The notes under the pieces were generated by a model. The model saw nothing but the letters and a program-made list of their open reading frames with translations. It searched no databases and was not told the DNA's origin. From positions 992,001 through 1,056,000 of the forward strand of contig JARGXX010000105.1 of NCBI GenBank assembly GCA_030374765.1: a stretch of DNA of 64,000 nucleotides, in the 5' to 3' direction. The position numbers were made by a program, and so were the translations under genes. Shown here one piece after another: positions 1 through 64,000 of this stretch. The stretch's first letter is position 1. The number at the start of each line of letters is the position of its first letter. The DNA comes from Agarophyton chilense (Eukaryota; Rhodophyta; Florideophyceae; Gracilariales; Gracilariaceae).

Positions 1-408
1 CTCCAGCGTTCCACCGGGATGGTATTTGAGGTTGAAGAAGTCCACCACCGCATTCTCAACCTCGTCCACCTCCCCACTGCTCAAGTTCCTCACACCCGGC
101 TGCCCCACCACACATACATTCCCACCCTTCTTCTCCACATCCTTACCGACCCTCCTCTTCTTTAGCCGACTCTCTCCAACTCCTCCCCCTTTCCATTCCT
201 CTCTCCCCTTCTTCATCCCAGCCGGCTCCCCGCGTCTCCCTGGCGTCACCGGCGACCCTTTCGCTCTCCCCCTCTCCTCTCCCACCTCCTTCAACACCTT
301 CCGCGCACCCCAAATCTCCCCCACCCCTTCCATGTGCACTTCCAACACCTTCACACGCCTCTTCAGTTCCTCATTCGCCCTCCACAGCTTCCCCATCTCC
401 AGCCCCAT
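1..408 (-). CDS. Partial hypothetical protein, C-terminal part beyond the left edge
   Basis: The minus strand is open from an ATG at 408 to the left edge without a stop, about 136 codons. The start has a Leu/Glu/Lys-rich, coiled-coil-like stretch (residues 1-30). A very basic Arg/Lys/Gly-rich segment follows, and then a more ordered stretch containing CVVGQPGV. G- and purine-rich codons with no stops argue for real coding. No family is recognised. The frame is also open upstream of 408, and a second open frame begins at an ATG at 628; the two join if 22 nt (460-481, with GT..AG ends) are skipped, so the true N-terminus may lie at 628. The plus-strand open frame over this region is Ser/Pro/Thr-rich and looks like the antisense shadow. 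Confidence 0.5.
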   Translation of the reverse strand, partial: MGLEMGKLWRANEELKRRVKVLEVHMEGVGEIWGARKVLKEVGEERGRAKGSPVTPGRRGEPAGMKKGREEWKGGGVGESRLKKRRVGKDVEKKGGNVCVVGQPGVRNLSSGEVDEVENAVVDFFNLKYHPGGTLE

Positions 409-933
409 GGGGATCCGCTCGACATCGCCAAGGCCCGCGAAAGCTATCGACAAGAGCCACTGCAAGCGCAAGCGCACTCACCTTAGTGCAGCCAGTAGTA
501 CCCGCAACCTCCCACACAGCACCCCCCCTCGAAAATCCTCTCGCCCACCTCCGGCCTTTTATCTCCTTTTTTTGACCCGCTTTTCGCGCGCGCTCGCCCA
601 ATTCCAGTACCCTCGTACACCCCTGCATCTACGCTCCGGATGCGCTTCACCCCACTCATTGCTCACTCACACACTCCCATCCATATTCCTACACCTTCTA
701 TCATGTTCAGCGCTCCCTCACTACTCCCAATTTCATAGCCTTCTCATTTATAATAAATCACACTCATTCGTAACACAAACCGCCGATTAATCATAAGCCC
801 TCTTTCCCGTTATGAATTCCATAACAACACACACTCCTACACTTTTAACACGATAAACACCATTCAATATCATAAATCTAACCTCCTTCCCAAAAACCCC
901 TAACACCCATTCCTCCACAACCATACTCCTTCT

Positions 934-942
934 CTATTTAAT
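934..942 (+). promoter_or_regulatory. TATA-like element before the reductase-like gene
   Basis: CTATTTAAT lies about 80 bp upstream of the ATG at 1020 in otherwise C-rich sequence. This is a plausible core promoter by position only. Confidence 0.3.
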
Positions 943-1019
943 CACATCTCCACACTCGCCACCCCCACCACTTCTTCAATTCCAAGGACACCGCACTCCA
1001 AACACCTTTCGCAATCAAC

Positions 1020-1844
1020 ATGACCGACTCTCGCACTGCCATCCCTTGCACCTCCGACCCAGCCGTTATTGTCGGCAGAGGCCGAATCGGCACTTTGCTT
1101 CGCAACAACGGCACCCCACAAGATGCTTTTCTCTCAACTCAAGAATTCATCTCCGCGCAATACATCCCCGACGGCCCCATTTTCTTCTGCGGCAGAAATC
1201 ATTCACTCGAAGACGTCATTCAATTCTGCCCTTCCTCCCGCAGAGAGGATCTGGTCTTCCTTCAGAACGGAAACATTCTCCCTCTTCTTTCAACCTATGG
1301 GCTCCAAAACTGCACCAAAGCCGTTCTCTTCCTCGCCGTCCCCTCCCTTAACGCACCCCCCGAGGACGGTGTCACCCTCCTCAGTCCCCATGGTCTCACA
1401 ACTGCCACCGGCAAATGGGCTCCTGCACTCGCCAATCGCCTCAGGACCGCAGGCCTCACTTGTCATGTCGTCGACGAGCCCTCCTTTTCTAAAGCTTACT
1501 ACGAAAAACTCGTATGGATATCAGCTTTTAATCTCGTCGGCTCCTCTTATGGCTTTATCACAATGCACGAAGTTGCAGTACAACACCGCACAGTCGTTTC
1601 AACCATAATGAAAGAGCTCCTCGCCATCGTCACATCCGAAACAGGAATCGCCTACAATACAACAGAAACACTCCAAAAACTTCTGGCCCACGGAAAAACA
1701 CTTACACAGTTCCCCACCTCGTTCTCAGACTTTGAGTTCCGGAACGTCTACTTCTACAACGTTTCTAACGCCCAAAAATCCATTGGAAACCGTGACCCCG
1801 CCCCTTTCCATACGAACTTCTTGAACGTCCTCCTCCATGGGTAG
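1020..1844 (+). CDS. Ketopantoate-reductase-like (ApbA/PanE-like) oxidoreductase
   Basis: The 274-aa protein starts at ATG 1020. The N-terminus has a Rossmann nucleotide-binding signature (VIVGRGRIG, GxGxxG at residues 19-24). DLVFLQNG (77-84) matches the family's conserved N-G segment. KLVWISAFNLVG (163-174) matches the helix that carries the catalytic Lys in 2-dehydropantoate 2-reductases. In E. coli PanE that helix also carries two Asn; here the first is Ile167 and the second is kept as Asn171. The length is slightly below the usual 290-310 aa. Family members reduce ketopantoate with NADPH on the way to pantothenate, but many eukaryotic relatives have unknown substrates, so the substrate is left open. 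An AATAAA lies 24 bp after the stop (1868-1873). No intron is evident. Confidence 0.65.
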   Translation: MTDSRTAIPCTSDPAVIVGRGRIGTLLRNNGTPQDAFLSTQEFISAQYIPDGPIFFCGRNHSLEDVIQFCPSSRREDLVFLQNGNILPLLSTYGLQNCTKAVLFLAVPSLNAPPEDGVTLLSPHGLTTATGKWAPALANRLRTAGLTCHVVDEPSFSKAYYEKLVWISAFNLVGSSYGFITMHEVAVQHRTVVSTIMKELLAIVTSETGIAYNTTETLQKLLAHGKTLTQFPTSFSDFEFRNVYFYNVSNAQKSIGNRDPAPFHTNFLNVLLHG

Positions 1845-1867
1845 TACTTCATTCATATACCCCTTCC

Positions 1868-1873
1868 AATAAA
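1868..1873 (+). terminator. Possible polyadenylation signal AATAAA
   Basis: AATAAA lies 24 bp downstream of the reductase-like stop codon. Support is by position and motif only. Confidence 0.35.
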
Positions 1874-2258
1874 AACAAGTCCTCCTTTCTAAAGCATATG
1901 TCCATCTCCTTTGCTGCCTCGATAAAGACTGCTATCCGCACGGCACCACGTCAGAATATATGAAACGATATTAAGAATTGCTTCGCACATCACAAATCAT
2001 CACTACAACCACTCTTCATAAATCTTCCAACTTTGCAATTAACTCTGTACCCAATAACCGCTCCTACAGCCTATCAAGGTTTTCATTCATAACAATTATT
2101 CATACTCCGCAACAGAGATACGGCAACAACCTAACAACTATTTTGATCACTACATATATATATCCACCGATGACCACCCTACTTCATTGCGCTCAACATA
2201 CTGTATCCAGTCCCTCACAAATACCTTTTCACACAACACTCTCCTCTCCTTCTCAAGC
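1874..2258. other. Intergenic
   Basis: AT-richer sequence with a short (TA)n run near 2153-2161. A 180-codon open frame across it (1978-2520) lacks an ATG start and looks like chance Ser/Thr/Pro-rich translation. No gene is supported. Confidence 0.4.
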
Positions 2259-2603
2259 ATGCAGCGCTACGAAGCACGTCTTTCCCTACCCCCTGGTTCT
2301 TCTGTCCAATGCTCAGCAGCTGTGGATATTCTTCCACAACGAACGGTTATCACCATCGACGAGGTCCTTCAAATCAAACTTCCAACCACCCAGAATGTGG
2401 TCGAAGTCAGAGGGTTCCAGAATCATATCACCAACGAGCTCATGGACGAGATTCGTGACATTTGGACGACCACCAGGAGGCTCCCCACTCGCAACTCCCT
2501 ACAGCAGCAAGATACTCTGAAACAACTGTTCAAAGAGCGGTATCATATCGTTACCTATGTGCAGCGTACAAGGAAGACTAGCAAACCGGAACGCCTTTAC
2601 TAA
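2259..2603 (+). CDS. Small hypothetical protein
   Basis: This ORF has 114 codons if it starts at the internal ATG at 2259; a longer start at 2187 is possible. The composition is mixed and protein-like, with a hydrophobic/charged middle around DILPQRTVITIDEVLQIKLP and a basic C-terminus. No family is recognised. The same frame stays open after the TAA (2601-2603) to about 3095, so this may be the first part of a longer broken gene, or of one with an intron. Function unknown. Confidence 0.35.
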   Translation: MQRYEARLSLPPGSSVQCSAAVDILPQRTVITIDEVLQIKLPTTQNVVEVRGFQNHITNELMDEIRDIWTTTRRLPTRNSLQQQDTLKQLFKERYHIVTYVQRTRKTSKPERLY

Positions 2604-2748
2604 GGTGTTCAGTTAGCAAACACTCTTCACATCGACCTTAACGTTCACAATCACACTAACTACACTCTTCGGAGTTATAGACCCAGCTCTGCAATATACG
2701 CTTCCATTCAGATTCAACTCTCTCCTTCGGTTCATTCTCATAACGCTA

Positions 2749-3444
2749 TTGAGATGTTCTATCCAAAGCCTGCTACACATTCTCATAATCGAAGGAGGCG
2801 TACAATGTATAAACGCGTTATACGGGTCTCTACAAACTACGCCGTTCAATCCAAACCAGCGATATACCTGGAAGAAACGAGCCTTTCTGGAATTCGGGGC
2901 TCTACTCCTTACTCTACTCATCCCCCTCAACGCCATACTTTTCCTCGTTCACCGCTTCATTCCAGTCAGCGGTACCCTTTCATCAGACGTGAAGACAAAT
3001 TGTATCGCCTCCTCCACAGGAGGGGCCGCAGTTGGCGCTTTGGCATATCTTCTCCAGCTTGTTTCTATATCCTTCTTTCCAGAGTCCTATCTTAACACAA
3101 AGTTCACAATGACCCCGGAACCACGGAGAACCTCTTTTATGAACCTCGTGCTTGGTGCCCTCTCCCACTCTTTTCAACATGCTTTATTCATATCAAGTCC
3201 GGCTGTAACCTTCCGACTACTCGGTATGAGGCTGTCGGCATGCACTTTCGCTGCACTCTCTCCAACCACCTTCTCCACCTCTCGCATTGAGGAACCTGGT
3301 GTTCCTATAATGCTTGGTAACACAGTGGATGTCGTAATCTTGATATCTTCGACAGTTGTCATTCACTATGAGAAAGTGAAAGCAAGTACTGCTCTCACGC
3401 GTTTCAATCCAGTTGTTCAGGTGTTTCTACTGAAAGACGACTGA
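2749..3444 (+). CDS. Doubtful membrane-protein-like ORF without ATG
   Basis: An open frame of about 231 codons ending at 3444, open back to 2617. Four hydrophobic stretches of membrane-segment length occur (around residues 50-72, 90-112, 130-152 and 190-206). The frame has no ATG before residue ~120 and starts at TTG, which is unlikely for a eukaryotic gene. Another plus-strand frame over 2604-3095 also looks partly protein-like. It may be a fragment, an exon, or the hydrophobic shadow of another frame. Function unknown. Confidence 0.2.
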   Translation: MRCSIQSLLHILIIEGGVQCINALYGSLQTTPFNPNQRYTWKKRAFLEFGALLLTLLIPLNAILFLVHRFIPVSGTLSSDVKTNCIASSTGGAAVGALAYLLQLVSISFFPESYLNTKFTMTPEPRRTSFMNLVLGALSHSFQHALFISSPAVTFRLLGMRLSACTFAALSPTTFSTSRIEEPGVPIMLGNTVDVVILISSTVVIHYEKVKASTALTRFNPVVQVFLLKDD

Positions 3445-3496
3445 TCACTATTACAAGAAAAGGAGACTACTCCACATATTACCTCAAATTATACTC

Positions 3497-3502
3497 TTTA
3501 TT
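3497..3502 (-). terminator. AATAAA just after the oxygenase stop codon
   Basis: On the minus strand AATAAA starts 2 nt after the TGA (3505-3507) of the oxygenase reading frame. It is consistent with a polyadenylation signal for that gene. Confidence 0.35.
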
Positions 3503-3504
3503 GT

Positions 3505-4887
3505 TCAATAGGTAACAGATACTATGTAGTCGTCGTCGTCATCCATTATCATACCGCCGTCTTCATAGTCTCCATCTGTGTTAGACGAGTTGAGACCCAT
3601 CCCAGGTTCATCATCCTCTTCTTCATATCCCTCTTCCCCACTTTCAACAACTTCCATTTTATAATCTTCATCCAACTCCTCATCCTCATCTACCTGGACG
3701 TCTTCATCATCATCCTTGTTGGAATCATCCTCTTCGAACTTAGGCCGAAATGCTGGTTGCCTATGCACTGCGTCCGGTAGCTTGTACCCATCCGGTACCA
3801 AGTACATGTGATACCTCATGCAAACTTCCTTAACCAATGCATCCTCGTATCCAGCTCCAGCATGAAACACATCTCCTCTTCCAATAAAAATGGAGTACGG
3901 CGGAATCCTGAACTTTTTCACTACCATCGTCCGAGACAGCCGCTTCAAGCTCCTGTCGTCGGGCACGTACATGTTATGTGACCTCTCACAAACCCAAAGC
4001 ATAAACGAACTCGCTCCCGACGCCATCATGAAGAACCCTGGAACCTCTCCGACGATCTTCTCGGCATCGGTCAGTCCTCGAAAGTCCGTATGTAACACCT
4101 GCCTTGGACAGCCCTCCGCCGTACACAGCACTCGCCCCCCTGTTTCAGGGGCATACATCCTCTTCTTCGCCGACCGGTTGTTGCACAACCGAAGAGCGGC
4201 CGCAATCTGTCCAAACCTCGCATCCAACAATGTCCTTTTCCTCACCATTAAAACGTTGTTCTCGTCCCCCTCCACAGAATCCACAATCCCCACCTTCGTC
4301 GTAATGTACCGCCCAACTCCCTTCATTCTATCTCCAGCGTCTCTCTCCTCACCAGCGTTGATTATAGGGTCCCATTTCTTTCTATTCCCTTCAATCGTCA
4401 AGTCCGGCTGGTTCAAGAAATCCGTCTGGAAGAACTCTAGCAAAGTCCCAGTCACATCCCCATCGAAGTTTACCCCCCTCTTCTTCGCCTCATCCGCCAT
4501 CCTCTCGTCCGTGGCAAACTCTTCCAGCACACAAAATCCTTTCTCCATCAGCTCACTTCTCTTAGTCGCGAAGTACTCGCGGGCCAAGTCATCCCTCTCC
4601 ATTGCTGCCATCCATATCGCCTGCTCTTCATTCACAGGGTGGTTCTTCGTCGGTAGAATCACCCCAAGAACTAGTTCTTTCGTGGAACCCAGTTCCTTGT
4701 GCCTGTTATGAGCAGCACGCCAATAAACCGCATGGTGCACACTTTTCAAGTCTTCTACCCTCAAGCACTCCGCCCTGTGCTTGTTCCGTAGGTAAATCAT
4801 CTGCATCCAGAGGTGCTGATGCTTCACTCCATTTTCACCCGCCGGCCACTCGCTCGGAAGTGCATTCACCAAGTACACCCACGACAT
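3505..4887 (-). pseudogene. 2-oxoglutarate/Fe(II) oxygenase domain, C-terminal part of a broken ParB-oxygenase gene
   Basis: The 460-codon open stretch carries the marks of a non-haem iron 2-oxoglutarate oxygenase. An N-terminal GFCVLEEF strand (117-124) resembles the phytanoyl-dioxygenase start. The metal triad HxD...H appears as H266-T-D268 (VLHTDF) and H342 (DVFHAG). R358 (MRYHMY), 16 residues later, suits the residue that binds the 2-oxoglutarate carboxylate. The C-terminal ~80 residues are a very acidic tail. The frame continues upstream of the Met at 4887, through one TAG (4939-4941), to the solo LTR at 4981-5667. Removing that LTR and one TSD copy links it in frame to the linker at 5661-6233, so this is the C-terminal module of one large gene. 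Substrate unknown; context with a DNA methyltransferase suggests nucleic acid (inference). Confidence 0.65.
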
Positions 4888-4980
4888 ACCCGACCCCCCC
4901 GCATACGGTCCCGCCCTCTTCAGCCCCTTCGGAACACCCTACGGATTATTGTGTTCGAAGCCACGCATTTGCACACCTTC

Positions 4981-5667
4981 TCTTGGCTGTTGACCCTGTG
5001 CTGTCACTGAAAACCAAAAGTGCAGGGGAGCATGGGTTGTTTTGGAGTGTGTCTCTGGAAAAGCGCATATGCGTGTCAGTCGGATCTCAACGTGAACTCG
5101 GGCTGTGATTGGCTACTGCAAATGTGCACATACAATGTGGTGTGTACAAGTGGTATGGCACTATTGGGTTTGTCTGGAGTACACGTGTGTACGTGGTCTA
5201 CTTGTACTACAGTGCACGCTGTTCAACATGTCCAGCTGGTGTACTATGAACACATCTCACAAGGTGTAACGAATGTACTTGGAGAAGAGACGTGACATGT
5301 GTATTACAGGAGACTTGGTGTACTGTGCTGGAACGTGAATGTGTATGGAGGCGGATTGCAAGTAGTGTGAGCTGGCATATTGAATTTGTGCACACGTCAG
5401 TGTAATTATGGGCTGTGCACTGTATATTGCCTTGTTGTGCGCTGCAATGAACATTGACTAGGGTTAATGTCATGCTTGAATATGATTGGTAGTATTGAGT
5501 GTCCCTGCTTTGTAGTCTAGGGTTTACTTTGGGTTGGATTCTAGACAGCTGACGTTTTGAAGTAGTATATAAGTGAAAGTTTGAGCGCCTCCAAGTAAAT
5601 CCAAGCCAGAGCTGGCGAACTTTCCATTCATCCCTCAACCTTTCCTTCAGCATTTCCCTTTCAATCA
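4981..5667 (+). repeat. Solo LTR of Copia family B, inserted in a gene
   Basis: This 687-bp LTR is flanked by a perfect 5-bp target duplication CCTTC (4976-4980 and 5668-5672). It is homologous to the LTR of the Copia element at 18556-19266 (opposite orientation) and to a solo copy at 27587-28274. The usual TGTTGG start is mutated to TCTTGG. A TATATAAG (5566-5573) near the 3' end is the likely LTR promoter. No internal element sequence is present, so it arose by LTR-LTR recombination. It splits the minus-strand ParB-oxygenase gene. Confidence 0.9.
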
Positions 5668-6233
5668 CCTTCCTCCTCTTCGTCCCCTACAAATGCACCC
5701 TGCCCCCCGTCATCATCCAGTTCATCCTCACTCGATGAGAAAACATTGAGTACATGTTCCTTCAAGAAGCGCTTCAGCTCTTTCCTGCTCATCTTCTTGA
5801 ACACATCCACCACGTCAGCCGGTATTTGAGCCGCAGATGTGCCCACCGTCTTTCTCCTCTTCCTCTTCCGCTTTAAAGGCTGTTCATACTCGCGTTCATC
5901 ATCACTAATGACCACAGCCTTTCACTTCCCCTTTCTCTGTCTAGGTTCCATCACCCTCTCACCCGCAGCATCCAGCCCGCGCTCAGTACCTTTTCTAGTT
6001 CGTGTGATGCGTCTAGGAACCACGGTTTCCTGGTGGGGTACAGACTCCCCAGCACTAGACAAAGGAACATTCACAGAAGGTGGCACCTCCACCACATCCT
6101 TCTCCGCACTTGGGGACGCCAGACTCACTTTCAGACCGCCTTCAATCCGCCTTTGTGCGATTTTCATCCTCTTCGACACCAACCGCGGCCACAACCGCTT
6201 CGGACCACTGAGCTCCATCTTCGCCGCTTGCAT
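5661..6233 (-). pseudogene. Charged linker segment of the broken ParB-oxygenase gene
   Basis: Two minus-strand open stretches in the same frame (6233-5925 and 5915-5673) are separated by one TGA (5922-5924). They encode a Lys/Arg-, Ser/Pro- and acidic-rich linker with a short ordered stretch (FKKMSRKELKRFLKEHVL). The upstream end overlaps the ParB part in a different frame, so a frameshift lies near 6300, and a TAA at 6240-6242 interrupts this frame just upstream. The downstream end runs into the solo LTR at 5667. With the LTR removed the frame continues into the oxygenase part. Confidence 0.6.
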
Positions 6234-7905
6234 GCAAAGTTACTCCCTTAAAGACACCTCGTTCTTTCCCATCACAAATGTGCTGTCTAGAACCTTGCCC
6301 GCCGGCAGACCCTTCTCCTTTTACCGCCCTTTCGCATAGTTGGAACATTCCTATGGCGCATTGGAAGAACTGCTTTCGCGTCTCCTGGAAACGTCCCATA
6401 TTCCTCGTAGAACCCATCCTCACCCTCACATGTAGCTGCAAACAACGGATTGCGAAACGGAATATATCGTCTTCGAGTCCTAACAACAAGTCACTCGACA
6501 CATGCGCAAGCCTTAGCACTGGACCCTCCTTGCATACGTTCTCAAAGAACTCCAGGAGACCTTCGCTCCTGACGAATTTCAACCCAAGAGTCGCATAGCG
6601 ATTCAAGTGGCGCAAGCAGTAGATTCTTATAGCTTCGCTCGTCTTCAGCGCCCCAGCTATCCGTGTCGGAGTAAGGTCAGCCAACTTGGTTCTCTTATCG
6701 TCAATCAAGTTGCAAATGAAGGACACTGTCGAATGAACCTTGTCGGCGAAACTCATCTTCAACAAATTTGAACTCATTTCATTGAGTACATTACCAAGAC
6801 CGAGCACTTTGTTCAGCGATAAAGGCTTCCAGTCTTTTCGTCTCCAAAGAACGACATCAAGAGACCGCACAATTCCCAACCACTTTCTCCCTTCAGAGGG
6901 ATCATTCTTCAGATCTCGCAGAACCAAGACGCGGTGATGACCGTCATTGAGTATGACAGGCACCACTACCCTCCCATTGTGAACAATTTCACTGAAATCT
7001 AATTCCATTCCTCCGACGATGGCAACAGCAATCGACCCTGCCGACGCAAGCCAGCCAAACCTTTTGCACTTTGCCATCGTCGCCGCCTTGTGTTCCGCAT
7101 TCACACTTCTGACAGTCTTCTCGGGGATTTGTATATCATCTATGTCCACAATCAAGCGGCACTGGTCATAATCTGAAGCAGAGATCTTCTTTTCCACGAG
7201 AGTCCTATCCACTTCCTGCGAAGGAACTGCATTGCCGTCATCGAACAACTCCAACTCGGGACCGGTGTGGGAATCCCCGCGTACATTCACCGCTGACCCC
7301 ACCTCCACAACATCTTCATCAGAATCATCCACTATCGTCACCCTCTTTTTCGGCTTGACGGGTTGCTTCATGGCCGGCGGCACTGTTGTTGGCTGTGCCC
7401 TCTTCCCCCTCAAAGGCGTAGCAGACTCCTTCGAGGGGGTCGCGCTTTTGGGAGTCTCCGGCCGAGGAGGCCCTGGAGTCAGCACAGAGGAGACGCGTGT
7501 CATCATCGAGGTATCCCATGCGTATATACCTGCCGACACCATATCCTTCAGCAACTCCGGCGGCTCCTCTGCTCCCTTTAAGGAGTACGGATACTTGGAG
7601 TTGATCCACTCCTTAATTTCAGTCCTCCAGATGGCCACCAAGTCCTCTCCCGGCTTCGCAGACTCGCGCAACGAATGGCCATGCATCGCTCTGCAAAGCG
7701 CTTTCCCGGCCGCTCCACTGCACCCAACACCTCTCAACTCCGCAGTGCCAACCATAGTACCCTTCTTCTTCCCTGTCCCATCCGCCAGGAACAACGCCAC
7801 CCTATCCCCACCAGCCAGATTGTTTGCCAATGTAGTTTTTCGCGGAGTGGCGCGTGGAGTACCCCGCGGAGTACCCCTCGCTTTCGCTTTGCCTCGAGTC
7901 ATCAT
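6142..7905 (-). pseudogene. ParB-like domain protein, N-terminal part of the broken ParB-oxygenase gene
   Basis: An open frame of 587 codons from ATG 7905. Residues 1-45 are basic (RGTPRGTPR repeats); 140-205 are a Pro/Ser/Lys linker. Residues ~248-345 resemble the ParB/sulfiredoxin fold: the strand VDIDDIQIPE, a helix with VRSVNAEH, and the signature DGHHR at 321-325 (PVILNDGHHRVLVLRDL), comparable to the GxRR/DGHHR box of ParB-like proteins. Residues 350-520 are a helical region of unknown family. In bacteria and phages ParB-fold proteins bind or cut DNA, and many are linked to DNA methyltransferases. The last ~40 codons are probably out of the original frame (frameshift near 6300). The divergent methyltransferase-SET gene lay about 0.7 kb upstream before the Copia insertion. 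ParB assignment is from motif reading only. Confidence 0.6.
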
Positions 7906-8020
7906 TTGAATCGGATCGTAGTCGGTCGAGGTTGCAAATGGTCGCAGTGCTCACAGCCTTTTATGGTATACAGACTAAGACGTATTAGATCGAGCTCCTT
8001 TGGTGGCGACTATCCGGAAC

Positions 8021-8693
8021 TCACAACGTGAGCGCAGGTTAGGTAAAGGAAAAGGAAGAAGAGGGGGAAAAGACGAGAAGAAGAGAAAAATAAAAGAAGA
8101 GAAACAAAGGAAGGTAGTCAGCCTTGACAATTTACTTCGATCGTTGGCGACCGTCATTGAAAACTATATCTACCTCGCACGCAGTTCCGCCGCCGGTGCT
8201 GACCGTCGGCGGGTCACCCACGTCTCACACCTTGCCACTGTGCGACGAGGAGTTGCGCGCCAAAACAATTTCAAACATGAAGCATATCAAATAAAAACTC
8301 AAAAAATCATCCAAAGTGGTGCGCCAGTGCCAACCACCCCGCGCAGCCCAGATTCGGCTGTTACGGCCAAACCCCGTATCCAGCCCACATTCGCACATTC
8401 TCTCCAACTGCATAGCCCGTGCTCATTCAGCGCTCTCGTCCAATCAAATCGCTCCACTTGGGCCGAAGCCCCAACACGCCCCATTAGAACCAGACCACTT
8501 GTCCATACCACGTTGCATGAGGGCATTTGCAGTAGCCAATCAGATGGCCGTTTCACGTTGAGATTGAGATGAGGCGCATATGCGTTTTTCCGCGGAGGGT
8601 GCCCAAAAGTGCCCATGCTTAAATCCACTTTTTGTTTTCCACTATTTCCAACACTCCAAAGGGCTTGGGGGCACAGTCGACCAAACCTCAACA
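8021..8693 (-). repeat. 3' LTR of Copia A
   Basis: 673 bp; on the minus strand it begins TGTTGAGG and ends CGTTGTGA. It contains CCAAT boxes and a CGCATATGCG palindrome shared with family-B LTRs. By eye it is identical to 13903-14575. Open frames inside it are chance. Confidence 0.95.
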
Positions 8694-9851
8694 CTCCTCC
8701 TCGACTGGTCGGCCAAGTCCAACACGGTCCGCGTTATTGTTGTGAAGACCTGGGCCAAGTGGTTTAGTTAAGAAGTCCGCATCATTGTCTTCACTTGGAA
8801 CGTACGTCACATTGATGTGACAATCCTTGACTAGTTCCCGAACGAAGTGCAACTTAACGTCAATGTGCTTAGCGCGACCCGACGGACAGCGTTCACCAGT
8901 TGCCCAGTCAATGGCGCACTGGTTGTCCGAACGAATGGGCACAGCACCTTGCACTTTCCATCCAATCTCCTTAAGCACACGCTTCAACCAAATGACCTCC
9001 TGACACGCAAGCGTCAAAGCATAATACTCGGCCTCGCCGGTAGACAACGCCACCGAAGCCTGTTTTCTTGCGCCCCACATACATGTCGCTTTGCCAAGCT
9101 TCACTAAGAAACCAGACATTGACTTGCGATCACGCGTGTCCGCAGCGTAGTCAGAGTCAACGTACGCCTCCAGTTTCACCATGCCAGAGTGATAGTGCAC
9201 ACCATGTTCAGTTGTACCGCGAAGGTAACGAAGAACCCGCTTTGCTGCCTTGTGACAGTAGGCCGTGGGCGATTTCTGAAAACGAGCCAAGATTAGGACG
9301 GGTGCTAATATATCCAACCGAGTTCTCAGTGCCAAATACAAAAGCGATCCAATGATCTGCTGGTACAGCTGAGTATCCTGGATGGATTTGTCTTTCTCAG
9401 ATGTCCACCCGGTAAAAAAAGATTCTACCATAGGGGTGCATGCCGGCTTGGATCGCTGAAACCCGAAACGGCGCAACACGCTTTCCGTGTACAGTGACTG
9501 ACCAAGATACAGCGACACAGGTCGACCATCTGAATCTAAAGTCCATTTGAATTCAACGCCGAGGTACAAGTTCACTTCGTCCGCCACACGCAGCTCGTAA
9601 AACGACTTAAGCTCCTCCAAAATCGCATCACGTTCCATGGCAGAAGTTGTGAATATTAGCAAGTCATCCACATAAACTAGCACGAACGCATCCTCATTGC
9701 TCTCGTTTTGGCGGCGAAACACGCAAGGTGCACTCGGTAACTCTTCAAAACATATGCTTTTCATATCCTCGCATAGTTTGTTGTGCCATGCCAAGTGCGC
9801 TTGCTTCAGTCCATAGATAGCCTTGAGCAATTTGAAGCATCGTGAAGTCAC
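8688..9851 (-). CDS. pol: Copia A pol, reverse transcriptase and RNase H part
   Basis: Same frame as the upstream polyprotein, downstream of one TAA (9870-9872). It holds the rest of the reverse transcriptase, with LLKAIYGLKQA and the catalytic YVDDLLIF box. RNase H follows (AYVDSDYAAD, STGEAEYYAL, KHIDVKLHF). The family polyprotein would normally have Gln at the interrupted codon (the motif is usually MxQPxGF), so a CAA to TAA change is likely. The true ORF has no own start; it is the C-terminal part of one polyprotein of about 1433 residues. Its stop codon lies inside the 3' LTR (8688-8690). Confidence 0.92.
   Translation of the reverse strand: MTSRCFKLLKAIYGLKQAHLAWHNKLCEDMKSICFEELPSAPCVFRRQNESNEDAFVLVYVDDLLIFTTSAMERDAILEELKSFYELRVADEVNLYLGVEFKWTLDSDGRPVSLYLGQSLYTESVLRRFGFQRSKPACTPMVESFFTGWTSEKDKSIQDTQLYQQIIGSLLYLALRTRLDILAPVLILARFQKSPTAYCHKAAKRVLRYLRGTTEHGVHYHSGMVKLEAYVDSDYAADTRDRKSMSGFLVKLGKATCMWGARKQASVALSTGEAEYYALTLACQEVIWLKRVLKEIGWKVQGAVPIRSDNQCAIDWATGERCPSGRAKHIDVKLHFVRELVKDCHINVTYVPSEDNDADFLTKPLGPGLHNNNADRVGLGRPVEEEC
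8694..8702 (-). promoter_or_regulatory. Polypurine tract of Copia A
   Basis: On the minus strand GAGGAGGAG directly precedes the 3' LTR. This is the place and composition expected for the plus-strand DNA primer. It also encodes the last Glu residues of pol. Confidence 0.7.
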
Positions 9852-9869
9852 GCCAGGTATACCTCGAGG

Positions 9870-12800
9870 TTACATGATCCACACATCTTCCTCAAGTTCG
9901 CCATTGAGAAACGCAGTCTTCACATCCACCTGTACCACATACATGCGCAAGCATAACGTCAGATACAAGAATATGCGAACCAAAGAGAACGAAACAACTG
10001 GTGCATAAGTCTCCATGTAGTCCTGACCATATGTTTGGTGGTTTCCACCGGCTACAACACGAGCCTTAAAACGTTCAACTGACCCATCAGCATTGCGCTT
10101 TACCTTCAGTATGACGTGAGTTGGTAGTGGTTGTGAAGCAGGAGAGTCATCAGGTTTCCAAGTTTGCTTCGACTCCAATGATGAAAACTCTTCATCGACG
10201 GCTGCTTGCCACATGGTACGCTCCTCCGCACTGGCGGACATTGCCTCCTTGAGTGAGGGCTCATCACTAGTAGTGACTTTGACTTGCGATGTACAGTGAG
10301 CAGACCCTGCCATGAACCACCTCAGAGGTTGACGGCGCGTGCGCCGCGGGTAGCGTGGTTCCGTATCAGCGTTGGCAGATGTATCAAGGTCATCAGCAGC
10401 ACTTTCGTCATCACTTTCGGAATCCTGTGCATCGTCTTCATTGCTGCCGGAGTCTGACTCCGACTGCCTGAGTGTTGGAATCAGGTGCGAGGATCCGTCA
10501 TGAACCACCTCCTCCTCAACATTATCCACGGAGAAGGTATCCGATTCGTCATCAATGCTATCACATAATCCCATATCAGAGCTATAGTCAGCATCTGACG
10601 CACTTTCATCATCCATGTAGTTGGCAAGAGATGATGCGCCAGGGAACTTGGATTCATCAAAAGTAACATGTCGTGACTCAATAATACGCGGAGTACCATC
10701 ATTATCAACGACGAGTACCTTGTACACACCATGCTCAAGAGTCTCCAAGTACACTCCCTCAAGTGCACGAGACTCGAACTTGGGTCCACGCGGAGTCCTT
10801 AGCACGAATGCAGTGCATCCAAACACACGCACGTGCTTTAACAAAGGTTTATTTCCAGTTACCAGAAAGTAGGGACTGTTGTTAACAGTAGAATGTTGCA
10901 CTCGATTACGCACAAAGATAACATGTTTCAGCGCATATGGCCACAAACATTCTGGTAGATCGGCTTGGATCAGCAACGATCGAGCAGCTTCCACCATGGT
11001 ACGATTGATGCGCTCAGCTATAGCGTTGTGTTCGGGGGTGTATGGAGCAGAGAAAGAAGTGAGGCCATGTTCTGCTGCCAAGTTCTCTTGCAGGGCAATA
11101 TATTCTTCTGCACCGTCCGAGTGCAAACTTTTGATATGCACTCCTCCAAGCTGCTTAAACTTTGCCGCAATACCCACAAACACATCACTAAGAGCACTGC
11201 GATGGATCACCAGACCTAGGAACACATACCGTGAGTGATCATCGAGGAATGTACATGCATATTGAAACTTTTCCGGAAAAGACTTTTCCAGAGGACCTAC
11301 AATATCCGAGTGCACAATGTCACCAACCGCGGATGCATGTTCAAAGTGACCTGGGAACGGAAGCTTATGAGCCTTGCCAAGTCGACATGCTCGGCATACC
11401 TCCTCCATGTCACACAAGTGCGGCACTCCATCTGCGTACTTGTGTACATGTTGCAGATCACGTTGGTTGATGTGAGCCAGTCGTCGGTGCCACAGTTGAG
11501 TCTCCGTAGACTTTGTCGAAAGCGCAAGTTCCACGCCAGCATGCCCTAAAGGTTGAGGCAGTGTGTACATGCGAGATACCTTGTCACGATCACCAATGCC
11601 CACCTCAAAACCATTTGACTCTAGCGTCAAACGTACACTATGACGACCGAAGAGCGACTCAATACCTTTGTCGGCCAAACACCCGGTTGAAACCAAGTTG
11701 TATCCCAGAGCGGGGGTCAGTAGGGCATCACTCAGACCTATGTTCGCATTGTCCAAAGGAATGATCACCTCTCCGCGTTGTTTAGATACAACAGATGTGT
11801 TATCGGCAAGCATCACTGTCCTTTCGTCGCAAGGTTCAAGTGAACCGGGCACGAACGCACAAACAGAATGGAAGCAATGTACTGTCGCACCGCTGTCTGC
11901 GTAGGTACTCAGGTCATTCGGCGGAACTATAGTGGTCCTTTCCACAGTTGCACCAGCAATTTCGATTTTTCCAGACTTTCCAGAAGACTTGCTCGAGGCG
12001 CTTCTACCACTACTGCCACCCATTCGCTTGGGTTGTGGCGACAGTTTATCGAGGATACTCTGCGGCAAGTGGTTGTCCGGGTTGTCCGGATTCATAAAGC
12101 AACGATCTTGTGTGTGTCCATCGCGATCACAGAAGTCGCAATGATGTCCATTGCTCGATCCAGAACGATCAAATGATGACGATCTCAAGGCGGCAGCAAG
12201 TGCACGAGCAGTAGACTCAATGTCGGAGTGACCATCAGACTCCTCATCTTCGTTGTTTGCACTACTGCGGGTACGATTAGTCGATTCAGAATGTCGACCA
12301 GATTTTTTCCTGCCCTTCTTCTTGCGACGTGAACTACGTCCAGACGGCCTTGCAGACACCTGTTTCGCGTTGTATTCATCTATGAGGGTCGTGGCCACGT
12401 AGTCCCATGTAAGCTCAGCGATATCCTTGGTTCGAAGAGCTGCAGCAGTAGACTCCAGTGTGCAATTGGGATCAATAGAAGCAAGTAACATGGGAGCTTT
12501 GTGCGACTCGGGTACTGCCGCATCCTTTCCCATGCGCTCTAACTGAGCAAATAACGCCGTGTACTGGTCCACATAGCCTGACATATTCTGACCATTGTAT
12601 CCCATACGGAATAGTTGAGTCTGCACAGCAATTCTGGATACAGTACGATTGGACGCATACCGTGCATCAAGTAATGCGAGCATGCGCGCCGGGTCGTCGT
12701 CGACATCCATGACCACACGAAGTGGCGCATCACCCAAGGCGCATATTATGATTCCACATGCCTTCTCGCGCTTGGCGACAACTCGAGCGCTATCAATAGC

Positions 12801-12989
12801 GGTATCCGATGTTGCTTCAGTAGTTGCTGAATACGCAGAATCGGATTCCACAACGTTCCACACACCTTTAACACGGCATGCAGCACGAAGGCGATGGCGC
12901 CATAGGGCATAATCATCACCACGCCTTCCATGAAAACGAGGGATTTTCATCCCGGTAGTACTTTCGGATTCCATTTCCGTGTCCGACAT
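9870..12989 (-). CDS. gag-pol: Copia A gag-pol polyprotein (gag, protease, integrase, start of RT)
   Basis: 1039 codons from ATG 12989. Gag is followed by a CCHC zinc knuckle around residue 283 (CDFCDRDGH..C) and the aspartic protease signature ADSGATVH near 363. Integrase carries the HHCC zinc module (WHRRLAH..., CRACRLGKAH, ~500-560) and a catalytic core with SDIVGP and DDHSRY. RT starts with VDVKTAFLNGEL just before the TAA at 9870. The stop is one base from Gln. All other motifs look intact, so a sister copy could supply function. Confidence 0.93.
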   Translation of the reverse strand: MSDTEMESESTTGMKIPRFHGRRGDDYALWRHRLRAACRVKGVWNVVESDSAYSATTEATSDTAIDSARVVAKREKACGIIICALGDAPLRVVMDVDDDPARMLALLDARYASNRTVSRIAVQTQLFRMGYNGQNMSGYVDQYTALFAQLERMGKDAAVPESHKAPMLLASIDPNCTLESTAAALRTKDIAELTWDYVATTLIDEYNAKQVSARPSGRSSRRKKKGRKKSGRHSESTNRTRSSANNEDEESDGHSDIESTARALAAALRSSSFDRSGSSNGHHCDFCDRDGHTQDRCFMNPDNPDNHLPQSILDKLSPQPKRMGGSSGRSASSKSSGKSGKIEIAGATVERTTIVPPNDLSTYADSGATVHCFHSVCAFVPGSLEPCDERTVMLADNTSVVSKQRGEVIIPLDNANIGLSDALLTPALGYNLVSTGCLADKGIESLFGRHSVRLTLESNGFEVGIGDRDKVSRMYTLPQPLGHAGVELALSTKSTETQLWHRRLAHINQRDLQHVHKYADGVPHLCDMEEVCRACRLGKAHKLPFPGHFEHASAVGDIVHSDIVGPLEKSFPEKFQYACTFLDDHSRYVFLGLVIHRSALSDVFVGIAAKFKQLGGVHIKSLHSDGAEEYIALQENLAAEHGLTSFSAPYTPEHNAIAERINRTMVEAARSLLIQADLPECLWPYALKHVIFVRNRVQHSTVNNSPYFLVTGNKPLLKHVRVFGCTAFVLRTPRGPKFESRALEGVYLETLEHGVYKVLVVDNDGTPRIIESRHVTFDESKFPGASSLANYMDDESASDADYSSDMGLCDSIDDESDTFSVDNVEEEVVHDGSSHLIPTLRQSESDSGSNEDDAQDSESDDESAADDLDTSANADTEPRYPRRTRRQPLRWFMAGSAHCTSQVKVTTSDEPSLKEAMSASAEERTMWQAAVDEEFSSLESKQTWKPDDSPASQPLPTHVILKVKRNADGSVERFKARVVAGGNHQTYGQDYMETYAPVVSFSLVRIFLYLTLCLRMYVVQVDVKTAFLNGELEEDVWIM

Positions 12990-13902
12990 ATTTCAGTCTG
13001 TTATCCACGAAGCAGATAGAACGGAACCAAACGAAATTAATTAGTAGAGGGAAGCAGAGTGAGGGACTCAATGCCTTGGGAAGTTTAAGAAAAGGGCCAC
13101 GAGCAGTGATGAATTCGTGGCCGAGCTTGCCCGAACGGAGTATCCCAACTCAAACGTTCGACAGCGAGGACGACAGCGGAGACTTTTGACGTAGCCTGCA
13201 ACGCTCACCGAGACGCGTCTCGTACGCGATCACAAGCGGAGCTCGGGTGCTCCCACGCTTGGAGTATACTCACGGGCAGTGGCAGAAGGCGTACCCGGAA
13301 CAGACAAACTTCTCGACTTCGGGTTGAAACTTCTTGATTGAACCTACCGAGACTTGCTCGAGGTAGGCGGGCGCACTGGCGGGAGAAACTACCTCCGCTA
13401 CCCTAAAGGATGATCCCCTGGACCCTGGTTACTCTCTCCAGGTGAGGTACGCTTTGATTACCTACCGAACTCTGCGCACTTCAGAGTCCGGCGCTTTTAG
13501 TCCCTACGAGGCGTCCCAAGGAGGGGTGTCGTCAAGATACACTTCCCCCAGTTGACCCAAGCTAGCCTCTTGCGGGAAAGTAGCGCGGTCGTGCGGTGTA
13601 GTACGGTTGCTCCTACACTTCCAAGCCCAATTCATCGACCTCCGTACTCTACGGACGGAGAGCAGGATTTGGCAGACTTCCCGGTCTCGTGCCAAGGGGG
13701 TACTAACAAACGCGATATGTTTTCGCCACCAAGGAGGAAGTCCGCAGGGTACACGCCTGTCGCAAAACAAAATAACTTCTTGAATCCAGATGAGCGTTAG
13801 TCGTAGATCGCGCACCTGTCGCAGTAGGGAATCTTCTTGAATCCAAATAAATGTTAGTAGAGCGTGACGTCTGCGAAGAGTCGACGCTCTGGGCCCATAA
13901 CC
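12990..13902 (-). other. Untranslated leader of Copia A
   Basis: About 0.9 kb between the 5' LTR and the gag ATG. I see no ORF with protein-like composition. Repeated CTTGAATCCA-type motifs near 13780-13850 suggest short internal duplications. It probably contains dimerisation and packaging signals, which cannot be located by eye. Confidence 0.6.
13889..13902 (-). promoter_or_regulatory. Primer binding site for initiator tRNA-Met (internal, half-tRNA type)
   Basis: The 14 bases next to the 5' LTR read CTGGGCCCATAACC on the plus strand. This equals the anticodon stem-loop of eukaryotic initiator tRNA-Met (CAU anticodon). The element strand is complementary to it. Priming would therefore use an internal cut tRNA fragment, as in Drosophila copia, rather than the tRNA 3' end. 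Confidence 0.8.
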
Positions 13903-14575
13903 TCACAACGTGAGCGCAGGTTAGGTAAAGGAAAAGGAAGAAGAGGGGGAAAAGACGAGAAGAAGAGAAAAATAAAAGAAGAGAAACAAAGGAAGGTAGT
14001 CAGCCTTGACAATTTACTTCGATCGTTGGCGACCGTCATTGAAAACTATATCTACCTCGCACGCAGTTCCGCCGCCGGTGCTGACCGTCGGCGGGTCACC
14101 CACGTCTCACACCTTGCCACTGTGCGACGAGGAGTTGCGCGCCAAAACAATTTCAAACATGAAGCATATCAAATAAAAACTCAAAAAATCATCCAAAGTG
14201 GTGCGCCAGTGCCAACCACCCCGCGCAGCCCAGATTCGGCTGTTACGGCCAAACCCCGTATCCAGCCCACATTCGCACATTCTCTCCAACTGCATAGCCC
14301 GTGCTCATTCAGCGCTCTCGTCCAATCAAATCGCTCCACTTGGGCCGAAGCCCCAACACGCCCCATTAGAACCAGACCACTTGTCCATACCACGTTGCAT
14401 GAGGGCATTTGCAGTAGCCAATCAGATGGCCGTTTCACGTTGAGATTGAGATGAGGCGCATATGCGTTTTTCCGCGGAGGGTGCCCAAAAGTGCCCATGC
14501 TTAAATCCACTTTTTGTTTTCCACTATTTCCAACACTCCAAAGGGCTTGGGGGCACAGTCGACCAAACCTCAACA
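13903..14575 (-). repeat. 5' LTR of Copia A
   Basis: 673 bp, read as identical to 8021-8693, followed by the target duplication GGAAC at 14576-14580. Confidence 0.95.
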
Positions 14576-14608
14576 GGAACATTCCCGAGAGCAGTTCGTT
14601 GCAATCAG

Positions 14609-14686
14609 CCTGAACTACGTCCGCTTAGTTTCAACCTGAGCTTCGTCCGCTTAATTTCAACCTGAGCTACGTCCGCTTAGTTTCAA
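14609..14686 (+). repeat. 26-bp tandem repeat, three copies
   Basis: Units start at 14609, 14635 and 14661 with only a few differences; each contains a core CTACGTCCGCTTA. It lies in the original intergenic region between the two divergent modification genes, next to the Copia A insertion site. Confidence 0.85.
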
Positions 14687-14779
14687 ACTCAAGAAACTCC
14701 TTGTCTCTTTCCATCACAAACACGCCTATTGGCTTGGTAGGCGATACAAGAAAATAAAAATAAAAAATAAAAAATATCC

Positions 14780-14982
14780 TGACGGCCAACAGAGGTGCGC
14801 TCCGACTTCATCGGGGGTCCCGATGAAGTCCCCGCGCACCTCTGTCGGCCGACATAATACATATAATTTTGAAATTTTTGGAACGCTCAGGTGTACACGG
14901 TGCACTCTGTCGGCCGACAGAGGTGCGCGGGGACTTCATCGGGACCCCCGATGAAGTCGGAGCGCTCCTCTGACGGCCGACA
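14780..14982. repeat. Nested inverted repeats: two 75-bp palindromic blocks
   Basis: Block 1 (14780-14854) and block 2 (14908-14982) are near-perfect reverse complements of each other, separated by 53 bp. Each block is itself an imperfect palindrome with arms of about 36 bp. The shared cores are CGGCCGACA, AGAGGTGCGC and GACTTCATCGGG. The DNA could form two hairpins or one large cruciform. It lies 185 bp upstream of the methyltransferase ATG. Confidence 0.9.
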
Positions 14983-15068
14983 GAATGCAACCAGGATAGC
15001 TGCGAAGTCGGTCAGCAACAACCGTTCTTCCGTGCGCGCTCCTCAACCGTACTCACAATCTTTCCGTA

Positions 15069-15112
15069 CCCACCCGCACCCACCCGCACCCACCCGCACC
15101 CACCCGCACCCG
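15069..15112 (+). repeat. 10-bp minisatellite CACCCGCACC
   Basis: Four exact copies in a row at 15071-15110, with partial units at both ends. It lies about 55 bp upstream of the methyltransferase ATG, probably in its promoter or 5' UTR. Confidence 0.85.
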
Positions 15113-15167
15113 CTGCTCTCTTTCACTCAGGCTCTCGTGACGACCGCCCGTGGCAGACACCTTCGAA

Positions 15168-16655
15168 ATGGGTAAACTGTTTGGTACGGGGGATGAAGTT
15201 ATCAGGGCGTGTCTGGATTTGCGTGATCGTTACGCATCAACGAGGTGGGAGGAAGATGAGCCGCGAAAAGTGGGGCACACTGCATTCATCGATTTCGCAT
15301 TTGCCAATCGCCACATCCTACCGGAGACCGCGAAGTTTTTTTATACTCTCCTAGGTCCCGACCACACCAATAACACAGAAGATGAGCTCCGAGGGTTAGG
15401 AATGAGGGGCTCGAACTGTCAGAATTATTTCTCGGCGAGGTTGCTGGATATAAGGGATGGGGACCCAGATAGGCGCGTGAGGTACTTTTGGAACGCGTAC
15501 GAGGCGGTGGAGTTCAAGGGCATCCCGAAGAATGTCACTTTGACAGAGTTCTTCAAAGGTCTGGATACAACCCGAAAGAAGGCGAGCAAAAGCCGGGCTC
15601 CATTCGCGACCGACTTCCCGACAATGTTCCAGAGGTTGCTGTTCCTCATTTGTATTCAGTCGGTCTCTATGGAGAAGGGAAGAGTCTCCCGTAAGCGAAG
15701 AAAGCGGGACAGATCCTACGATACGCCATTTTCGAAGGTGGCGATTTATGACAAACCAGTAGCTCAGCGTGTGGGCTTTGGTGTGCAGCTCGTCAATAAC
15801 GCGTGGGACAGCTTCGCCCAGTATTTGGGATTCCCTGGCGTGGTATTCATGGTTTTGCCCTTTATCCATCTACGATATTCTGATATGCAGTTCAAGGCAA
15901 TCGGAAACAGAAGGGATGGGTTCTCTCACAAGGACATGGCCCAACGACTCCTTCCTGGTAGAAACCGTACTTTATTGGAGGAGGATGTCGTCCCATGGGC
16001 GTGGAACCTGCCGGAGTACGTTGAAACTCCACTTCGTATGTTGGCCAAAGAGTTTCTCGCTGACCTGCACAAAGTGGTGGTGAATGAGCAGCTTTACTCT
16101 ATATCAGCTCCGGAAAGATGGGACGTTCTAAAACCGTTTACATACACTTTGCCTAGAGTGTTTGCGGAGAGATTCGACTGCTTCTCGAACTCTCTTATCT
16201 CTACAATCTCGGAATACATATCGCCACTAAAGCTGCGAGGGAGTGTGGAGCTGGAAGTGGTGGCTGCGACAAAGGCGGAACATACTATGGTTATGGAAGA
16301 AGATGAGATAGAAGTTGTACCCCCTGAGAAAGATTCGGAGGCTCCGGCGGTGGAGGGTGGAGAGGGAGTGGAGGGTGGGACCGGGAATGAGGAAGAGAAC
16401 ATGGGTGTTGGTCAGCATTCTTCCACAGCTGGACCAAGGTCGGTCGAATCTGAGTCGGTGGATACTCTGCCGCCTCACGACCTTACCTCTCTGGATGATA
16501 TAATGTCTCTCCAAAAGTGCGAGTCGGAGATGGATAAGCACTGTCGAATGTACAATTGTACTTTCGAGAACCTGGTGGAGATTGACGAGACATTGCGCAG
16601 CAATGGGGTCTCTCCGATAGGGAAAGTGCAGTTGGTTCTCACGGACCCGCCGTAA
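15168..16655 (+). pseudogene. Amino-DNA-methyltransferase-SET fusion, N-terminal part up to a stop in the DPPY motif
   Basis: The frame opens at GTG 15150; the first ATG is 15168, which I take as start. Residues 1-430 are a conserved-looking but unrecognised domain, followed by an acidic Glu/Gly/Ser linker. The last residues are VLTDPP, then TAA (16653-16655) and an Asn codon. This is the catalytic motif IV (DPPY/F/W) of N6-adenine/N4-cytosine methyltransferases with the Tyr codon changed to a stop. The reading frame continues without shift into 16656-18224. No intron is needed. Codon use looks normal, so the nonsense change looks recent. The same frame holds the nucleotide-binding motif later, i.e. 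beta-class order. Confidence 0.8.
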
Positions 16656-18224
16656 AATATACGTGCGAAGAAGAACAGGGAAAACAGCTGGTACGACGTT
16701 CTTAACCGGCAAGACATGGTGAAGACGGCGAAGCTCATCTCTAAACTTCTGCGTCCGGGAGGGCATTTCGTTATATTCTGCGCGATTGAGCAGGTGAACG
16801 AATGGAAAGAAGTGTTGGGTCAAATCGGTGCAAAGGATGAGAATGGACAGAAGAGCAGGTCGTTTGTCGTGGACAAGGTCCAGCTGCACTTCATTCGCTC
16901 TCAAGGCAATCCGATGCGTAATCCCAGACGTAGTTCGTGCTCCCTGTTTCTCAGAACAGAGTACGCCATTCATGGAGTTCGCAGCGGGTTGTCCTACGCC
17001 GAACAACATGGCATGGTGAACTATGAGAACTTCAGCTATGTACCATCGCGATATCCGGGTTACCATAGCGTGATTGACCAAGTGCCTCCCATGTCGAATG
17101 GTGAAACACTTCTATGGAGAAGGATGAATGCCAAAGGAGCAGTTACGTATCAGAAAGTGCGGGCGGAACAGAAGTCACGCGCTTTGCTGAAGGAGCTCAT
17201 CAGCAGGTTTTCTCAGCCGGGAGACATAGTGGTGGACCTCTTCGCCGGAACATTTTCAACGGCCATGGAATGCATGGAACTGGAAAAGCACCGTCAGTTT
17301 CTAGGGTGTGAGCCAGATCCGCAGTTCTTTGCTCATGCGAAGCACGCCGCTACAGTGAAATTTGCGTCATGCATGCGGAACAACGAGACGGACATTCATA
17401 TAACGCAAGATGTTCGGAACGCTGTGACTCGAGTGACATGCTTGTTTCCGGACGTCGTCATAAAGCGTTCGAAGTCCTGGAAAACACCTACCGGATTTCC
17501 CGAGCATCAGATGTTTCTGCCCCATATCGTGGATTTTCTCTCCTCCATGTGGCAGGATAAGAATATACCGGAGATTGGGCGACGGCAGGCGCTGTATGAG
17601 TGGCCGAGAAGTTTTCAAGGAAAGATGTCACTGTTGGATTGGAATGATATTCTGGCAGTGGAGGCGACAGTATGTGGTTGTCGGATTGCAAATGCTGGAG
17701 TTGGTGTGTACACAACACTCCGGGTGATACAAGGTGAGACTGTTTGTTACTTTTACGGGACTTTGGTGTACCATGATCTTTCAAAGCGGAAGGAAGTTCA
17801 TAAAGCATACGGATGGGGGCTATTGAAAGCGAAGGCTGATCGTTTTCGGCAGTATGCGATGGAGATAAGCGTCCGAGGGGAAGTGTTTCACAAGCTACCA
17901 GGAAGAATTAGTGGGGTGTCTCTTATTCCGGTGTGGATTGTCCCAGCTCCATTTTGCTTGGGGGGAACAATTAACGACCCCAAGTATGTGGAAGGGGATA
18001 CGGACAGGGATGCGGTTGACGACGGGTTAATGAGACGCCGAACTGCAAATGTTCGGGTCGTCAGAACTCCGGGGACGGGGCGGACCCCATTTCAGTTGAG
18101 AGACTATAGATTGCTTTCTGTGCAAGCAATTCGAGATATAGAAATAGGAGAGGAGCTGTTCGCGGATTATGGGACAGAGTATATCTGGAGTATGAATAAC
18201 ACGCCAGTCATAGTAATCGTTTAA
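16656..18224 (+). pseudogene. Amino-DNA-methyltransferase-SET fusion, C-terminal part (SAM motif I and SET domain)
   Basis: Same frame as the upstream part, open from 16656; the first Met is at 16716. LLRPGGHFVIF (motif V/VI-like) comes first. AEQKSRALLKELI and DIVVDLFAGT (D690 counted from ATG 15168) give the classic end of beta-class amino-methyltransferases, where motif X/I binds S-adenosylmethionine. Residues ~825-1015 are a SET domain: ANAGVGVYTT (GxG), IND at 935-937 in place of NHS, ANVRVV and the catalytic-Tyr box ELFADYG (Y1001). SET domains methylate protein lysines, mostly histones. The fusion therefore would join DNA and protein methylation. There is no post-SET Cys cluster; the protein ends 17 residues after Y1001. 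Confidence 0.82.
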
Positions 18225-18555
18225 AAGTGCATCGCTTTTGTTACTTTACTTCATTGTAGTGTACCAGATATTGTGGGCTTTTACTATGTTTGTCGCTTCA
18301 TATAACGTCAAATCGTGAAGTAGTACATATGCTAAAGGAAAGTCATGTACACCGAAGGAGAGGACTTTCCCAATATCTGGTGCGTTCGAGCGCATATTTA
18401 AAATATCTGAAAAGTTTGGGGGTTTTCTGAGAACACGAAAAGGGTGGAGGTATATTTTTGGAAGCAGAATGTTTCGAAGCTTCTCTCCCATCCATCGCAT
18501 TGCAACGCGTGGAAGACCATACCACGATCGCATTTCCCTTTCCATCAGGTTATGG
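18225..18555. other. 3' flank of the methyltransferase-SET gene
   Basis: AT-rich, with ATATTTAAAATATC near 18393 and no convincing ORF. It is cut at 18556 by the Copia B LTR. No clear terminal repeat matching the left side (3440-3510) was seen. Confidence 0.4.
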
Positions 18556-19266
18556 TGTTGGATTGGGAAATGCTGAAGGAAAGATTGAAGGAATGAAAAG
18601 GAAGTTCGCCAGCTCTGGCTTGGATTTACTTGGAGGCGCTCAAACTTTCACTTATATACTACTTCAAAACGTCAGGTGTCTAGACTCCAACCCAAAGTAA
18701 ACCCTAGACTACAAAGCAGGGACACTCAATACTACCAATCATATTCAAGCATGACATTAACCCTAGTCAATGTTCATTGCAGCGCACAACAAGGCAATAC
18801 AACAGTGCACAGCCCATAATTACACTGACGTGTGCACAAATTCAATATGCCATCACACATTACTTGCAATCCACCACCATACACATTCACGTTCCAGCAC
18901 AGTACACCAAGTCTCCTGTAATACACATGTCACGTCTCTTCTCCAAGTACATTCGTTACACCTTGTGAGATGTGTTCATAGTACACCAGCTGGACATGTT
19001 GAACAGCGTGCACAGTAGTACAAGTAGACCACGTACACACGTGTACTCCAGACAAACCCAATAGTGCCATACCACTTGTACACACCACATTGCATGTGCA
19101 CATTTGCAGTAGCCAATCACAGCCCGAGTTCACGTTGAGATCCGACTGACACGCATATGCGCTTTTCCAGAGACACCCTCCAAAACAGCCCATGCTCCCC
19201 TGCACTTTTGGTTTTCAGTGACAGCACAGGGTCAACAGCCAACAAGTACAGGGTCAACAGCCAACA
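18556..19266 (-). repeat. 3' LTR of Copia B
   Basis: 711 bp. It begins TGTTGGCTGTTGACCC on the minus strand, and this start is duplicated (22-bp tandem copy, 19223-19266). Otherwise it matches the solo LTRs at 4981-5667 and 27587-28274. Confidence 0.9.
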
Positions 19267-19275
19267 CCCCCCCTC
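19267..19275 (-). promoter_or_regulatory. Polypurine tract of Copia B
   Basis: GAGGGGGGG on the minus strand lies directly before the 3' LTR. It probably primes plus-strand DNA. Confidence 0.7.
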
Positions 19276-19286
19276 AGTCACTGACT

Positions 19287-20258
19287 TCAGAGGTCTAGGT
19301 GTCGGACGCCACTGTCTTCACGGAACCTCTCGTGCTTCACACGGCAAAGTGGTTTGTTGAGCATATCGGCAGTCATGCAATCGGTAGGGCAGTAGAACAA
19401 CACAATCGACTTGTCACGTAGAGCTTCTCGAGTAAAGTGAACACGAATGTCGATATGCTTGGTACGCTTGTTGACAACATTTCGGGCAAGGCCAATGCAC
19501 CTTTGGTTGTCAACATATAAAGGCGTTGGTTCAACAAGCAACTTTACCGAATCGTCCACTTCTACTCCAATGACTATGCCGATGCCATTCCACAAACGCC
19601 TAAGCCAGATGGCCTCTTTGGAACCACTGCACAGACTCACATACTCAGCTTCAGCACTAGACAGTGCAACCACTTCTTGCTGACGTGAACACCATGACAC
19701 AGGACCTCCAGCCATCATGAACAAGTATCCACTGGTAGACTTGCGGTTTGCAACATCGCCTGCCCAGTCAGAGTCCACGTAGCCGTGAAGTGCCAAATCG
19801 GTGTTTAAGCCGTAGGTGAGACCAAATGTACAAGTACCGTTGAGATAGCGAAGCACACGTTTGACTGCCTTCCAGTGAATCTCTCCAGGTTTCTCAACAT
19901 ACTTGGCAAGTTTGGACACCGCGTATGAGATATCTGGACGAGTTCCTACAGACAAGTACATGAGACAGCCAATTGCCTGACGGTACGGCACCTCCCTGAG
20001 TACATCCTGAATCGCAGACAGGTCCATGCCAACTTCCATTGGAGTGTCAACTGGTTTGGACTGGTGCATGCCAAAACGTTCCGAGACCTTTTGTGTGTAC
20101 GCAGACTGAGTCAGATACAACTCTCGCTTAACTCTGTCACGGTGGATCTCGAATCCGAGTACCATGCGAGCTTGATAGAGGTCTTTCATGTGGAACCGAG
20201 ACGACAGCTCTGCCTTTACACGATCCATTGTCTTCATGCTCGGACTTGCAATAAGCAA
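19287..20258 (-). pseudogene. Copia B pol, end of RT and RNase H
   Basis: 323 codons in the same frame as the upstream parts, separated by a TAG at 20310-20312. The RT catalytic box (YVDDLLIA) sits just after that stop. RNase H motifs follow: GYVDSDWAGD, SSAEAEYVSL, KHIDIRVHF. Motifs look intact apart from the upstream nonsense codons. Confidence 0.88.
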
Positions 20259-20309
20259 GTCATCAACGTATAGAGCAATTAGAACAACAAATCCCAGTAT
20301 CTTTCCGCT

Positions 20310-21524
20310 CTACACACACTCATCTGCGTCATTTGGCGTCAACTGCATCTCCTCAACAAGGAACGAGTATATCTTTGCATGCCACTGTCTGGGTGCCTGT
20401 CGCAGCCCATAGATGGCTTTCTTCAGACGACACACCAGATCCTCGTTACCTTGCTGCACAAAACCTGTTGGCTGCTCCATGTACACTGTCTCCCCAAGGT
20501 CACCGTTCAGAAAAGCTGTTTTCACATCCATCTGGTGCAAATGAAAGTCTCGTACAGCAGTCACTGACAGAATCATCCTGATCGAGGTAAACTTAACAAC
20601 AGGTGCATATGTTTCAGAAAAGTCAACACCCTCGATCTGCAGGAATCCTCTAGCAACCATACGAGCCTTATACCTGATAGTTGGTTCACCAGATGGTGCT
20701 GCTTCATAATTCTGCACATACACCCACTTGGACGAAATCACGTTGCTGTCTGCTGGCCTTGGCACTAAGTCCCATGTGTCATGCTCAATTAGTGACTGGT
20801 ACTCACTCTTCATTGCCTTCTTCCATCCTTCGGAATCAGGACGTGACACAGCATCATCATATGACGACGAGGTGTCATCACTGGCAGTGAGTAGAGCAGT
20901 TGCACGCCACCATGAGCTTGGCTTCCTACGTTCAGGCGTGGACCTACAAACAGGTTGTGTCTCATGCACTACAGGCTCAACTGGTGAATCAGCTGCGGAA
21001 TCATCAACAGAGCTGTCAGAAGCATCATCAGAGTCAGGCAAAGGCGCAGAAGGGTCATCATCACTGGGTCCACTAGATGTGTCAGATGTAGAGGTATCAT
21101 GTGGAGTAGACATATTACTAAAGTCAATGTCTGCGTAATCCTCTTCCTCATAGCTAAACTGGTTGTCTGAGCCCGAAAACTCATCTAACCGTACATCTCT
21201 TGACACAATCACCTTTTTCTTTTCAGAGTCCCACAACTTGTATCCGTGAGACCCTGGGGTGTACCCAATAAAGATAGCTTCCACACCACGCTCCTCTAGC
21301 TTCTTCAGCTTATGATCCACAACCTTGCACCAGCATCGGCTCCCAAACACACGCAGGTTGCTCAAATCAGGCTTCTGACCATGCCACAGTTCATATGGTG
21401 TCACACTACTTGGAAGAGCTTTGCAAGTCACACGGTTGCGCACATACACTGCAACATTCAGTGCCTCAGCCCAAAAGTGCTTTGGCAATTTCTTGTGACA
21501 TAACATCGATCTGAACAAGTCCAT
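20310..21524 (-). pseudogene. Copia B pol, end of integrase and most of RT
   Basis: About 404 codons between two TAG stops. It starts within the integrase C-terminus (the stop at 21561-21563 falls where the family has Gln in PYNSQQNG). It then runs through an acidic Ser/Asp-rich linker into RT (MDVKTAFLNGDL, KAIYGLRQAPRQWH). It ends at DECV-stop, one codon position before the usual aromatic residue. Confidence 0.88.
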
Positions 21525-21560
21525 GAGTGTGCGGTTGAACCGTTCGGCAAGTCCTTTCTG

Positions 21561-23264
21561 CTAAGAATTGTAAGGCACAGTTCGCTGATGCTCAATACCG
21601 TGACGTTCAAGTTCTTTGGTAAAACGATGTGACAGATATTCGCCACCGTTGTCAGTGCGCAATGCTTTGAGTCCACTCTCACGTGCGGTGATGGTTTTCA
21701 CTTGTCTGCCAGTTTGGTTTTGAACAAACTTGAGCCACCTTAGGAACATCTGGGACACCTCATCCTTAGTTTTGAGCATGTAGAAGAAGCAGAAACGACT
21801 GTGATCATCGATGAATGTGACGAAGTAGTGCGAGCCTCCCAAGGATTTCACACTTACTGGACCTGACACATCGGAGTGAACAAGTTCCAGTACGTGTTTT
21901 GCTCGTTCCCCCCCGTGCTTGGGAGTCGGAGCACGGGTTGCTTTTCCTACTACACATGAGCCACACACATCTGAATCCTGCGCAACGTCTACATTGAGCC
22001 CTGACACAACGTTGTTTCGAGCCATATGCTTGATACCATCCACATTCACATGAGCCATTCGAGCATGCCGCAGTGACAAGTCCGACACAAGTGCGCTGTT
22101 TACATCTGTACACTGCTGTGCAGCAGTGCAAAGGTAGTATAGGCCTTTGACGCGGCGCCCCAGGGCAACCACTTTTGACCCCTTGTATACACATACCTTC
22201 TCTTTTTCAAACACTACTTTGCACCCCAGATCACAAATCGCCGATACAGAAAGCAAATGGTACCTTAAATTCGGTACATGAACAACTTGCTTCTGCTGGC
22301 ACTTTCGTTTGGACCCTTCCACAATCAGATCAAGCTCCACACTACCGTGACCAACAGACTCTAGTTTGGAATCATTACCGATGCTAACGCCAGAAGACAC
22401 CTTACTATCATATGTTTGGAACGTGGATTCGTCAAAAGTCATGTGGGCAGTAGCACCAGAGTCAACAATCCAGTCACTGTTCGTGGCTTTATCAGAGACA
22501 GTAGCAATGAGACATACAAAGTCAGAGTCGTTGCCATCCGTACCTCGCTCATCGCTGAGCTCAGTATTGACAGTTGGGTGAGCAGCACCGCCCTGATTCC
22601 TGTTAGCCCCATCACGTTGCTTCTTGAAACAGTTCCTCTGGATATGACCCTTCTTATGACAATAATGACACTCGATGTTCTTCCATCGGGACTGCCTGCC
22701 AACCATGGCTGCCTCACTTCCGGACTCCTCTTTGGCACGATCGTTCATTCGCTGCTCTTCTTGCAGCAAACGACTCTTCACAAACTCTACCGTGAGTTGA
22801 CGATCGCCAATCGTGGTATCAATTGCCACGATGAGGTGCTCGAATCTTTCCGGAAGTCCGCATAGGATGGCCATAGCGATGTCCTCCTCCTCAACAACAA
22901 CGTCCATACACTTCAGGTCCGATGCCAGATGACGTACACGGTTGATGAACTGTAGCATTTTCTCATCATCACGCATCTTGGCAGAGTAGAAGGACCGTCG
23001 GGCGTTGATTTTGTTGAGCAGAGTCTTGCGTTGGAACACATCGCAAATGGCTTTCCACATATCGGCAGGGTTGTCGGCGTCCCACACATGATCTAAATGC
23101 TCATCACTGAGTGTGAGACCAATAATAGCTCTGGCCTTGGCATCTTTCTTTTTCCAAGTCGACAGCTCATCTTCGTCAGTGGGTCTAACAGAGTCGAGGT
23201 GACCGTCGAGGTCCTTGAGTGCAAGCAGCAGCTCAATCTTCTGCTTCCATACGTGGAAGTTATC
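21561..23264 (-). pseudogene. Copia B gag, protease and integrase, 5'-truncated
   Basis: The open frame runs from the LTR-A edge (first codon Asp of DNFHVW at 23264) to TAG 21561. It contains gag (WKAICDVF, LLNKINARRSFY), a CCHC knuckle (CHYCHKKGHIQRNC) and the protease site DSGATAHM. The integrase HHCC (RHARMAHVN..., CGSCVVGK) and core (HSDVSGP, DDHSRF, DNGGEY) follow. The gag N-terminus is missing, and no ATG/GTG precedes 23087 in this frame. Confidence 0.9.
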
Positions 23265-23937
23265 TCACAACGTGAGCGCAGGTTAGGTAAAGGAAAAGGA
23301 AAAAGAGGGGGAAAAGACGAGAAGACGAGAAAATTAAAAGAAGAGAAACAAAGGAAGGTAGTCAGCCTTGACAATTTACTTCGATCGTTGGCGACCGTCA
23401 TTGAAAACTATATCTACCTTGCACGCACTTCCGCCGCCCGTGCTGACCGTCCGCGGGTCACCCACGTCTCACACCTTTCTACTGTGCGACGAGGAGTTGC
23501 GCGCCAAAACAATTTCAAACATGAAGCATATCAAATAAAAACTCAAAAAATCATCCAAAGTGGTGCGCCAGTGCCAACCACCCCGCCCAGCCCAGATTCG
23601 GCTGTTACGGCCAAACCCCGTGTCCAGCCCACATTCGCATATTCTCTCCAACTGCATAGCCCGTTTTCATTCAGCGCTCTCGTCCAATCAAATCGCTCCA
23701 CTTGGGCCGAAGCCCCAACATGCCCCATTAGAACCAGACCACTTGTCCATACCACGTTGCATGAGGGCATTTGCAGTAGCCAATGAGATGGCCGTTTCAC
23801 GTTGAGATTGAGATGAGGCGCATATGCGTTTTTCCGCGGAGGGTGCCCAAAAGTGCCCATGCTTAAATCCACTTTTTGTTTTCCACTATTTCCAACACTC
23901 CAAAGGGCTTGGGGGCACAATCGACCAAACCTCAACA
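23265..23937 (-). repeat. Family-A LTR at the broken end of Copia B
   Basis: 673 bp, homologous to the Copia A LTRs with a small number of base differences, so older. The flanks do not form a target duplication (TTATC left, AACAG right). It is not a clean solo LTR in gag; sequence beyond it does not continue gag. Confidence 0.88.
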
Positions 23938-24720
23938 AACAGTGCAACTGTAAAACGTTGATGGAACGTAGGTACAAGACGGCTCGTGAAGGTGTTGGGG
24001 GCTGACTATCTATTATAGCTCGTCCGGATCTCCGGTTAAGGAATTTTAAGCTAAGAACAGAATAGTCATGATGCCCATGTTGTCTCCTTTACTTGGAGTC
24101 GGCGCTCACCTCTGGTACACTATATACTGTGTGCCGGGGTGAGTGCCAGAATAAATATATAAATAATACCCAGTGGTCAGCCACTTAGCCAAACCACTGT
24201 ATGGGTATGGTCCCTAATGGAAGTCTAGCTACAAAGGGTAGTAAAACCAGCCACGTGGATCGCCACTACATGCGCTGTTGCAAGCCACTCCACTCGTGAT
24301 TCCACGTGTTCCAACAATGTACCCTGCCTCCCTGCATCCTACGCGGTTTGTCGCTTCTTATCCTAGCACTGACCAGGCCACTCAGTAATGAGTTCCAAAC
24401 GCGACTTTGCCACAAAGAAACCATCGGAACGCCGAAGTAGTAGAATACTACAATCTCTAATAACACTGTGAAGGACGATCGCTCTAGAAAGTACCCGATG
24501 CGCAAATTGGAATCCCAGGAAACAGAGACTCAAGTTTCCTCAGGGAATGAGGAATCCGGTTTATATTAGATAGTAGCAGAAACAACTGCGGGGGAAACAG
24601 GGCCTCCTCGGAAACGGGCAAATCGCATGATTCCAAGAGCCATAGTTCCTCCAGCATTCGAAAGACCTCGCAGGCTTGTGGAAGAATCACCAATCCGAAA
24701 TGTAATTTTTTGCTGCTGCG
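23938..24720. other. Non-coding sequence
   Basis: Low-complexity-free, mostly AT-balanced DNA without a convincing ORF. Some GGTGAG-type motifs occur. Origin unknown. Confidence 0.4.
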
Positions 24721-25143
24721 AAGCGACAGAAAGGAGCGATTGGGTGAGGAGGGGGACATTCTGGAAGGACTGCGCCGAGCAAGGTTCTTAGGAGGTGAGT
24801 GTGTCATTGAAGTAATGTGGTTTCGAATTTTGGTGGAAGTCTGACTTATATTTCTTTCTTGTTACGAAAGTGATTGATCGAGAAATGGTGACATTCACAG
24901 GTAAGTGCGAGCTGCAATGTATCTTGTATGCTTTAGGGAAGGAGTTTTGGCTTGCCTTTGTTTGCTGCTGCAAAAGAACAGGGAGGCTATATTGGGCGAG
25001 ATGTGAGATAAGTGGTCGCTGTAGAGGTGAGTGTCGTGTTGAAGTGGTTTGGGTTTGTTTTTTGACGGAGATCGGACTTTTGTCTATTTATTGATGCGAA
25101 TGCACAAAGTGGGAACAAGAAAAGGAGCACATCTTTGAGAGAG
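24721..25143 (+). other. Row of exon-like blocks with splice-site motifs
   Basis: Four GGTRAGT donor-like sites (24795, 24901, 25027, 25144) occur 106-126 bp apart. Pyrimidine-rich AG acceptor-like sites end at 24870, 24976 and 25109. The first two predicted introns are both 76 nt. The preceding block and block 24871-24900 join in an open frame; the third block meets a stop. The arrangement repeats about every 240 bp. It could be a fragment of a multi-exon gene or introner-type repeats. No protein family recognised. Confidence 0.25.
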
Positions 25144-25771
25144 GTAAGTTTGTTTATATGGAATTTGCTTGCATGAAGCGAGAAATTGGGCTCTAACTTG
25201 TGTGAGTTTGTGATGTCTATCTAGTAATATAGGAATTTGTGATTGATGAAGGGTGAACTCGTGTACCGCTTGCACGGTTCTCGGAGAATGGAGGATTCTT
25301 TGCGTCGCGCTTCGCGCGACGCGAAGTGAAGCGCGAGGATCGGAGGACGTGATGCAAAGCGCATGGGAGTTGGGGAGAGCTCATTTCACGTGCAACGGGG
25401 ACCCGTTTCGGGTCTCAGTTACAGGATCGCCGTATTATACACCGGCCATTAGGGTTATTAGAAGATATTAAATTGAATATGCAGGGCATTTTACCGGTTC
25501 ATACTCGCTACGATACCTGCACGAAATGAATGATCATGCGCTAGATAGCGTTCAGTATTCCTTTCATTGTCGGTAGAATTCATAGTCTAGGATTAATGAG
25601 TATCGAAATATATCTTCCAAGTTCTCTTCCATTCCTTCTAGTGTGCCGGTGTTAGTACGGATGTTTGCTGGTTTTCTAGATTCTCCCCAAAATTCACTTG
25701 GGCTAGTATTTTTGCGCTAGATATTCTGGCATCAGAATTCTGCGAATTCTAGAATGCTAACCATAGACATT
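25144..25771. other. Non-coding sequence with a GC hairpin
   Basis: It contains a perfect 9-bp inverted repeat (GCGTCGCGC / GCGCGACGC) at about 25301-25321 and several near-repeats of TTCTAGAATTC type at 25720-25800. No gene supported. Confidence 0.35.
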
Positions 25772-27064
25772 CTAGCACACCCAAACTAGAAATCTAGCAC
25801 CCAATAATAGCTTTCCGAAAACACAGACGTTGTCCGTGATGGTTTGTTGCATCTGTTTGGCCCATTTGGTTACTCTGCGAGCCACTGAACCAGAATATTT
25901 CGCGGACCTGTCGGCCAGCCGGTAATTCTTGTAGTCTAGAACCTTAAAGAAAAGTTCCTTGGTTGTTGTCAGTGGTCTGAGGCCTCGAACGACAGCCTCA
26001 TCCACTTCCGAGTCGGTCGTTTCGGTCGAGGCCGATTCGGAATCACTCGCGTCCGAATGGCCTTTTCTTTTACTCCTTCTGTGCTTCTTTCTCATGAGGT
26101 TACTTCTTTTCTTTCCAGCGGAGTAGGGACCTAAAGGATCGGTCTCTCTATCAGATCCGATGGAGGCCTGAAGTCGCTGTACTTCATATAATCCGTCGGG
26201 TGGGGCAAGCGGTCTCTCTTCTAGACGCGGAGCTTCTATTCTGCTCCTCGCTTGTCCCTCCCTTGGATTCTCCTGATGGGCAACCTGTCTGTCATCTAGA
26301 CGCAGAGCTTCTCTTCTGCTCCTAGATTGTCCCACCATTGGGTTTTGCTGATGGTAGTCCCGGCGAGGGGCGGATAATTCCGCCGCTCCTCAGGGTTGGG
26401 TAGGGGGTTATGGAGACCAAATGGTCAATTTGTGGTGTGGTGGTCCTAGGGACCAAATTGCCTGCCTGGCGGGTGACTGCTCCTTCAACGGCCTGTAGGA
26501 GGGAGTCTATTAATAAGTCAGACTCCAATACCTTAAGGAGGTTTCGCACTATGAGGTAATCCGTATGGTCAGCGATCGCCGTAGCGAGTCGCACGTCCAT
26601 ACTGGAATCCACGTGAGTTGAGCAGAGCTCACGGAGATGGGGCCAGAGAACGTCAGCAAGCCCTGCGGGCATGTTTTCTCGAATTCCTTCGGTCTGGGGG
26701 TTTCTCCTTGAGGTGTCCTTGGCCTAGATTTGGCCCTGGTGAGGGGTTCTCGTAAACGCGCTGCCACCGTGGGTTCTCGGCGAATCCTTTCAGGGTTATC
26801 CATCGGGGTCAGTACTTCTTGCGACTGGCTCCTCGTGCTCCTGCGTTCGCTAGCGGTATCAACCTGACAGGCGACATCGCTGGCGTTGTAATCGCACTTC
26901 GTCTTGCCGCAGGAGTCCTCTGTTTTGATCGGTTGGGTGTGTTTCCTGGATCCATAATGGCGGTTGCTTCTGTACTTCTGGTTTGTTGGGGAATTAAACC
27001 AAAGGTTAGAATCAGAATAATTCTTCGTTCAAGTGGTCCGTTCAATTATTCCAAAGGGTTCTAA
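25772..27064 (-). pseudogene. Gypsy gag fragment (second copy)
   Basis: Minus-strand frames broken by shifts. The stretch around VLDYKNYRLADRSAKY is clearly homologous to the gag at 33777-35029 (VLDYRNYRLGDRSLKY). The fragment ends at 25772 without protease or RT, so this copy is truncated. It follows an LTR that it seems to share with the neighbouring Gypsy element. Confidence 0.6.
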
Positions 27065-27586
27065 GCCGGGAGAGCAAAATGTAACGCAATCACTGGTGGG
27101 TCAGCGTACGGGTCTCGACCGGTGGTAGCGTGGTAGAGGGTCCTAAGGTTCGAATCCTTGACGACGGCACCCCCAGCGTACTTGGTGCAATGGGCTGGCG
27201 TTCACTGCGTATTCCTACAGGTTGGAGCTACGGAAACGATGGCTTGAAGACCAAAGGGTGGAACTAATATACCAAAGGGGGTTATTTAGTATCCTAACGG
27301 TGGCTACCGTACTCTAAGGGAGAAGCGTCACACGAGCCAAGTAAATAGTATTGGCGAGAAGCTGAGATCTCCCTGGCACTGTAGTGTTGATCTATTACAC
27401 TAATTAAATTAATCTAATAATCTACATGAGTCCACCTGAGGTCGAACAGTACACGTGTCACCTGCAAGATCCTTCGGGGCCTGGCGGCTTACAGGCCTCA
27501 ATCGTTATCATCGCTCCTTCACAAATCTCGTGCAGGAGAATTCGAAAATGATGTACCGGAAGGTTAATGCCGACTTGGATGCCCTG

Positions 27587-28274
27587 TGTTGGCTGTTGAC
27601 CCTGTGCTGTCACTGAAAACCAAAAGTGCAGGGGAACATGGGCTGTTTTGGAGGGTGCCTCTGGAAAAGCGCATATGCGTGTCAGTCGGATCTCAACGTG
27701 AACTCGGGCTTTGATTGGCTACTGCAAATGTGCACATGCAATGTGGTGTGTACAAGTGGTATGGCACTATTGGGATTTTCTGGAGTACACGTGTGTACGT
27801 GGTCTACTTGTACTATTGTGCACGCTGTTCAGGATGTCCAGCTGGTGTACTATGTACACGTCTCACAAGGTGTAACGAATGTACTTGGAGAAGAGCGTGT
27901 CATGTGTATCACAGAAGACTTGGTGTACTGTGCTGGAAGGTGAACGTATATGGAGGCGGATTGCAAGAAGCGTGTGCTGGCATATTGAATTTGTGCACAC
28001 GCCAGTGTAATTATGCACTGTGCACTGTTGTATTGCCTTCTTGTGTGCTGCAATGAACTTTGACTAGGGTTAATGTCGTGCTTGAATATGATTGGTAGTA
28101 TTGGGTGTCCCTGCTTTGTAGTCTAGGGTTTACTCTGGGTTGGCGTCTAGTTGGCTGACGTTTTTGAGTTGTATATAAGTGAGAGATTGAGCGCCTCCAC
28201 GTAAATCCGAGCCAGAGCTGGCCAACTTCCTTTTCATTCCCTCAACCTTTCCTTCAGCATTTCCCTCTCCAACA
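27587..28274 (+). repeat. Solo LTR of Copia family B
   Basis: 688 bp from TGTTGG to CCAACA, homologous to 4981-5667. Flanks CCCTG (27582-27586) and CCCGG (28275-28279) match at 4 of 5 bases, a decayed target duplication. It is inserted in Gypsy LTR sequence. Confidence 0.85.
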
Positions 28275-28860
28275 CCCGGTGTGGTCTAAAGTTGAGCGAC
28301 CGGAAGGCTTTTGAAGGTGACAATAGTTTCTTAGGTGAATTTCCGCCGTAAAAGCGTGCTCGGCTCGCCGGTGCTGGTCCTATTGGTATAGTAGGCTACT
28401 CGTGTGACCCTAGTGCTGGTTTCGCTCGTGCAGGTTCAAATAAGAACGACGGGGCTACTCCTGCGCCGCCTCAGTGAGTCCTGTTGGTGGTTGGAGCGCT
28501 TTAGAGAACCTTGAGGGTATTTGCAGGGCTGTTAGGCCTCTGCTAGTTAGTCAAATGAAGTAATGATTGTGAGGTCCCAACGTTGCTCCTGTATTCCCCA
28601 AACCTGCGTGCCCCGGAACGGCATCTGAACCTTAAGAGCTTCTCAGGTATTTCTCAGGTGTCGCCTGACGACTGGCTTCGTTTTCTGATGCGGGAGCTAC
28701 GACGAACCGTCGTGTCAGGAGGCCTTCCGAGAGGCTGTTTGGAAGGCGCTTTGGTATTATTCGGGCCAATGGTTGCCCCCTCCTGAAGGTTGGGCGCCGT
28801 GCTGCCAATTTTGCGTCCATAGTGGGCTCTAAAATTAGCCTCAATGGTCTGATGATTTTG

Positions 28861-29070
28861 CTAAATGTCATTCTCAGGAGAGTAGCCAAACAAACAGACG
28901 CGATAGCACATCATCCCATATTCTCCTCGACCGACAGAGATGATTGGTTCAAAAACGTATTCCTGTTGGTGTTCCTCCTCCGGAAGGATGGTTCGGTTCG
29001 GAGGGACGAATCCGTCGGAGTCGGTTGGGAGAGATGGGACATCGTCATTGGCATTGACTAATGGGTCCAT
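28861..29070 (-). pseudogene. Chromodomain-like tail of the Gypsy integrase
   Basis: A 69-codon open stretch ends in EYVFEPI...YRVCLFGYSPENDI, which matches the chromodomain pattern EYxVExI...YxVxWxGYxPExxTW. The stop (TAG) falls where Trp (TGG) is expected. It marks the element as a chromovirus, a group that targets modified chromatin. Confidence 0.5.
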
Positions 29071-29588
29071 GGGGACAGTCGGGTCTGCGCATATTGCCTT
29101 AGAAGCTGTGGAGACCTGAGCCTAGACCTGAGATCCTGGTGATTCCGTTTGGCCAAGGAGCTGGGCCTTTGGTATTCTTGAGGAACTGGGAGCCCGTGTC
29201 ACCCGGTCAATAGACACGTTGTCGTGTAGGCTGTCTATTAATATCGCAATTGTGTGATTACTGGCCTTAAGAACTTTATATGGTCCCGTCGAGCAGGGTA
29301 GGAGTTTTTGCGCAGTATCGTCGAGTTCATCACTGTCCTATGGTGGTTGGTCTAGGTACACCAGTTCTCCTTTCGAAAAGGTAGGTGTGTTCCAGACGAT
29401 TTTTTCGAAATTGACCTTGTAGCGCTGTTGGGCTTTGGTAAGTACAGCTCTGACCGATTGGACAATTTTGTCGATGTGTTGGTGCGAGTAGCGCTTTGCC
29501 TGAGTAGGAGTCGTTTCTATGGTTATGTCCTGGGGTATAATGGACTCCTGGAGGTCAACATCTATCGACGGTAGCGATCTGGTTAGCG

Positions 29589-30340
29589 TTAAATCGAAAG
29601 ATTTTGTGCCCGTGGAAGCGTGTACCTGCGTGTTTTAGGCATAAACCAATGACTCAACGTAGTCCTCCCAGTCCAATTGGGGCTCCGAAACTTATTGTGA
29701 CAATCGGTCCAGATTTTTACTGTTGAAGCGTTCGTCTTGTCCATTGGTTTGCTGGTGGTATGCCGTGGTGGTTGTATGTTTGATAACCAAGGTAGCACAA
29801 ACGTGTGGAGAGAATTCGGATATAAACTGGCTGCCATTATCCGCAAGGATGTAGAGTGGGGTACCATAAAGATATTCCCAGTGGGACAAGAATGCTGTGG
29901 CCATATCCGTGGCTGTGGTCCTTTTAAGAGGTAGGGCTCGGGTAAGTTTGGTTAACACATCGGTTGTTACCAAGACAAACCGTTTCCAATGAGACGACTT
30001 GGGCAAATGTCCCATTATATCCATGGCGATGAATTCCATCGGGGCGTGCGGCGGGGAAAAGTTTCAATTTGGCCTGATGGTCGGCGCGAGACCCTCGGAT
30101 TTGTGCACTGAAAGTGCAGTTCCGTGCGGTTTGCCATAATTCCTGCGCCATTAATGGCCAGTACAAGAATTCATTAGGGTCAGATACATTCGTTGGCCTC
30201 CAGGGGGACCAGACAAGCCAGTGAAATGGGCGAGGTATACGAGTCGTGCCCTTTCTGACCTTCGGAGTATCCGCTGGAATGCGCAATCCAGTGGGGACTG
30301 ACGCCACAATAGTCCGAATCGATCGTGGTCGAATAAGCAT
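29589..30340 (-). pseudogene. Gypsy integrase, decayed
   Basis: Fragments in two frames show the rve core: MDIMGHLPKS with the first Asp, ILADNGSQF with the second Asp, and TTTTAYHQQTNGQDERFNS with the Glu. Stops and a frameshift make it non-functional. Confidence 0.75.
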
Positions 30341-31066
30341 CCAAAGGTTCCTACCAATAGGGCTGTTTTCTTGCAGTACTCGTATTCGACCTGCACCTGT
30401 AGGAGCTTCTCTATAGTTATTGGGAGGAGCTCTTTTTCCTCTAGGGCTATCGCGTTAACGTTGGGTGGTGTGGAATTGGGCGGTACTATCTCCCAGTCCA
30501 ATAAGTAGACTTCGTTCTCCTTTCCCTCAGGATCATTTAATTTGACATTACCCATAAGTTGATCTGTTTCCGTATAACACTGAGAGCCATCATCTGCGAA
30601 GAGAGTAGGAATGAGGTTGTCCAGTGGCGGGTCATCAGTTTCGTCGGTATTCATTCGCGAGAGGGCATCTGCTGTCTGGTGCTTGATGCCCGGCCTATAA
30701 GTTATGTCATAGTCATACTCTGACAGCCTAAGGCGCCAACGAGCGATGCGACTTGATGAATCGGTTAAATTGAGTAACCAGCGAAGTGAACCGTGGTCTG
30801 TCCTATTGGTGACTGTAGTTCCGCTACGCGCTGGTGAGTGTTCTGCTCCAGCATTCAATAGGTCGATAATCCTTTGGTGGATCTTGTTCCTGTAGCATTG
30901 CACATCCCACTTTGACATCGGAAGCGTCTGTGTCCACGACAAAGGGCCTGCTGGGTTTTACTAAACCTATTAAAAGTAGGTTGGGCAATTCGTCCTTTAG
31001 GGTCTGAAATGCCTGATATTGGTTCTCGGTAAGGTCTTCAAACTCTGAAAGTGCTCTCTTCTTCAA
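30151..31066 (-). pseudogene. Gypsy RNase H and integrase zinc region, decayed
   Basis: Motifs: PFVVDTDASD, RPIECWSRTL, TNRTDHGSLRWLLN and YRPGIKHQTADALSR are the standard RNase H signatures of Gypsy pol. The frame is interrupted near 30900. Downstream is the linker to integrase. Confidence 0.75.
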
Positions 31067-31099
31067 AATTGCGTTTATAGGGGCCGAGATTTTAGCTAA

Positions 31100-31789
31100 T
31101 CATTGGACGAAACGTCTGTACACATTGCGCAAGCCCAAGAAGGATCGTAGTTTCGTGTGAGTTCTTAGATTTTCAGCCTGGCAGATGGCATCCGTGGTCC
31201 ATTTGGCTACTTTTCTCTTTCCTGGGAGGACGACGTTACCGAGATAGTCCACTGAGGCCTGAAAGAAGGCGCATTTGAGAAGTTTCAATGTTACTCCGGC
31301 GTCCTGTTGGATTGTTAGCACCGTCCTCACGTGGCGAAGGTGTTCCTTCACGGTACGTGAGAAGATGATTACTTCATCGAAATAGACCAAGGCCAACTTC
31401 CATTTGACTGTGGACAGTATGATGTCCACTACCCGTTGGAAGGTCGCTGGCGCATTCTTTAAACCAAAGGGCATACGAGTAAATCTGAGCAGACCTTCGT
31501 GGGTGGTGAAGGTTGTCAGCGCTCTCGCATCCTCAGCCATAGGGATTTGCCAATATCGGGAATTAGCGTCCAGTGTGGTAAATACGGCTTCTTCACCGAA
31601 GGAATATAGACAGTCATCCATACGGGGTATCGGGTATAATTCCCTCTTGGGTACGGCTTTCAGCTTCCTGTAGTCGACACAAAATCTGATGGAGCCATCC
31701 TTCTTAGCCTCGAGGACAAGAAGACTTTCCCATTCGGATTGATTAGGGGGCGCCGGCTCTATGACGTGAGCTTTGCGCATTTTGTCCAT
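31100..31789 (-). pseudogene. Gypsy reverse transcriptase, catalytic Asp changed
   Basis: A 229-codon stretch with KKDGSIRFCVDYRKL, YPIPRMDD, FTTLDANSRYWQI and MPFGLKNAPATFQR. The catalytic box reads YFDE where YxDD is expected; the second Asp is Glu. That alone would be expected to cripple the enzyme. Confidence 0.85.
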
Positions 31790-32614
31790 CTGGTCAGCGA
31801 CAATTTCACTACCCTTCAGGCCTGTACGATATGGATGCTGGAACTGTGGTCAAGCATCATCCTGAGGGTCAATGCAGTGTGTAGTGGCTCTGATTTTTCC
31901 CAATCTACCTGACCATATGGTCTGGTATTCCCTGAGGAGATCAATTACCTGGGGCCCATAGAATTCGAATTCTGGGCCGATAGGGACTGTCTTCTCCCAA
32001 GAGTTGACGTCCTCGTCGGTAGTTGTAGTTGAAAAGTTATCCAATTGGGCCTGCACAATGGCCGCAGCGGCAGGTAGAGTGATGCCAATCACTTTTCCTT
32101 TAGGTAACCGCACGGGCCTATCTCGGAAGTTGCTGAACATGACCAAGAAGGGCCTGTTGGGGCGGATTTCAGTTACTCCACTGGCCATTAAGGTGAGCTG
32201 TTTCAGAACTGTTTTCAGGTGGTTCTGTATCGCCTCGACACCTGAGAACTGGGATTGGACCGATACGGTGATCTGGGTCATCGAGGGTATCGTTATGGCT
32301 TTTGATAAGCGAACATTGTTGAACTTGGTATCTTCGAAGATAATTGCCCGTTTGAGGTTGGCTTCTGGCCCTGGGGCGAAATTAGTTATGGAGATAGAAG
32401 GTGCGCGCTAGAATGCGACTCTCCTAAGGCCTAGATAAATCTTAATGTATGGATCGATGAAGGAGGTCCCTAGGATTGCGTCAGCGCCCAAGGTAGGACA
32501 TTAAAGGAACAAAGTGCTGACTTTGAATCGTCCTAAGCGTATGTAAAGTGGTAATATCCTTTTAATGTCCATTAGTCTTTGTGATGCATCTGTAATTCTG
32601 GGGTTCTTCCTTGC

Positions 32615-32990
32615 CTAAACGAAATCTTGCCACTCAAATGGGAGCAGCTTAGAATGGACCATATTGGGACCAGCGCCTGTGTCCAATACTGCTAATGCCA
32701 CTCGGGCGGTGTTGAAACGTAGTCCCATGGCTACCCGAACTTTATACTTCTCCTTCCTGAGGATACAGACAGGGTCGTTTCTGTCTTCCAATTCTGGTCC
32801 ATTCTGAGATTTCCAATGGGCGTGGTTTGTATTGGGAGGTGAGGAGCTCCTTGGATCCTGACTCTCCAATTGGTTGAAGCATAGTTCTAAAGAGAAAGGA
32901 TTTCCCTCCAGTCGACCCTCCAAGCGTTTTCCGATGGGGTTTCGGTTCGTCCTCAGGGTTTACCACGGCATTGAACTGTGAGGCTTTCAT
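32615..32990 (-). pseudogene. Gypsy protease region
   Basis: ALAVLDTGAGPN carries the aspartic protease D-T-G site. Surrounding frames are shifted. It lies between gag and RT as expected. Confidence 0.6.
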
Positions 32991-33182
32991 TGGGGAGTCC
33001 GGAGGGGTGGCATAGCGGTAGCTTCCACTTGTTCCTGTAGCTCGTCACTGTGCCCTGTTAAACACTCCTTCGGATCTCTGCACCTTGTAGTTTTCTTCTC
33101 CTAAGGCTGGGAAATGTTTGCGTGCGTCCTCATGCAGATACTTCGTACTGTCACAGGTTTGTACCATGGAAAGGCAGATAAA

Positions 33183-35029
33183 TCAAGCCCTTAATGAGCA
33201 AACGAAAACGTCCTTGCGAGGTGGAAAGGGGGAATACTTGGGTGTGTTTGGACCAGTGGTCGCTGTAGTTCCCTGAAAGGTATATGATGGGGGCCCAGAC
33301 GGAGGGTAACTGAAATTGACAGCGAGGACATCTCCCGAGTCGGCATAATGGAGTGATAAATCCATGTCCGGTTCCGTGGAGCCAACAATATGGCCTTGGT
33401 ATGGTCTACGCAATGGAGTTGCGTCCCCTCTGGGTATATCAGCAATGCGCCTGGAAGTCCTGTATGTTTTGCGATAACCGTCGGCGTAGGTGACCAGCGG
33501 TCGGAAGAAATATTGACGGTTTTCCGTGTGGTAATTACGCATATGTGTCCGAATGGCACGGAGTAATACTGTGATGAAATGATGTTTGAGCCGTTCTTCG
33601 GAGAACACGTTTCCACATCGTTAAGCCTTCTTCCAGAAGTCGTCTGCGAAAGCCGATTCAGTCATGTTGGAGCTTTGCGTAAAGGATATCACTTCCTGTT
33701 GAGCATCCATTATTACGTCATCCGTGGCATAGGTTACCAAGAGGTAATGAACAACCTGAGGATATGACCTAAGGAGCTAACGGTCTTGAACATCCACGAG
33801 GTCAGTGGTGCCAGATATTTTTGAAACCACTCGGTCACGCGCCTGTCCTGTGAAGAAGAATTGGAAAAGGTATAGAGCGGTTCCCTCGTGGACACCAGTA
33901 TGATCACAGGCTGTGCGGAAATAAATAAAAATCGTAAGGACAGTAATGGGATCGGAACCCGAGAACTTGTCCGTAATGGTTAGTTGAATCCGTTTGGCAC
34001 AATTGGCGAATCTTCGAGCCACCGAACCAATATATTTCAGTGACCTGTCGCCCAGCCGGTAATTCCGGTAGTCTAAAACCTTAGGGAAAAGGTCGTTTGT
34101 TGTTGTCAGTAGATTTAGGCCTCGAAAGGCAGCCTCATTCACTTCCAAGTCGGTCTTTTCGGTTGAGTGTTGAGTCGGATTCGGAACAACTCGTGTCCGA
34201 ATGATCTTTTTTTTACTCCTTCTGGGCTTCTTTCTCCTGCAGTTACTTCGTTTCTTTCCAGCAAAATAGGGATCTCAAGGATCGATCTATCCATCATATT
34301 CGATGGAGCCCTAAACTCGCTGTACCGCATATTGTGCTTTGGGTAGAACAATCTGGCTATCTCTAGACGCAGAGCATCTCTTCTGCTTCCAGATTATATT
34401 TCCATTCGGTTTTTTTGATGGTGTTCCCAGCTAGAGGTGGGTAATTCCGCCACTCTTGGCGGTTCGGTAGGGGGCTACCATATAGAAACCGGATGGTTGA
34501 CTTTTGGAGTGGTTCTAGGAACCGCATTGCCTGACTAGGTGGTGACAGTTCCTTAAGCGGCCTGTAGGAGGGAGTCTATGAATTACTCAGACTCCATCAA
34601 CTTTGCGCATATTCGAGTAAAGAGGTAATCCATATTGGCAGCGACCTCTGTAGCGAGTGGCATATCCAGAATGGAATCTTGCTGGGCTGAGCAGAGCTCG
34701 CGGAGGCGGGGCCAGAGACAGTCTGCAAGCCCTGAGGGAATTTTCTCTCTAATTCGTTAGGTCTTATGGGATTCTCCTTGAGGTGTCCTTGGCCTAGAGG
34801 TGGCCCTGGTGAGGCGTTCTCGTAAACGCGCTGCCGCCGTGGGTTCTCGGCGAATCCTTTCAGGGTCGTCCAGGGGATTCAGTACTTCTTGCGGCTGGTT
34901 TCTCGTGCTCCTGTTGTCACTAAAAGTATCAATCTGTGGTTCAGGCAACATCGTTGGCGTTGCAGTGGCAACTTGTTCTGCCGTAGGAGTCCTATGGTCT
35001 GGCCGACTGGGTGTGATTTCTGCATCCAT
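33183..35029 (-). pseudogene. Gypsy gag, decayed
   Basis: Several frame-shifted pieces (35029-34757, 34351-34139, 34148-33777, 33616-33183). The middle piece is homologous to the second gag copy at 25772. No zinc knuckle was recognised. Confidence 0.55.
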
Positions 35030-35699
35030 GATGTTGGTTGCTTCTGTACTTCAGGTCCGTTGGGGAATTAATCCAAGGGCTAGAATCCGTATAATTCTTC
35101 TTTGCAGTGGTAAGCTCCCATATTCTTAAAGGATTCTAAGTCGGGAGACCAAAATGTAAGGCAATGACTGGTGGGTCAGTGTACTGGTCTCAACCTGAGG
35201 TAGCGTGGTAGAGCGGGTCCTAAGGTTCGTATCCTTGACGGCGACACTCCCCAAGTACTTGGGGCAATGGGAGGGCATTTACTGCGTATTCCTACAGGTC
35301 GGAGCAAGGGAAACGATGGCTTGAAGACCAATTGGTGGAACTAATGTACCCAACGGCGTAATTTAGTATCCTAACAGTGCCTACCTGATTCTAAGGGAGA
35401 AGCGTCACTCGAGTAAAGTAAATATCGATATAGAGGCACTAGGATCTCCCTCGAGTCGTAAAGATATCCTATTACACTAAATAAAATAAAGAATTTTTTA
35501 AATATGTCCAACGAAGGTCGGCCAGTTCACGTGGCGTTTGTAATGTACGTCAGGCCCTGGAGGCTTACAGGACTCAACCGTAATAGCTGCTCCTTCACAG
35601 GCGTGGAGATGGAACAAGGTTCCGGGGAATACAAGGAAAGAGTGCGCAAATTACGATTGAAGTATTAGCATACATGGAATGGTCACATCGGCCAGATTA

Positions 35700-38600
35700 A
35701 CGATACGGATGATCACATTAACGTAATAACGGGTATCCGACCCATTGCTCAACCGCCTTATCAAGCAGACCCACACATACGTCAAATTGAGCAGAAACAC
35801 GTTGATTCCATGCTGTTGAACAGAATTAATGACTCAGCTCAATAAGATTGGGCGTTTTTAGTGGTTCTTGGTCTCAATGAAGATGGTTCTTAACTCTTTT
35901 GCGTTAACTACCACAAACTGAATGCAGTAACATAAAGGGATACATACCCGTTGCCTCTGCATGGATGAATCAATCGACTTTCTTTCAGAAGCCAATGTAC
36001 TTACTACGCCCGGACGCAAATTTGGGATACTAGGAAGTACCCAATGCTTCAAAGAACCAAGATAAGACGTCATTCGTCTGTCATGCAGAACTGTATCACT
36101 TTAAGCGACATTCATTTGGTTCAACCAATGCTCCTGCGACGTTTCAGCGGCCTATCAATATTATCTTGTCCCGATACAAGTGAAAGACATGTTTGGCCTA
36201 TTTTGATGACATCATTTTCTTTAGTAACAATATTGACGACCACTTCAAAAAAGTGAGGGAATTCCCGAGAAGCTAAGAGAAGCTGGAATTACCTGGAAGA
36301 TCAAGAAATGTGAGTGGTTTACAAATCAAGTAAAGTACCTGGGACAAAGGATCAGTCCAGGAATGCTGTAAATGAAAGAAGTGGAAACAATTGAGATTCA
36401 TGAGGCAAAAACTCCTATAACACAGACCCGATTACCAGCCTTTCTGCGGCTTTGTAACGTTTACTGGCAATTTGTACCACGTTATTTGCATATCAAAACT
36501 CCTTTGAACACATTGTTGAAGAAAGGACAACCTGAAGTGCTGAGAAAAGTCGGAAGAACCGAGAAAAAAGCCTTCCAAAAGTTGAGGGGAACGCTGGCAT
36601 CAGCTCTTTCTTTAGCATTTCCAAAAACGGATCTCCCCTATTATGTTGAAACGGGTTCAAATGATCATCAGGTAAAGCGTGAGATTTCTCAAACGCACGA
36701 AGATGGCAAGCGATAACCCATTGAATACTGGTTATGGTCACCACAGCAGGCAGAAAAAAATAGTTTCGTTATCAAAAAGGGAATGCCTTGCTCATGGTGT
36801 GGGCTCTAACGACCTCACGGCCCTCTCTTCAAGGAGTACAGTTTACGGTCAAAACCGATCACTCATGTTGGAGATGGCTCTTTTCTATTAACGACTTTTC
36901 GAGACTTTTAATGCGATGGCGTTTACCCTTTTATGAATTTGACATTACCGGTATCAATAAGAAGAGGACTTCAAGCATTCATGCTGATGTGTTATCGCGA
37001 CTCGAGATCTTGGGCGAAACCTAATTGGAAATCGATGACGAGATACAATGTTTGGTAATGGAGGATTCGATAAAGAAAGACACAGAACACGAGAACACTC
37101 TGGAGGAAGAAGATTGTGCTTTTGATTTATTGGTAGCCCAGACTATGAACAAAGATCCAGATGATCAACTCGAACGAATATCGCTCGAAGAGCTTCTGCG
37201 TGAACAGGTTACGGGCTCCTTTGGTGCGTTTATCCGCTCTCGTTCTACCGCGGGAAGGAGCAACCTTTTCGTCTGGATGATCGAAAGATTCTTGTTCGAA
37301 CTGCCGAAGCTCATGATCAAATCGTGATATCGCATGTTCTGAAGAGCAGAGTACTTCAATTGGCTCACTTCTCACAGTTGTCCTGTGATTCAGGTGAAAC
37401 GAAGCTGGTTCTAACTATCAGAAAGCATTTTTATTGGCATGCTTTGGCAATAGATTGTCATGCAGCATCAAAGCTGTGCGCAACTTGCGCTCGAAATCTA
37501 CTTAACCTGTAGAAGAAGAAGAGGCCACTGAAGTTATTCCCTTCTAGAGCGTCTCTACAGCAGGTAAGTATCGATATCCTACGAGAATTCATTCGTTTAA
37601 AACGAAAAACAGATACCTTCTGGTAAATTACTGATGGCTTCTCTAAGCTGGTCGAAACTGTTTCGATGAAATAGATCACCGCTGCCATGATAGAACGAGA
37701 TTTTATTCACCACTGAGTGTATTTCTACAGACCGCCGGATACTCTGCTCTCAGATAATGGTAAGCAATTCAATGCACGCTTCTTTCAAGATGTATGCAAG
37801 ATACTAAGAATTAAGAACTTGGTCACCACCACGTATCATCTGCAATCCAACGGGAAGGTAGAACAGTACAACGGTACACTACTCGCCGCACTACAGCACT
37901 ATATCGCTGAACACCCCTAAGGACTGGGATTTTTAGACGGACATGCCGTGCTACGCGTCCAATACGCATGTTCTTTCGAGTAGAAAGATAGCCCCATTCG
38001 ATCTGGTGCTATCATGCCGCCCATCAGCTTTGTAATTCGAGAATCGCTGGGAAAGATCCGAAGATAAGGAAATGCCGATGCCACTTCAGTTTCACGTACA
38101 CTGGAGGCACAATCTGTCTCATATACCTACTGAGGTGCAAATACCACTGCAGAGCCCTAAAGTACAGGTGACTGCAGAATTGCCGCCCGAGAACAAAATT
38201 AACTCAAAATTATCACCGCGTGGCTGGCACGATCCGGAGAACCGGCGCATGACGTTGGTAAGCGGGCCGCCGCCACACGACGCATCAAAGGGTGAGATTT
38301 TGAACCTTGGAGAATAGCGCCGTGAGCACGCAGCGAGCTGCCGTTTCCATACTAGTTAATGTTCACATGAAGAATACCGATGAGATCAGGGAGAAGATTG
38401 AGAAGAAAGCTTCATTCGAAGATGGTCGCGCACCTCGCATCGTTGAACTGTCAACAAGAGAACATGAGGGCGTAGCTTTTATGCCGCCTACAGTAGCGCA
38501 CCACAAGAACAAAGCAGAAATTAGAAGAAGAAGTATTCGGCTACTCTGATGGGAAGACACGGATGTCATTGGAAAACCGAAGGAATCTCATAAGGAGAAA

Positions 38601-39400
38601 AGATACCTCGATCTCGAGGAAAATGGAGTTGAGGTGGAAAGGCTATAGTTTAATTACAAAGTGGTATTGGCTGGCCCCTCGTCGGAGGACGCCGCGCAAC
38701 AGGGGATATGCTCTACCCCCACCGCTATTACTACCATAGAATTAAAAAAATTTCCCTCAAAGGCAGAAGAAAGGCGTACAGCAAGAAGGGACATCACGTC
38801 ATCGCCAAAAAGAATCTGATAAATCGATTGTTAAGTTCGACACCCCGGCTGAAAGGAAATTGTCACAGGAATCCAGAAGACAGGCTTTGAGATACCAAGA
38901 CGTGTTCAAACCTGATGAACGCGGTAACGCTACATAAGCCGCTTAAAGGGTGTAATCGAACATTGAGCACGCTCACTCAGCTGTATACGAAGTATGCACG
39001 GTAAAACCAGACCAGGAGCGCTATCCCGGCCTCAACGACGCTAAATGGAAGAAAACAGTACGTTATCAGACGAATTTCTTAGCCATAAATGGCCTGCTAG
39101 GGATAACATTTTACTCTTTTGAGTACGATGGCATAAATATCAACCTTAAGATGACAGATGGGAGCCCATACATCACGTAACATGATCTCACATATTTTGG
39201 TGATGTAAAAAAGCTAAAGTAGATATCCCCAGTAATATTGATGACGCTCTGGTAGGTTTAATGGTCGCAGGAAAACCTGATCTAATGTTATCTCTGAGGA
39301 AACAAGAAGTAGCATGAAGTATCATGAAGAGGAAGAAAGAAGTGGAGAACAAAAAAATTTAAGACAAAGAAGAGGACAAAGTATCTGGAAGCAGAGGTGA
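35700..39400 (+). mobile_element. Second decayed Gypsy element, plus strand
   Basis: Plus-strand fragments in order: RT (FCVNYHKLNAV, NAPATFQRP, intact box AYFDDIIFFS near 36200), RNase H (36372-37024, ending SIHADVLSRL), integrase zinc region (37324-37512, H..H..C..C) and integrase core (37717-37920, LLSDNGKQF, TTYHLQSNGKVEQYN). Many stops. It abuts and truncates the 5' end of the minus-strand Gypsy. LTRs not identified. Confidence 0.75.
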
Positions 39401-39817
39401 GTGGTGCTATCTCAACTTATACTTCTAGATGGTCTACTACAGTACAACTGAAGTGCGAGCTCACCAGCTTGTAGCACCAGGGTGGTTGCCCATCGAATAG
39501 AGCAAGAGACTCAGCATCTGCTGACGATTGCCTTAAAAGGCATCCGGAATAATCCCAGATTTTTCGATGATTTGCCTCAGTTTGTCGAGCTTCACATGGT
39601 GCGCCAACAACATCTGCTTTTGGGGTTTGTTTGCAGGACTCTTCACCTCAAGTGTCTCCATTGGCTAATTTTAATCCATCTGCGATTTAGCAGGAACTTT
39701 CGACTTAATACCGCCGTTTTCCGTTGGGACGGTGATTTCGGGGACCGCCTCTTTGGGCTCATCAACTTAATCTATGTCTTGGAACTCGGTCTGGACGTCC
39801 GAATTAAGAGGCACAGG
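39401..39817. other. Uncertain junction sequence
   Basis: No ORF supported; the open frame 39482-39874 on the plus strand has no ATG start and looks like a shadow of the minus-strand remnant. Confidence 0.3.
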
Positions 39818-41147
39818 CTAAAATCGATAGCCATTTGCCTTTGGTGGAGCCAACGCTCTCGGGGTCTCCCGTAGGGTCTTGCTGTGGTCGCAGTCAATGC
39901 GCTGTTTTGTCAATGGATCACACCATACCAAATCGCCGCCAGACGCAGTCCTTCCAGTGGAATGATCACAACGAGGTACACCTCTTGCATTTAGTTCGTT
40001 GGGCACCAGTTTCCAGTCGATCCAGTCCATGACAGTCATCAAGTGCTGAAACTCTCTGTGATTTTCACATGATCCCAGTAATAGGAAATGATCGAGCGAT
40101 ATTGCAAGTTGGCGGGTAATTGGAGGTCATATACCACAGACGATAGCTGTCATACACATTCCAAAGAATTAACACGCCCACCTTAGCGATTAAGTCACTG
40201 TAGACGACTACACAGTAACTTAAGAATGGATCATTTGTAAGGTGGTAACCCACATACGTAATCAATGGAGAGAATTTCTCAGAAAAACCACGAGGACTCT
40301 TAAATTCATGAAAATAACGCCACATGGGAATGTTGCGCCTAAAGTACGTGTTGTACCGAATTCAGTCGATCTCCAGAATTCAGAACGAGAAAAAGTATCG
40401 TAGTCGTGATCGAGAACGTTTATCCCATCAAGAAAATTCCCAATAAGAATTATCTTGGATGCGAAGAGAGCGGAACTCGGATCGTATCTGAAGACCGTCG
40501 AAATAGTGGGCTATACTAGATACTCCGCGTACGCTGCGCCACGCTTAGATATCCAAATCTGCGAGGTTCTCGACATATGAGTAGACTTCTTCGTTCGTTC
40601 TAGAGATCCAGGTATCGAAATTCCAATCTTCATCTAGGGAAACGGTCCCAATCACGCGGCGCATTTGCTGGTACACTAATCGCGAGAATTTTTCGCGGGC
40701 TTCCGCCACGCTTCCGAGGCCACAGCGGCTAATTACACTGTTTGAAATCTTACAGTGGCTTAGCTGGTTGCTCGTGCCCCAGGCATGCCACGGAAACCCG
40801 TCCAAAAATCGACCAGTGACTTCCTATTGACAAATGAGATCTTCTTCGGGGACAGCCGCGGCGTAAAATGTGGGACCACACATGAACAGCGCAGAGTGCT
40901 GCATCGGGTTGCGCCGGAAGAAGTCCGCATAGCACGGGAAATTCAGAATCGCAGACGATGAGGATTGCAGGATGGCTGCTGTGGAAGAAAGATATGCTGG
41001 GATAAGACCCCATGAAAATGCCGGAAGCGGAAGTGTTTGAGATCCCGGAGCGGGACTTCCCGAAGAGGCAGTTTTTTTATGATTTTCTGGGTTATCCAGG
41101 TCGTCGTACGAGGTTTTTGGATACACACCGTAGCGGAGACTGCTCAT
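39818..41147 (-). pseudogene. Unrecognised decayed coding region
   Basis: Three minus-strand stretches have protein-like composition. 41147-40824 and 40805-40545 are in one frame, split by a TGA (40824-40826). 40325-40065 and 40042-39818 follow after further stops. Between them (40500-40330) more residues read through with isolated stops. Tyr/Phe/Trp-rich sequence such as MWRYFHEFK suggests a real former protein. No family recognised. It may be a host pseudogene or a captured gene. Confidence 0.35.
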
Positions 41148-43040
41148 CGCGGGTTTCGCAGGTTATAAAAGAAGATTTTAGGAGCGTTTGTGTTGAGACG
41201 CAATGTTTGCAGTTTGTTGAGACCGGAGAGCCGGACTGAAGCACGCTGTCACTGAGATTTTGCGTTTTTGTGTTGCGGGTGCTCCGCTTTTGAAGAGGGA
41301 GATACAGAGCGTTTGGGATGCACAACGATTCGAATGATCAAATATATTCGAAGTCGAAATACAACATTCATGATCTATTCATGGTACTGCACTCGGTAGC
41401 GAGATATTTTGAAAAGAATATTTCAGGGATAGATTGTAAACTGGGACTAATCTAAACCTTCACTAGTTTTCAAGTGTAGGTTTTTATCACCAAATATTTA
41501 ATTCGATTTTTTTGGGCACACCATAGTGAAGACATTACGGTACAGTAGCTCCTTTGTCTCCTGGAATAATAAAGAGCGCCTGGCATCGGGTAAGGAAGGC
41601 AGAGGCCAACCAACAACCATCCCACCACCATTTTGATGTTGGGCAGAAGTTTTAAAGTTACTATCGACTACGAACCAGCTATTGCTTCTGTGATAGTCTT
41701 ATCTGAGCTAAAGATCTTGTTTCGAGGTTGTCCTTTACCTTTTGATGTTAATCACTTCTTTATTGTTTGTTTTGTGTGTTGTTTTTTGTTGTTGTTCATT
41801 TTGATTCCGAAATAGATTCAGAGCCAGTTTAATGTGTGTCTTACGTTTTGCCGTAGCTCAATATTATATAGTGTTTGAACTCAAGCCTGATCCCCTTTTC
41901 TGCGTTATTTTCTGTGTACATCCACTCGCTATCGAGTATCTTACAGTCTCTCGTGGAGTTCCACAAAAAGTAAAATGCAAATTAAGCTTGCCATTTTTGT
42001 CGCTTTTCTGGCCTTGGATCTTTCATAAAATGTTCCTGTATATATATATATATATATAAAGATTCGCTGGTCGAAATTAACCTTTTCTTTGTCTTCTGTG
42101 GACTAAAAACCATATATGTATCGAGTGAGGTAGCGTATTTGTGCTGTGTTGATGGTTAAATTGTCGTGGCCACGAAAGATTTTTTTTCAAAAAAACGGTA
42201 CCCGCGTACAATAAACAGAAGAAAGAGTACTAAATGAAGATAAAACAATTGTGGTTTAGTTTAGTTGCAACAGGAGTACAAGGTTCAGAAGTTCGGTCGT
42301 GTTGTCTGGGAGGTTTGTTGTCCCTAATAAGAACGTCCAATAGTAAGTACGTTTTGTAGTAACGCCACATGGACGTAGTAAATGAGTGAAACGTAATTTC
42401 TGATCGTTTAATAAGCAGAATAAAAGCAGGCAGAGAGAAAAACATCCAAGAAAATATAGGCAGCCTAAGATGACGTACCCGACTTTTCATGGTAGCCAGG
42501 TTTCAATTTCGAAGCTCTTGACAGCAGTATCTTGGGCTAACTCCTATTTAAGTCGCTCAAATAAATGTACTTCTACTGCGCGCTCAAAATGATTTTATTC
42601 ATTTTGCTCTCATTGATTACATGACAGCTCGCTACGCTCGTACTATTAGGCTTCGTATTTTTAACTAACTAATATTGACATGATAAAAAATAATTTTTTG
42701 ACAACAGCATTTCAATTTTTAATACGAAGCTATAGTGTTTTAAACTACCACGCGATGGCATCCGAGCGACTTAACCAAAAAATAACTAAGTCTAAGCCAG
42801 CTCACCCCCACTCCCTAAAAACCAATCCAAGACCAAAACCCATTAAATTCCTACAACCAGGTCCACTACTACTATCCAAACTAAACTTCCTTCTGATATA
42901 GATTCAGAGCTCTAAGTTAATATTCCAGGAGACAGTTTTCTGTTGTAACGATTTTCTCAGGAAACTGATTCCGAGTTTCAGAATTCTGCGAGTCGGATGC
43001 AGAATTCTGACCAACTGATTTAAACGAAAACGATTTTCGG
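41148..43040. other. AT-rich intergenic region
   Basis: It contains a (TA)n run at about 42039-42058, and an imperfect inverted repeat pairing GCTTCGTATTTTTAA (about 42649) with TTTTTAATACGAAGC (about 42716). No gene supported; the ORFs here are short and of biased composition. Confidence 0.45.
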
Positions 43041-43285
43041 CTTATGTTTCCACATGATAACCCAAACCCCCAGCCCAATAGCGGCGGCACGTTGAAAGGT
43101 GTGTATGCCCAGGTGTAAACCGCCTCAAATGACTGACGTTGGGCCGGGGATAATTCGTTGAGCGCTTAGTATACTTTATATGGTTGAATATATCCCTTAT
43201 ATTCTTATCGCTTTTGCCAACGTCCTCGGCATTAAATATCCTGGTCGGCAAGGCGAGCATAAACCTTATTGGAGGTCGCTACGCC

Positions 43286-44040
43286 TTATCCAAGCATGTG
43301 TGGAATAATTGCGAACGGAATCCCTAGACGTTCAACGGCTCTTCGGAGACCGGCCCGAAACCGGGCTGGTTGATACGGGAAAAGAACTTCTGCTTCTGCC
43401 AACTTCCTTCTTCTAACTAATTTGTTTAACAAAACCGCCAAAAAATACGGCCTTATCGTGACGGATTCGTTACGGCCACGTTTTCTTAACGCGATATTGA
43501 GCATCCCATAGTGCGGCCGCTTTTCGGTTCGCGGCAACATGGCAACATCCAATACTTTTAGCTGCAATAAATCCCCTAGCATGAGATACCCATCAAACAG
43601 CAGCAACAATCCTACCCCCAGATCTGGATCCCGTGCTTAAAAAGATCCACTGCCAATCCGTATACAACTATTTCCGGACACACGGCAAAATGAAGGTTAG
43701 GGCGCGATACTGTCCATCCTTCTATACTTTGATTTGCCAATACCAATTTCTCGCTGAGTTCGGGGAGAAAAAATTCCAACGCTGATTTTGCCTGAGCTAC
43801 ACCTCCTGCCTTCAATTGCTGGTTACCATGAAAAAGATCAATACAATACCTCGTTAACAATTTATCAGCTTCTTCTGCGTTCCTACATCGACGGCGAGCG
43901 ACTGGTAGTGGCGCCAGCCACTCCACGAAATAACCAATAGTCTTACGGTATCCCTGCAGTGTTGCCGATTTTACCCGTCGGTGAGCTATATCAAAAAGCC
44001 CGTGACGGTTCATCGGCTGGATTTTCCCCGCTAGGGACAT
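43286..44040 (-). pseudogene. Tyrosine recombinase of the DIRS-like element, broken
   Basis: Two frames: 44040-43612 has the N-terminal SAM-like helices (LQGYRKTIGYFVEWL), and 43609-43286 has LLLFDGYLMLGDLL, the usual start of the catalytic domain. It ends at FAIIPHMLG, near the conserved H-x-x-R region. Beyond, shifted frames to ~43050 still read GRWQK and a Tyr-containing tail. The active Arg and Tyr cannot be placed securely. Confidence 0.55.
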
Positions 44041-44725
44041 AAGAATAATCCATTGTTAGGTCCCCAACGAGTACCAAGGCAGCAACGCTCCTGCAGATTT
44101 GCTTAAAAATTCGCTTACTGCTACGTCCCTTTTTCAAAGCTCCAAGAAGCGACTGGTTATCGATAAACATAATTATCCGTGTTTGATAATTATTCCGATT
44201 TCGAAAAAGCCGACGCAGACCAAGAATGACTGCTTCACCCTCTAAAATGTGTATTGGGTGTTTTTTCTTCCAACGATGTCGTATCGCAATTTTCCACTCC
44301 TGTTTGTCAATCCATTCAATCCGATTTGATCCCTCGCAAATTTTCAAAGGATCTCGGCATTCGGTATAAACTACTCCTCCACAAATTAAGCTTTCGTCTG
44401 TACAAATGATTGTTGTGTTGAACGGCGTAGAAATATTAATCTGGTTCAACGGTGCTAGTTTTAAAAATAATTTCAACTCCTTCCGGCTAACCACTTTGCC
44501 GCCAACATATTCTTTGGTCGAGGACGTAATGGAATATATTTTTTCGAAGACCGAAAAGAGCGGCCTCCTTAAAAGCATAAAGAACGCCCATTTTCCAATT
44601 ATTCTTTGAACTTCTTGCACCTTCCATATCTTCTTTTTCAGCATTTTTTCAGTAATTGTTATCAGCGTTCTCATTTTTTCCCTCTTTGGCATTATTACGC
44701 CCTTTTTCCCGACTTCAATTCCCAA
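43991..44725 (-). pseudogene. RNase H of the DIRS-like element
   Basis: 244 codons. IICTDESLICGGVVY (first Asp), HILEGEAVILGLRRL (Glu), IIMFIDNQSLLGALKKG (Asp) and VPSGENPADEPSR are RNase H motifs in the DIRS arrangement. Its end overlaps the start of the recombinase ORF by 50 nt in another frame, as is common in DIRS elements. Confidence 0.7.
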
Positions 44726-44857
44726 GACTTCCGTACTTCCTTCTTCTACAGACCATAATACTTTTGTCGCTTACGAGGGCAAAGAGCTACGCTCAGACTC
44801 CTTTAGCACGGCCCGCAGAATTCTTTTCGACATCTTTTTGCTTGTTCCAAACGAAAA

Positions 44858-45637
44858 ATAATCGTTCACGTAAGCTCCGAATTTATATTCGCCAACGGAA
44901 ATTGAATCCGCTACCCAGTCGTCCTTGGAGAGTTTAGTGCGAGCTAAGATTTATAAATGGATTTTCTGAGCCATAAAGACAGAGTGTGACCACCTCATAG
45001 GCATTGAAAGCATGACGGGGAATAATTTTTTCAGTGCGACTTCGATTGGTGGCAAACCAAAATACGTATTCATCCACCCCGGTAATCTCATTCGATGATA
45101 TTGGTTGTCCATGTCTGACTTTCCAACATAAAGCGTTCTTCCTGCTGGGATGTGTAATCTCGCCAGATGTCCTGTCTTGGGAAACTCGATTGTTGGTGGG
45201 TCGATAAACTGAAGATTAGCGTTCCGGGCGTCGATTATGAGCCTTTGCTTTCTCTCTTTTTTAGGGACAGGAAAAACACCATTCACAACTTTTAGCTTTC
45301 TTCCCCTCAGATCTACTAACCCGCCTTCGACCAGTTTCCTAATCAATGCACTGTAATCTTTCGCCTTCACTCCACAAAATGGCATCTTAGCTCCTCTCAC
45401 CTCTTCGTTCTCTCGAATAATTTTTCTAGTCATATATAGTAGCTGTATATCCCCTGGTAGTAATGAGATAATATCAGCCGAGGCTGCCAGACCATTTTCT
45501 GGCAATGATACTCGGTCCGGATTCTGCCAGACCCATTGATGTGGGTCACTGTATTCGAACGTAGAATCAACCTCTCCTACGGACTCCTCCGCAACGAAAT
45601 AATTTCGGCGGTGTGAGTCCTCCCCGATGCCTTGCAA
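44858..45637 (-). pseudogene. Reverse transcriptase of the DIRS-like element, YVND
   Basis: 45637-44951 holds VPKKERKQRLIIDARNAN, KSDMDNQYHRMRLP and YFGLPP. After a stop at 44951 the frame continues in shifted form to AYVNDYFSFG (44872-44858). The family motif is YVDD; the first Asp is Asn here (codon 44866-44864), so catalysis would be lost. Confidence 0.7.
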
Positions 45638-45706
45638 GATATTTCTCGCCAGGCTTTGGACAGCGTTTCTCTCTTGTACCGGTAGAAAGGGGTAGACATG
45701 CCCGAC

Positions 45707-46489
45707 TTACAAGCAATTAAGCCCACTTCGAAGTCCCCCAAGTATACTTTGAATTTTCTTCTTGCGTCTCAACTTTTGTCGTTGTCGTGCGCTCGCTTTC
45801 TTTGTATCCAAATCCTGTATACCAGACGCCCCTGACATAGGAAGCACGTCTAGCATGCCCGTCGAATTAAAAATTGTCCTTGTTGTTGTCGTTGTTTTTA
45901 TCATAATTTTGTTGTCGTCTCCTAGCTTGCGCAAGGCAAACTTATCCTTCTTAAACTCCTTGTGAAGTTTCGCCGACTTAGGAAGCTTTCGCTTCATTGA
46001 CTCGCTTATCAAATCGTCGTGCTCTTCTTCGGGTTCTCTGGCCGCTTCCCAGTTGCCAGTATTATCAACCATTGTCACTACAGCCAACCTAAGAATTTCC
46101 AACTCCACCAACAACTCATTTTTAGCGCGCATAACGCCCAACGAGATGATGAGGCATTCAATAACCCGAGCTAGTGTTGCAGCTTCCCGGCGGTTCCGAA
46201 TGCCCGTCAAATGACGAGCTTCAACCCACGCAGAGACCTTCGAATAATTCGTCAGGGCTTTGCGGAACATATCTTCCCCTTCAAGAATGTCAACCGAAAC
46301 ATATTGTTCAAGAAACTGTTTGCTAGCAAAAGCAACACAAAATTTCTTGTTCCCCTTCTGTAGCTTCGAATTCAAAGCCTTCTTCGCAAAAGTTCCAAAT
46401 TCCCTCATCTCCATCGTTGGACTCTGAACCAGAGTCATTGCGAGAATCGACAACAACCCCTTCCATTGCCTGTCTGATGTCGACAACAA
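45707..46489 (-). pseudogene. Gag-like ORF of the DIRS-like element (downstream part)
   Basis: 260 codons of charged, helical sequence ending in a Lys/Arg-rich tail (RQRQKLRRKKK). No domain recognised; assigned by position between the coiled-coil ORF and RT. Confidence 0.45.
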
Positions 46490-46502
46490 AAATCTTCCTC
46501 TT

Positions 46503-47075
46503 TCATTTCTTTTTTGAACTCTTCCGCGACTCCTTCAATACCTTAATGTCTTTAGTCATGCGTTTCTGCGCCTTCTCCAACCCCTTTATGAAAGAAAGAG
46601 TTTTCTGCATTTCACTGGGGCGCGTAGTAGTCTCTTCCTCAGAGTCAGAATCCCGAGCGGAATCGGACTTGTATTCACTCCAGGATTCACCCTCTTTGCC
46701 CACCGTCACGCGTTTAGAACGCCCTCGAGGTTTTTGATCCGAGACGGGTACAACTCGAGTACTCGCTACTCCGTTAGAAGACCCCGCTTTCGACGCACTC
46801 CCTCCGACACTTAGTGGGTATGTTTTATCTTCAATGCAATGGAATAAGAAGTCCGTCTCACCCTCTGTAAGGATCCCTAGAGTCTCATTCCTAATTACAT
46901 CAAGGAGATCATTTTTGCTCTGTGACTTTTCTCCAAGGTAAACTAAAAGCCTACCCCGAAACGTTTCTCTTACGATGCCCAGGGAATCTTCTTCCATGCC
47001 CTCGAATATCTGCCCGAGAGCCCTGCAGTTTGAAATTTTATTTTTGGCAGGTCCATCACCTCCAAGGACGGTCAA
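46503..47075 (-). pseudogene. Gag-like ORF of the DIRS-like element (upstream part)
   Basis: 190 codons; Ser/Lys-rich with a C-terminal coiled-coil-like stretch (FIKGLEKAQKRMTKD). It lies 14 bp upstream of the next ORF and could be one gag with a shift between. No domain recognised. Confidence 0.45.
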
Positions 47076-47130
47076 CTCATTCCATCCGCGGGACTACTTT
47101 AACCCGTAGTGCAGGCTTGCGCTTTTAGGA

Positions 47131-48437
47131 GGGCTACTCCTGGCTGAGCGCGCGACCTAAATAGGTCCAGCCGTCACCCGACTCTCATACAAGTAGAACT
47201 CGGTCTTGGCCTCTTATCCGCCAGGTCCCTGAGATTCGTGCCTCGACAACACTACGCACAGTTACTACTGGATAGATCTTGGTGTTTTACACACTCCAGC
47301 CTTGCGTCATTACGCAAGACGCATAATGCAGAAATTTGAACATTATGTTTTCCAAAAATTCTTCAAAAACCAAACACTAATATCGAAAACCCCGTTTTTT
47401 CGAAATACAACTTCAAAAAACCTTATAAGACTCTTTTTAAAAACATGAAGAGTCTCCAGCCAGATTTGACCTTTATTCGACCTTCTGGATTGCAATGACG
47501 ATAAATTTGCGCACTTGAGAAAAAATCCCTGGTCACCCAATTAAGGAAAGACCATATATAATTCTGTTTCCAGATTCTGACATAAACAACAGCAGTAAAG
47601 CCCAATGGACAACAATCCATACGGAAAATCACTTAAGCTCTGCATTTTGTCAAACATAGCCTTAAAAAATTAATTCTCACCAGCATACCGCCACGACCGG
47701 CCTTGAAATACCAATAATTTATTTTTGTCAGAAAACTGAAAAAAGTTCTAAGAATTCTGAAAAAACACACCAACATAATAGGGATCACTGGCGCAAGGAG
47801 GCCTGAGCACTTCCCTGTTCAACAGGGATCCCTTTCTGACTTACTCCGTTAGCTAGCTTACGCTGCCCAGTCGACACCCCGAGGAGGTGGCGTGAAGCTT
47901 TAGTCAACCAAAAGCAGAAGCGTCAATTTTTTTTCAAGTATCCGGAAATAATAATCTCTAAGCAGGATCTGGATGAAAACAATAACTAAGACGATGGAAT
48001 CAAAATGGCAATATCTCTCGAAAATGAAAGACGTATCATTACTAATGAATATGGTCATGCTTTAACAATGTGAAAGATAGATCCTTTTCGTTGGCGGGGG
48101 GGGGGTGTAAAACACAGGGTTAAGATCGAAAATAGAACCGAAAGCAGAAGTATCGCCAGCAAGTGCACCTGTTTACTCCTACAAAACCGATATTGTTCCA
48201 GTGGCAGCCGCTATCTCAAATTTTTACAGCTTCTCCATGAAGCCGTCGACATCCTTTCGGAACTGAGATCTTCACTTGAAGTCACTGACCGCCCGGGTGG
48301 CGTAGAATTTATCAATATATACTGCGTTAGGTAGACCAAGAAACGCAAGGCCGCCAAGACGGCGTTAAGCGTTTTTCAGTCTTCCATAACTAAATCAAAA
48401 CAAAATAAAAATATCATAGTCTAAGAAGGAGACAAAA
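47131..48437. other. Non-coding sequence
   Basis: Start of the DIRS 5' flank, then AT-rich DNA. A G-run lies at about 48096-48107. No gene supported. Confidence 0.4.
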
Positions 48438-49093
48438 ATGAGACCAACACGGATACTGATCTGCCTAAATCCGTTCCTACGCAAACATCTTTGCACCGTC
48501 TTTAGTACAGGCGGCGGTGTATTGCTTTTGGCGCCCGTTCGACAACCCAATCCATACCGCTATCGATACATTCAAACAGTTTTGTTTCGATACCTCATAA
48601 ATAAAACAGCGACAGGCAGATGTCGCGACAAAGGCGCAGCTGGCCAGCAACCTCCAGTTGCGTCTTGCGTCGAAAAATATTCTAAGAAGTGCTATTCGGA
48701 CTCTCAAGCGCTATTAAAAGCAATTTAATGCAATCTTTGAAAAACAGAGCGCCAACTTACAGCAACAAACTTAAGTACTAAATTTGTTGTGCGAGTGTTT
48801 TCAAGTCCAAATTGCTTGGATAACGATCCACCGCGTAGTTGTATGGTAAGAAAGGTGAGGCACAGTCCTTCAATCTGGACTTGACCTGCTCCTGAAAGAA
48901 AAAATAAGCATGACCTTGGATCTGCTTGACGTATAAGCAGCGCTTTCCGAAGAAGTTAGATGCCCAAACATCAACCCTGAACGGCCTGAGTTTATTGAGA
49001 ACGTACAGAAATCTCGCAAAACAGAGGTAACTTTCTTTCAATACTTTTCTGGACATGTACATTTCATTCTGTGGTAACGTTTCTTGAAAAAAA

Positions 49094-49294
49094 GTTCTCC
49101 ACTGCGAATGTGGAACACCGACTAAGAAAGATTATGAACATTTGGTGTTGAGGTGTGCCTTGACAAACGCTTCACATCGCCAAGAGCTTCCTCCTTCGCA
49201 AGAAAGAAGCCACCACACCGTCAAAGATTTTGTTCGACAATGGCCAAACTTTTTTTTGGCTTTTTTGAAGAGAGAGAACTGCTTCAATTTGTAG
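49094..49294 (+). pseudogene. LINE-like RT C-terminal zinc-binding remnant
   Basis: A 66-codon stretch reads LHCECGTPTKKDYEHLVLRC, which matches the CxC..xxHxxxxC module found near the C-terminus of many non-LTR retrotransposon polyproteins. It is followed by an aromatic tail and a stop. Upstream (to 48438) a SDSQALLKAI stretch resembles an RNase H motif. Too decayed for more. Confidence 0.35.
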
Positions 49295-49520
49295 AACTCC
49301 TACAATTTCGGATTAAGGAACTGTAGATCATTATAAAAAAGAAGAAAAAGACGAAGGCTTTCTCATTTTATTCGCGTTTTTTATATCGAAGCAGATGTAT
49401 TTAGGATTTCAGGTACAATGAGGATTGGTTCGAAACCAGTCTACATCTTCTTCACTTGAGATAATCACTCAAATAGTTTCGCACTTCTAGGAGTTTTAGG
49501 CTCTAAAAAGGATCGGGTTT

Positions 49521-49584
49521 AAACTGTGCTGAAGAGCAGAGGAGCGAAAATAATACTTTGAACCTCTGCTCTTCGAGACAGTTT
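49521..49584. repeat. Stem-loop with 22-bp arms
   Basis: Arms 49521-49542 and 49563-49584 are complementary at about 19 of 22 positions (core GAAGAGCAGAGG), with a 20-bp AT-rich loop. It could be a hairpin, a small inverted-repeat element end or a palindrome remnant. Confidence 0.75.
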
Positions 49585-51779
49585 GTCTAAAAGGTTTTGG
49601 GATATACGAAATGTTCCGACTTCGTTCTCTACAGTACGTACAGGCTCGCCGCAATGCGGTAAGCGTCACTTCATGACTGCTGCCAAAACAAGGGTCAACA
49701 GAATCCAACGCTTACGAGGCTCAACACTTTGTTGTTGGTCTGGCAACTTGCCCTACGGAAGAACTCTGAGATCGAAGCGCCACACGGAAGCACATGGAAT
49801 TTCTTGCTGAAAAAATCGAAACAGAGTCAGCGGGAACAGGAGCGTGTACGATATGATGTAAAAGAGAAAACCGGTAGAATGATTGAAAAGCGGTTGGAGC
49901 GGGACTGAATTTTGCACTTTCGCCACAAAAAGGAAAGCAGCGGGAGCGCCCGCACCAGCCTTTCGTGCTACATTGGTTGGAAAAAGTTACTATTTCTTTG
50001 ACTATTACGCTTCCTGGGAATTTGCGCTGCAGCCTGCGACCGACGTAGCTGTGCGAAGTGGCTTGCTCAAGAGAAAGTTCAGACCATGAAATACATTGAC
50101 ATCCATTACTGATAAGGAAACCGAGTCGCTGTGGAGTGGGTAAGTGCGAAGGCAGTGGCTCTCACGAGACTATTCCTGACCGTGGGAGAACATTAGGAAG
50201 TTCAAGACAAACATGTAGGCCGCAAATAGAAACAAGGATTTAGATTCAAAAGCTCTTCGCGATGCATAACAGTGCATATTTAAAGATTAGTGGCTTGGAG
50301 GTCTTCGGTGGAGTTCCTATTTTTGCTTGAGGGTTGCAAAGGGTTCGATTGCGGCAAAACTGAAAAATAGGATGAGCATCATCGTGTCGAAGTTCACGAG
50401 TTCGTAATATTTACCGGTCCTTTGTTTGCAACACTCAGACCCGTGTGATAACTTAGTAGCCGCGCTACCGGTTTCCTTGTGATGGATAGATGTTGCAGGA
50501 TGTACAGTATGTCACACAGACGTTAGGTACAAGTCACAAAGGAGTTTTGCTATATCAGAAACCATTATAAATCAGAGAAAAGTTCACCCTATGGCGATGT
50601 CTGCTAATTTTGGTGATACAGCAAAGCTCACATGTGAGTTTTGCTATATCAGGATGGTATTTTGTAGCCAATCAGCGTTCGATAAGCATTTTGTATCCGC
50701 AATCCGCGTGAGTTATCGTATCACTCGTGGTTAAATTAAGCTCCTCGCCCTCATTTCAAGACAATATAATACGCCGTCTCGTGCCTCGGTATCCGCACTC
50801 GCTTGTGGATATGTATCTCTTACATAACATTGTACAACATTGCGGCGCACAAATGTCGAACACTGCGGAGCATTCTCGCCCGCATCCACATGGGGACAAT
50901 TACCAGTTCAAGACATTCGAAGACAGTAGCGACATAACCTTTCCGCCTTCTTCAGCGGAAATTCGACGCATTCGGAAGCTTTGAGCGGCTTTTCAATTCC
51001 TTCAAATACAGAACAGATAAACTTTGGAAACAATAGCTTCTTGGATTAAGTCCCGCTGGCCGTGCCAGAGATGGCACCATTCTGCTGGTGAAGTTGGCAA
51101 ACTGGATCCGGAGAGACGCCGTGGACTGAACGCGCACCCCAGTGGGATGCAAGAGACGTCTGCGTCTGCTCGCTCCAGGAAAAGCAGTGCTGAAGCGTGC
51201 ATCACACACAGAATCGTGACACGAGTGCCAAGACGATGGTCATTGCAAATGATTGGGCGGCGGCATGTGATTAGTCGTCTTCCACTGTTCGATCCTCTCG
51301 CAGCGCCGTCTAACACCATCCTGCAATGTGTTCTCTATCAGCTCACCCTACTCTTAGTCAAAGATAACTCGAGACATGCACCCCTATTCTGGCAGAGCCA
51401 CTGCCTTGTTTTCAACGACCGCCACCGTGCGCCCTGTCGCCTATCACGCGCGCGACAGTGCAATTGCGTGGCGAAGAAGTCGATACATAGCATCTCAGCG
51501 ATGACTGCACTGATATGATAGGATGGAGACATGGTCTTTTTTTAAACGCCTCTTCACCACTCCCCTCTGTCTCGTTTTGGCGCAACCAAAACTTGCGGAA
51601 CTGGCGACTACGTGCGCTCATAAATCGAAGCGCTGGCGAGTCCTAGACATGTACCGTCATCTGTCACAGCTTCCTGCTATAAGGTGGGGTACTGGATAAC
51701 CGCGTTAATGAACACATATCGTGAGACATGTGCGTGCATGCAAGCCCAGTGCGCGTAGCACGCCAAATTTGTCCATATC
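49585..51779. other. Intergenic
   Basis: A direct repeat GAGTTTTGCTATATCAG occurs at about 50540 and 50638. The 164-codon open frame at 51024-51518 starts with TTG and has no recognisable motif. No gene supported. Confidence 0.4.
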
Positions 51780-51788
51780 TATATAAAG
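51780..51788 (+). promoter_or_regulatory. TATA box of the small Cys-rich gene
   Basis: TATATAAAG lies 162 bp upstream of the ATG at 51950. It is the best TATA match near any gene in the window. Confidence 0.55.
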
Positions 51789-51905
51789 TCGTGACTCAAA
51801 CCCTCTCATCAACGAGCGCCCTCTCTCTCCTCACCCACGTATCCCACACCACCCCCAACAATAACTAACCGTGTATCGGAAATTCGCAGTTGCCGCCCAG
51901 ATTAT

Positions 51906-51907
<2 letters not shown>

Positions 51908-51943
<36 letters not shown>
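51908..51943 (+). repeat. (CAT)12 microsatellite
   Basis: Twelve CAT units end 6 bp before the ATG of the Cys-rich ORF, so probably in its 5' UTR. They are in frame with it and would encode His only if translation began at a non-ATG codon upstream. Confidence 0.9.
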
Positions 51944-51945
<2 letters not shown>

Positions 51946-51949
51946 ACCA

Positions 51950-52219
51950 ATGGCCGACAAATCTTTTGGAGAGCTAGTGACGCAGCATCCTTGTTGCAAT
52001 CATGACTCTGACTCCTCCGCCGACTCAAAAGCCAAGAAGGTGAAGCGTGGACAATCCGGCTCCAGCAGTAAACAGTTCGCTGCCGAGTACAGTTGCCCCC
52101 GGTGTCCCCACCCTATAGGTGACCACATAATTCGAAAGTGCTACGACTGTGACTACTTCAAAATGTACTGTGATGTGGACACTTGTACTTTCTATAGATG
52201 TCTTGTATGTCACTGTTAA
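51950..52219 (+). CDS. Small Cys-rich, probably zinc-binding protein
   Basis: 89 aa from ATG 51950. The first half is hydrophilic and basic (KAKKVKRG). The second half holds nine Cys (49, 52, 64, 67, 74, 79, 84, 87, 89), including three CxxC pairs, interleaved with aromatic residues (YDCDYFKMYC). This spacing suits a compact zinc-binding fold, perhaps two sites. There is no signal peptide or membrane segment. A TATA box lies upstream. The family is not recognised; a redox or RNA/DNA-binding role is possible but unproven. Confidence 0.55.
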   Translation: MADKSFGELVTQHPCCNHDSDSSADSKAKKVKRGQSGSSSKQFAAEYSCPRCPHPIGDHIIRKCYDCDYFKMYCDVDTCTFYRCLVCHC

Positions 52220-53549
52220 GCATTGCATTCGCACGTCCTTGCAAGGGTTTCTTCTTTGTGGACCACTTTCTGCATTCTGTCTTAGCTATGGTTTCCGGAA
52301 TGGTTTGTAAACGAAATGTTACCAGGCGTTGACTCAGCATCGTCTATGTTGCAGTGATGTGGTGTCTGTAAGACTTCGGCCACAAAACGTGCTCTTTGGA
52401 AAGCCAAATGGTCTAATCTTATCACTTTCTGTTATCAAGCATAGAATCTTTGGCATTGATCCTGTTTAATTCTTCCAACTTCACGCAAAGTTGAAAACTG
52501 GTTGCTCCTAGACCATCGGTATCGCTTCGAACGCCTTCGAAGCCCCACTCCAAAAAGACTGTGTTTCAAACAAAGCCAGTCACGCTGCAGCATGTGCAAT
52601 GATTCCGTGCAGGGATTAGCGATAGCCTATTGAACAGAACTATTCATGTCGGGAATGATAGATAGGCTTAATAACCCGAGCTCATCATGCGAAGGTCACC
52701 TTGGCGAAAGAAAGCTTCAGTCAGCACAAATATTTTCAAAATTTTCATTTCTTCATGAAATGAGGACGTGGCAGGTCTTTCTGAATGTTGAAGTTCTTCC
52801 TTTGTAATTCATCCATAGCAAACAACAAATTGGGATCTTGGGATCAGAGTAGATAGTTTACTCTATCCGAACAGTGCAAAAAATTGCTCTTGTTGCTAGC
52901 CTTTAGAGAAAACCCAGACAGAGCCTAAAATGCTTCCTTGCGGTACATTGACCTATACAAATGAACTTATGTAAGATACAAGACTCCAAGACAAACGATG
53001 AGCACAAGAGGGATTGTCGCTCTGGGACAGAGGTATGTATTAGGCTCACGAATCCCTGGAGAAAGCGTCCTCCTCTCTTGTACCAGACGCAAGCCATTCT
53101 GAGGTATATTAATGCATTCCTGCTCTAATGGTGGGCAAACCGCCGGTGCAATACACCAAATCAATTGCCAGTAGAAAAGCGAATTTTCCATTGAGGATTC
53201 GTGGACTGTTTTCCTTCAAGGAAAAGATGAGCAGCTTATTTCTAATATAGATCTAGTTGATCTGGGGTTTCACATAAAAAAAAGAGAGAGGACCTGCTCC
53301 GTTTTGGCGTAAAACTGGAACCGTTTTTTGTAATAAGTTATTTTAATTGTTATTAGAGTCTGCTCTAGAAACGTTCATTTTGCGAACATATGGGCAATTC
53401 TATGTTAAAGATAAATGCTCTGCTAGATACATCTGTTTGAATTAAACGATTCATAAAGTGTACAAAACAGAAACACCCTGCTCCGTGCTTACTTTAACTT
53501 GTGAACTGTAGAGCCCTGACTCCAATTCCATCGTTGTTCGGCATCGCCG
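52220..53549. other. Intergenic
   Basis: AT-rich and without convincing ORFs on either strand. Short minus-strand frames (53097-52903, 53191-52967) are probably chance. Confidence 0.4.
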
Positions 53550-53638
53550 CAGTGGCGGTGGTTCAGTTGGGAGATTGGGGGTTGGGCCTCACAAGTTGGG
53601 TTTCTGCCTGGTCCGCGGGTTCGATTCCGTGTGTACCT
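53550..53638 (+). repeat. tRNA-like sequence or tRNA-derived SINE head
   Basis: An A-box-like GGTTCAGTTGGGAGA (about 53560) and a B-box GGTTCGATTCC (53618-53628) lie in tRNA order. They are about 10 bp further apart than in a normal tRNA, and acceptor and T stems do not pair well. A decayed tRNA or a SINE head fits better than a working tRNA. Confidence 0.4.
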
Positions 53639-53872
53639 AGCTTGCGAATGCCTGGCAGCGACGAGAATATTTTAATTCTCTTCAATAAAATTTTCAACAG
53701 TTCGCGGGAAATGTTTGAATTCAAATGTAAATGAAGTGGAAACGGATACACTTCGGAGTCCAGATTGACTTTCTGCTCCATCGTACTTCGCAGTTGCTGG
53801 TCATTGTTCCTTCTGCAGTGACTGTGGGCATCCCAATCACGCCTAGGCCTAGGTCGGTGCCTCCGACTTCAG

Positions 53873-56800
53873 ATGGTGTCTGCCGCGTCGAAAAGACTAT
53901 TAGACGATGTTAAGGCTGAAGAAGATATCTCACTCCGATTACAGAAACACCTTTCTGCAGACGGCAGAATTCCACGTGCCGAGAAACTGCAGCTAGTGAC
54001 CGCTATTCTTGACCATATCACCTCTACCGGCACCTCGAATCAACATGAAACCTTTCTGCAAGCTCTGGGCTTTCTTCGTTCGCTCGTACCGCACATGAAA
54101 ACCAAGTCTAAATCTCTTGTTGACACTGTTGCAACCGTTGAAAGATATTCGGTGAACTACGGCCTAAGACTTATCGCCAAATCTGGTGTGCAATCCCATA
54201 CACTTTTTTTGAAGGAGTCTTTACTAGTAATTTTTCAAGCAAGAATGAAGAACACTCAGCAACCGAAACCCAGACCCCGTATAACGAGAAGTACCCCACT
54301 GTTATTCGAGAAGGAGAATATTGATCCACAGAAATGTACCGAAAGTGAGCCCGAAAGCCTCATCCTGCAATTTCTTGCTGCATCAAATAACAAAATATCC
54401 GTCAGAGATATGCTTCCGCAGGCGGACTCACCAGTTGTTGCGTCCACGATAACCGGAGCAATTACCGTACTGTTCACTGCCAACGATGAACGTTTCACCC
54501 TTTCTCAGCTACTTTTGCTCACTCAAAGACTCCTAATGCCATGGATTGAGTTTCTTCTTAGTTTTGGCGAAGTATCTTTGGATAGTACTGCATGTGCTTA
54601 TGCATCCCGCATTAATCGGTTTCTCCTAGTGCAGTGTCGGATCACGAAGAGCAATCCGTTTGATGTGTTCAAAGTTCGATCTTTTGCCATCAAGATAGGA
54701 GAAATCAAACTTAATCGGTATGCGAAGGAACTACTTCAAAGCGCGAACTTTCTTCTGCGAAACAAAACGCTCTCTGAGAAAGAACATTTGCTTGCATCTG
54801 ACCTGGTTTTTGAGGTCTACGAAGATGCTGAACGATTCATGTCAACTTTTGACGTTGAAGATCCAAAGTGGTTCTTTGAAGACGTGTCCGCCTGGATAGA
54901 TAGTGTCTTTCTTTTGTGGTCGAAGAAGAAGCTGTTTCCACGGATACCAAAGCTAATACAGAGAAGAAAGTCGATTCACTGTAAAAACAGGCATCATTCG
55001 TTTCTAGCTCTTTGCTTCTCTCTTCAGGAGGCCTTGTATAACGTTGGCGCTTTCTGCAAAGAAAAAGCTCTTGTATTTGAGGGCGACGTTCAAGTATTCT
55101 CAAAGACAATGTGGGCCAAAGTGGAAGAGATACTTCGCTCTAGTGGGTTTCAGAACCAGTCTGACTACTTGCAACCTCCAGATTTGTCTTCAGGAGAGGA
55201 TGAAGCGGAAAATGTAGGACTTGAAAGTTTGCGTCTGCTACGGGTTCTGGAACCCGTTCGACAAATAATAGCGTCTGTGTCAAAAGAACAAGTCAATCTT
55301 CCTCATGGTGCGGAATGCGTCTTGCGGATTTTCTTGAAAACCATCTTGAGAGGATTGCGTACCAGCTTCCATCAAACGAAATCAAGCAAAGTGCCTGAGT
55401 TGTTCGAGGAGGTGGAGTCTAGGTTGCAAAAAATGGTCGGGGGTGCTGTTCAAGCTGCTCGAAGTTTACTCCACCATTACTGGGATTCTCATGAACCTCA
55501 ATGCTTTGGCTCTGTATATAAGCTAACTTATTGTATCATCAATCAGCACCAAAGATTCTGCGAGGACTCTGCGAGAAGGTGGCGAAGCTGGGTTTTCGTG
55601 CCATTATTGAGTAAATTCGAAATCCAACTGAGGACAGGAAACAAAGGGAATTGTAATGAAAGTGCCGAAGCTCTTGAGAGGGTGGCAGTCGTTGCTGAAG
55701 TTTGTCTATCCAACCCATCAGAACTCCTTCAGAATACGTTCATACCAACAGAATTTAACAGTCTTTTCGAAATTGCTAGAGAGGCCTATGCCTGTTTGAG
55801 ACAGTGGTCGAAAATGGTTTTTGTATCTCTGAACTGGTTGTCTATTCATTCAACTGCTATCCGTGTCCGAGAACCTGGCCAAGTAGCGAAGCTCGCTGCT
55901 CAGACGTTTGTTCAGGATGCTGTGAATTCTATTTTAAAGGAATCAACTCTCCCTACCCTTGAGTCCATCGCTCTGGATTACGATTTTGTCTTGGGAATAC
56001 TGCACGAGTACGTCTGGTGGACCTACTCTAATTTCGATGAATGTAAATCAGTTGACAGAATGGATCAGTTACGATATGGAATTCAGCTAGCGAGGCTGTT
56101 TTATTTGAAGCAATGTAACTCTTATGACGGATCTTGTGCAGTGGATCAATTACAATTTTTATGGCTTTTGTACGCATGTGAAGATCATGATTCTCGGAAG
56201 GACTTTACGACAGCTATATCTGGTAAGATTAGATGCAAGGGCCATATGCGGACTGGGGTTCTCTCCACACAGCAACGGAAATCTCCCTGCATGTCTCCTC
56301 ATTTCTCTTTTGCAGAAGAACTTCTGTCATGTTGGAATGCGTTGGACGCGGACAAGTTCTCTGATGTTGGTAAGAGCCTTTCGAAATTAGTGAAGTTAAC
56401 ATCTTCAAACCCCAATATGATGGATTGCCTTGAGTTGAGGATTATTTCCATCGAAATTTTGGAGTGGATTGGTGTACAGTTGGGTCTACAAAGCTATGGA
56501 GCGTTTGCAAGACAAGTTGGTGAGCTTTTGCAACTATGTAGACCAAGAAAGAACCCTTCAGGGTCAGTCATTTTCGAAACTTGCCTTGAGGATCCACTAT
56601 TTGAGGGTTCCACATTACTGAAAGAAGACACAAAAACGATCAAATGGTCTTATTCAACGAGATACTTCGGTTTCCAGGACGGTTCTCTTAACTTGATTGT
56701 TGAAACGGAGCAAACAATGCAATGTTTGAAATCCATTCTACTCCAGCTCGAAATTGGTCGGAATCGAAAGAAGTTGAAGACACGCGAACCAACTTCTTGC

Positions 56801-59140
56801 GTCATCGCGGGAGCTGTCATTGACATTGGGTTTCATGTGAGGAATGAGATGGGAAAAAGATCATTCAGCAAAGTTCTCTTACTCACTCACAATCTGATTC
56901 GATTAGCTATTATCTTGGTTTCGATGGAGAATATGATCGATTCTAGGTACTATATTGAAAAAAGTCTGTACATCGCGAAGCAATGTTTTCCGCGACGGAG
57001 TTTTCTTTTAAGGCTGATCAGCATCATGCACGAGACCATCTGCGTTCCGGAGGCTTCAAAGCGAATGGAGGTTGAGGGGAACCTTGCATCCATGGCTGTG
57101 GAAACTTATGGATCTATCGATGACGGAACTGACACAGGCATTTTAGGATCATTGATTACTGAGCTTTGCTGGTCAATGTTGGATACAACTGTGTCTCGTT
57201 TTCATGAAAGAGCCAGCAGCGAACACAACCTTCCCCTTATTGAAACACTCGAACAATGTGAAGAGGTCTTCAATGGGACGAGTAAATCTGAAGCTTTAAA
57301 TTCGATTTCCAAGGTTGAACTGAGATTGCTAATGGGTATGGCGTACACTGTTCTTGGTAACCATGAAAAAGCTACGCCGTTTATAGAGCCTTCGACCGTT
57401 CATGATTTCCACTCCTTATCCTCCCTGGGTATGTTTGCAACATTTTGTGTAGTGTGGTGCAACCTAGAATTGGCGAAAAATATGGAGAGAACCTCTGAAA
57501 ATTCCAAAGAGAGATTCATAACAAACAAGAAACCTTCTGCTCGCATCACAAGAAGCCGCTCAAGGAAAGCTGAAACTGTATGCTCTGAAGGAGCAGACTT
57601 TAAAAAAGAACGTGTCGAGAAAGCCAAAACAAGCTTGAAGATGGTCGAGCGGGAAGATGTATGGAATCTTGGGCTTCCATGGATCCAGAGGCGTTTGATG
57701 AGTATTCGGGGATTTTTAGTAGAAAGCCCTCAATCTGAGCCGTGTCGAGCGGTTCTGTCCATTGGTACAACTTTTAACTTGAGACGAAAATACGCTGCTC
57801 AGGTCCAAAGTAAGGTAAGCCCGGAACAAACAAGTACGAGCATTCCGGCTTTTCAGCAAACATCATGGACTTCTATCATGTCTGGCAGAAAACAGTTACA
57901 ACAAATCAAAGATTGGCTTCACGAAAAGAAAAGCGTGCTTGTGGGCCTCACCATCGACGAGCAGAGACAGAATATGTTGATATGGAGAATGAGTCGGACA
58001 GGAACAACGTCCAAAAGCCTCCTTCTTGCCGAAACTGGTCCCGTCTCCTACGATGGAGTTCTTTCTAGGATGGAAGATGTCTTGAGCCTTGTCAAAAATG
58101 GGGCTGCAAAACCTGGACAGAAGTTTTCAAAGCAAGAGAAAATTCAATGGTGGGAAGAACGTTCATGCTTGGATGAAGAGATGCGAAGTATTCTTATGGA
58201 TATCGAAACCCATTGGCTCGGAAGTGAAGGTGCTGCTCTGTTAGCCCCAACCATTCTCTCAGAAACGACTAGTGGCACAACATCGCGTCGTTCGAAACAA
58301 CGCTCACGAGCCACTCGAAAAGAGACCAAGGTGGACGAATCACCTGAGCTTCTTGTCAAGGCCTTGGAAAAACTAAGTCTACATGACGGAACTGCTTCCA
58401 GCTCTGGAAGGCAAGGAAGTTTCGCCGGTCATCTGATCTTGATCGTAGACACAGCATTAGAGCGGTTGCCATGGGAGTCCCTGCCAGTGTTGAGGAATCT
58501 AAACGTCACAGCGTCACGTGTGCCATCATTATCGTATCTGTACGATTGTATTCGGGATTCAAGTGAGGACATAGATGTAGAAAAGCTCTTCTATATCATC
58601 AATCCCGCAGGAGATTTGCAAAGAACCGAGAATCACTTTCAAAAAGTTCTCACCCAGTATCCCACATGGTCTGGGTTTTCGGGAATTGCAGAGGTAGATG
58701 CAGTCGCGGCAAAGTACGATGGAGAGGAAATATTCCTGTACTGCGGACATGGTTCTGGTGAGCAGTATTTCCCGCCGGTTCGCTTGTGTCGCAAAAGAAA
58801 AGCTCCTGTGGCGCTTCTGATGGGATGTTCATCGTTGCGACCTTCCAATCTTGGGATTGGAGACCAAGAAAGTAACGGCACAGCGATAAACTTTTTGATG
58901 CATGGTTCAAAAGCAGTTGTTGGTAACTTGTGGGATGTCACTGATGGGGAGATTGATCGTTTGACTACATCCATCCTTCGCGAATGGCTCGGCTTCGATG
59001 AGACTGGAAGTCGTGGCGAGCGAAGACTCACCCTAGCTGAAGCACTTGCCGAATCGCGGCCGAAATGCATGCTTCCTTATCTAGTAGGAGCAGCATGTGT
59101 GGTTATTGGTATTCCTCACCTTTATGCTAGTAGCTCGTAA
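53873..59140 (+). CDS. ESP1: Separase (cohesin-cleaving cysteine protease)
   Basis: The 1755-aa ORF without introns starts at ATG 53873. Separase cuts the cohesin kleisin (Rad21/Scc1) at anaphase onset and frees sister chromatids. The C-terminal protease shows the clan CD signatures: LYCGHGSGEQYF with catalytic His1626, ALLMGCSSLRP with catalytic Cys1652, and AVVGNLWDVTDGEIDR (~1685-1700). About 1100 N-terminal residues form the expected long helical repeat region. A basic Arg/Ser-rich stretch lies near residues 1220-1240, followed by a Ser/Thr/Arg-rich disordered segment around 1465-1490 before the catalytic half. The length is in the usual range (about 1600-2200). All catalytic motifs are intact. 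No securin candidate is visible in the window. Neighbours show no operon-like link. Confidence 0.95.
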   Translation: MVSAASKRLLDDVKAEEDISLRLQKHLSADGRIPRAEKLQLVTAILDHITSTGTSNQHETFLQALGFLRSLVPHMKTKSKSLVDTVATVERYSVNYGLRLIAKSGVQSHTLFLKESLLVIFQARMKNTQQPKPRPRITRSTPLLFEKENIDPQKCTESEPESLILQFLAASNNKISVRDMLPQADSPVVASTITGAITVLFTANDERFTLSQLLLLTQRLLMPWIEFLLSFGEVSLDSTACAYASRINRFLLVQCRITKSNPFDVFKVRSFAIKIGEIKLNRYAKELLQSANFLLRNKTLSEKEHLLASDLVFEVYEDAERFMSTFDVEDPKWFFEDVSAWIDSVFLLWSKKKLFPRIPKLIQRRKSIHCKNRHHSFLALCFSLQEALYNVGAFCKEKALVFEGDVQVFSKTMWAKVEEILRSSGFQNQSDYLQPPDLSSGEDEAENVGLESLRLLRVLEPVRQIIASVSKEQVNLPHGAECVLRIFLKTILRGLRTSFHQTKSSKVPELFEEVESRLQKMVGGAVQAARSLLHHYWDSHEPQCFGSVYKLTYCIINQHQRFCEDSARRWRSWVFVPLLSKFEIQLRTGNKGNCNESAEALERVAVVAEVCLSNPSELLQNTFIPTEFNSLFEIAREAYACLRQWSKMVFVSLNWLSIHSTAIRVREPGQVAKLAAQTFVQDAVNSILKESTLPTLESIALDYDFVLGILHEYVWWTYSNFDECKSVDRMDQLRYGIQLARLFYLKQCNSYDGSCAVDQLQFLWLLYACEDHDSRKDFTTAISGKIRCKGHMRTGVLSTQQRKSPCMSPHFSFAEELLSCWNALDADKFSDVGKSLSKLVKLTSSNPNMMDCLELRIISIEILEWIGVQLGLQSYGAFARQVGELLQLCRPRKNPSGSVIFETCLEDPLFEGSTLLKEDTKTIKWSYSTRYFGFQDGSLNLIVETEQTMQCLKSILLQLEIGRNRKKLKTREPTSCVIAGAVIDIGFHVRNEMGKRSFSKVLLLTHNLIRLAIILVSMENMIDSRYYIEKSLYIAKQCFPRRSFLLRLISIMHETICVPEASKRMEVEGNLASMAVETYGSIDDGTDTGILGSLITELCWSMLDTTVSRFHERASSEHNLPLIETLEQCEEVFNGTSKSEALNSISKVELRLLMGMAYTVLGNHEKATPFIEPSTVHDFHSLSSLGMFATFCVVWCNLELAKNMERTSENSKERFITNKKPSARITRSRSRKAETVCSEGADFKKERVEKAKTSLKMVEREDVWNLGLPWIQRRLMSIRGFLVESPQSEPCRAVLSIGTTFNLRRKYAAQVQSKVSPEQTSTSIPAFQQTSWTSIMSGRKQLQQIKDWLHEKKSVLVGLTIDEQRQNMLIWRMSRTGTTSKSLLLAETGPVSYDGVLSRMEDVLSLVKNGAAKPGQKFSKQEKIQWWEERSCLDEEMRSILMDIETHWLGSEGAALLAPTILSETTSGTTSRRSKQRSRATRKETKVDESPELLVKALEKLSLHDGTASSSGRQGSFAGHLILIVDTALERLPWESLPVLRNLNVTASRVPSLSYLYDCIRDSSEDIDVEKLFYIINPAGDLQRTENHFQKVLTQYPTWSGFSGIAEVDAVAAKYDGEEIFLYCGHGSGEQYFPPVRLCRKRKAPVALLMGCSSLRPSNLGIGDQESNGTAINFLMHGSKAVVGNLWDVTDGEIDRLTTSILREWLGFDETGSRGERRLTLAEALAESRPKCMLPYLVGAACVVIGIPHLYASSS

Positions 59141-59598
59141 ATGTGTAAATAAGCTTGTAGTTGCTGACCGTCACCACGAAATGGAAAGAACTCTGCGACG
59201 TGAAGGTAAGGATTACACTTTTGCAATGATATGCGTTACTGCCATTTTTGTTTGAAGGGAACAGACGGGTTATCGCCAACTCACAATCATTCGCGCCTTG
59301 CCCATCAGATTTAGCACAACGAGCAAGTTTGTGTGATACGAGACACCGTAAAGGCAAGACAAGCCAACGAATGTATATGATAACTGTTTTATGGTTTACT
59401 TAACAATGAATACTGTTTTGTGTAGATGCAACGAGCACATTGTAGGCGGACACACCAGTTTGGTGGGATCCGCAAACATGACTTGGAATTGGACCGTGAC
59501 ATTAAGGAGACTTCTTCCCGTAGTTGGGAGTAAGCTGTTGCCATTGGGAACGCATTTGCAACTTTAAACACCATTGAGCAGCAGTACGAGAAAACGCA
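59141..59598. other. Intergenic, 3' of separase
   Basis: AT-rich; minus-strand frames here lack motif support. Confidence 0.4.
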
Positions 59599-59814
59599 CT
59601 ATTTACGGTTGGATGAAGAGGAGGATGAGGTGGTTCCAGAAGGCGAAGCAGCTTTATCGGACTTCGACGGTTTGGACGGCTTCGCATGCCCATTAGGAGC
59701 ATTCCTGTACTTTGATTTTCTTGATGTGCGACAGTCTTCGCTTTCACAGTCTTCCCAGACTGTTTGGTAAGTACTACCGGTCTTCGGGTCGGGGATGGTA
59801 AGCATGAAACACAT
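59599..59814 (-). CDS. Small hypothetical protein
   Basis: 71 codons from ATG 59814 on the minus strand. The N-terminal half has a compact, Cys-containing sequence (IPDPKTGSTYQTVWEDCESEDC). The rest is Lys/Pro/Ser-rich and ends in a Ser run, likely disordered. A TTTTATCC lies just upstream and could be a weak TATA. Family unknown; it may be an exon of a longer gene. Confidence 0.35.
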   Translation of the reverse strand: MCFMLTIPDPKTGSTYQTVWEDCESEDCRTSRKSKYRNAPNGHAKPSKPSKSDKAASPSGTTSSSSSSNRK

Positions 59815-60773
59815 GGCGGGGATAAAAGCTCAGTGATGGTACGGGTTTGATACAGAGTCGGTGAAGAGAGGCACGGAAGATGTGGATGATGAACAGAGGA
59901 GCGAGAGCGGTGTGCAGTGCGGAGTAGCGGCGTGCTTTTATGCGTGTTTTCCAGAATGCTGATGCGACGTATGCGCTGAAATGGGCGCCAATGGGTAAGG
60001 TTGAGGGCAAGAATTACATGTTGAGGCAGACAAACAAGTAGTCCAAGATGTTGTGTGAGAGAGAAATTGTCAAACAGAAAGGTCAAAGTGGACGATAACG
60101 AGACATTGCGCGAGATGGGGCCATAAGGCGGTCTGCCAGTCGGCTCTTACATGTGCCTAACAAGCTACGCAGCGGCGTCATGTAAGACCGAAGGATGGGT
60201 TGGAATGACAGCGAAGCCTAACTCTTTTGGTGGCAGGCGCCCAAATAGGGTGGGAAAGAGCGTCGGCGACGTCGGGCAGAGTTCGCTGCTTGCTCTTCCG
60301 CGAGAAGAAGGGGAGACGAAGTGGAGCGAACGTGTTAAGCGCCAATTCTATCAACGTGTCACCGGCGAAGACTCCGCGCAGAGATGTTCACACCACCCTT
60401 TCGAATGTGAATTACACAACCGCGCTCTCCCAATCCATACGTAAGCTGCACCGCGCACTTCCCACAACGCAGACGTCGGTACCTATTCTGTTTACTCTGG
60501 CGACAACTGCGAGGTGCCCCCAAGTCGCCCGAATGGAGGCTACCCTGCGACCTTTCTCGTGGTAGCCCGGACATGGGCAACCGAAATCGCGGCTACGTTG
60601 TACAGCAGGGTCAGCAGGTGGTTGCCACGTGTGAGACCCGTGTTTGCCGCAATGCGATGCCAAAAGGTTCATCGCCAATCGCACCCGGTGTTTCTGAACC
60701 TAACCTCGCCTGCCCCATTGTGTTGGTTTATTTCCGCACGCCCGCCCGTCCATCCCTCCGCGGAATTGAAGCC
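59815..60773. other. Intergenic
   Basis: GC-richer than the surroundings. Several overlapping short ORFs occur on both strands, none with recognisable motifs. It probably contains divergent promoters for 59599-59814 (minus) and 60774-61235 (plus). Confidence 0.4.
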
Positions 60774-61235
60774 ATGCATTTCGACAAGCGAATCGCTTTC
60801 GCTGCAGCCGGGATCACAGCCGCTGGCGTTGGTTTCGCCACGGCATACTATCTGTACCGCTCTGAGAATGCTTCTTCTTGCCTCATAATTCTGCCGATTC
60901 GTCTGGAAAAGTATCATGAACAATATTTGCAACAAGTAGCCGAAAAATACACTCGAGGCGATCAGCAAAAGGCGTTGCAAACTATCGTGCAGCATTGCAT
61001 GAACGCTACTTCAGATGATACAGTGGATGAGCGCATTTTCAAAACTGTCAGATGTAATTCTTGCGGAAAGAAGGAAAAAGTTGCTTTTCAAGCAATGCTT
61101 CCAAAGACACAGGCTCAATTTATCACCACTATGGTCGCGAAGCATGATATTGGCGGCGGAGATGAGAAAGTGGTGCGAATTTTGTTTGAATATTGCATCA
61201 ACGACGTGGAAAATGCGCTCATTTTCGCTCAATAG
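60774..61235 (+). CDS. Hypothetical single-pass membrane protein
   Basis: 153 aa from ATG 60774; the frame is open further upstream (to 60573), but that part has poor composition. Residues 7-28 (AFAAAGITAAGVGFATAYYLY) form an N-terminal membrane anchor or signal anchor. The remainder is a soluble helical domain of ~120 aa with a CNSCGKK pair that might bind metal. Family not recognised. The gene converges on the adenosyltransferase gene, 176 bp away. Confidence 0.5.
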   Translation: MHFDKRIAFAAAGITAAGVGFATAYYLYRSENASSCLIILPIRLEKYHEQYLQQVAEKYTRGDQQKALQTIVQHCMNATSDDTVDERIFKTVRCNSCGKKEKVAFQAMLPKTQAQFITTMVAKHDIGGGDEKVVRILFEYCINDVENALIFAQ

Positions 61236-61411
61236 ACGCTCTGCAAAAAAGTACAATCGTGAGCAAACAGTCTGTGGGTAGTGTACTTTGCTTCTGCGCC
61301 GCATGTTAATCGTCTCGTGAGTGCGTAAATTGTACATAATATCTATCATACCTTTTCTATAGATCGCACAACGGCAATAATAATAATAATGTGTACTGTC
61401 CAAAGCCTGAA

Positions 61412-62146
61412 TCACCAGTTGGGCGGTGCATTGGCATTGGCTTCATCATCGAGAGCCGATCGATTTTCCCTCCATTTCACGTCTTGCACAGATACAATCT
61501 TGTTAACCATCCTGGACGCCACAAACAAGAAATCCGACAAGCGGTTAAGGAACCGGTATGCGCTAGGTTCAATCTGCTTCTCTTCAACATACAGAGGCGT
61601 GAGCAAACGCTCAGCTCGTCTTGCAATGGTCCTACCAATATGCAACGAAGCCGAAGCGGGGTGCCCACCTGGCAATAAAAAGGTGGACAATTCGGGTAGT
61701 TTAGTATCCATATCATCGATCCATCTCTCTAAATCTGTTGCTGCCCTTTCCGGAAACTCAGTGCGAATCACTTTAAACGTGGGCGATTTCTTGCGCGGTG
61801 TGGCTAGATAGGCACCCAGATCAAACAGAAAGTTTTGCACCAGTTGTAGGCGAGCAATTAAAATCGGTCGTTCAGACGGATGACACATGTGCTTGTGATC
61901 TGGAGATGGAACAAAAGTTTGCAAGTGAGAACAGGCAAGCCCGATTGCAGCGTTGCATTCATCCACGATTCCACTGAGAAAAGTGCTCTGTCAGGTGACT
62001 TGCGTCGATTTTCTTATGGGCGATGCGGCCGGCTAAAAGATAAGAAACACTTACTAAGCGTGCACCAAAACATGGGTTTTCGGTACGCGTGATCCGTTGA
62101 AGAGACTTGTTGTGCCCTCGTCACCAGTACCGGTGTATATCTTCAT
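61412..62146 (-). CDS. MMAB: ATP:cob(I)alamin adenosyltransferase (MMAB/PduO type), two exons
   Basis: Exon 1 is 62146-62055, exon 2 is 61973-61412; the 81-nt intron starts GTAAGTG and ends CTCAG. Splicing joins a Tyr codon and gives 217 aa. The enzyme moves the adenosyl group of ATP to cob(I)alamin to make adenosylcobalamin, the cofactor of methylmalonyl-CoA mutase. Exon 1 holds the ATP-binding TGTGDEGTTSLFNG. Exon 2 begins GIVDECNAAIGLA, then FLLPGGHPASASLHIGRT, IARRAERL and FLNRLSDFLF, all PduO-type signatures. No mitochondrial targeting sequence precedes the ATG, and upstream sequence has no in-frame ATG nearby, so a further 5' exon is possible. Both splice sites fit the protein alignment, so confidence is high. 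Confidence 0.92.
61974..62054 (-). other. Spliceosomal intron in the adenosyltransferase gene
   Basis: 81 nt, phase 2, with GTAAGTG at the 5' end and a pyrimidine-containing TTTTCTCAG at the 3' end. Unspliced reading hits a TAG at the exon 1 border. Confidence 0.88.
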
Positions 62147-62349
62147 GGCTGACTGCGAAACGAGATGGTGTAGAAGGTGTTGGGAAAGAGGGATGGGCTC
62201 TAGCTTAGTGCAGAGGGCAGAGGTCTTAGGCAAGCTTGCTCCAATTGTCTCTTCCCCCCGTATCTATATATCATTACACGTATTCACGTGATTCGTCGCC
62301 CAAAATAAAAATTTAGACTTTTTTCGGGTCGCAGGCGAGCGAAAAGTTG

Positions 62350-62422
62350 TGGATCTGCCGGGCTTCGATCCCGGTACCTCTCCCATGCTAAGGGAGCACT
62401 CTACCAATTGAGCTACAGACCC
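62350..62422 (-). tRNA. tRNA-Ala (anticodon AGC)
   Basis: 73 nt. The acceptor pairs GGGTCTG with CAGATCC (one G-T), discriminator A. The D-arm is AGCTCAATTGGTAGAGT, the anticodon stem CTCCC/GGGAG with loop TTAGCAT, and the T-stem CCGGG/CCCGG with loop ATCGAAG, as in plant-type tRNA-Ala. No intron; CCA not encoded. Internal A and B boxes are intact. Confidence 0.95.
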
Positions 62423-64000
62423 TTCTCGACATGTTCGAAGCACAGGTTTTTTTCATTTTATAAACACAATTATTTTGGATAAGTTAGATTTAGCTTCTGA
62501 AGACTGCGTCTTCTTGTTTTGATTCCCCATCTTCAATCCAATTTAGCTCAAGACGCATGTTTCTATTTCGGGCGCCACCTCTCACTTGAACAATTATTCT
62601 CTACATAGCCCGCCCAGAGTCAATTCGCCCTCTAGTTTCAAGCGTACTGTGAATGTATCGTTATGTTTTCTCTTGTATGGACAATCGCCTCCCTTATGCC
62701 TTTGTAGTTGAATCTTTCACAAGTCCTGGAATTCAATGTCAATACATTGCTTTTATTTCGAGCGCATGGTCTAATCGTACACGACTCGGAGCCTTCCCGA
62801 ATTCTTATTTTTATAGAATGGGAAACGTAGACGCTGTTGCTGCTATTTCACTGTACGCACCAACATTCCAGAAATCATACGATTTCTAGACAGCAGGTCA
62901 GTCGGTAGAGAACTCATAGGGAACAAAACATGCGATTCCAATTGATACAAAACCTACAGTTTTTCCTTGTTGGTTGATGTGTAGTATATACTTAGATCAA
63001 TCTAGTTTCTAGTATATGATACCTAACAGTTTTGGAAGAATGAAAACCTGCGCAAAGCCCATAACCTGTCACTTTTCTTTTTTTTACAGCCGCTCTAACA
63101 GTTCACACGATCGAAGCATGAGGCTTTCAGCTTCCGATGGCTGCCAGTAGGTCAAAATAACACTTACGGAAATTTGAAATTGGTCACCGCAACGAGAGCA
63201 GCTTTAATCCAATCTAAAACTATTCCAGGGCGCTTTTTGGAGTTTTTCCATGGCTTTACATTCAAATCTTAGGCTAACATTCTCAACTCTGTTCACATTT
63301 CCTCAGCACTCTGAAGGTCATCACTTCAGATTGGTATACAGCTCTCGCTGTATATTATTTACTACGCTTCATATGAGACTCATTTGAATCTCCATCTTTC
63401 TCAGGATTTATGGATTGGATTTTCGCCGCACGAGGTTTTGCTCTATATTTCCGGGTGAACCATTGCAGAGCTTCAGTTATCAGCAGTCTGCTGGAATGCT
63501 TTCTGAAGTAAAAAAAATCCTCTTCAGGAGAAAACTACACCATCGATAATTTTTGTAAACTTTGTCAATTTTCTTAAATGTTTGTGCCTGGACCTTTTCA
63601 GCACTGTATTCTTCTCTGGCTTCAACCTCAAAGATCACGAACTATCGTCCACAACCTGTAAACAACATCATATTTACTTCATTCTTGCATAATTTATGAA
63701 ATATTTCATCATCTATGGATTCTCGTCGTGTAGTGGGAAACAGAGTACACGACCGCGCACGTCTCATCACATCAGAGAGCGACTATAAACGCTTCTTTGG
63801 CACGCAATGGAAGACAAAACTAGTCAGCTGAAGTGTTAGAAAAGTGGTGGTTGTTGTACATAATTATTTGAGACACACTTTTGTCACGATAGAATTCGAG
63901 CTACCTGGTCGCGATAAATTATGCACTCTCAAAATTTTCAATGTAAAAGCAGGCGATCATATCAAAGTTCGGGAAACTGCTCAAAAAGCCATCATTTTCA
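62423..64000. other. Intergenic, right edge
   Basis: AT-rich, no ORF with protein-like composition beyond short chance frames. Any gene lies beyond the edge. Confidence 0.4.

What the first reader, a model, noticed from the sequence alone, without database searches (positions are those of the whole stretch)
3505..18224. Head-to-head ParB/2OG-oxygenase and DNA-methyltransferase/SET genes: a candidate DNA-modification cassette
Removing Copia A and one copy of its GGAAC duplication (6560 bp) puts the ATG at 7905 (minus) and the ATG at 15168 (plus) about 0.7 kb apart, divergent, around a palindrome-rich region. One gene joins a ParB-like fold to an Fe(II)/2-oxoglutarate oxygenase; the other joins a beta-class amino-methyltransferase to SET. 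ParB-methyltransferase links are known from phages and bacteria, and oxygenases such as AlkB/TET/JBP act on modified bases. A writer plus possible eraser pair with a SET module in a eukaryote is unusual. It could be a mobile element or a captured modification system.
Basis: partly seen in the sequence, partly recalled or inferred. Interest (0 to 1): 0.88.

Follow-up and report, generated by a model that had tools for sequence, protein, structure and literature searches.

The report
Red-alga jumping gene with DNA-marking kit
A large jumping gene in a red alga carries a two-gene kit (one predicted DNA-tagging enzyme, one predicted DNA-binding protein with a possible tag-removing part) on either side of a cluster of mirror-image DNA sites, and a distant relative of the same kit is found near chromosome ends.

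Summary
The head-to-head pair is real but is cargo. The window holds a decayed, truncated copy (1-18531) of an ~18.8-kb DNA transposon of a red alga with a Plavaka-type transposase (E 1.2e-22), 20-bp inverted ends, and 2-bp target duplications at 8 of 11 paired insertions. Of 64 MTase-SET matches in this family, 55 have a divergent ParB/2OG partner and 9 have none within 15 kb. In two other copies both genes are open: a 1228-aa ParB-2OG-like protein and a 1043-aa CcrM-like DNA methyltransferase fused to SET, with 12-14 TGTCGGCCGACA-type cores between them. A second, deeply diverged pair (35-52% identical by region) has the same layout with a different 16-bp palindrome in 773-bp tandem units. 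It lies near contig ends, in one case beside telomere repeats. ParB and methyltransferase folds are supported by models; the oxygenase rests on motif and spacing only. Best reading: an accessory module by which the transposon marks its own chromatin (inferred). Giant 16-20 kb EnSpm elements with 4-5 ORFs were already reported in the red alga Chondrus, and transposon-borne TET/JBP and SET genes elsewhere. My searches listed no report of this combination.

The parts
1..18531 (+). Truncated, LTR-interrupted copy of the ~18.8-kb Plavaka-type transposon (left end ~280 bp outside the window; right third with transposase missing)
1020..1844 (+). 274-aa ORF of the element's left arm, weakly ketopantoate-reductase-like; cargo of unknown role
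   Evidence: ApbA_C E 0.038, below cut-off; 274-aa ORF also in the C117 copy
3505..4887 (-). C-terminal half of the ParB-2OG gene: predicted Fe(II)/2OG oxygenase region
   Evidence: HTD codons at 4084-4092, distal H codon starting (minus strand) at 3864; same HxD-76-H-16-R spacing in families A and B; no profile hit
4981..5665 (.). Solo Copia-type LTR inserted into the ParB-2OG gene
   Evidence: 97-98% complementary to 18589-18799 and 18802-19242; junction with short target duplication against the uninterrupted C10 copy
6142..7905 (-). N-terminal half of the ParB-2OG gene: ParB N-domain plus helical domain; ends early after a frameshift at 6323
   Evidence: AlphaFold model of the C10 protein, Foldseek/VIA hits to ParB; DGHHR at 6931-6945; frameshift
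8021..14575 (-). Copia retrotransposon inserted between ParB gene and palindrome array, TSD GGAAC
   Evidence: Pfam gag, integrase, RVT_2; junctions
14756..15002 (.). Shortened palindrome array (4 cores, up to 2 mismatches, at 14780, 14843, 14908, 14971); the C10 and C117 copies have 12 and 14 cores
   Evidence: 35-nt pattern at 138 sites genome-wide, 0 for the reversed control
15168..16655 (+). N-terminal part of the MTase-SET gene, ending in a stop within the DPPY motif (16653-16655)
   Evidence: open 1043-aa frame in C10 and C117 copies
16716..18224 (+). C-terminal part: amino DNA methyltransferase core and SET domain
   Evidence: PF01555 7.9e-13; PF00856 4.2e-4 for this piece, just under its cut-off
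18532..23087 (-). Copia-type retroelement sequence at the truncation point (ends not resolved); the transposon does not resume beyond it in the window

Best explanation
The pair is an accessory module of a giant Plavaka-type cut-and-paste transposon in a red alga. Shown: a TIR/2-bp-TSD element of ~18.8 kb with a Plavaka transposase; a divergent ParB-2OG / MTase-SET pair around a palindrome array; a second, long-diverged pair with the same layout near contig ends. Inferred: the ParB part binds the palindromes (possibly as a nucleotide-gated clamp that spreads along the DNA) and so concentrates the oxygenase part on element DNA; MTase-SET writes an amino-methyl mark (most likely N6-methyladenine, by its CcrM-like core) and a lysine methyl mark on nearby chromatin. 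The two together keep the element's own chromatin in a state that lets it be transcribed and moved (anti-silencing), with the oxygenase removing a host mark or trimming the element's own. The subtelomeric family would use the same module on satellite arrays at chromosome ends.
Against: No activity, binding, expression or methylome data. The oxygenase fold is unconfirmed. Short transposase-bearing derivatives with no listed match to either gene exist (C3:1305453-1310242 and C99:336998-343714), so the module is probably not needed for mobility as such. Strict array hits were found in 1 of the 5 derivatives under 11 kb that lie on contigs covered by the hit list (a sixth is not covered). None of the 44 listed transposase matches lies at a family B locus, but only the best candidates were scored; the module may exist without this engine. 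In family B only 9 of 21 MTase-SET matches had a divergent partner within 25 kb, and on C31 the nearest listed 2OG match, 16 kb away, is convergent, perhaps from a tandem copy.
Confidence: 0.5

Rival explanations
1. The ParB-type protein is mainly a local regulator: it binds the array to control the divergent promoters (KorB-like) or to aid transposition, and the enzyme domains only fine-tune this.
Against: Array-bearing segments without the genes exist: one read in full (L215), and 35 of 100 listed palindrome hits have no gene match within 12 kb. Family B units also run on distal to the ParB gene and are tandemly repeated (358 matches, pieces included).
Confidence: 0.2
2. The enzymes act on the host at large: they re-mark host chromatin or rival elements rather than the transposon itself.
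For: Phages and plasmids carry multidomain ParB and methylase proteins against host systems (PMC5512222, passages seen).
Against: A ParB-like domain and its adjacent array point to cis targeting; nothing here tested genome-wide effects.
Confidence: 0.13
3. The subtelomeric family B is a host-serving chromosome-end element (Y'-like, recalled) and the transposon merely borrowed or spread its genes.
For: 15 of 21 B MTase-SET matches lie within 60 kb of a known contig end, 14 of those 15 with the MTase gene pointing away from that end; C95 begins with CCCCTAAA(A) repeats and a B pair follows.
Against: Of 6 contig ends read, only C95's is telomere repeat; four (C10, C106, C96, C103) end inside or beside B sequence, which may be assembly breaks, and C117's is neither. 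Six B contigs have unknown length. Near-identical copies could be spread by ordinary subtelomeric recombination.
Confidence: 0.1
4. A true partition (segregation) system for an extrachromosomal stage of the element.
For: ParB-fold protein next to palindrome arrays, as in plasmids.
Against: No ParA-like domain among Pfam hits of the six ORFs scanned (small ORFs not scanned).
Confidence: 0.04
5. Passenger genes with no function for the element.
For: Many copies carry stops; module-free derivatives exist.
Against: pN well below pS between families A and B for both genes; conserved motifs and layout.
Confidence: 0.03

Closest known systems
Plavaka (EnSpm/CACTA-related) DNA transposons, including fungal TET/JBP-carrying ones (Kojima 2025, PMC12730594; abstract, passages and section 3.2 seen)
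   Same: Plavaka transposase domain, 2-bp TSD, a transposon-borne (here only predicted) 2OG enzyme; that paper also cites SET methyltransferase genes in HarbingerS and MuDR transposons
   Different: Termini CGTC..GACG match neither PlavakaA (TGT..ACA) nor PlavakaB (CATCA..TGATG); host a red alga; the word ParB does not occur in that paper; no DNA-methyltransferase-SET cargo in what I saw
[quoted passage not shown] seen only as cited in PMC6431247)
   Same: Size, host phylum, superfamily and number of ORFs fit well; probably the same class of element
Plavaka giant repeats of Amoebidium (PMC11244446, passages and section 7 seen)
   Same: Large intron-poor gene clusters beside a Plavaka transposase, with similarity to red-algal sequences
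   Different: Their described cargo is tyrosine recombinases; the word ParB does not occur in that paper
Bacterial and phage ParB-methyltransferase proteins (e.g. Bce_0392, described in PMC5512222; passages seen)
   Same: ParB domain linked to an adenine methylase
   Different: Here ParB sits on the oxygenase-like chain and SET is added to the methyltransferase; eukaryotic transposon
Bdelloid rotifer N4CMT (PMC8885841, search listing only; PDB 8s9m/n/o)
   Same: Bacterial-type amino methyltransferase in a eukaryote
   Different: First at rank 16 by Foldseek and rank 9 by VIA here, behind CcrM and other adenine methyltransferases

Membership tests
Plavaka-type DNA transposon | Plavaka transposase domain | tested here: met
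   PF18759 E 1.2e-22, 81 bits vs cut-off 26.3
Plavaka-type DNA transposon | Terminal inverted repeats and 2-3 bp TSD | tested here: met
   20-bp TIR; 2-bp TSD in 8 of 11 pairs, 3 of 11 without
PlavakaA or PlavakaB sublineage | Termini TGT..ACA or CATCA..TGATG | tested here: not met
   Termini CGTCTGTG..CACTGACG; definitions from PMC12730594
ParB/Srx superfamily | ParB N-domain fold with GxxR-type motif and following helical domain | tested here: met
ParB-parS partition system | Specific binding of adjacent palindromic sites | not testable with these tools
   Arrays are present; binding unknown
ParB-parS partition system | ParA ATPase partner | tested here: inconclusive
   None among the six ORFs scanned; small ORFs not scanned
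TET/JBP or other Fe(II)/2OG oxygenase | HxD...H...R metal and co-substrate motif | tested here: met
   HTD-76-H-16-R in families A and B; motif assignment recalled
TET/JBP or other Fe(II)/2OG oxygenase | Match to a 2OG/TET profile or fold | tested here: inconclusive
   No 2OG match in Pfam, PHROGs or PDB sequences; model of that part unusable (pLDDT 25-40). Not filed as a member
Beta-class amino DNA methyltransferase | Motif IV (DPPY) before motif I (FxGT) in the N6_N4 fold | tested here: met
SET lysine methyltransferase | SET domain above curated cut-off | tested here: met
   23.4 and 26.1 bits vs 22.4 in A and B; 21.1, just under, for the broken window piece; IND in place of the usual NH motif (recalled)
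SET lysine methyltransferase | Histone methylation activity | not testable with these tools
   Sequence only
ParB-methylase (one chain) | ParB and methyltransferase in one polypeptide | tested here: not met
   Two genes here; one chain in P0017, P0024, P0025 by motif

The most novel reading that the evidence does not exclude
A eukaryotic ParB/palindrome loading system: a nucleotide-gated ParB clamp spreads from palindrome arrays and delivers a base-oxidising enzyme, while a partner writes 6mA plus a histone mark. It is used by a giant transposon to hold its own chromatin open and, in a second family, installed on red-algal subtelomeric satellites as a chromosome-end element.
Probability: 0.22. 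Interest if true: 0.9.

Novelty: new variant of a known kind. Interest (0 to 1): 0.72.

Why it matters
It puts a candidate 6mA writer, a SET methyltransferase domain, a candidate oxidiser and a ParB-type protein with adjacent palindrome arrays on one eukaryotic transposon. That gives a compact test of how transposons write or erase epigenetic marks in cis. The second family near chromosome ends, with mostly consistent polarity and a different palindrome, makes a ParB-type system at eukaryotic chromosome ends directly testable, by methylome and DNA-binding assays.

Tried and rejected
Fungal host: assumed at first from the Plavaka/TET literature; rejected, because the assembly has a contig (C39) with 14 of the 15 phycobilisome-protein matches found (all 15 over cut-off), and ParB-2OG homologues P0002, P0029 and P0030 are from Gracilaria domingensis. 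The host species itself is not identified.

Viral or prokaryotic origin of the exact architecture: viral contigs held no match to the six short patterns of the single ParB-2OG sequence, a search for close relatives only. The 63 viral and 69 genome-contig loci listed for A1 are matched in and around the methyltransferase core only, and I read none of them further.

Array retention in derivatives as proof of a cis-acting function: dropped. Of 6 derivatives under 11 kb, 5 lie on contigs covered by the listed pattern hits and 1 of these 5 has hits. The pattern allowed no mismatch and only 100 of 138 hits were listed; longer copies on C71, C88 and C2 also showed none, so it misses arrays.

Within-family A substitution counts are not used: several loci are the same genomic copy fetched twice. 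They would not show purifying selection (N/S rate ratios 0.62 to 1.29). Only the A-B comparison is kept.
Full report
Where it lies. The window is G000:C105:992001-1056000 of an unnamed 79.8-Mb assembly in 135 contigs. The assembly contains a contig (C39) with 14 of the 15 phycobilisome-protein matches found (all 15 over cut-off), and the ParB-2OG protein finds hypothetical proteins of Gracilaria domingensis at 29-32% identity, so the host is most likely a red alga.

The two minus-strand ORFs (6142-7905, 3505-4887) and the two plus-strand ORFs (15168-16655, 16716-18224) are as described. Copia A occupies 8021-14575 between GGAAC duplications. Comparison with other genomic copies shows that each pair of ORFs is one broken gene: frameshift at 6323, solo LTR at 4981-5665, stop at 16653-16655 inside DPPY, and a 21-nt deletion at 17691. 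In the C10 and C117 copies the proteins are open over 1228 and 1043 codons.

It is a transposon. Two copies in different places align over about 18.8 kb and then diverge abruptly. The ends are CGTCTGTGTTCTCGGAATGC...GCATTCCGAGAACACTGACG. Flanking 2-bp duplications match in 8 of 11 left/right pairs (tt, ca, at, ta, aa, ag, ta, ta) and do not in 3 of 11; by chance about 0.7 of 11 would match. A 1087-aa minus-strand ORF near the right end is a Plavaka transposase (PF18759, 1.2e-22), with 44 genomic matches listed, a lower bound. The window copy starts about 280 bp inside the left end and stops at 18531, so it has lost the transposase. Other ORFs are a 274-aa ketopantoate-reductase-like ORF (E 0.038, below cut-off) and 350- and 524-aa ORFs without a significant domain.

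Linkage. One search scored 64 MTase-SET matches at 78-100% identity (family A) and 21 at 45% (family B); only the best candidates are scored, so these are lower bounds. In family A, 55 of 64 have a ParB/2OG match upstream in divergent orientation within 15 kb; 9 have none, and none of the 9 has one within 20 kb in another arrangement. Six of the 64 ParB matches entered lack an MTase-SET partner (one further ParB fragment left out). In family B, 9 of 21 have a divergent partner within 25 kb. Of the 12 without, 7 lie under 50 kb from a contig start, some so close that a distal partner would be off the contig; 5 lie at high coordinates on contigs of unknown length. One of these 5 (C31) has a 2OG match 16 kb away in convergent orientation, perhaps part of a tandem copy.

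Palindrome arrays. The 1.25-kb gap between the divergent genes of the C10 copy holds 12 copies of TGTCGGCCGACA or one-mismatch variants; C117 has 14. Nine of the 15 perfect palindromes of 12 bp or more in the C10 element lie there. A 35-nt pattern from the array occurs 138 times in the genome and the reversed control never. In the family B locus read (C106) the layout is the same with unrelated sequence: a 6.4-kb gap with about seven 773-bp tandem units carrying seven copies of the perfect palindrome ATTGCCTGCAGGCAAT and 64-nt inverted repeats. Arrays also occur without the genes (L215; 35 of 100 listed pattern hits), but other short derivatives show no strict hit, so the array is not shown to be essential in cis.

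Chromosome ends. The rows listed for the 773-bp unit fall in 23 contigs (358 matches in all, pieces included). Contig C95 begins with CCCCTAAA(A) repeats (3524 pattern matches in the genome, reversed control 0), followed by units, ParB-2OG pointing outward, more units, and MTase-SET pointing inward. Of 21 B MTase-SET matches, 12 lie under 60 kb from a contig start and 3 (C92, C117, C106) under 60 kb from a known contig end; 14 of these 15 have the MTase gene pointing away from that end (C32 is the exception). The other six lie on contigs of unknown length and all have the orientation expected for a high-coordinate end. Caution: of six contig ends read, one is telomere repeat, four lie in or beside B sequence and may be assembly breaks, and one is neither. 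None of the 44 listed transposase matches lies at a B locus, but a diverged transposase would not have been scored.

Constraint. Between A and B, pN is 0.41 (ParB-2OG) and 0.45 (MTase-SET) against pS 0.76 and 0.81, i.e. saturated: both proteins were kept by selection over a long time. Amino-acid identity by region is 35% (ParB), 45% (MTase-SET) and 51-52% (2OG).

Mechanism. Array-proximal ParB plus DNA- and chromatin-modifying enzymes, kept together in two old families, fit a module that marks its own DNA. Loading of ParB, 6mA writing, lysine methylation and base oxidation are each inferred. The anti-silencing role is by analogy with transposon-borne TET/JBP proposed in fungi (PMC12730594: abstract, passages and section 3.2 seen).

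Known and new. Amoebidium has Plavaka giant repeats with red-algal similarity (PMC11244446, section 7 seen). SET genes in other transposon lineages are cited in PMC12730594. The searches listed no paper whose title or abstract start describes a ParB/2OG or MTase-SET transposon or such a subtelomeric element; they cover open-licence PMC papers only, and only the listed rows were seen.

Noticed in passing
window 53873-59140 (+): 1755-aa single-exon separase-like ORF (Peptidase_C50, E 1e-62); a likely host gene.
   Followed up: no
window 18589-23087 and 30151-31789: Copia-type gag, integrase and reverse-transcriptase ORFs, and separate RVT_1 and RNase H fragments of other retroelements.
   Followed up: partly
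window 23264-23835: A third copy of the Copia A LTR-type repeat (97-99% like 8020-8319 and 8480-8591); not resolved to an element.
   Followed up: no
G000:C115:635300-639500, C103:119800-124000, C128:457200-461500 (L212-L214): Further decayed ParB-2OG relatives at 39-43% identity to the window's 2OG region, so more than two lineages of this gene lived in this genome.
   Followed up: partly
G000:C1:44-783 and C1:5284 onward: Telomere-type CCCCTAAA(A) repeats both near the contig start and again about 5 kb inside.
   Followed up: no
P0017 (1134 aa), P0024-P0026: Proteins from unnamed contigs with a DGAHR motif of ParB type N-terminal to the methyltransferase (P0017 with SET as well) in one chain.
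   Followed up: partly
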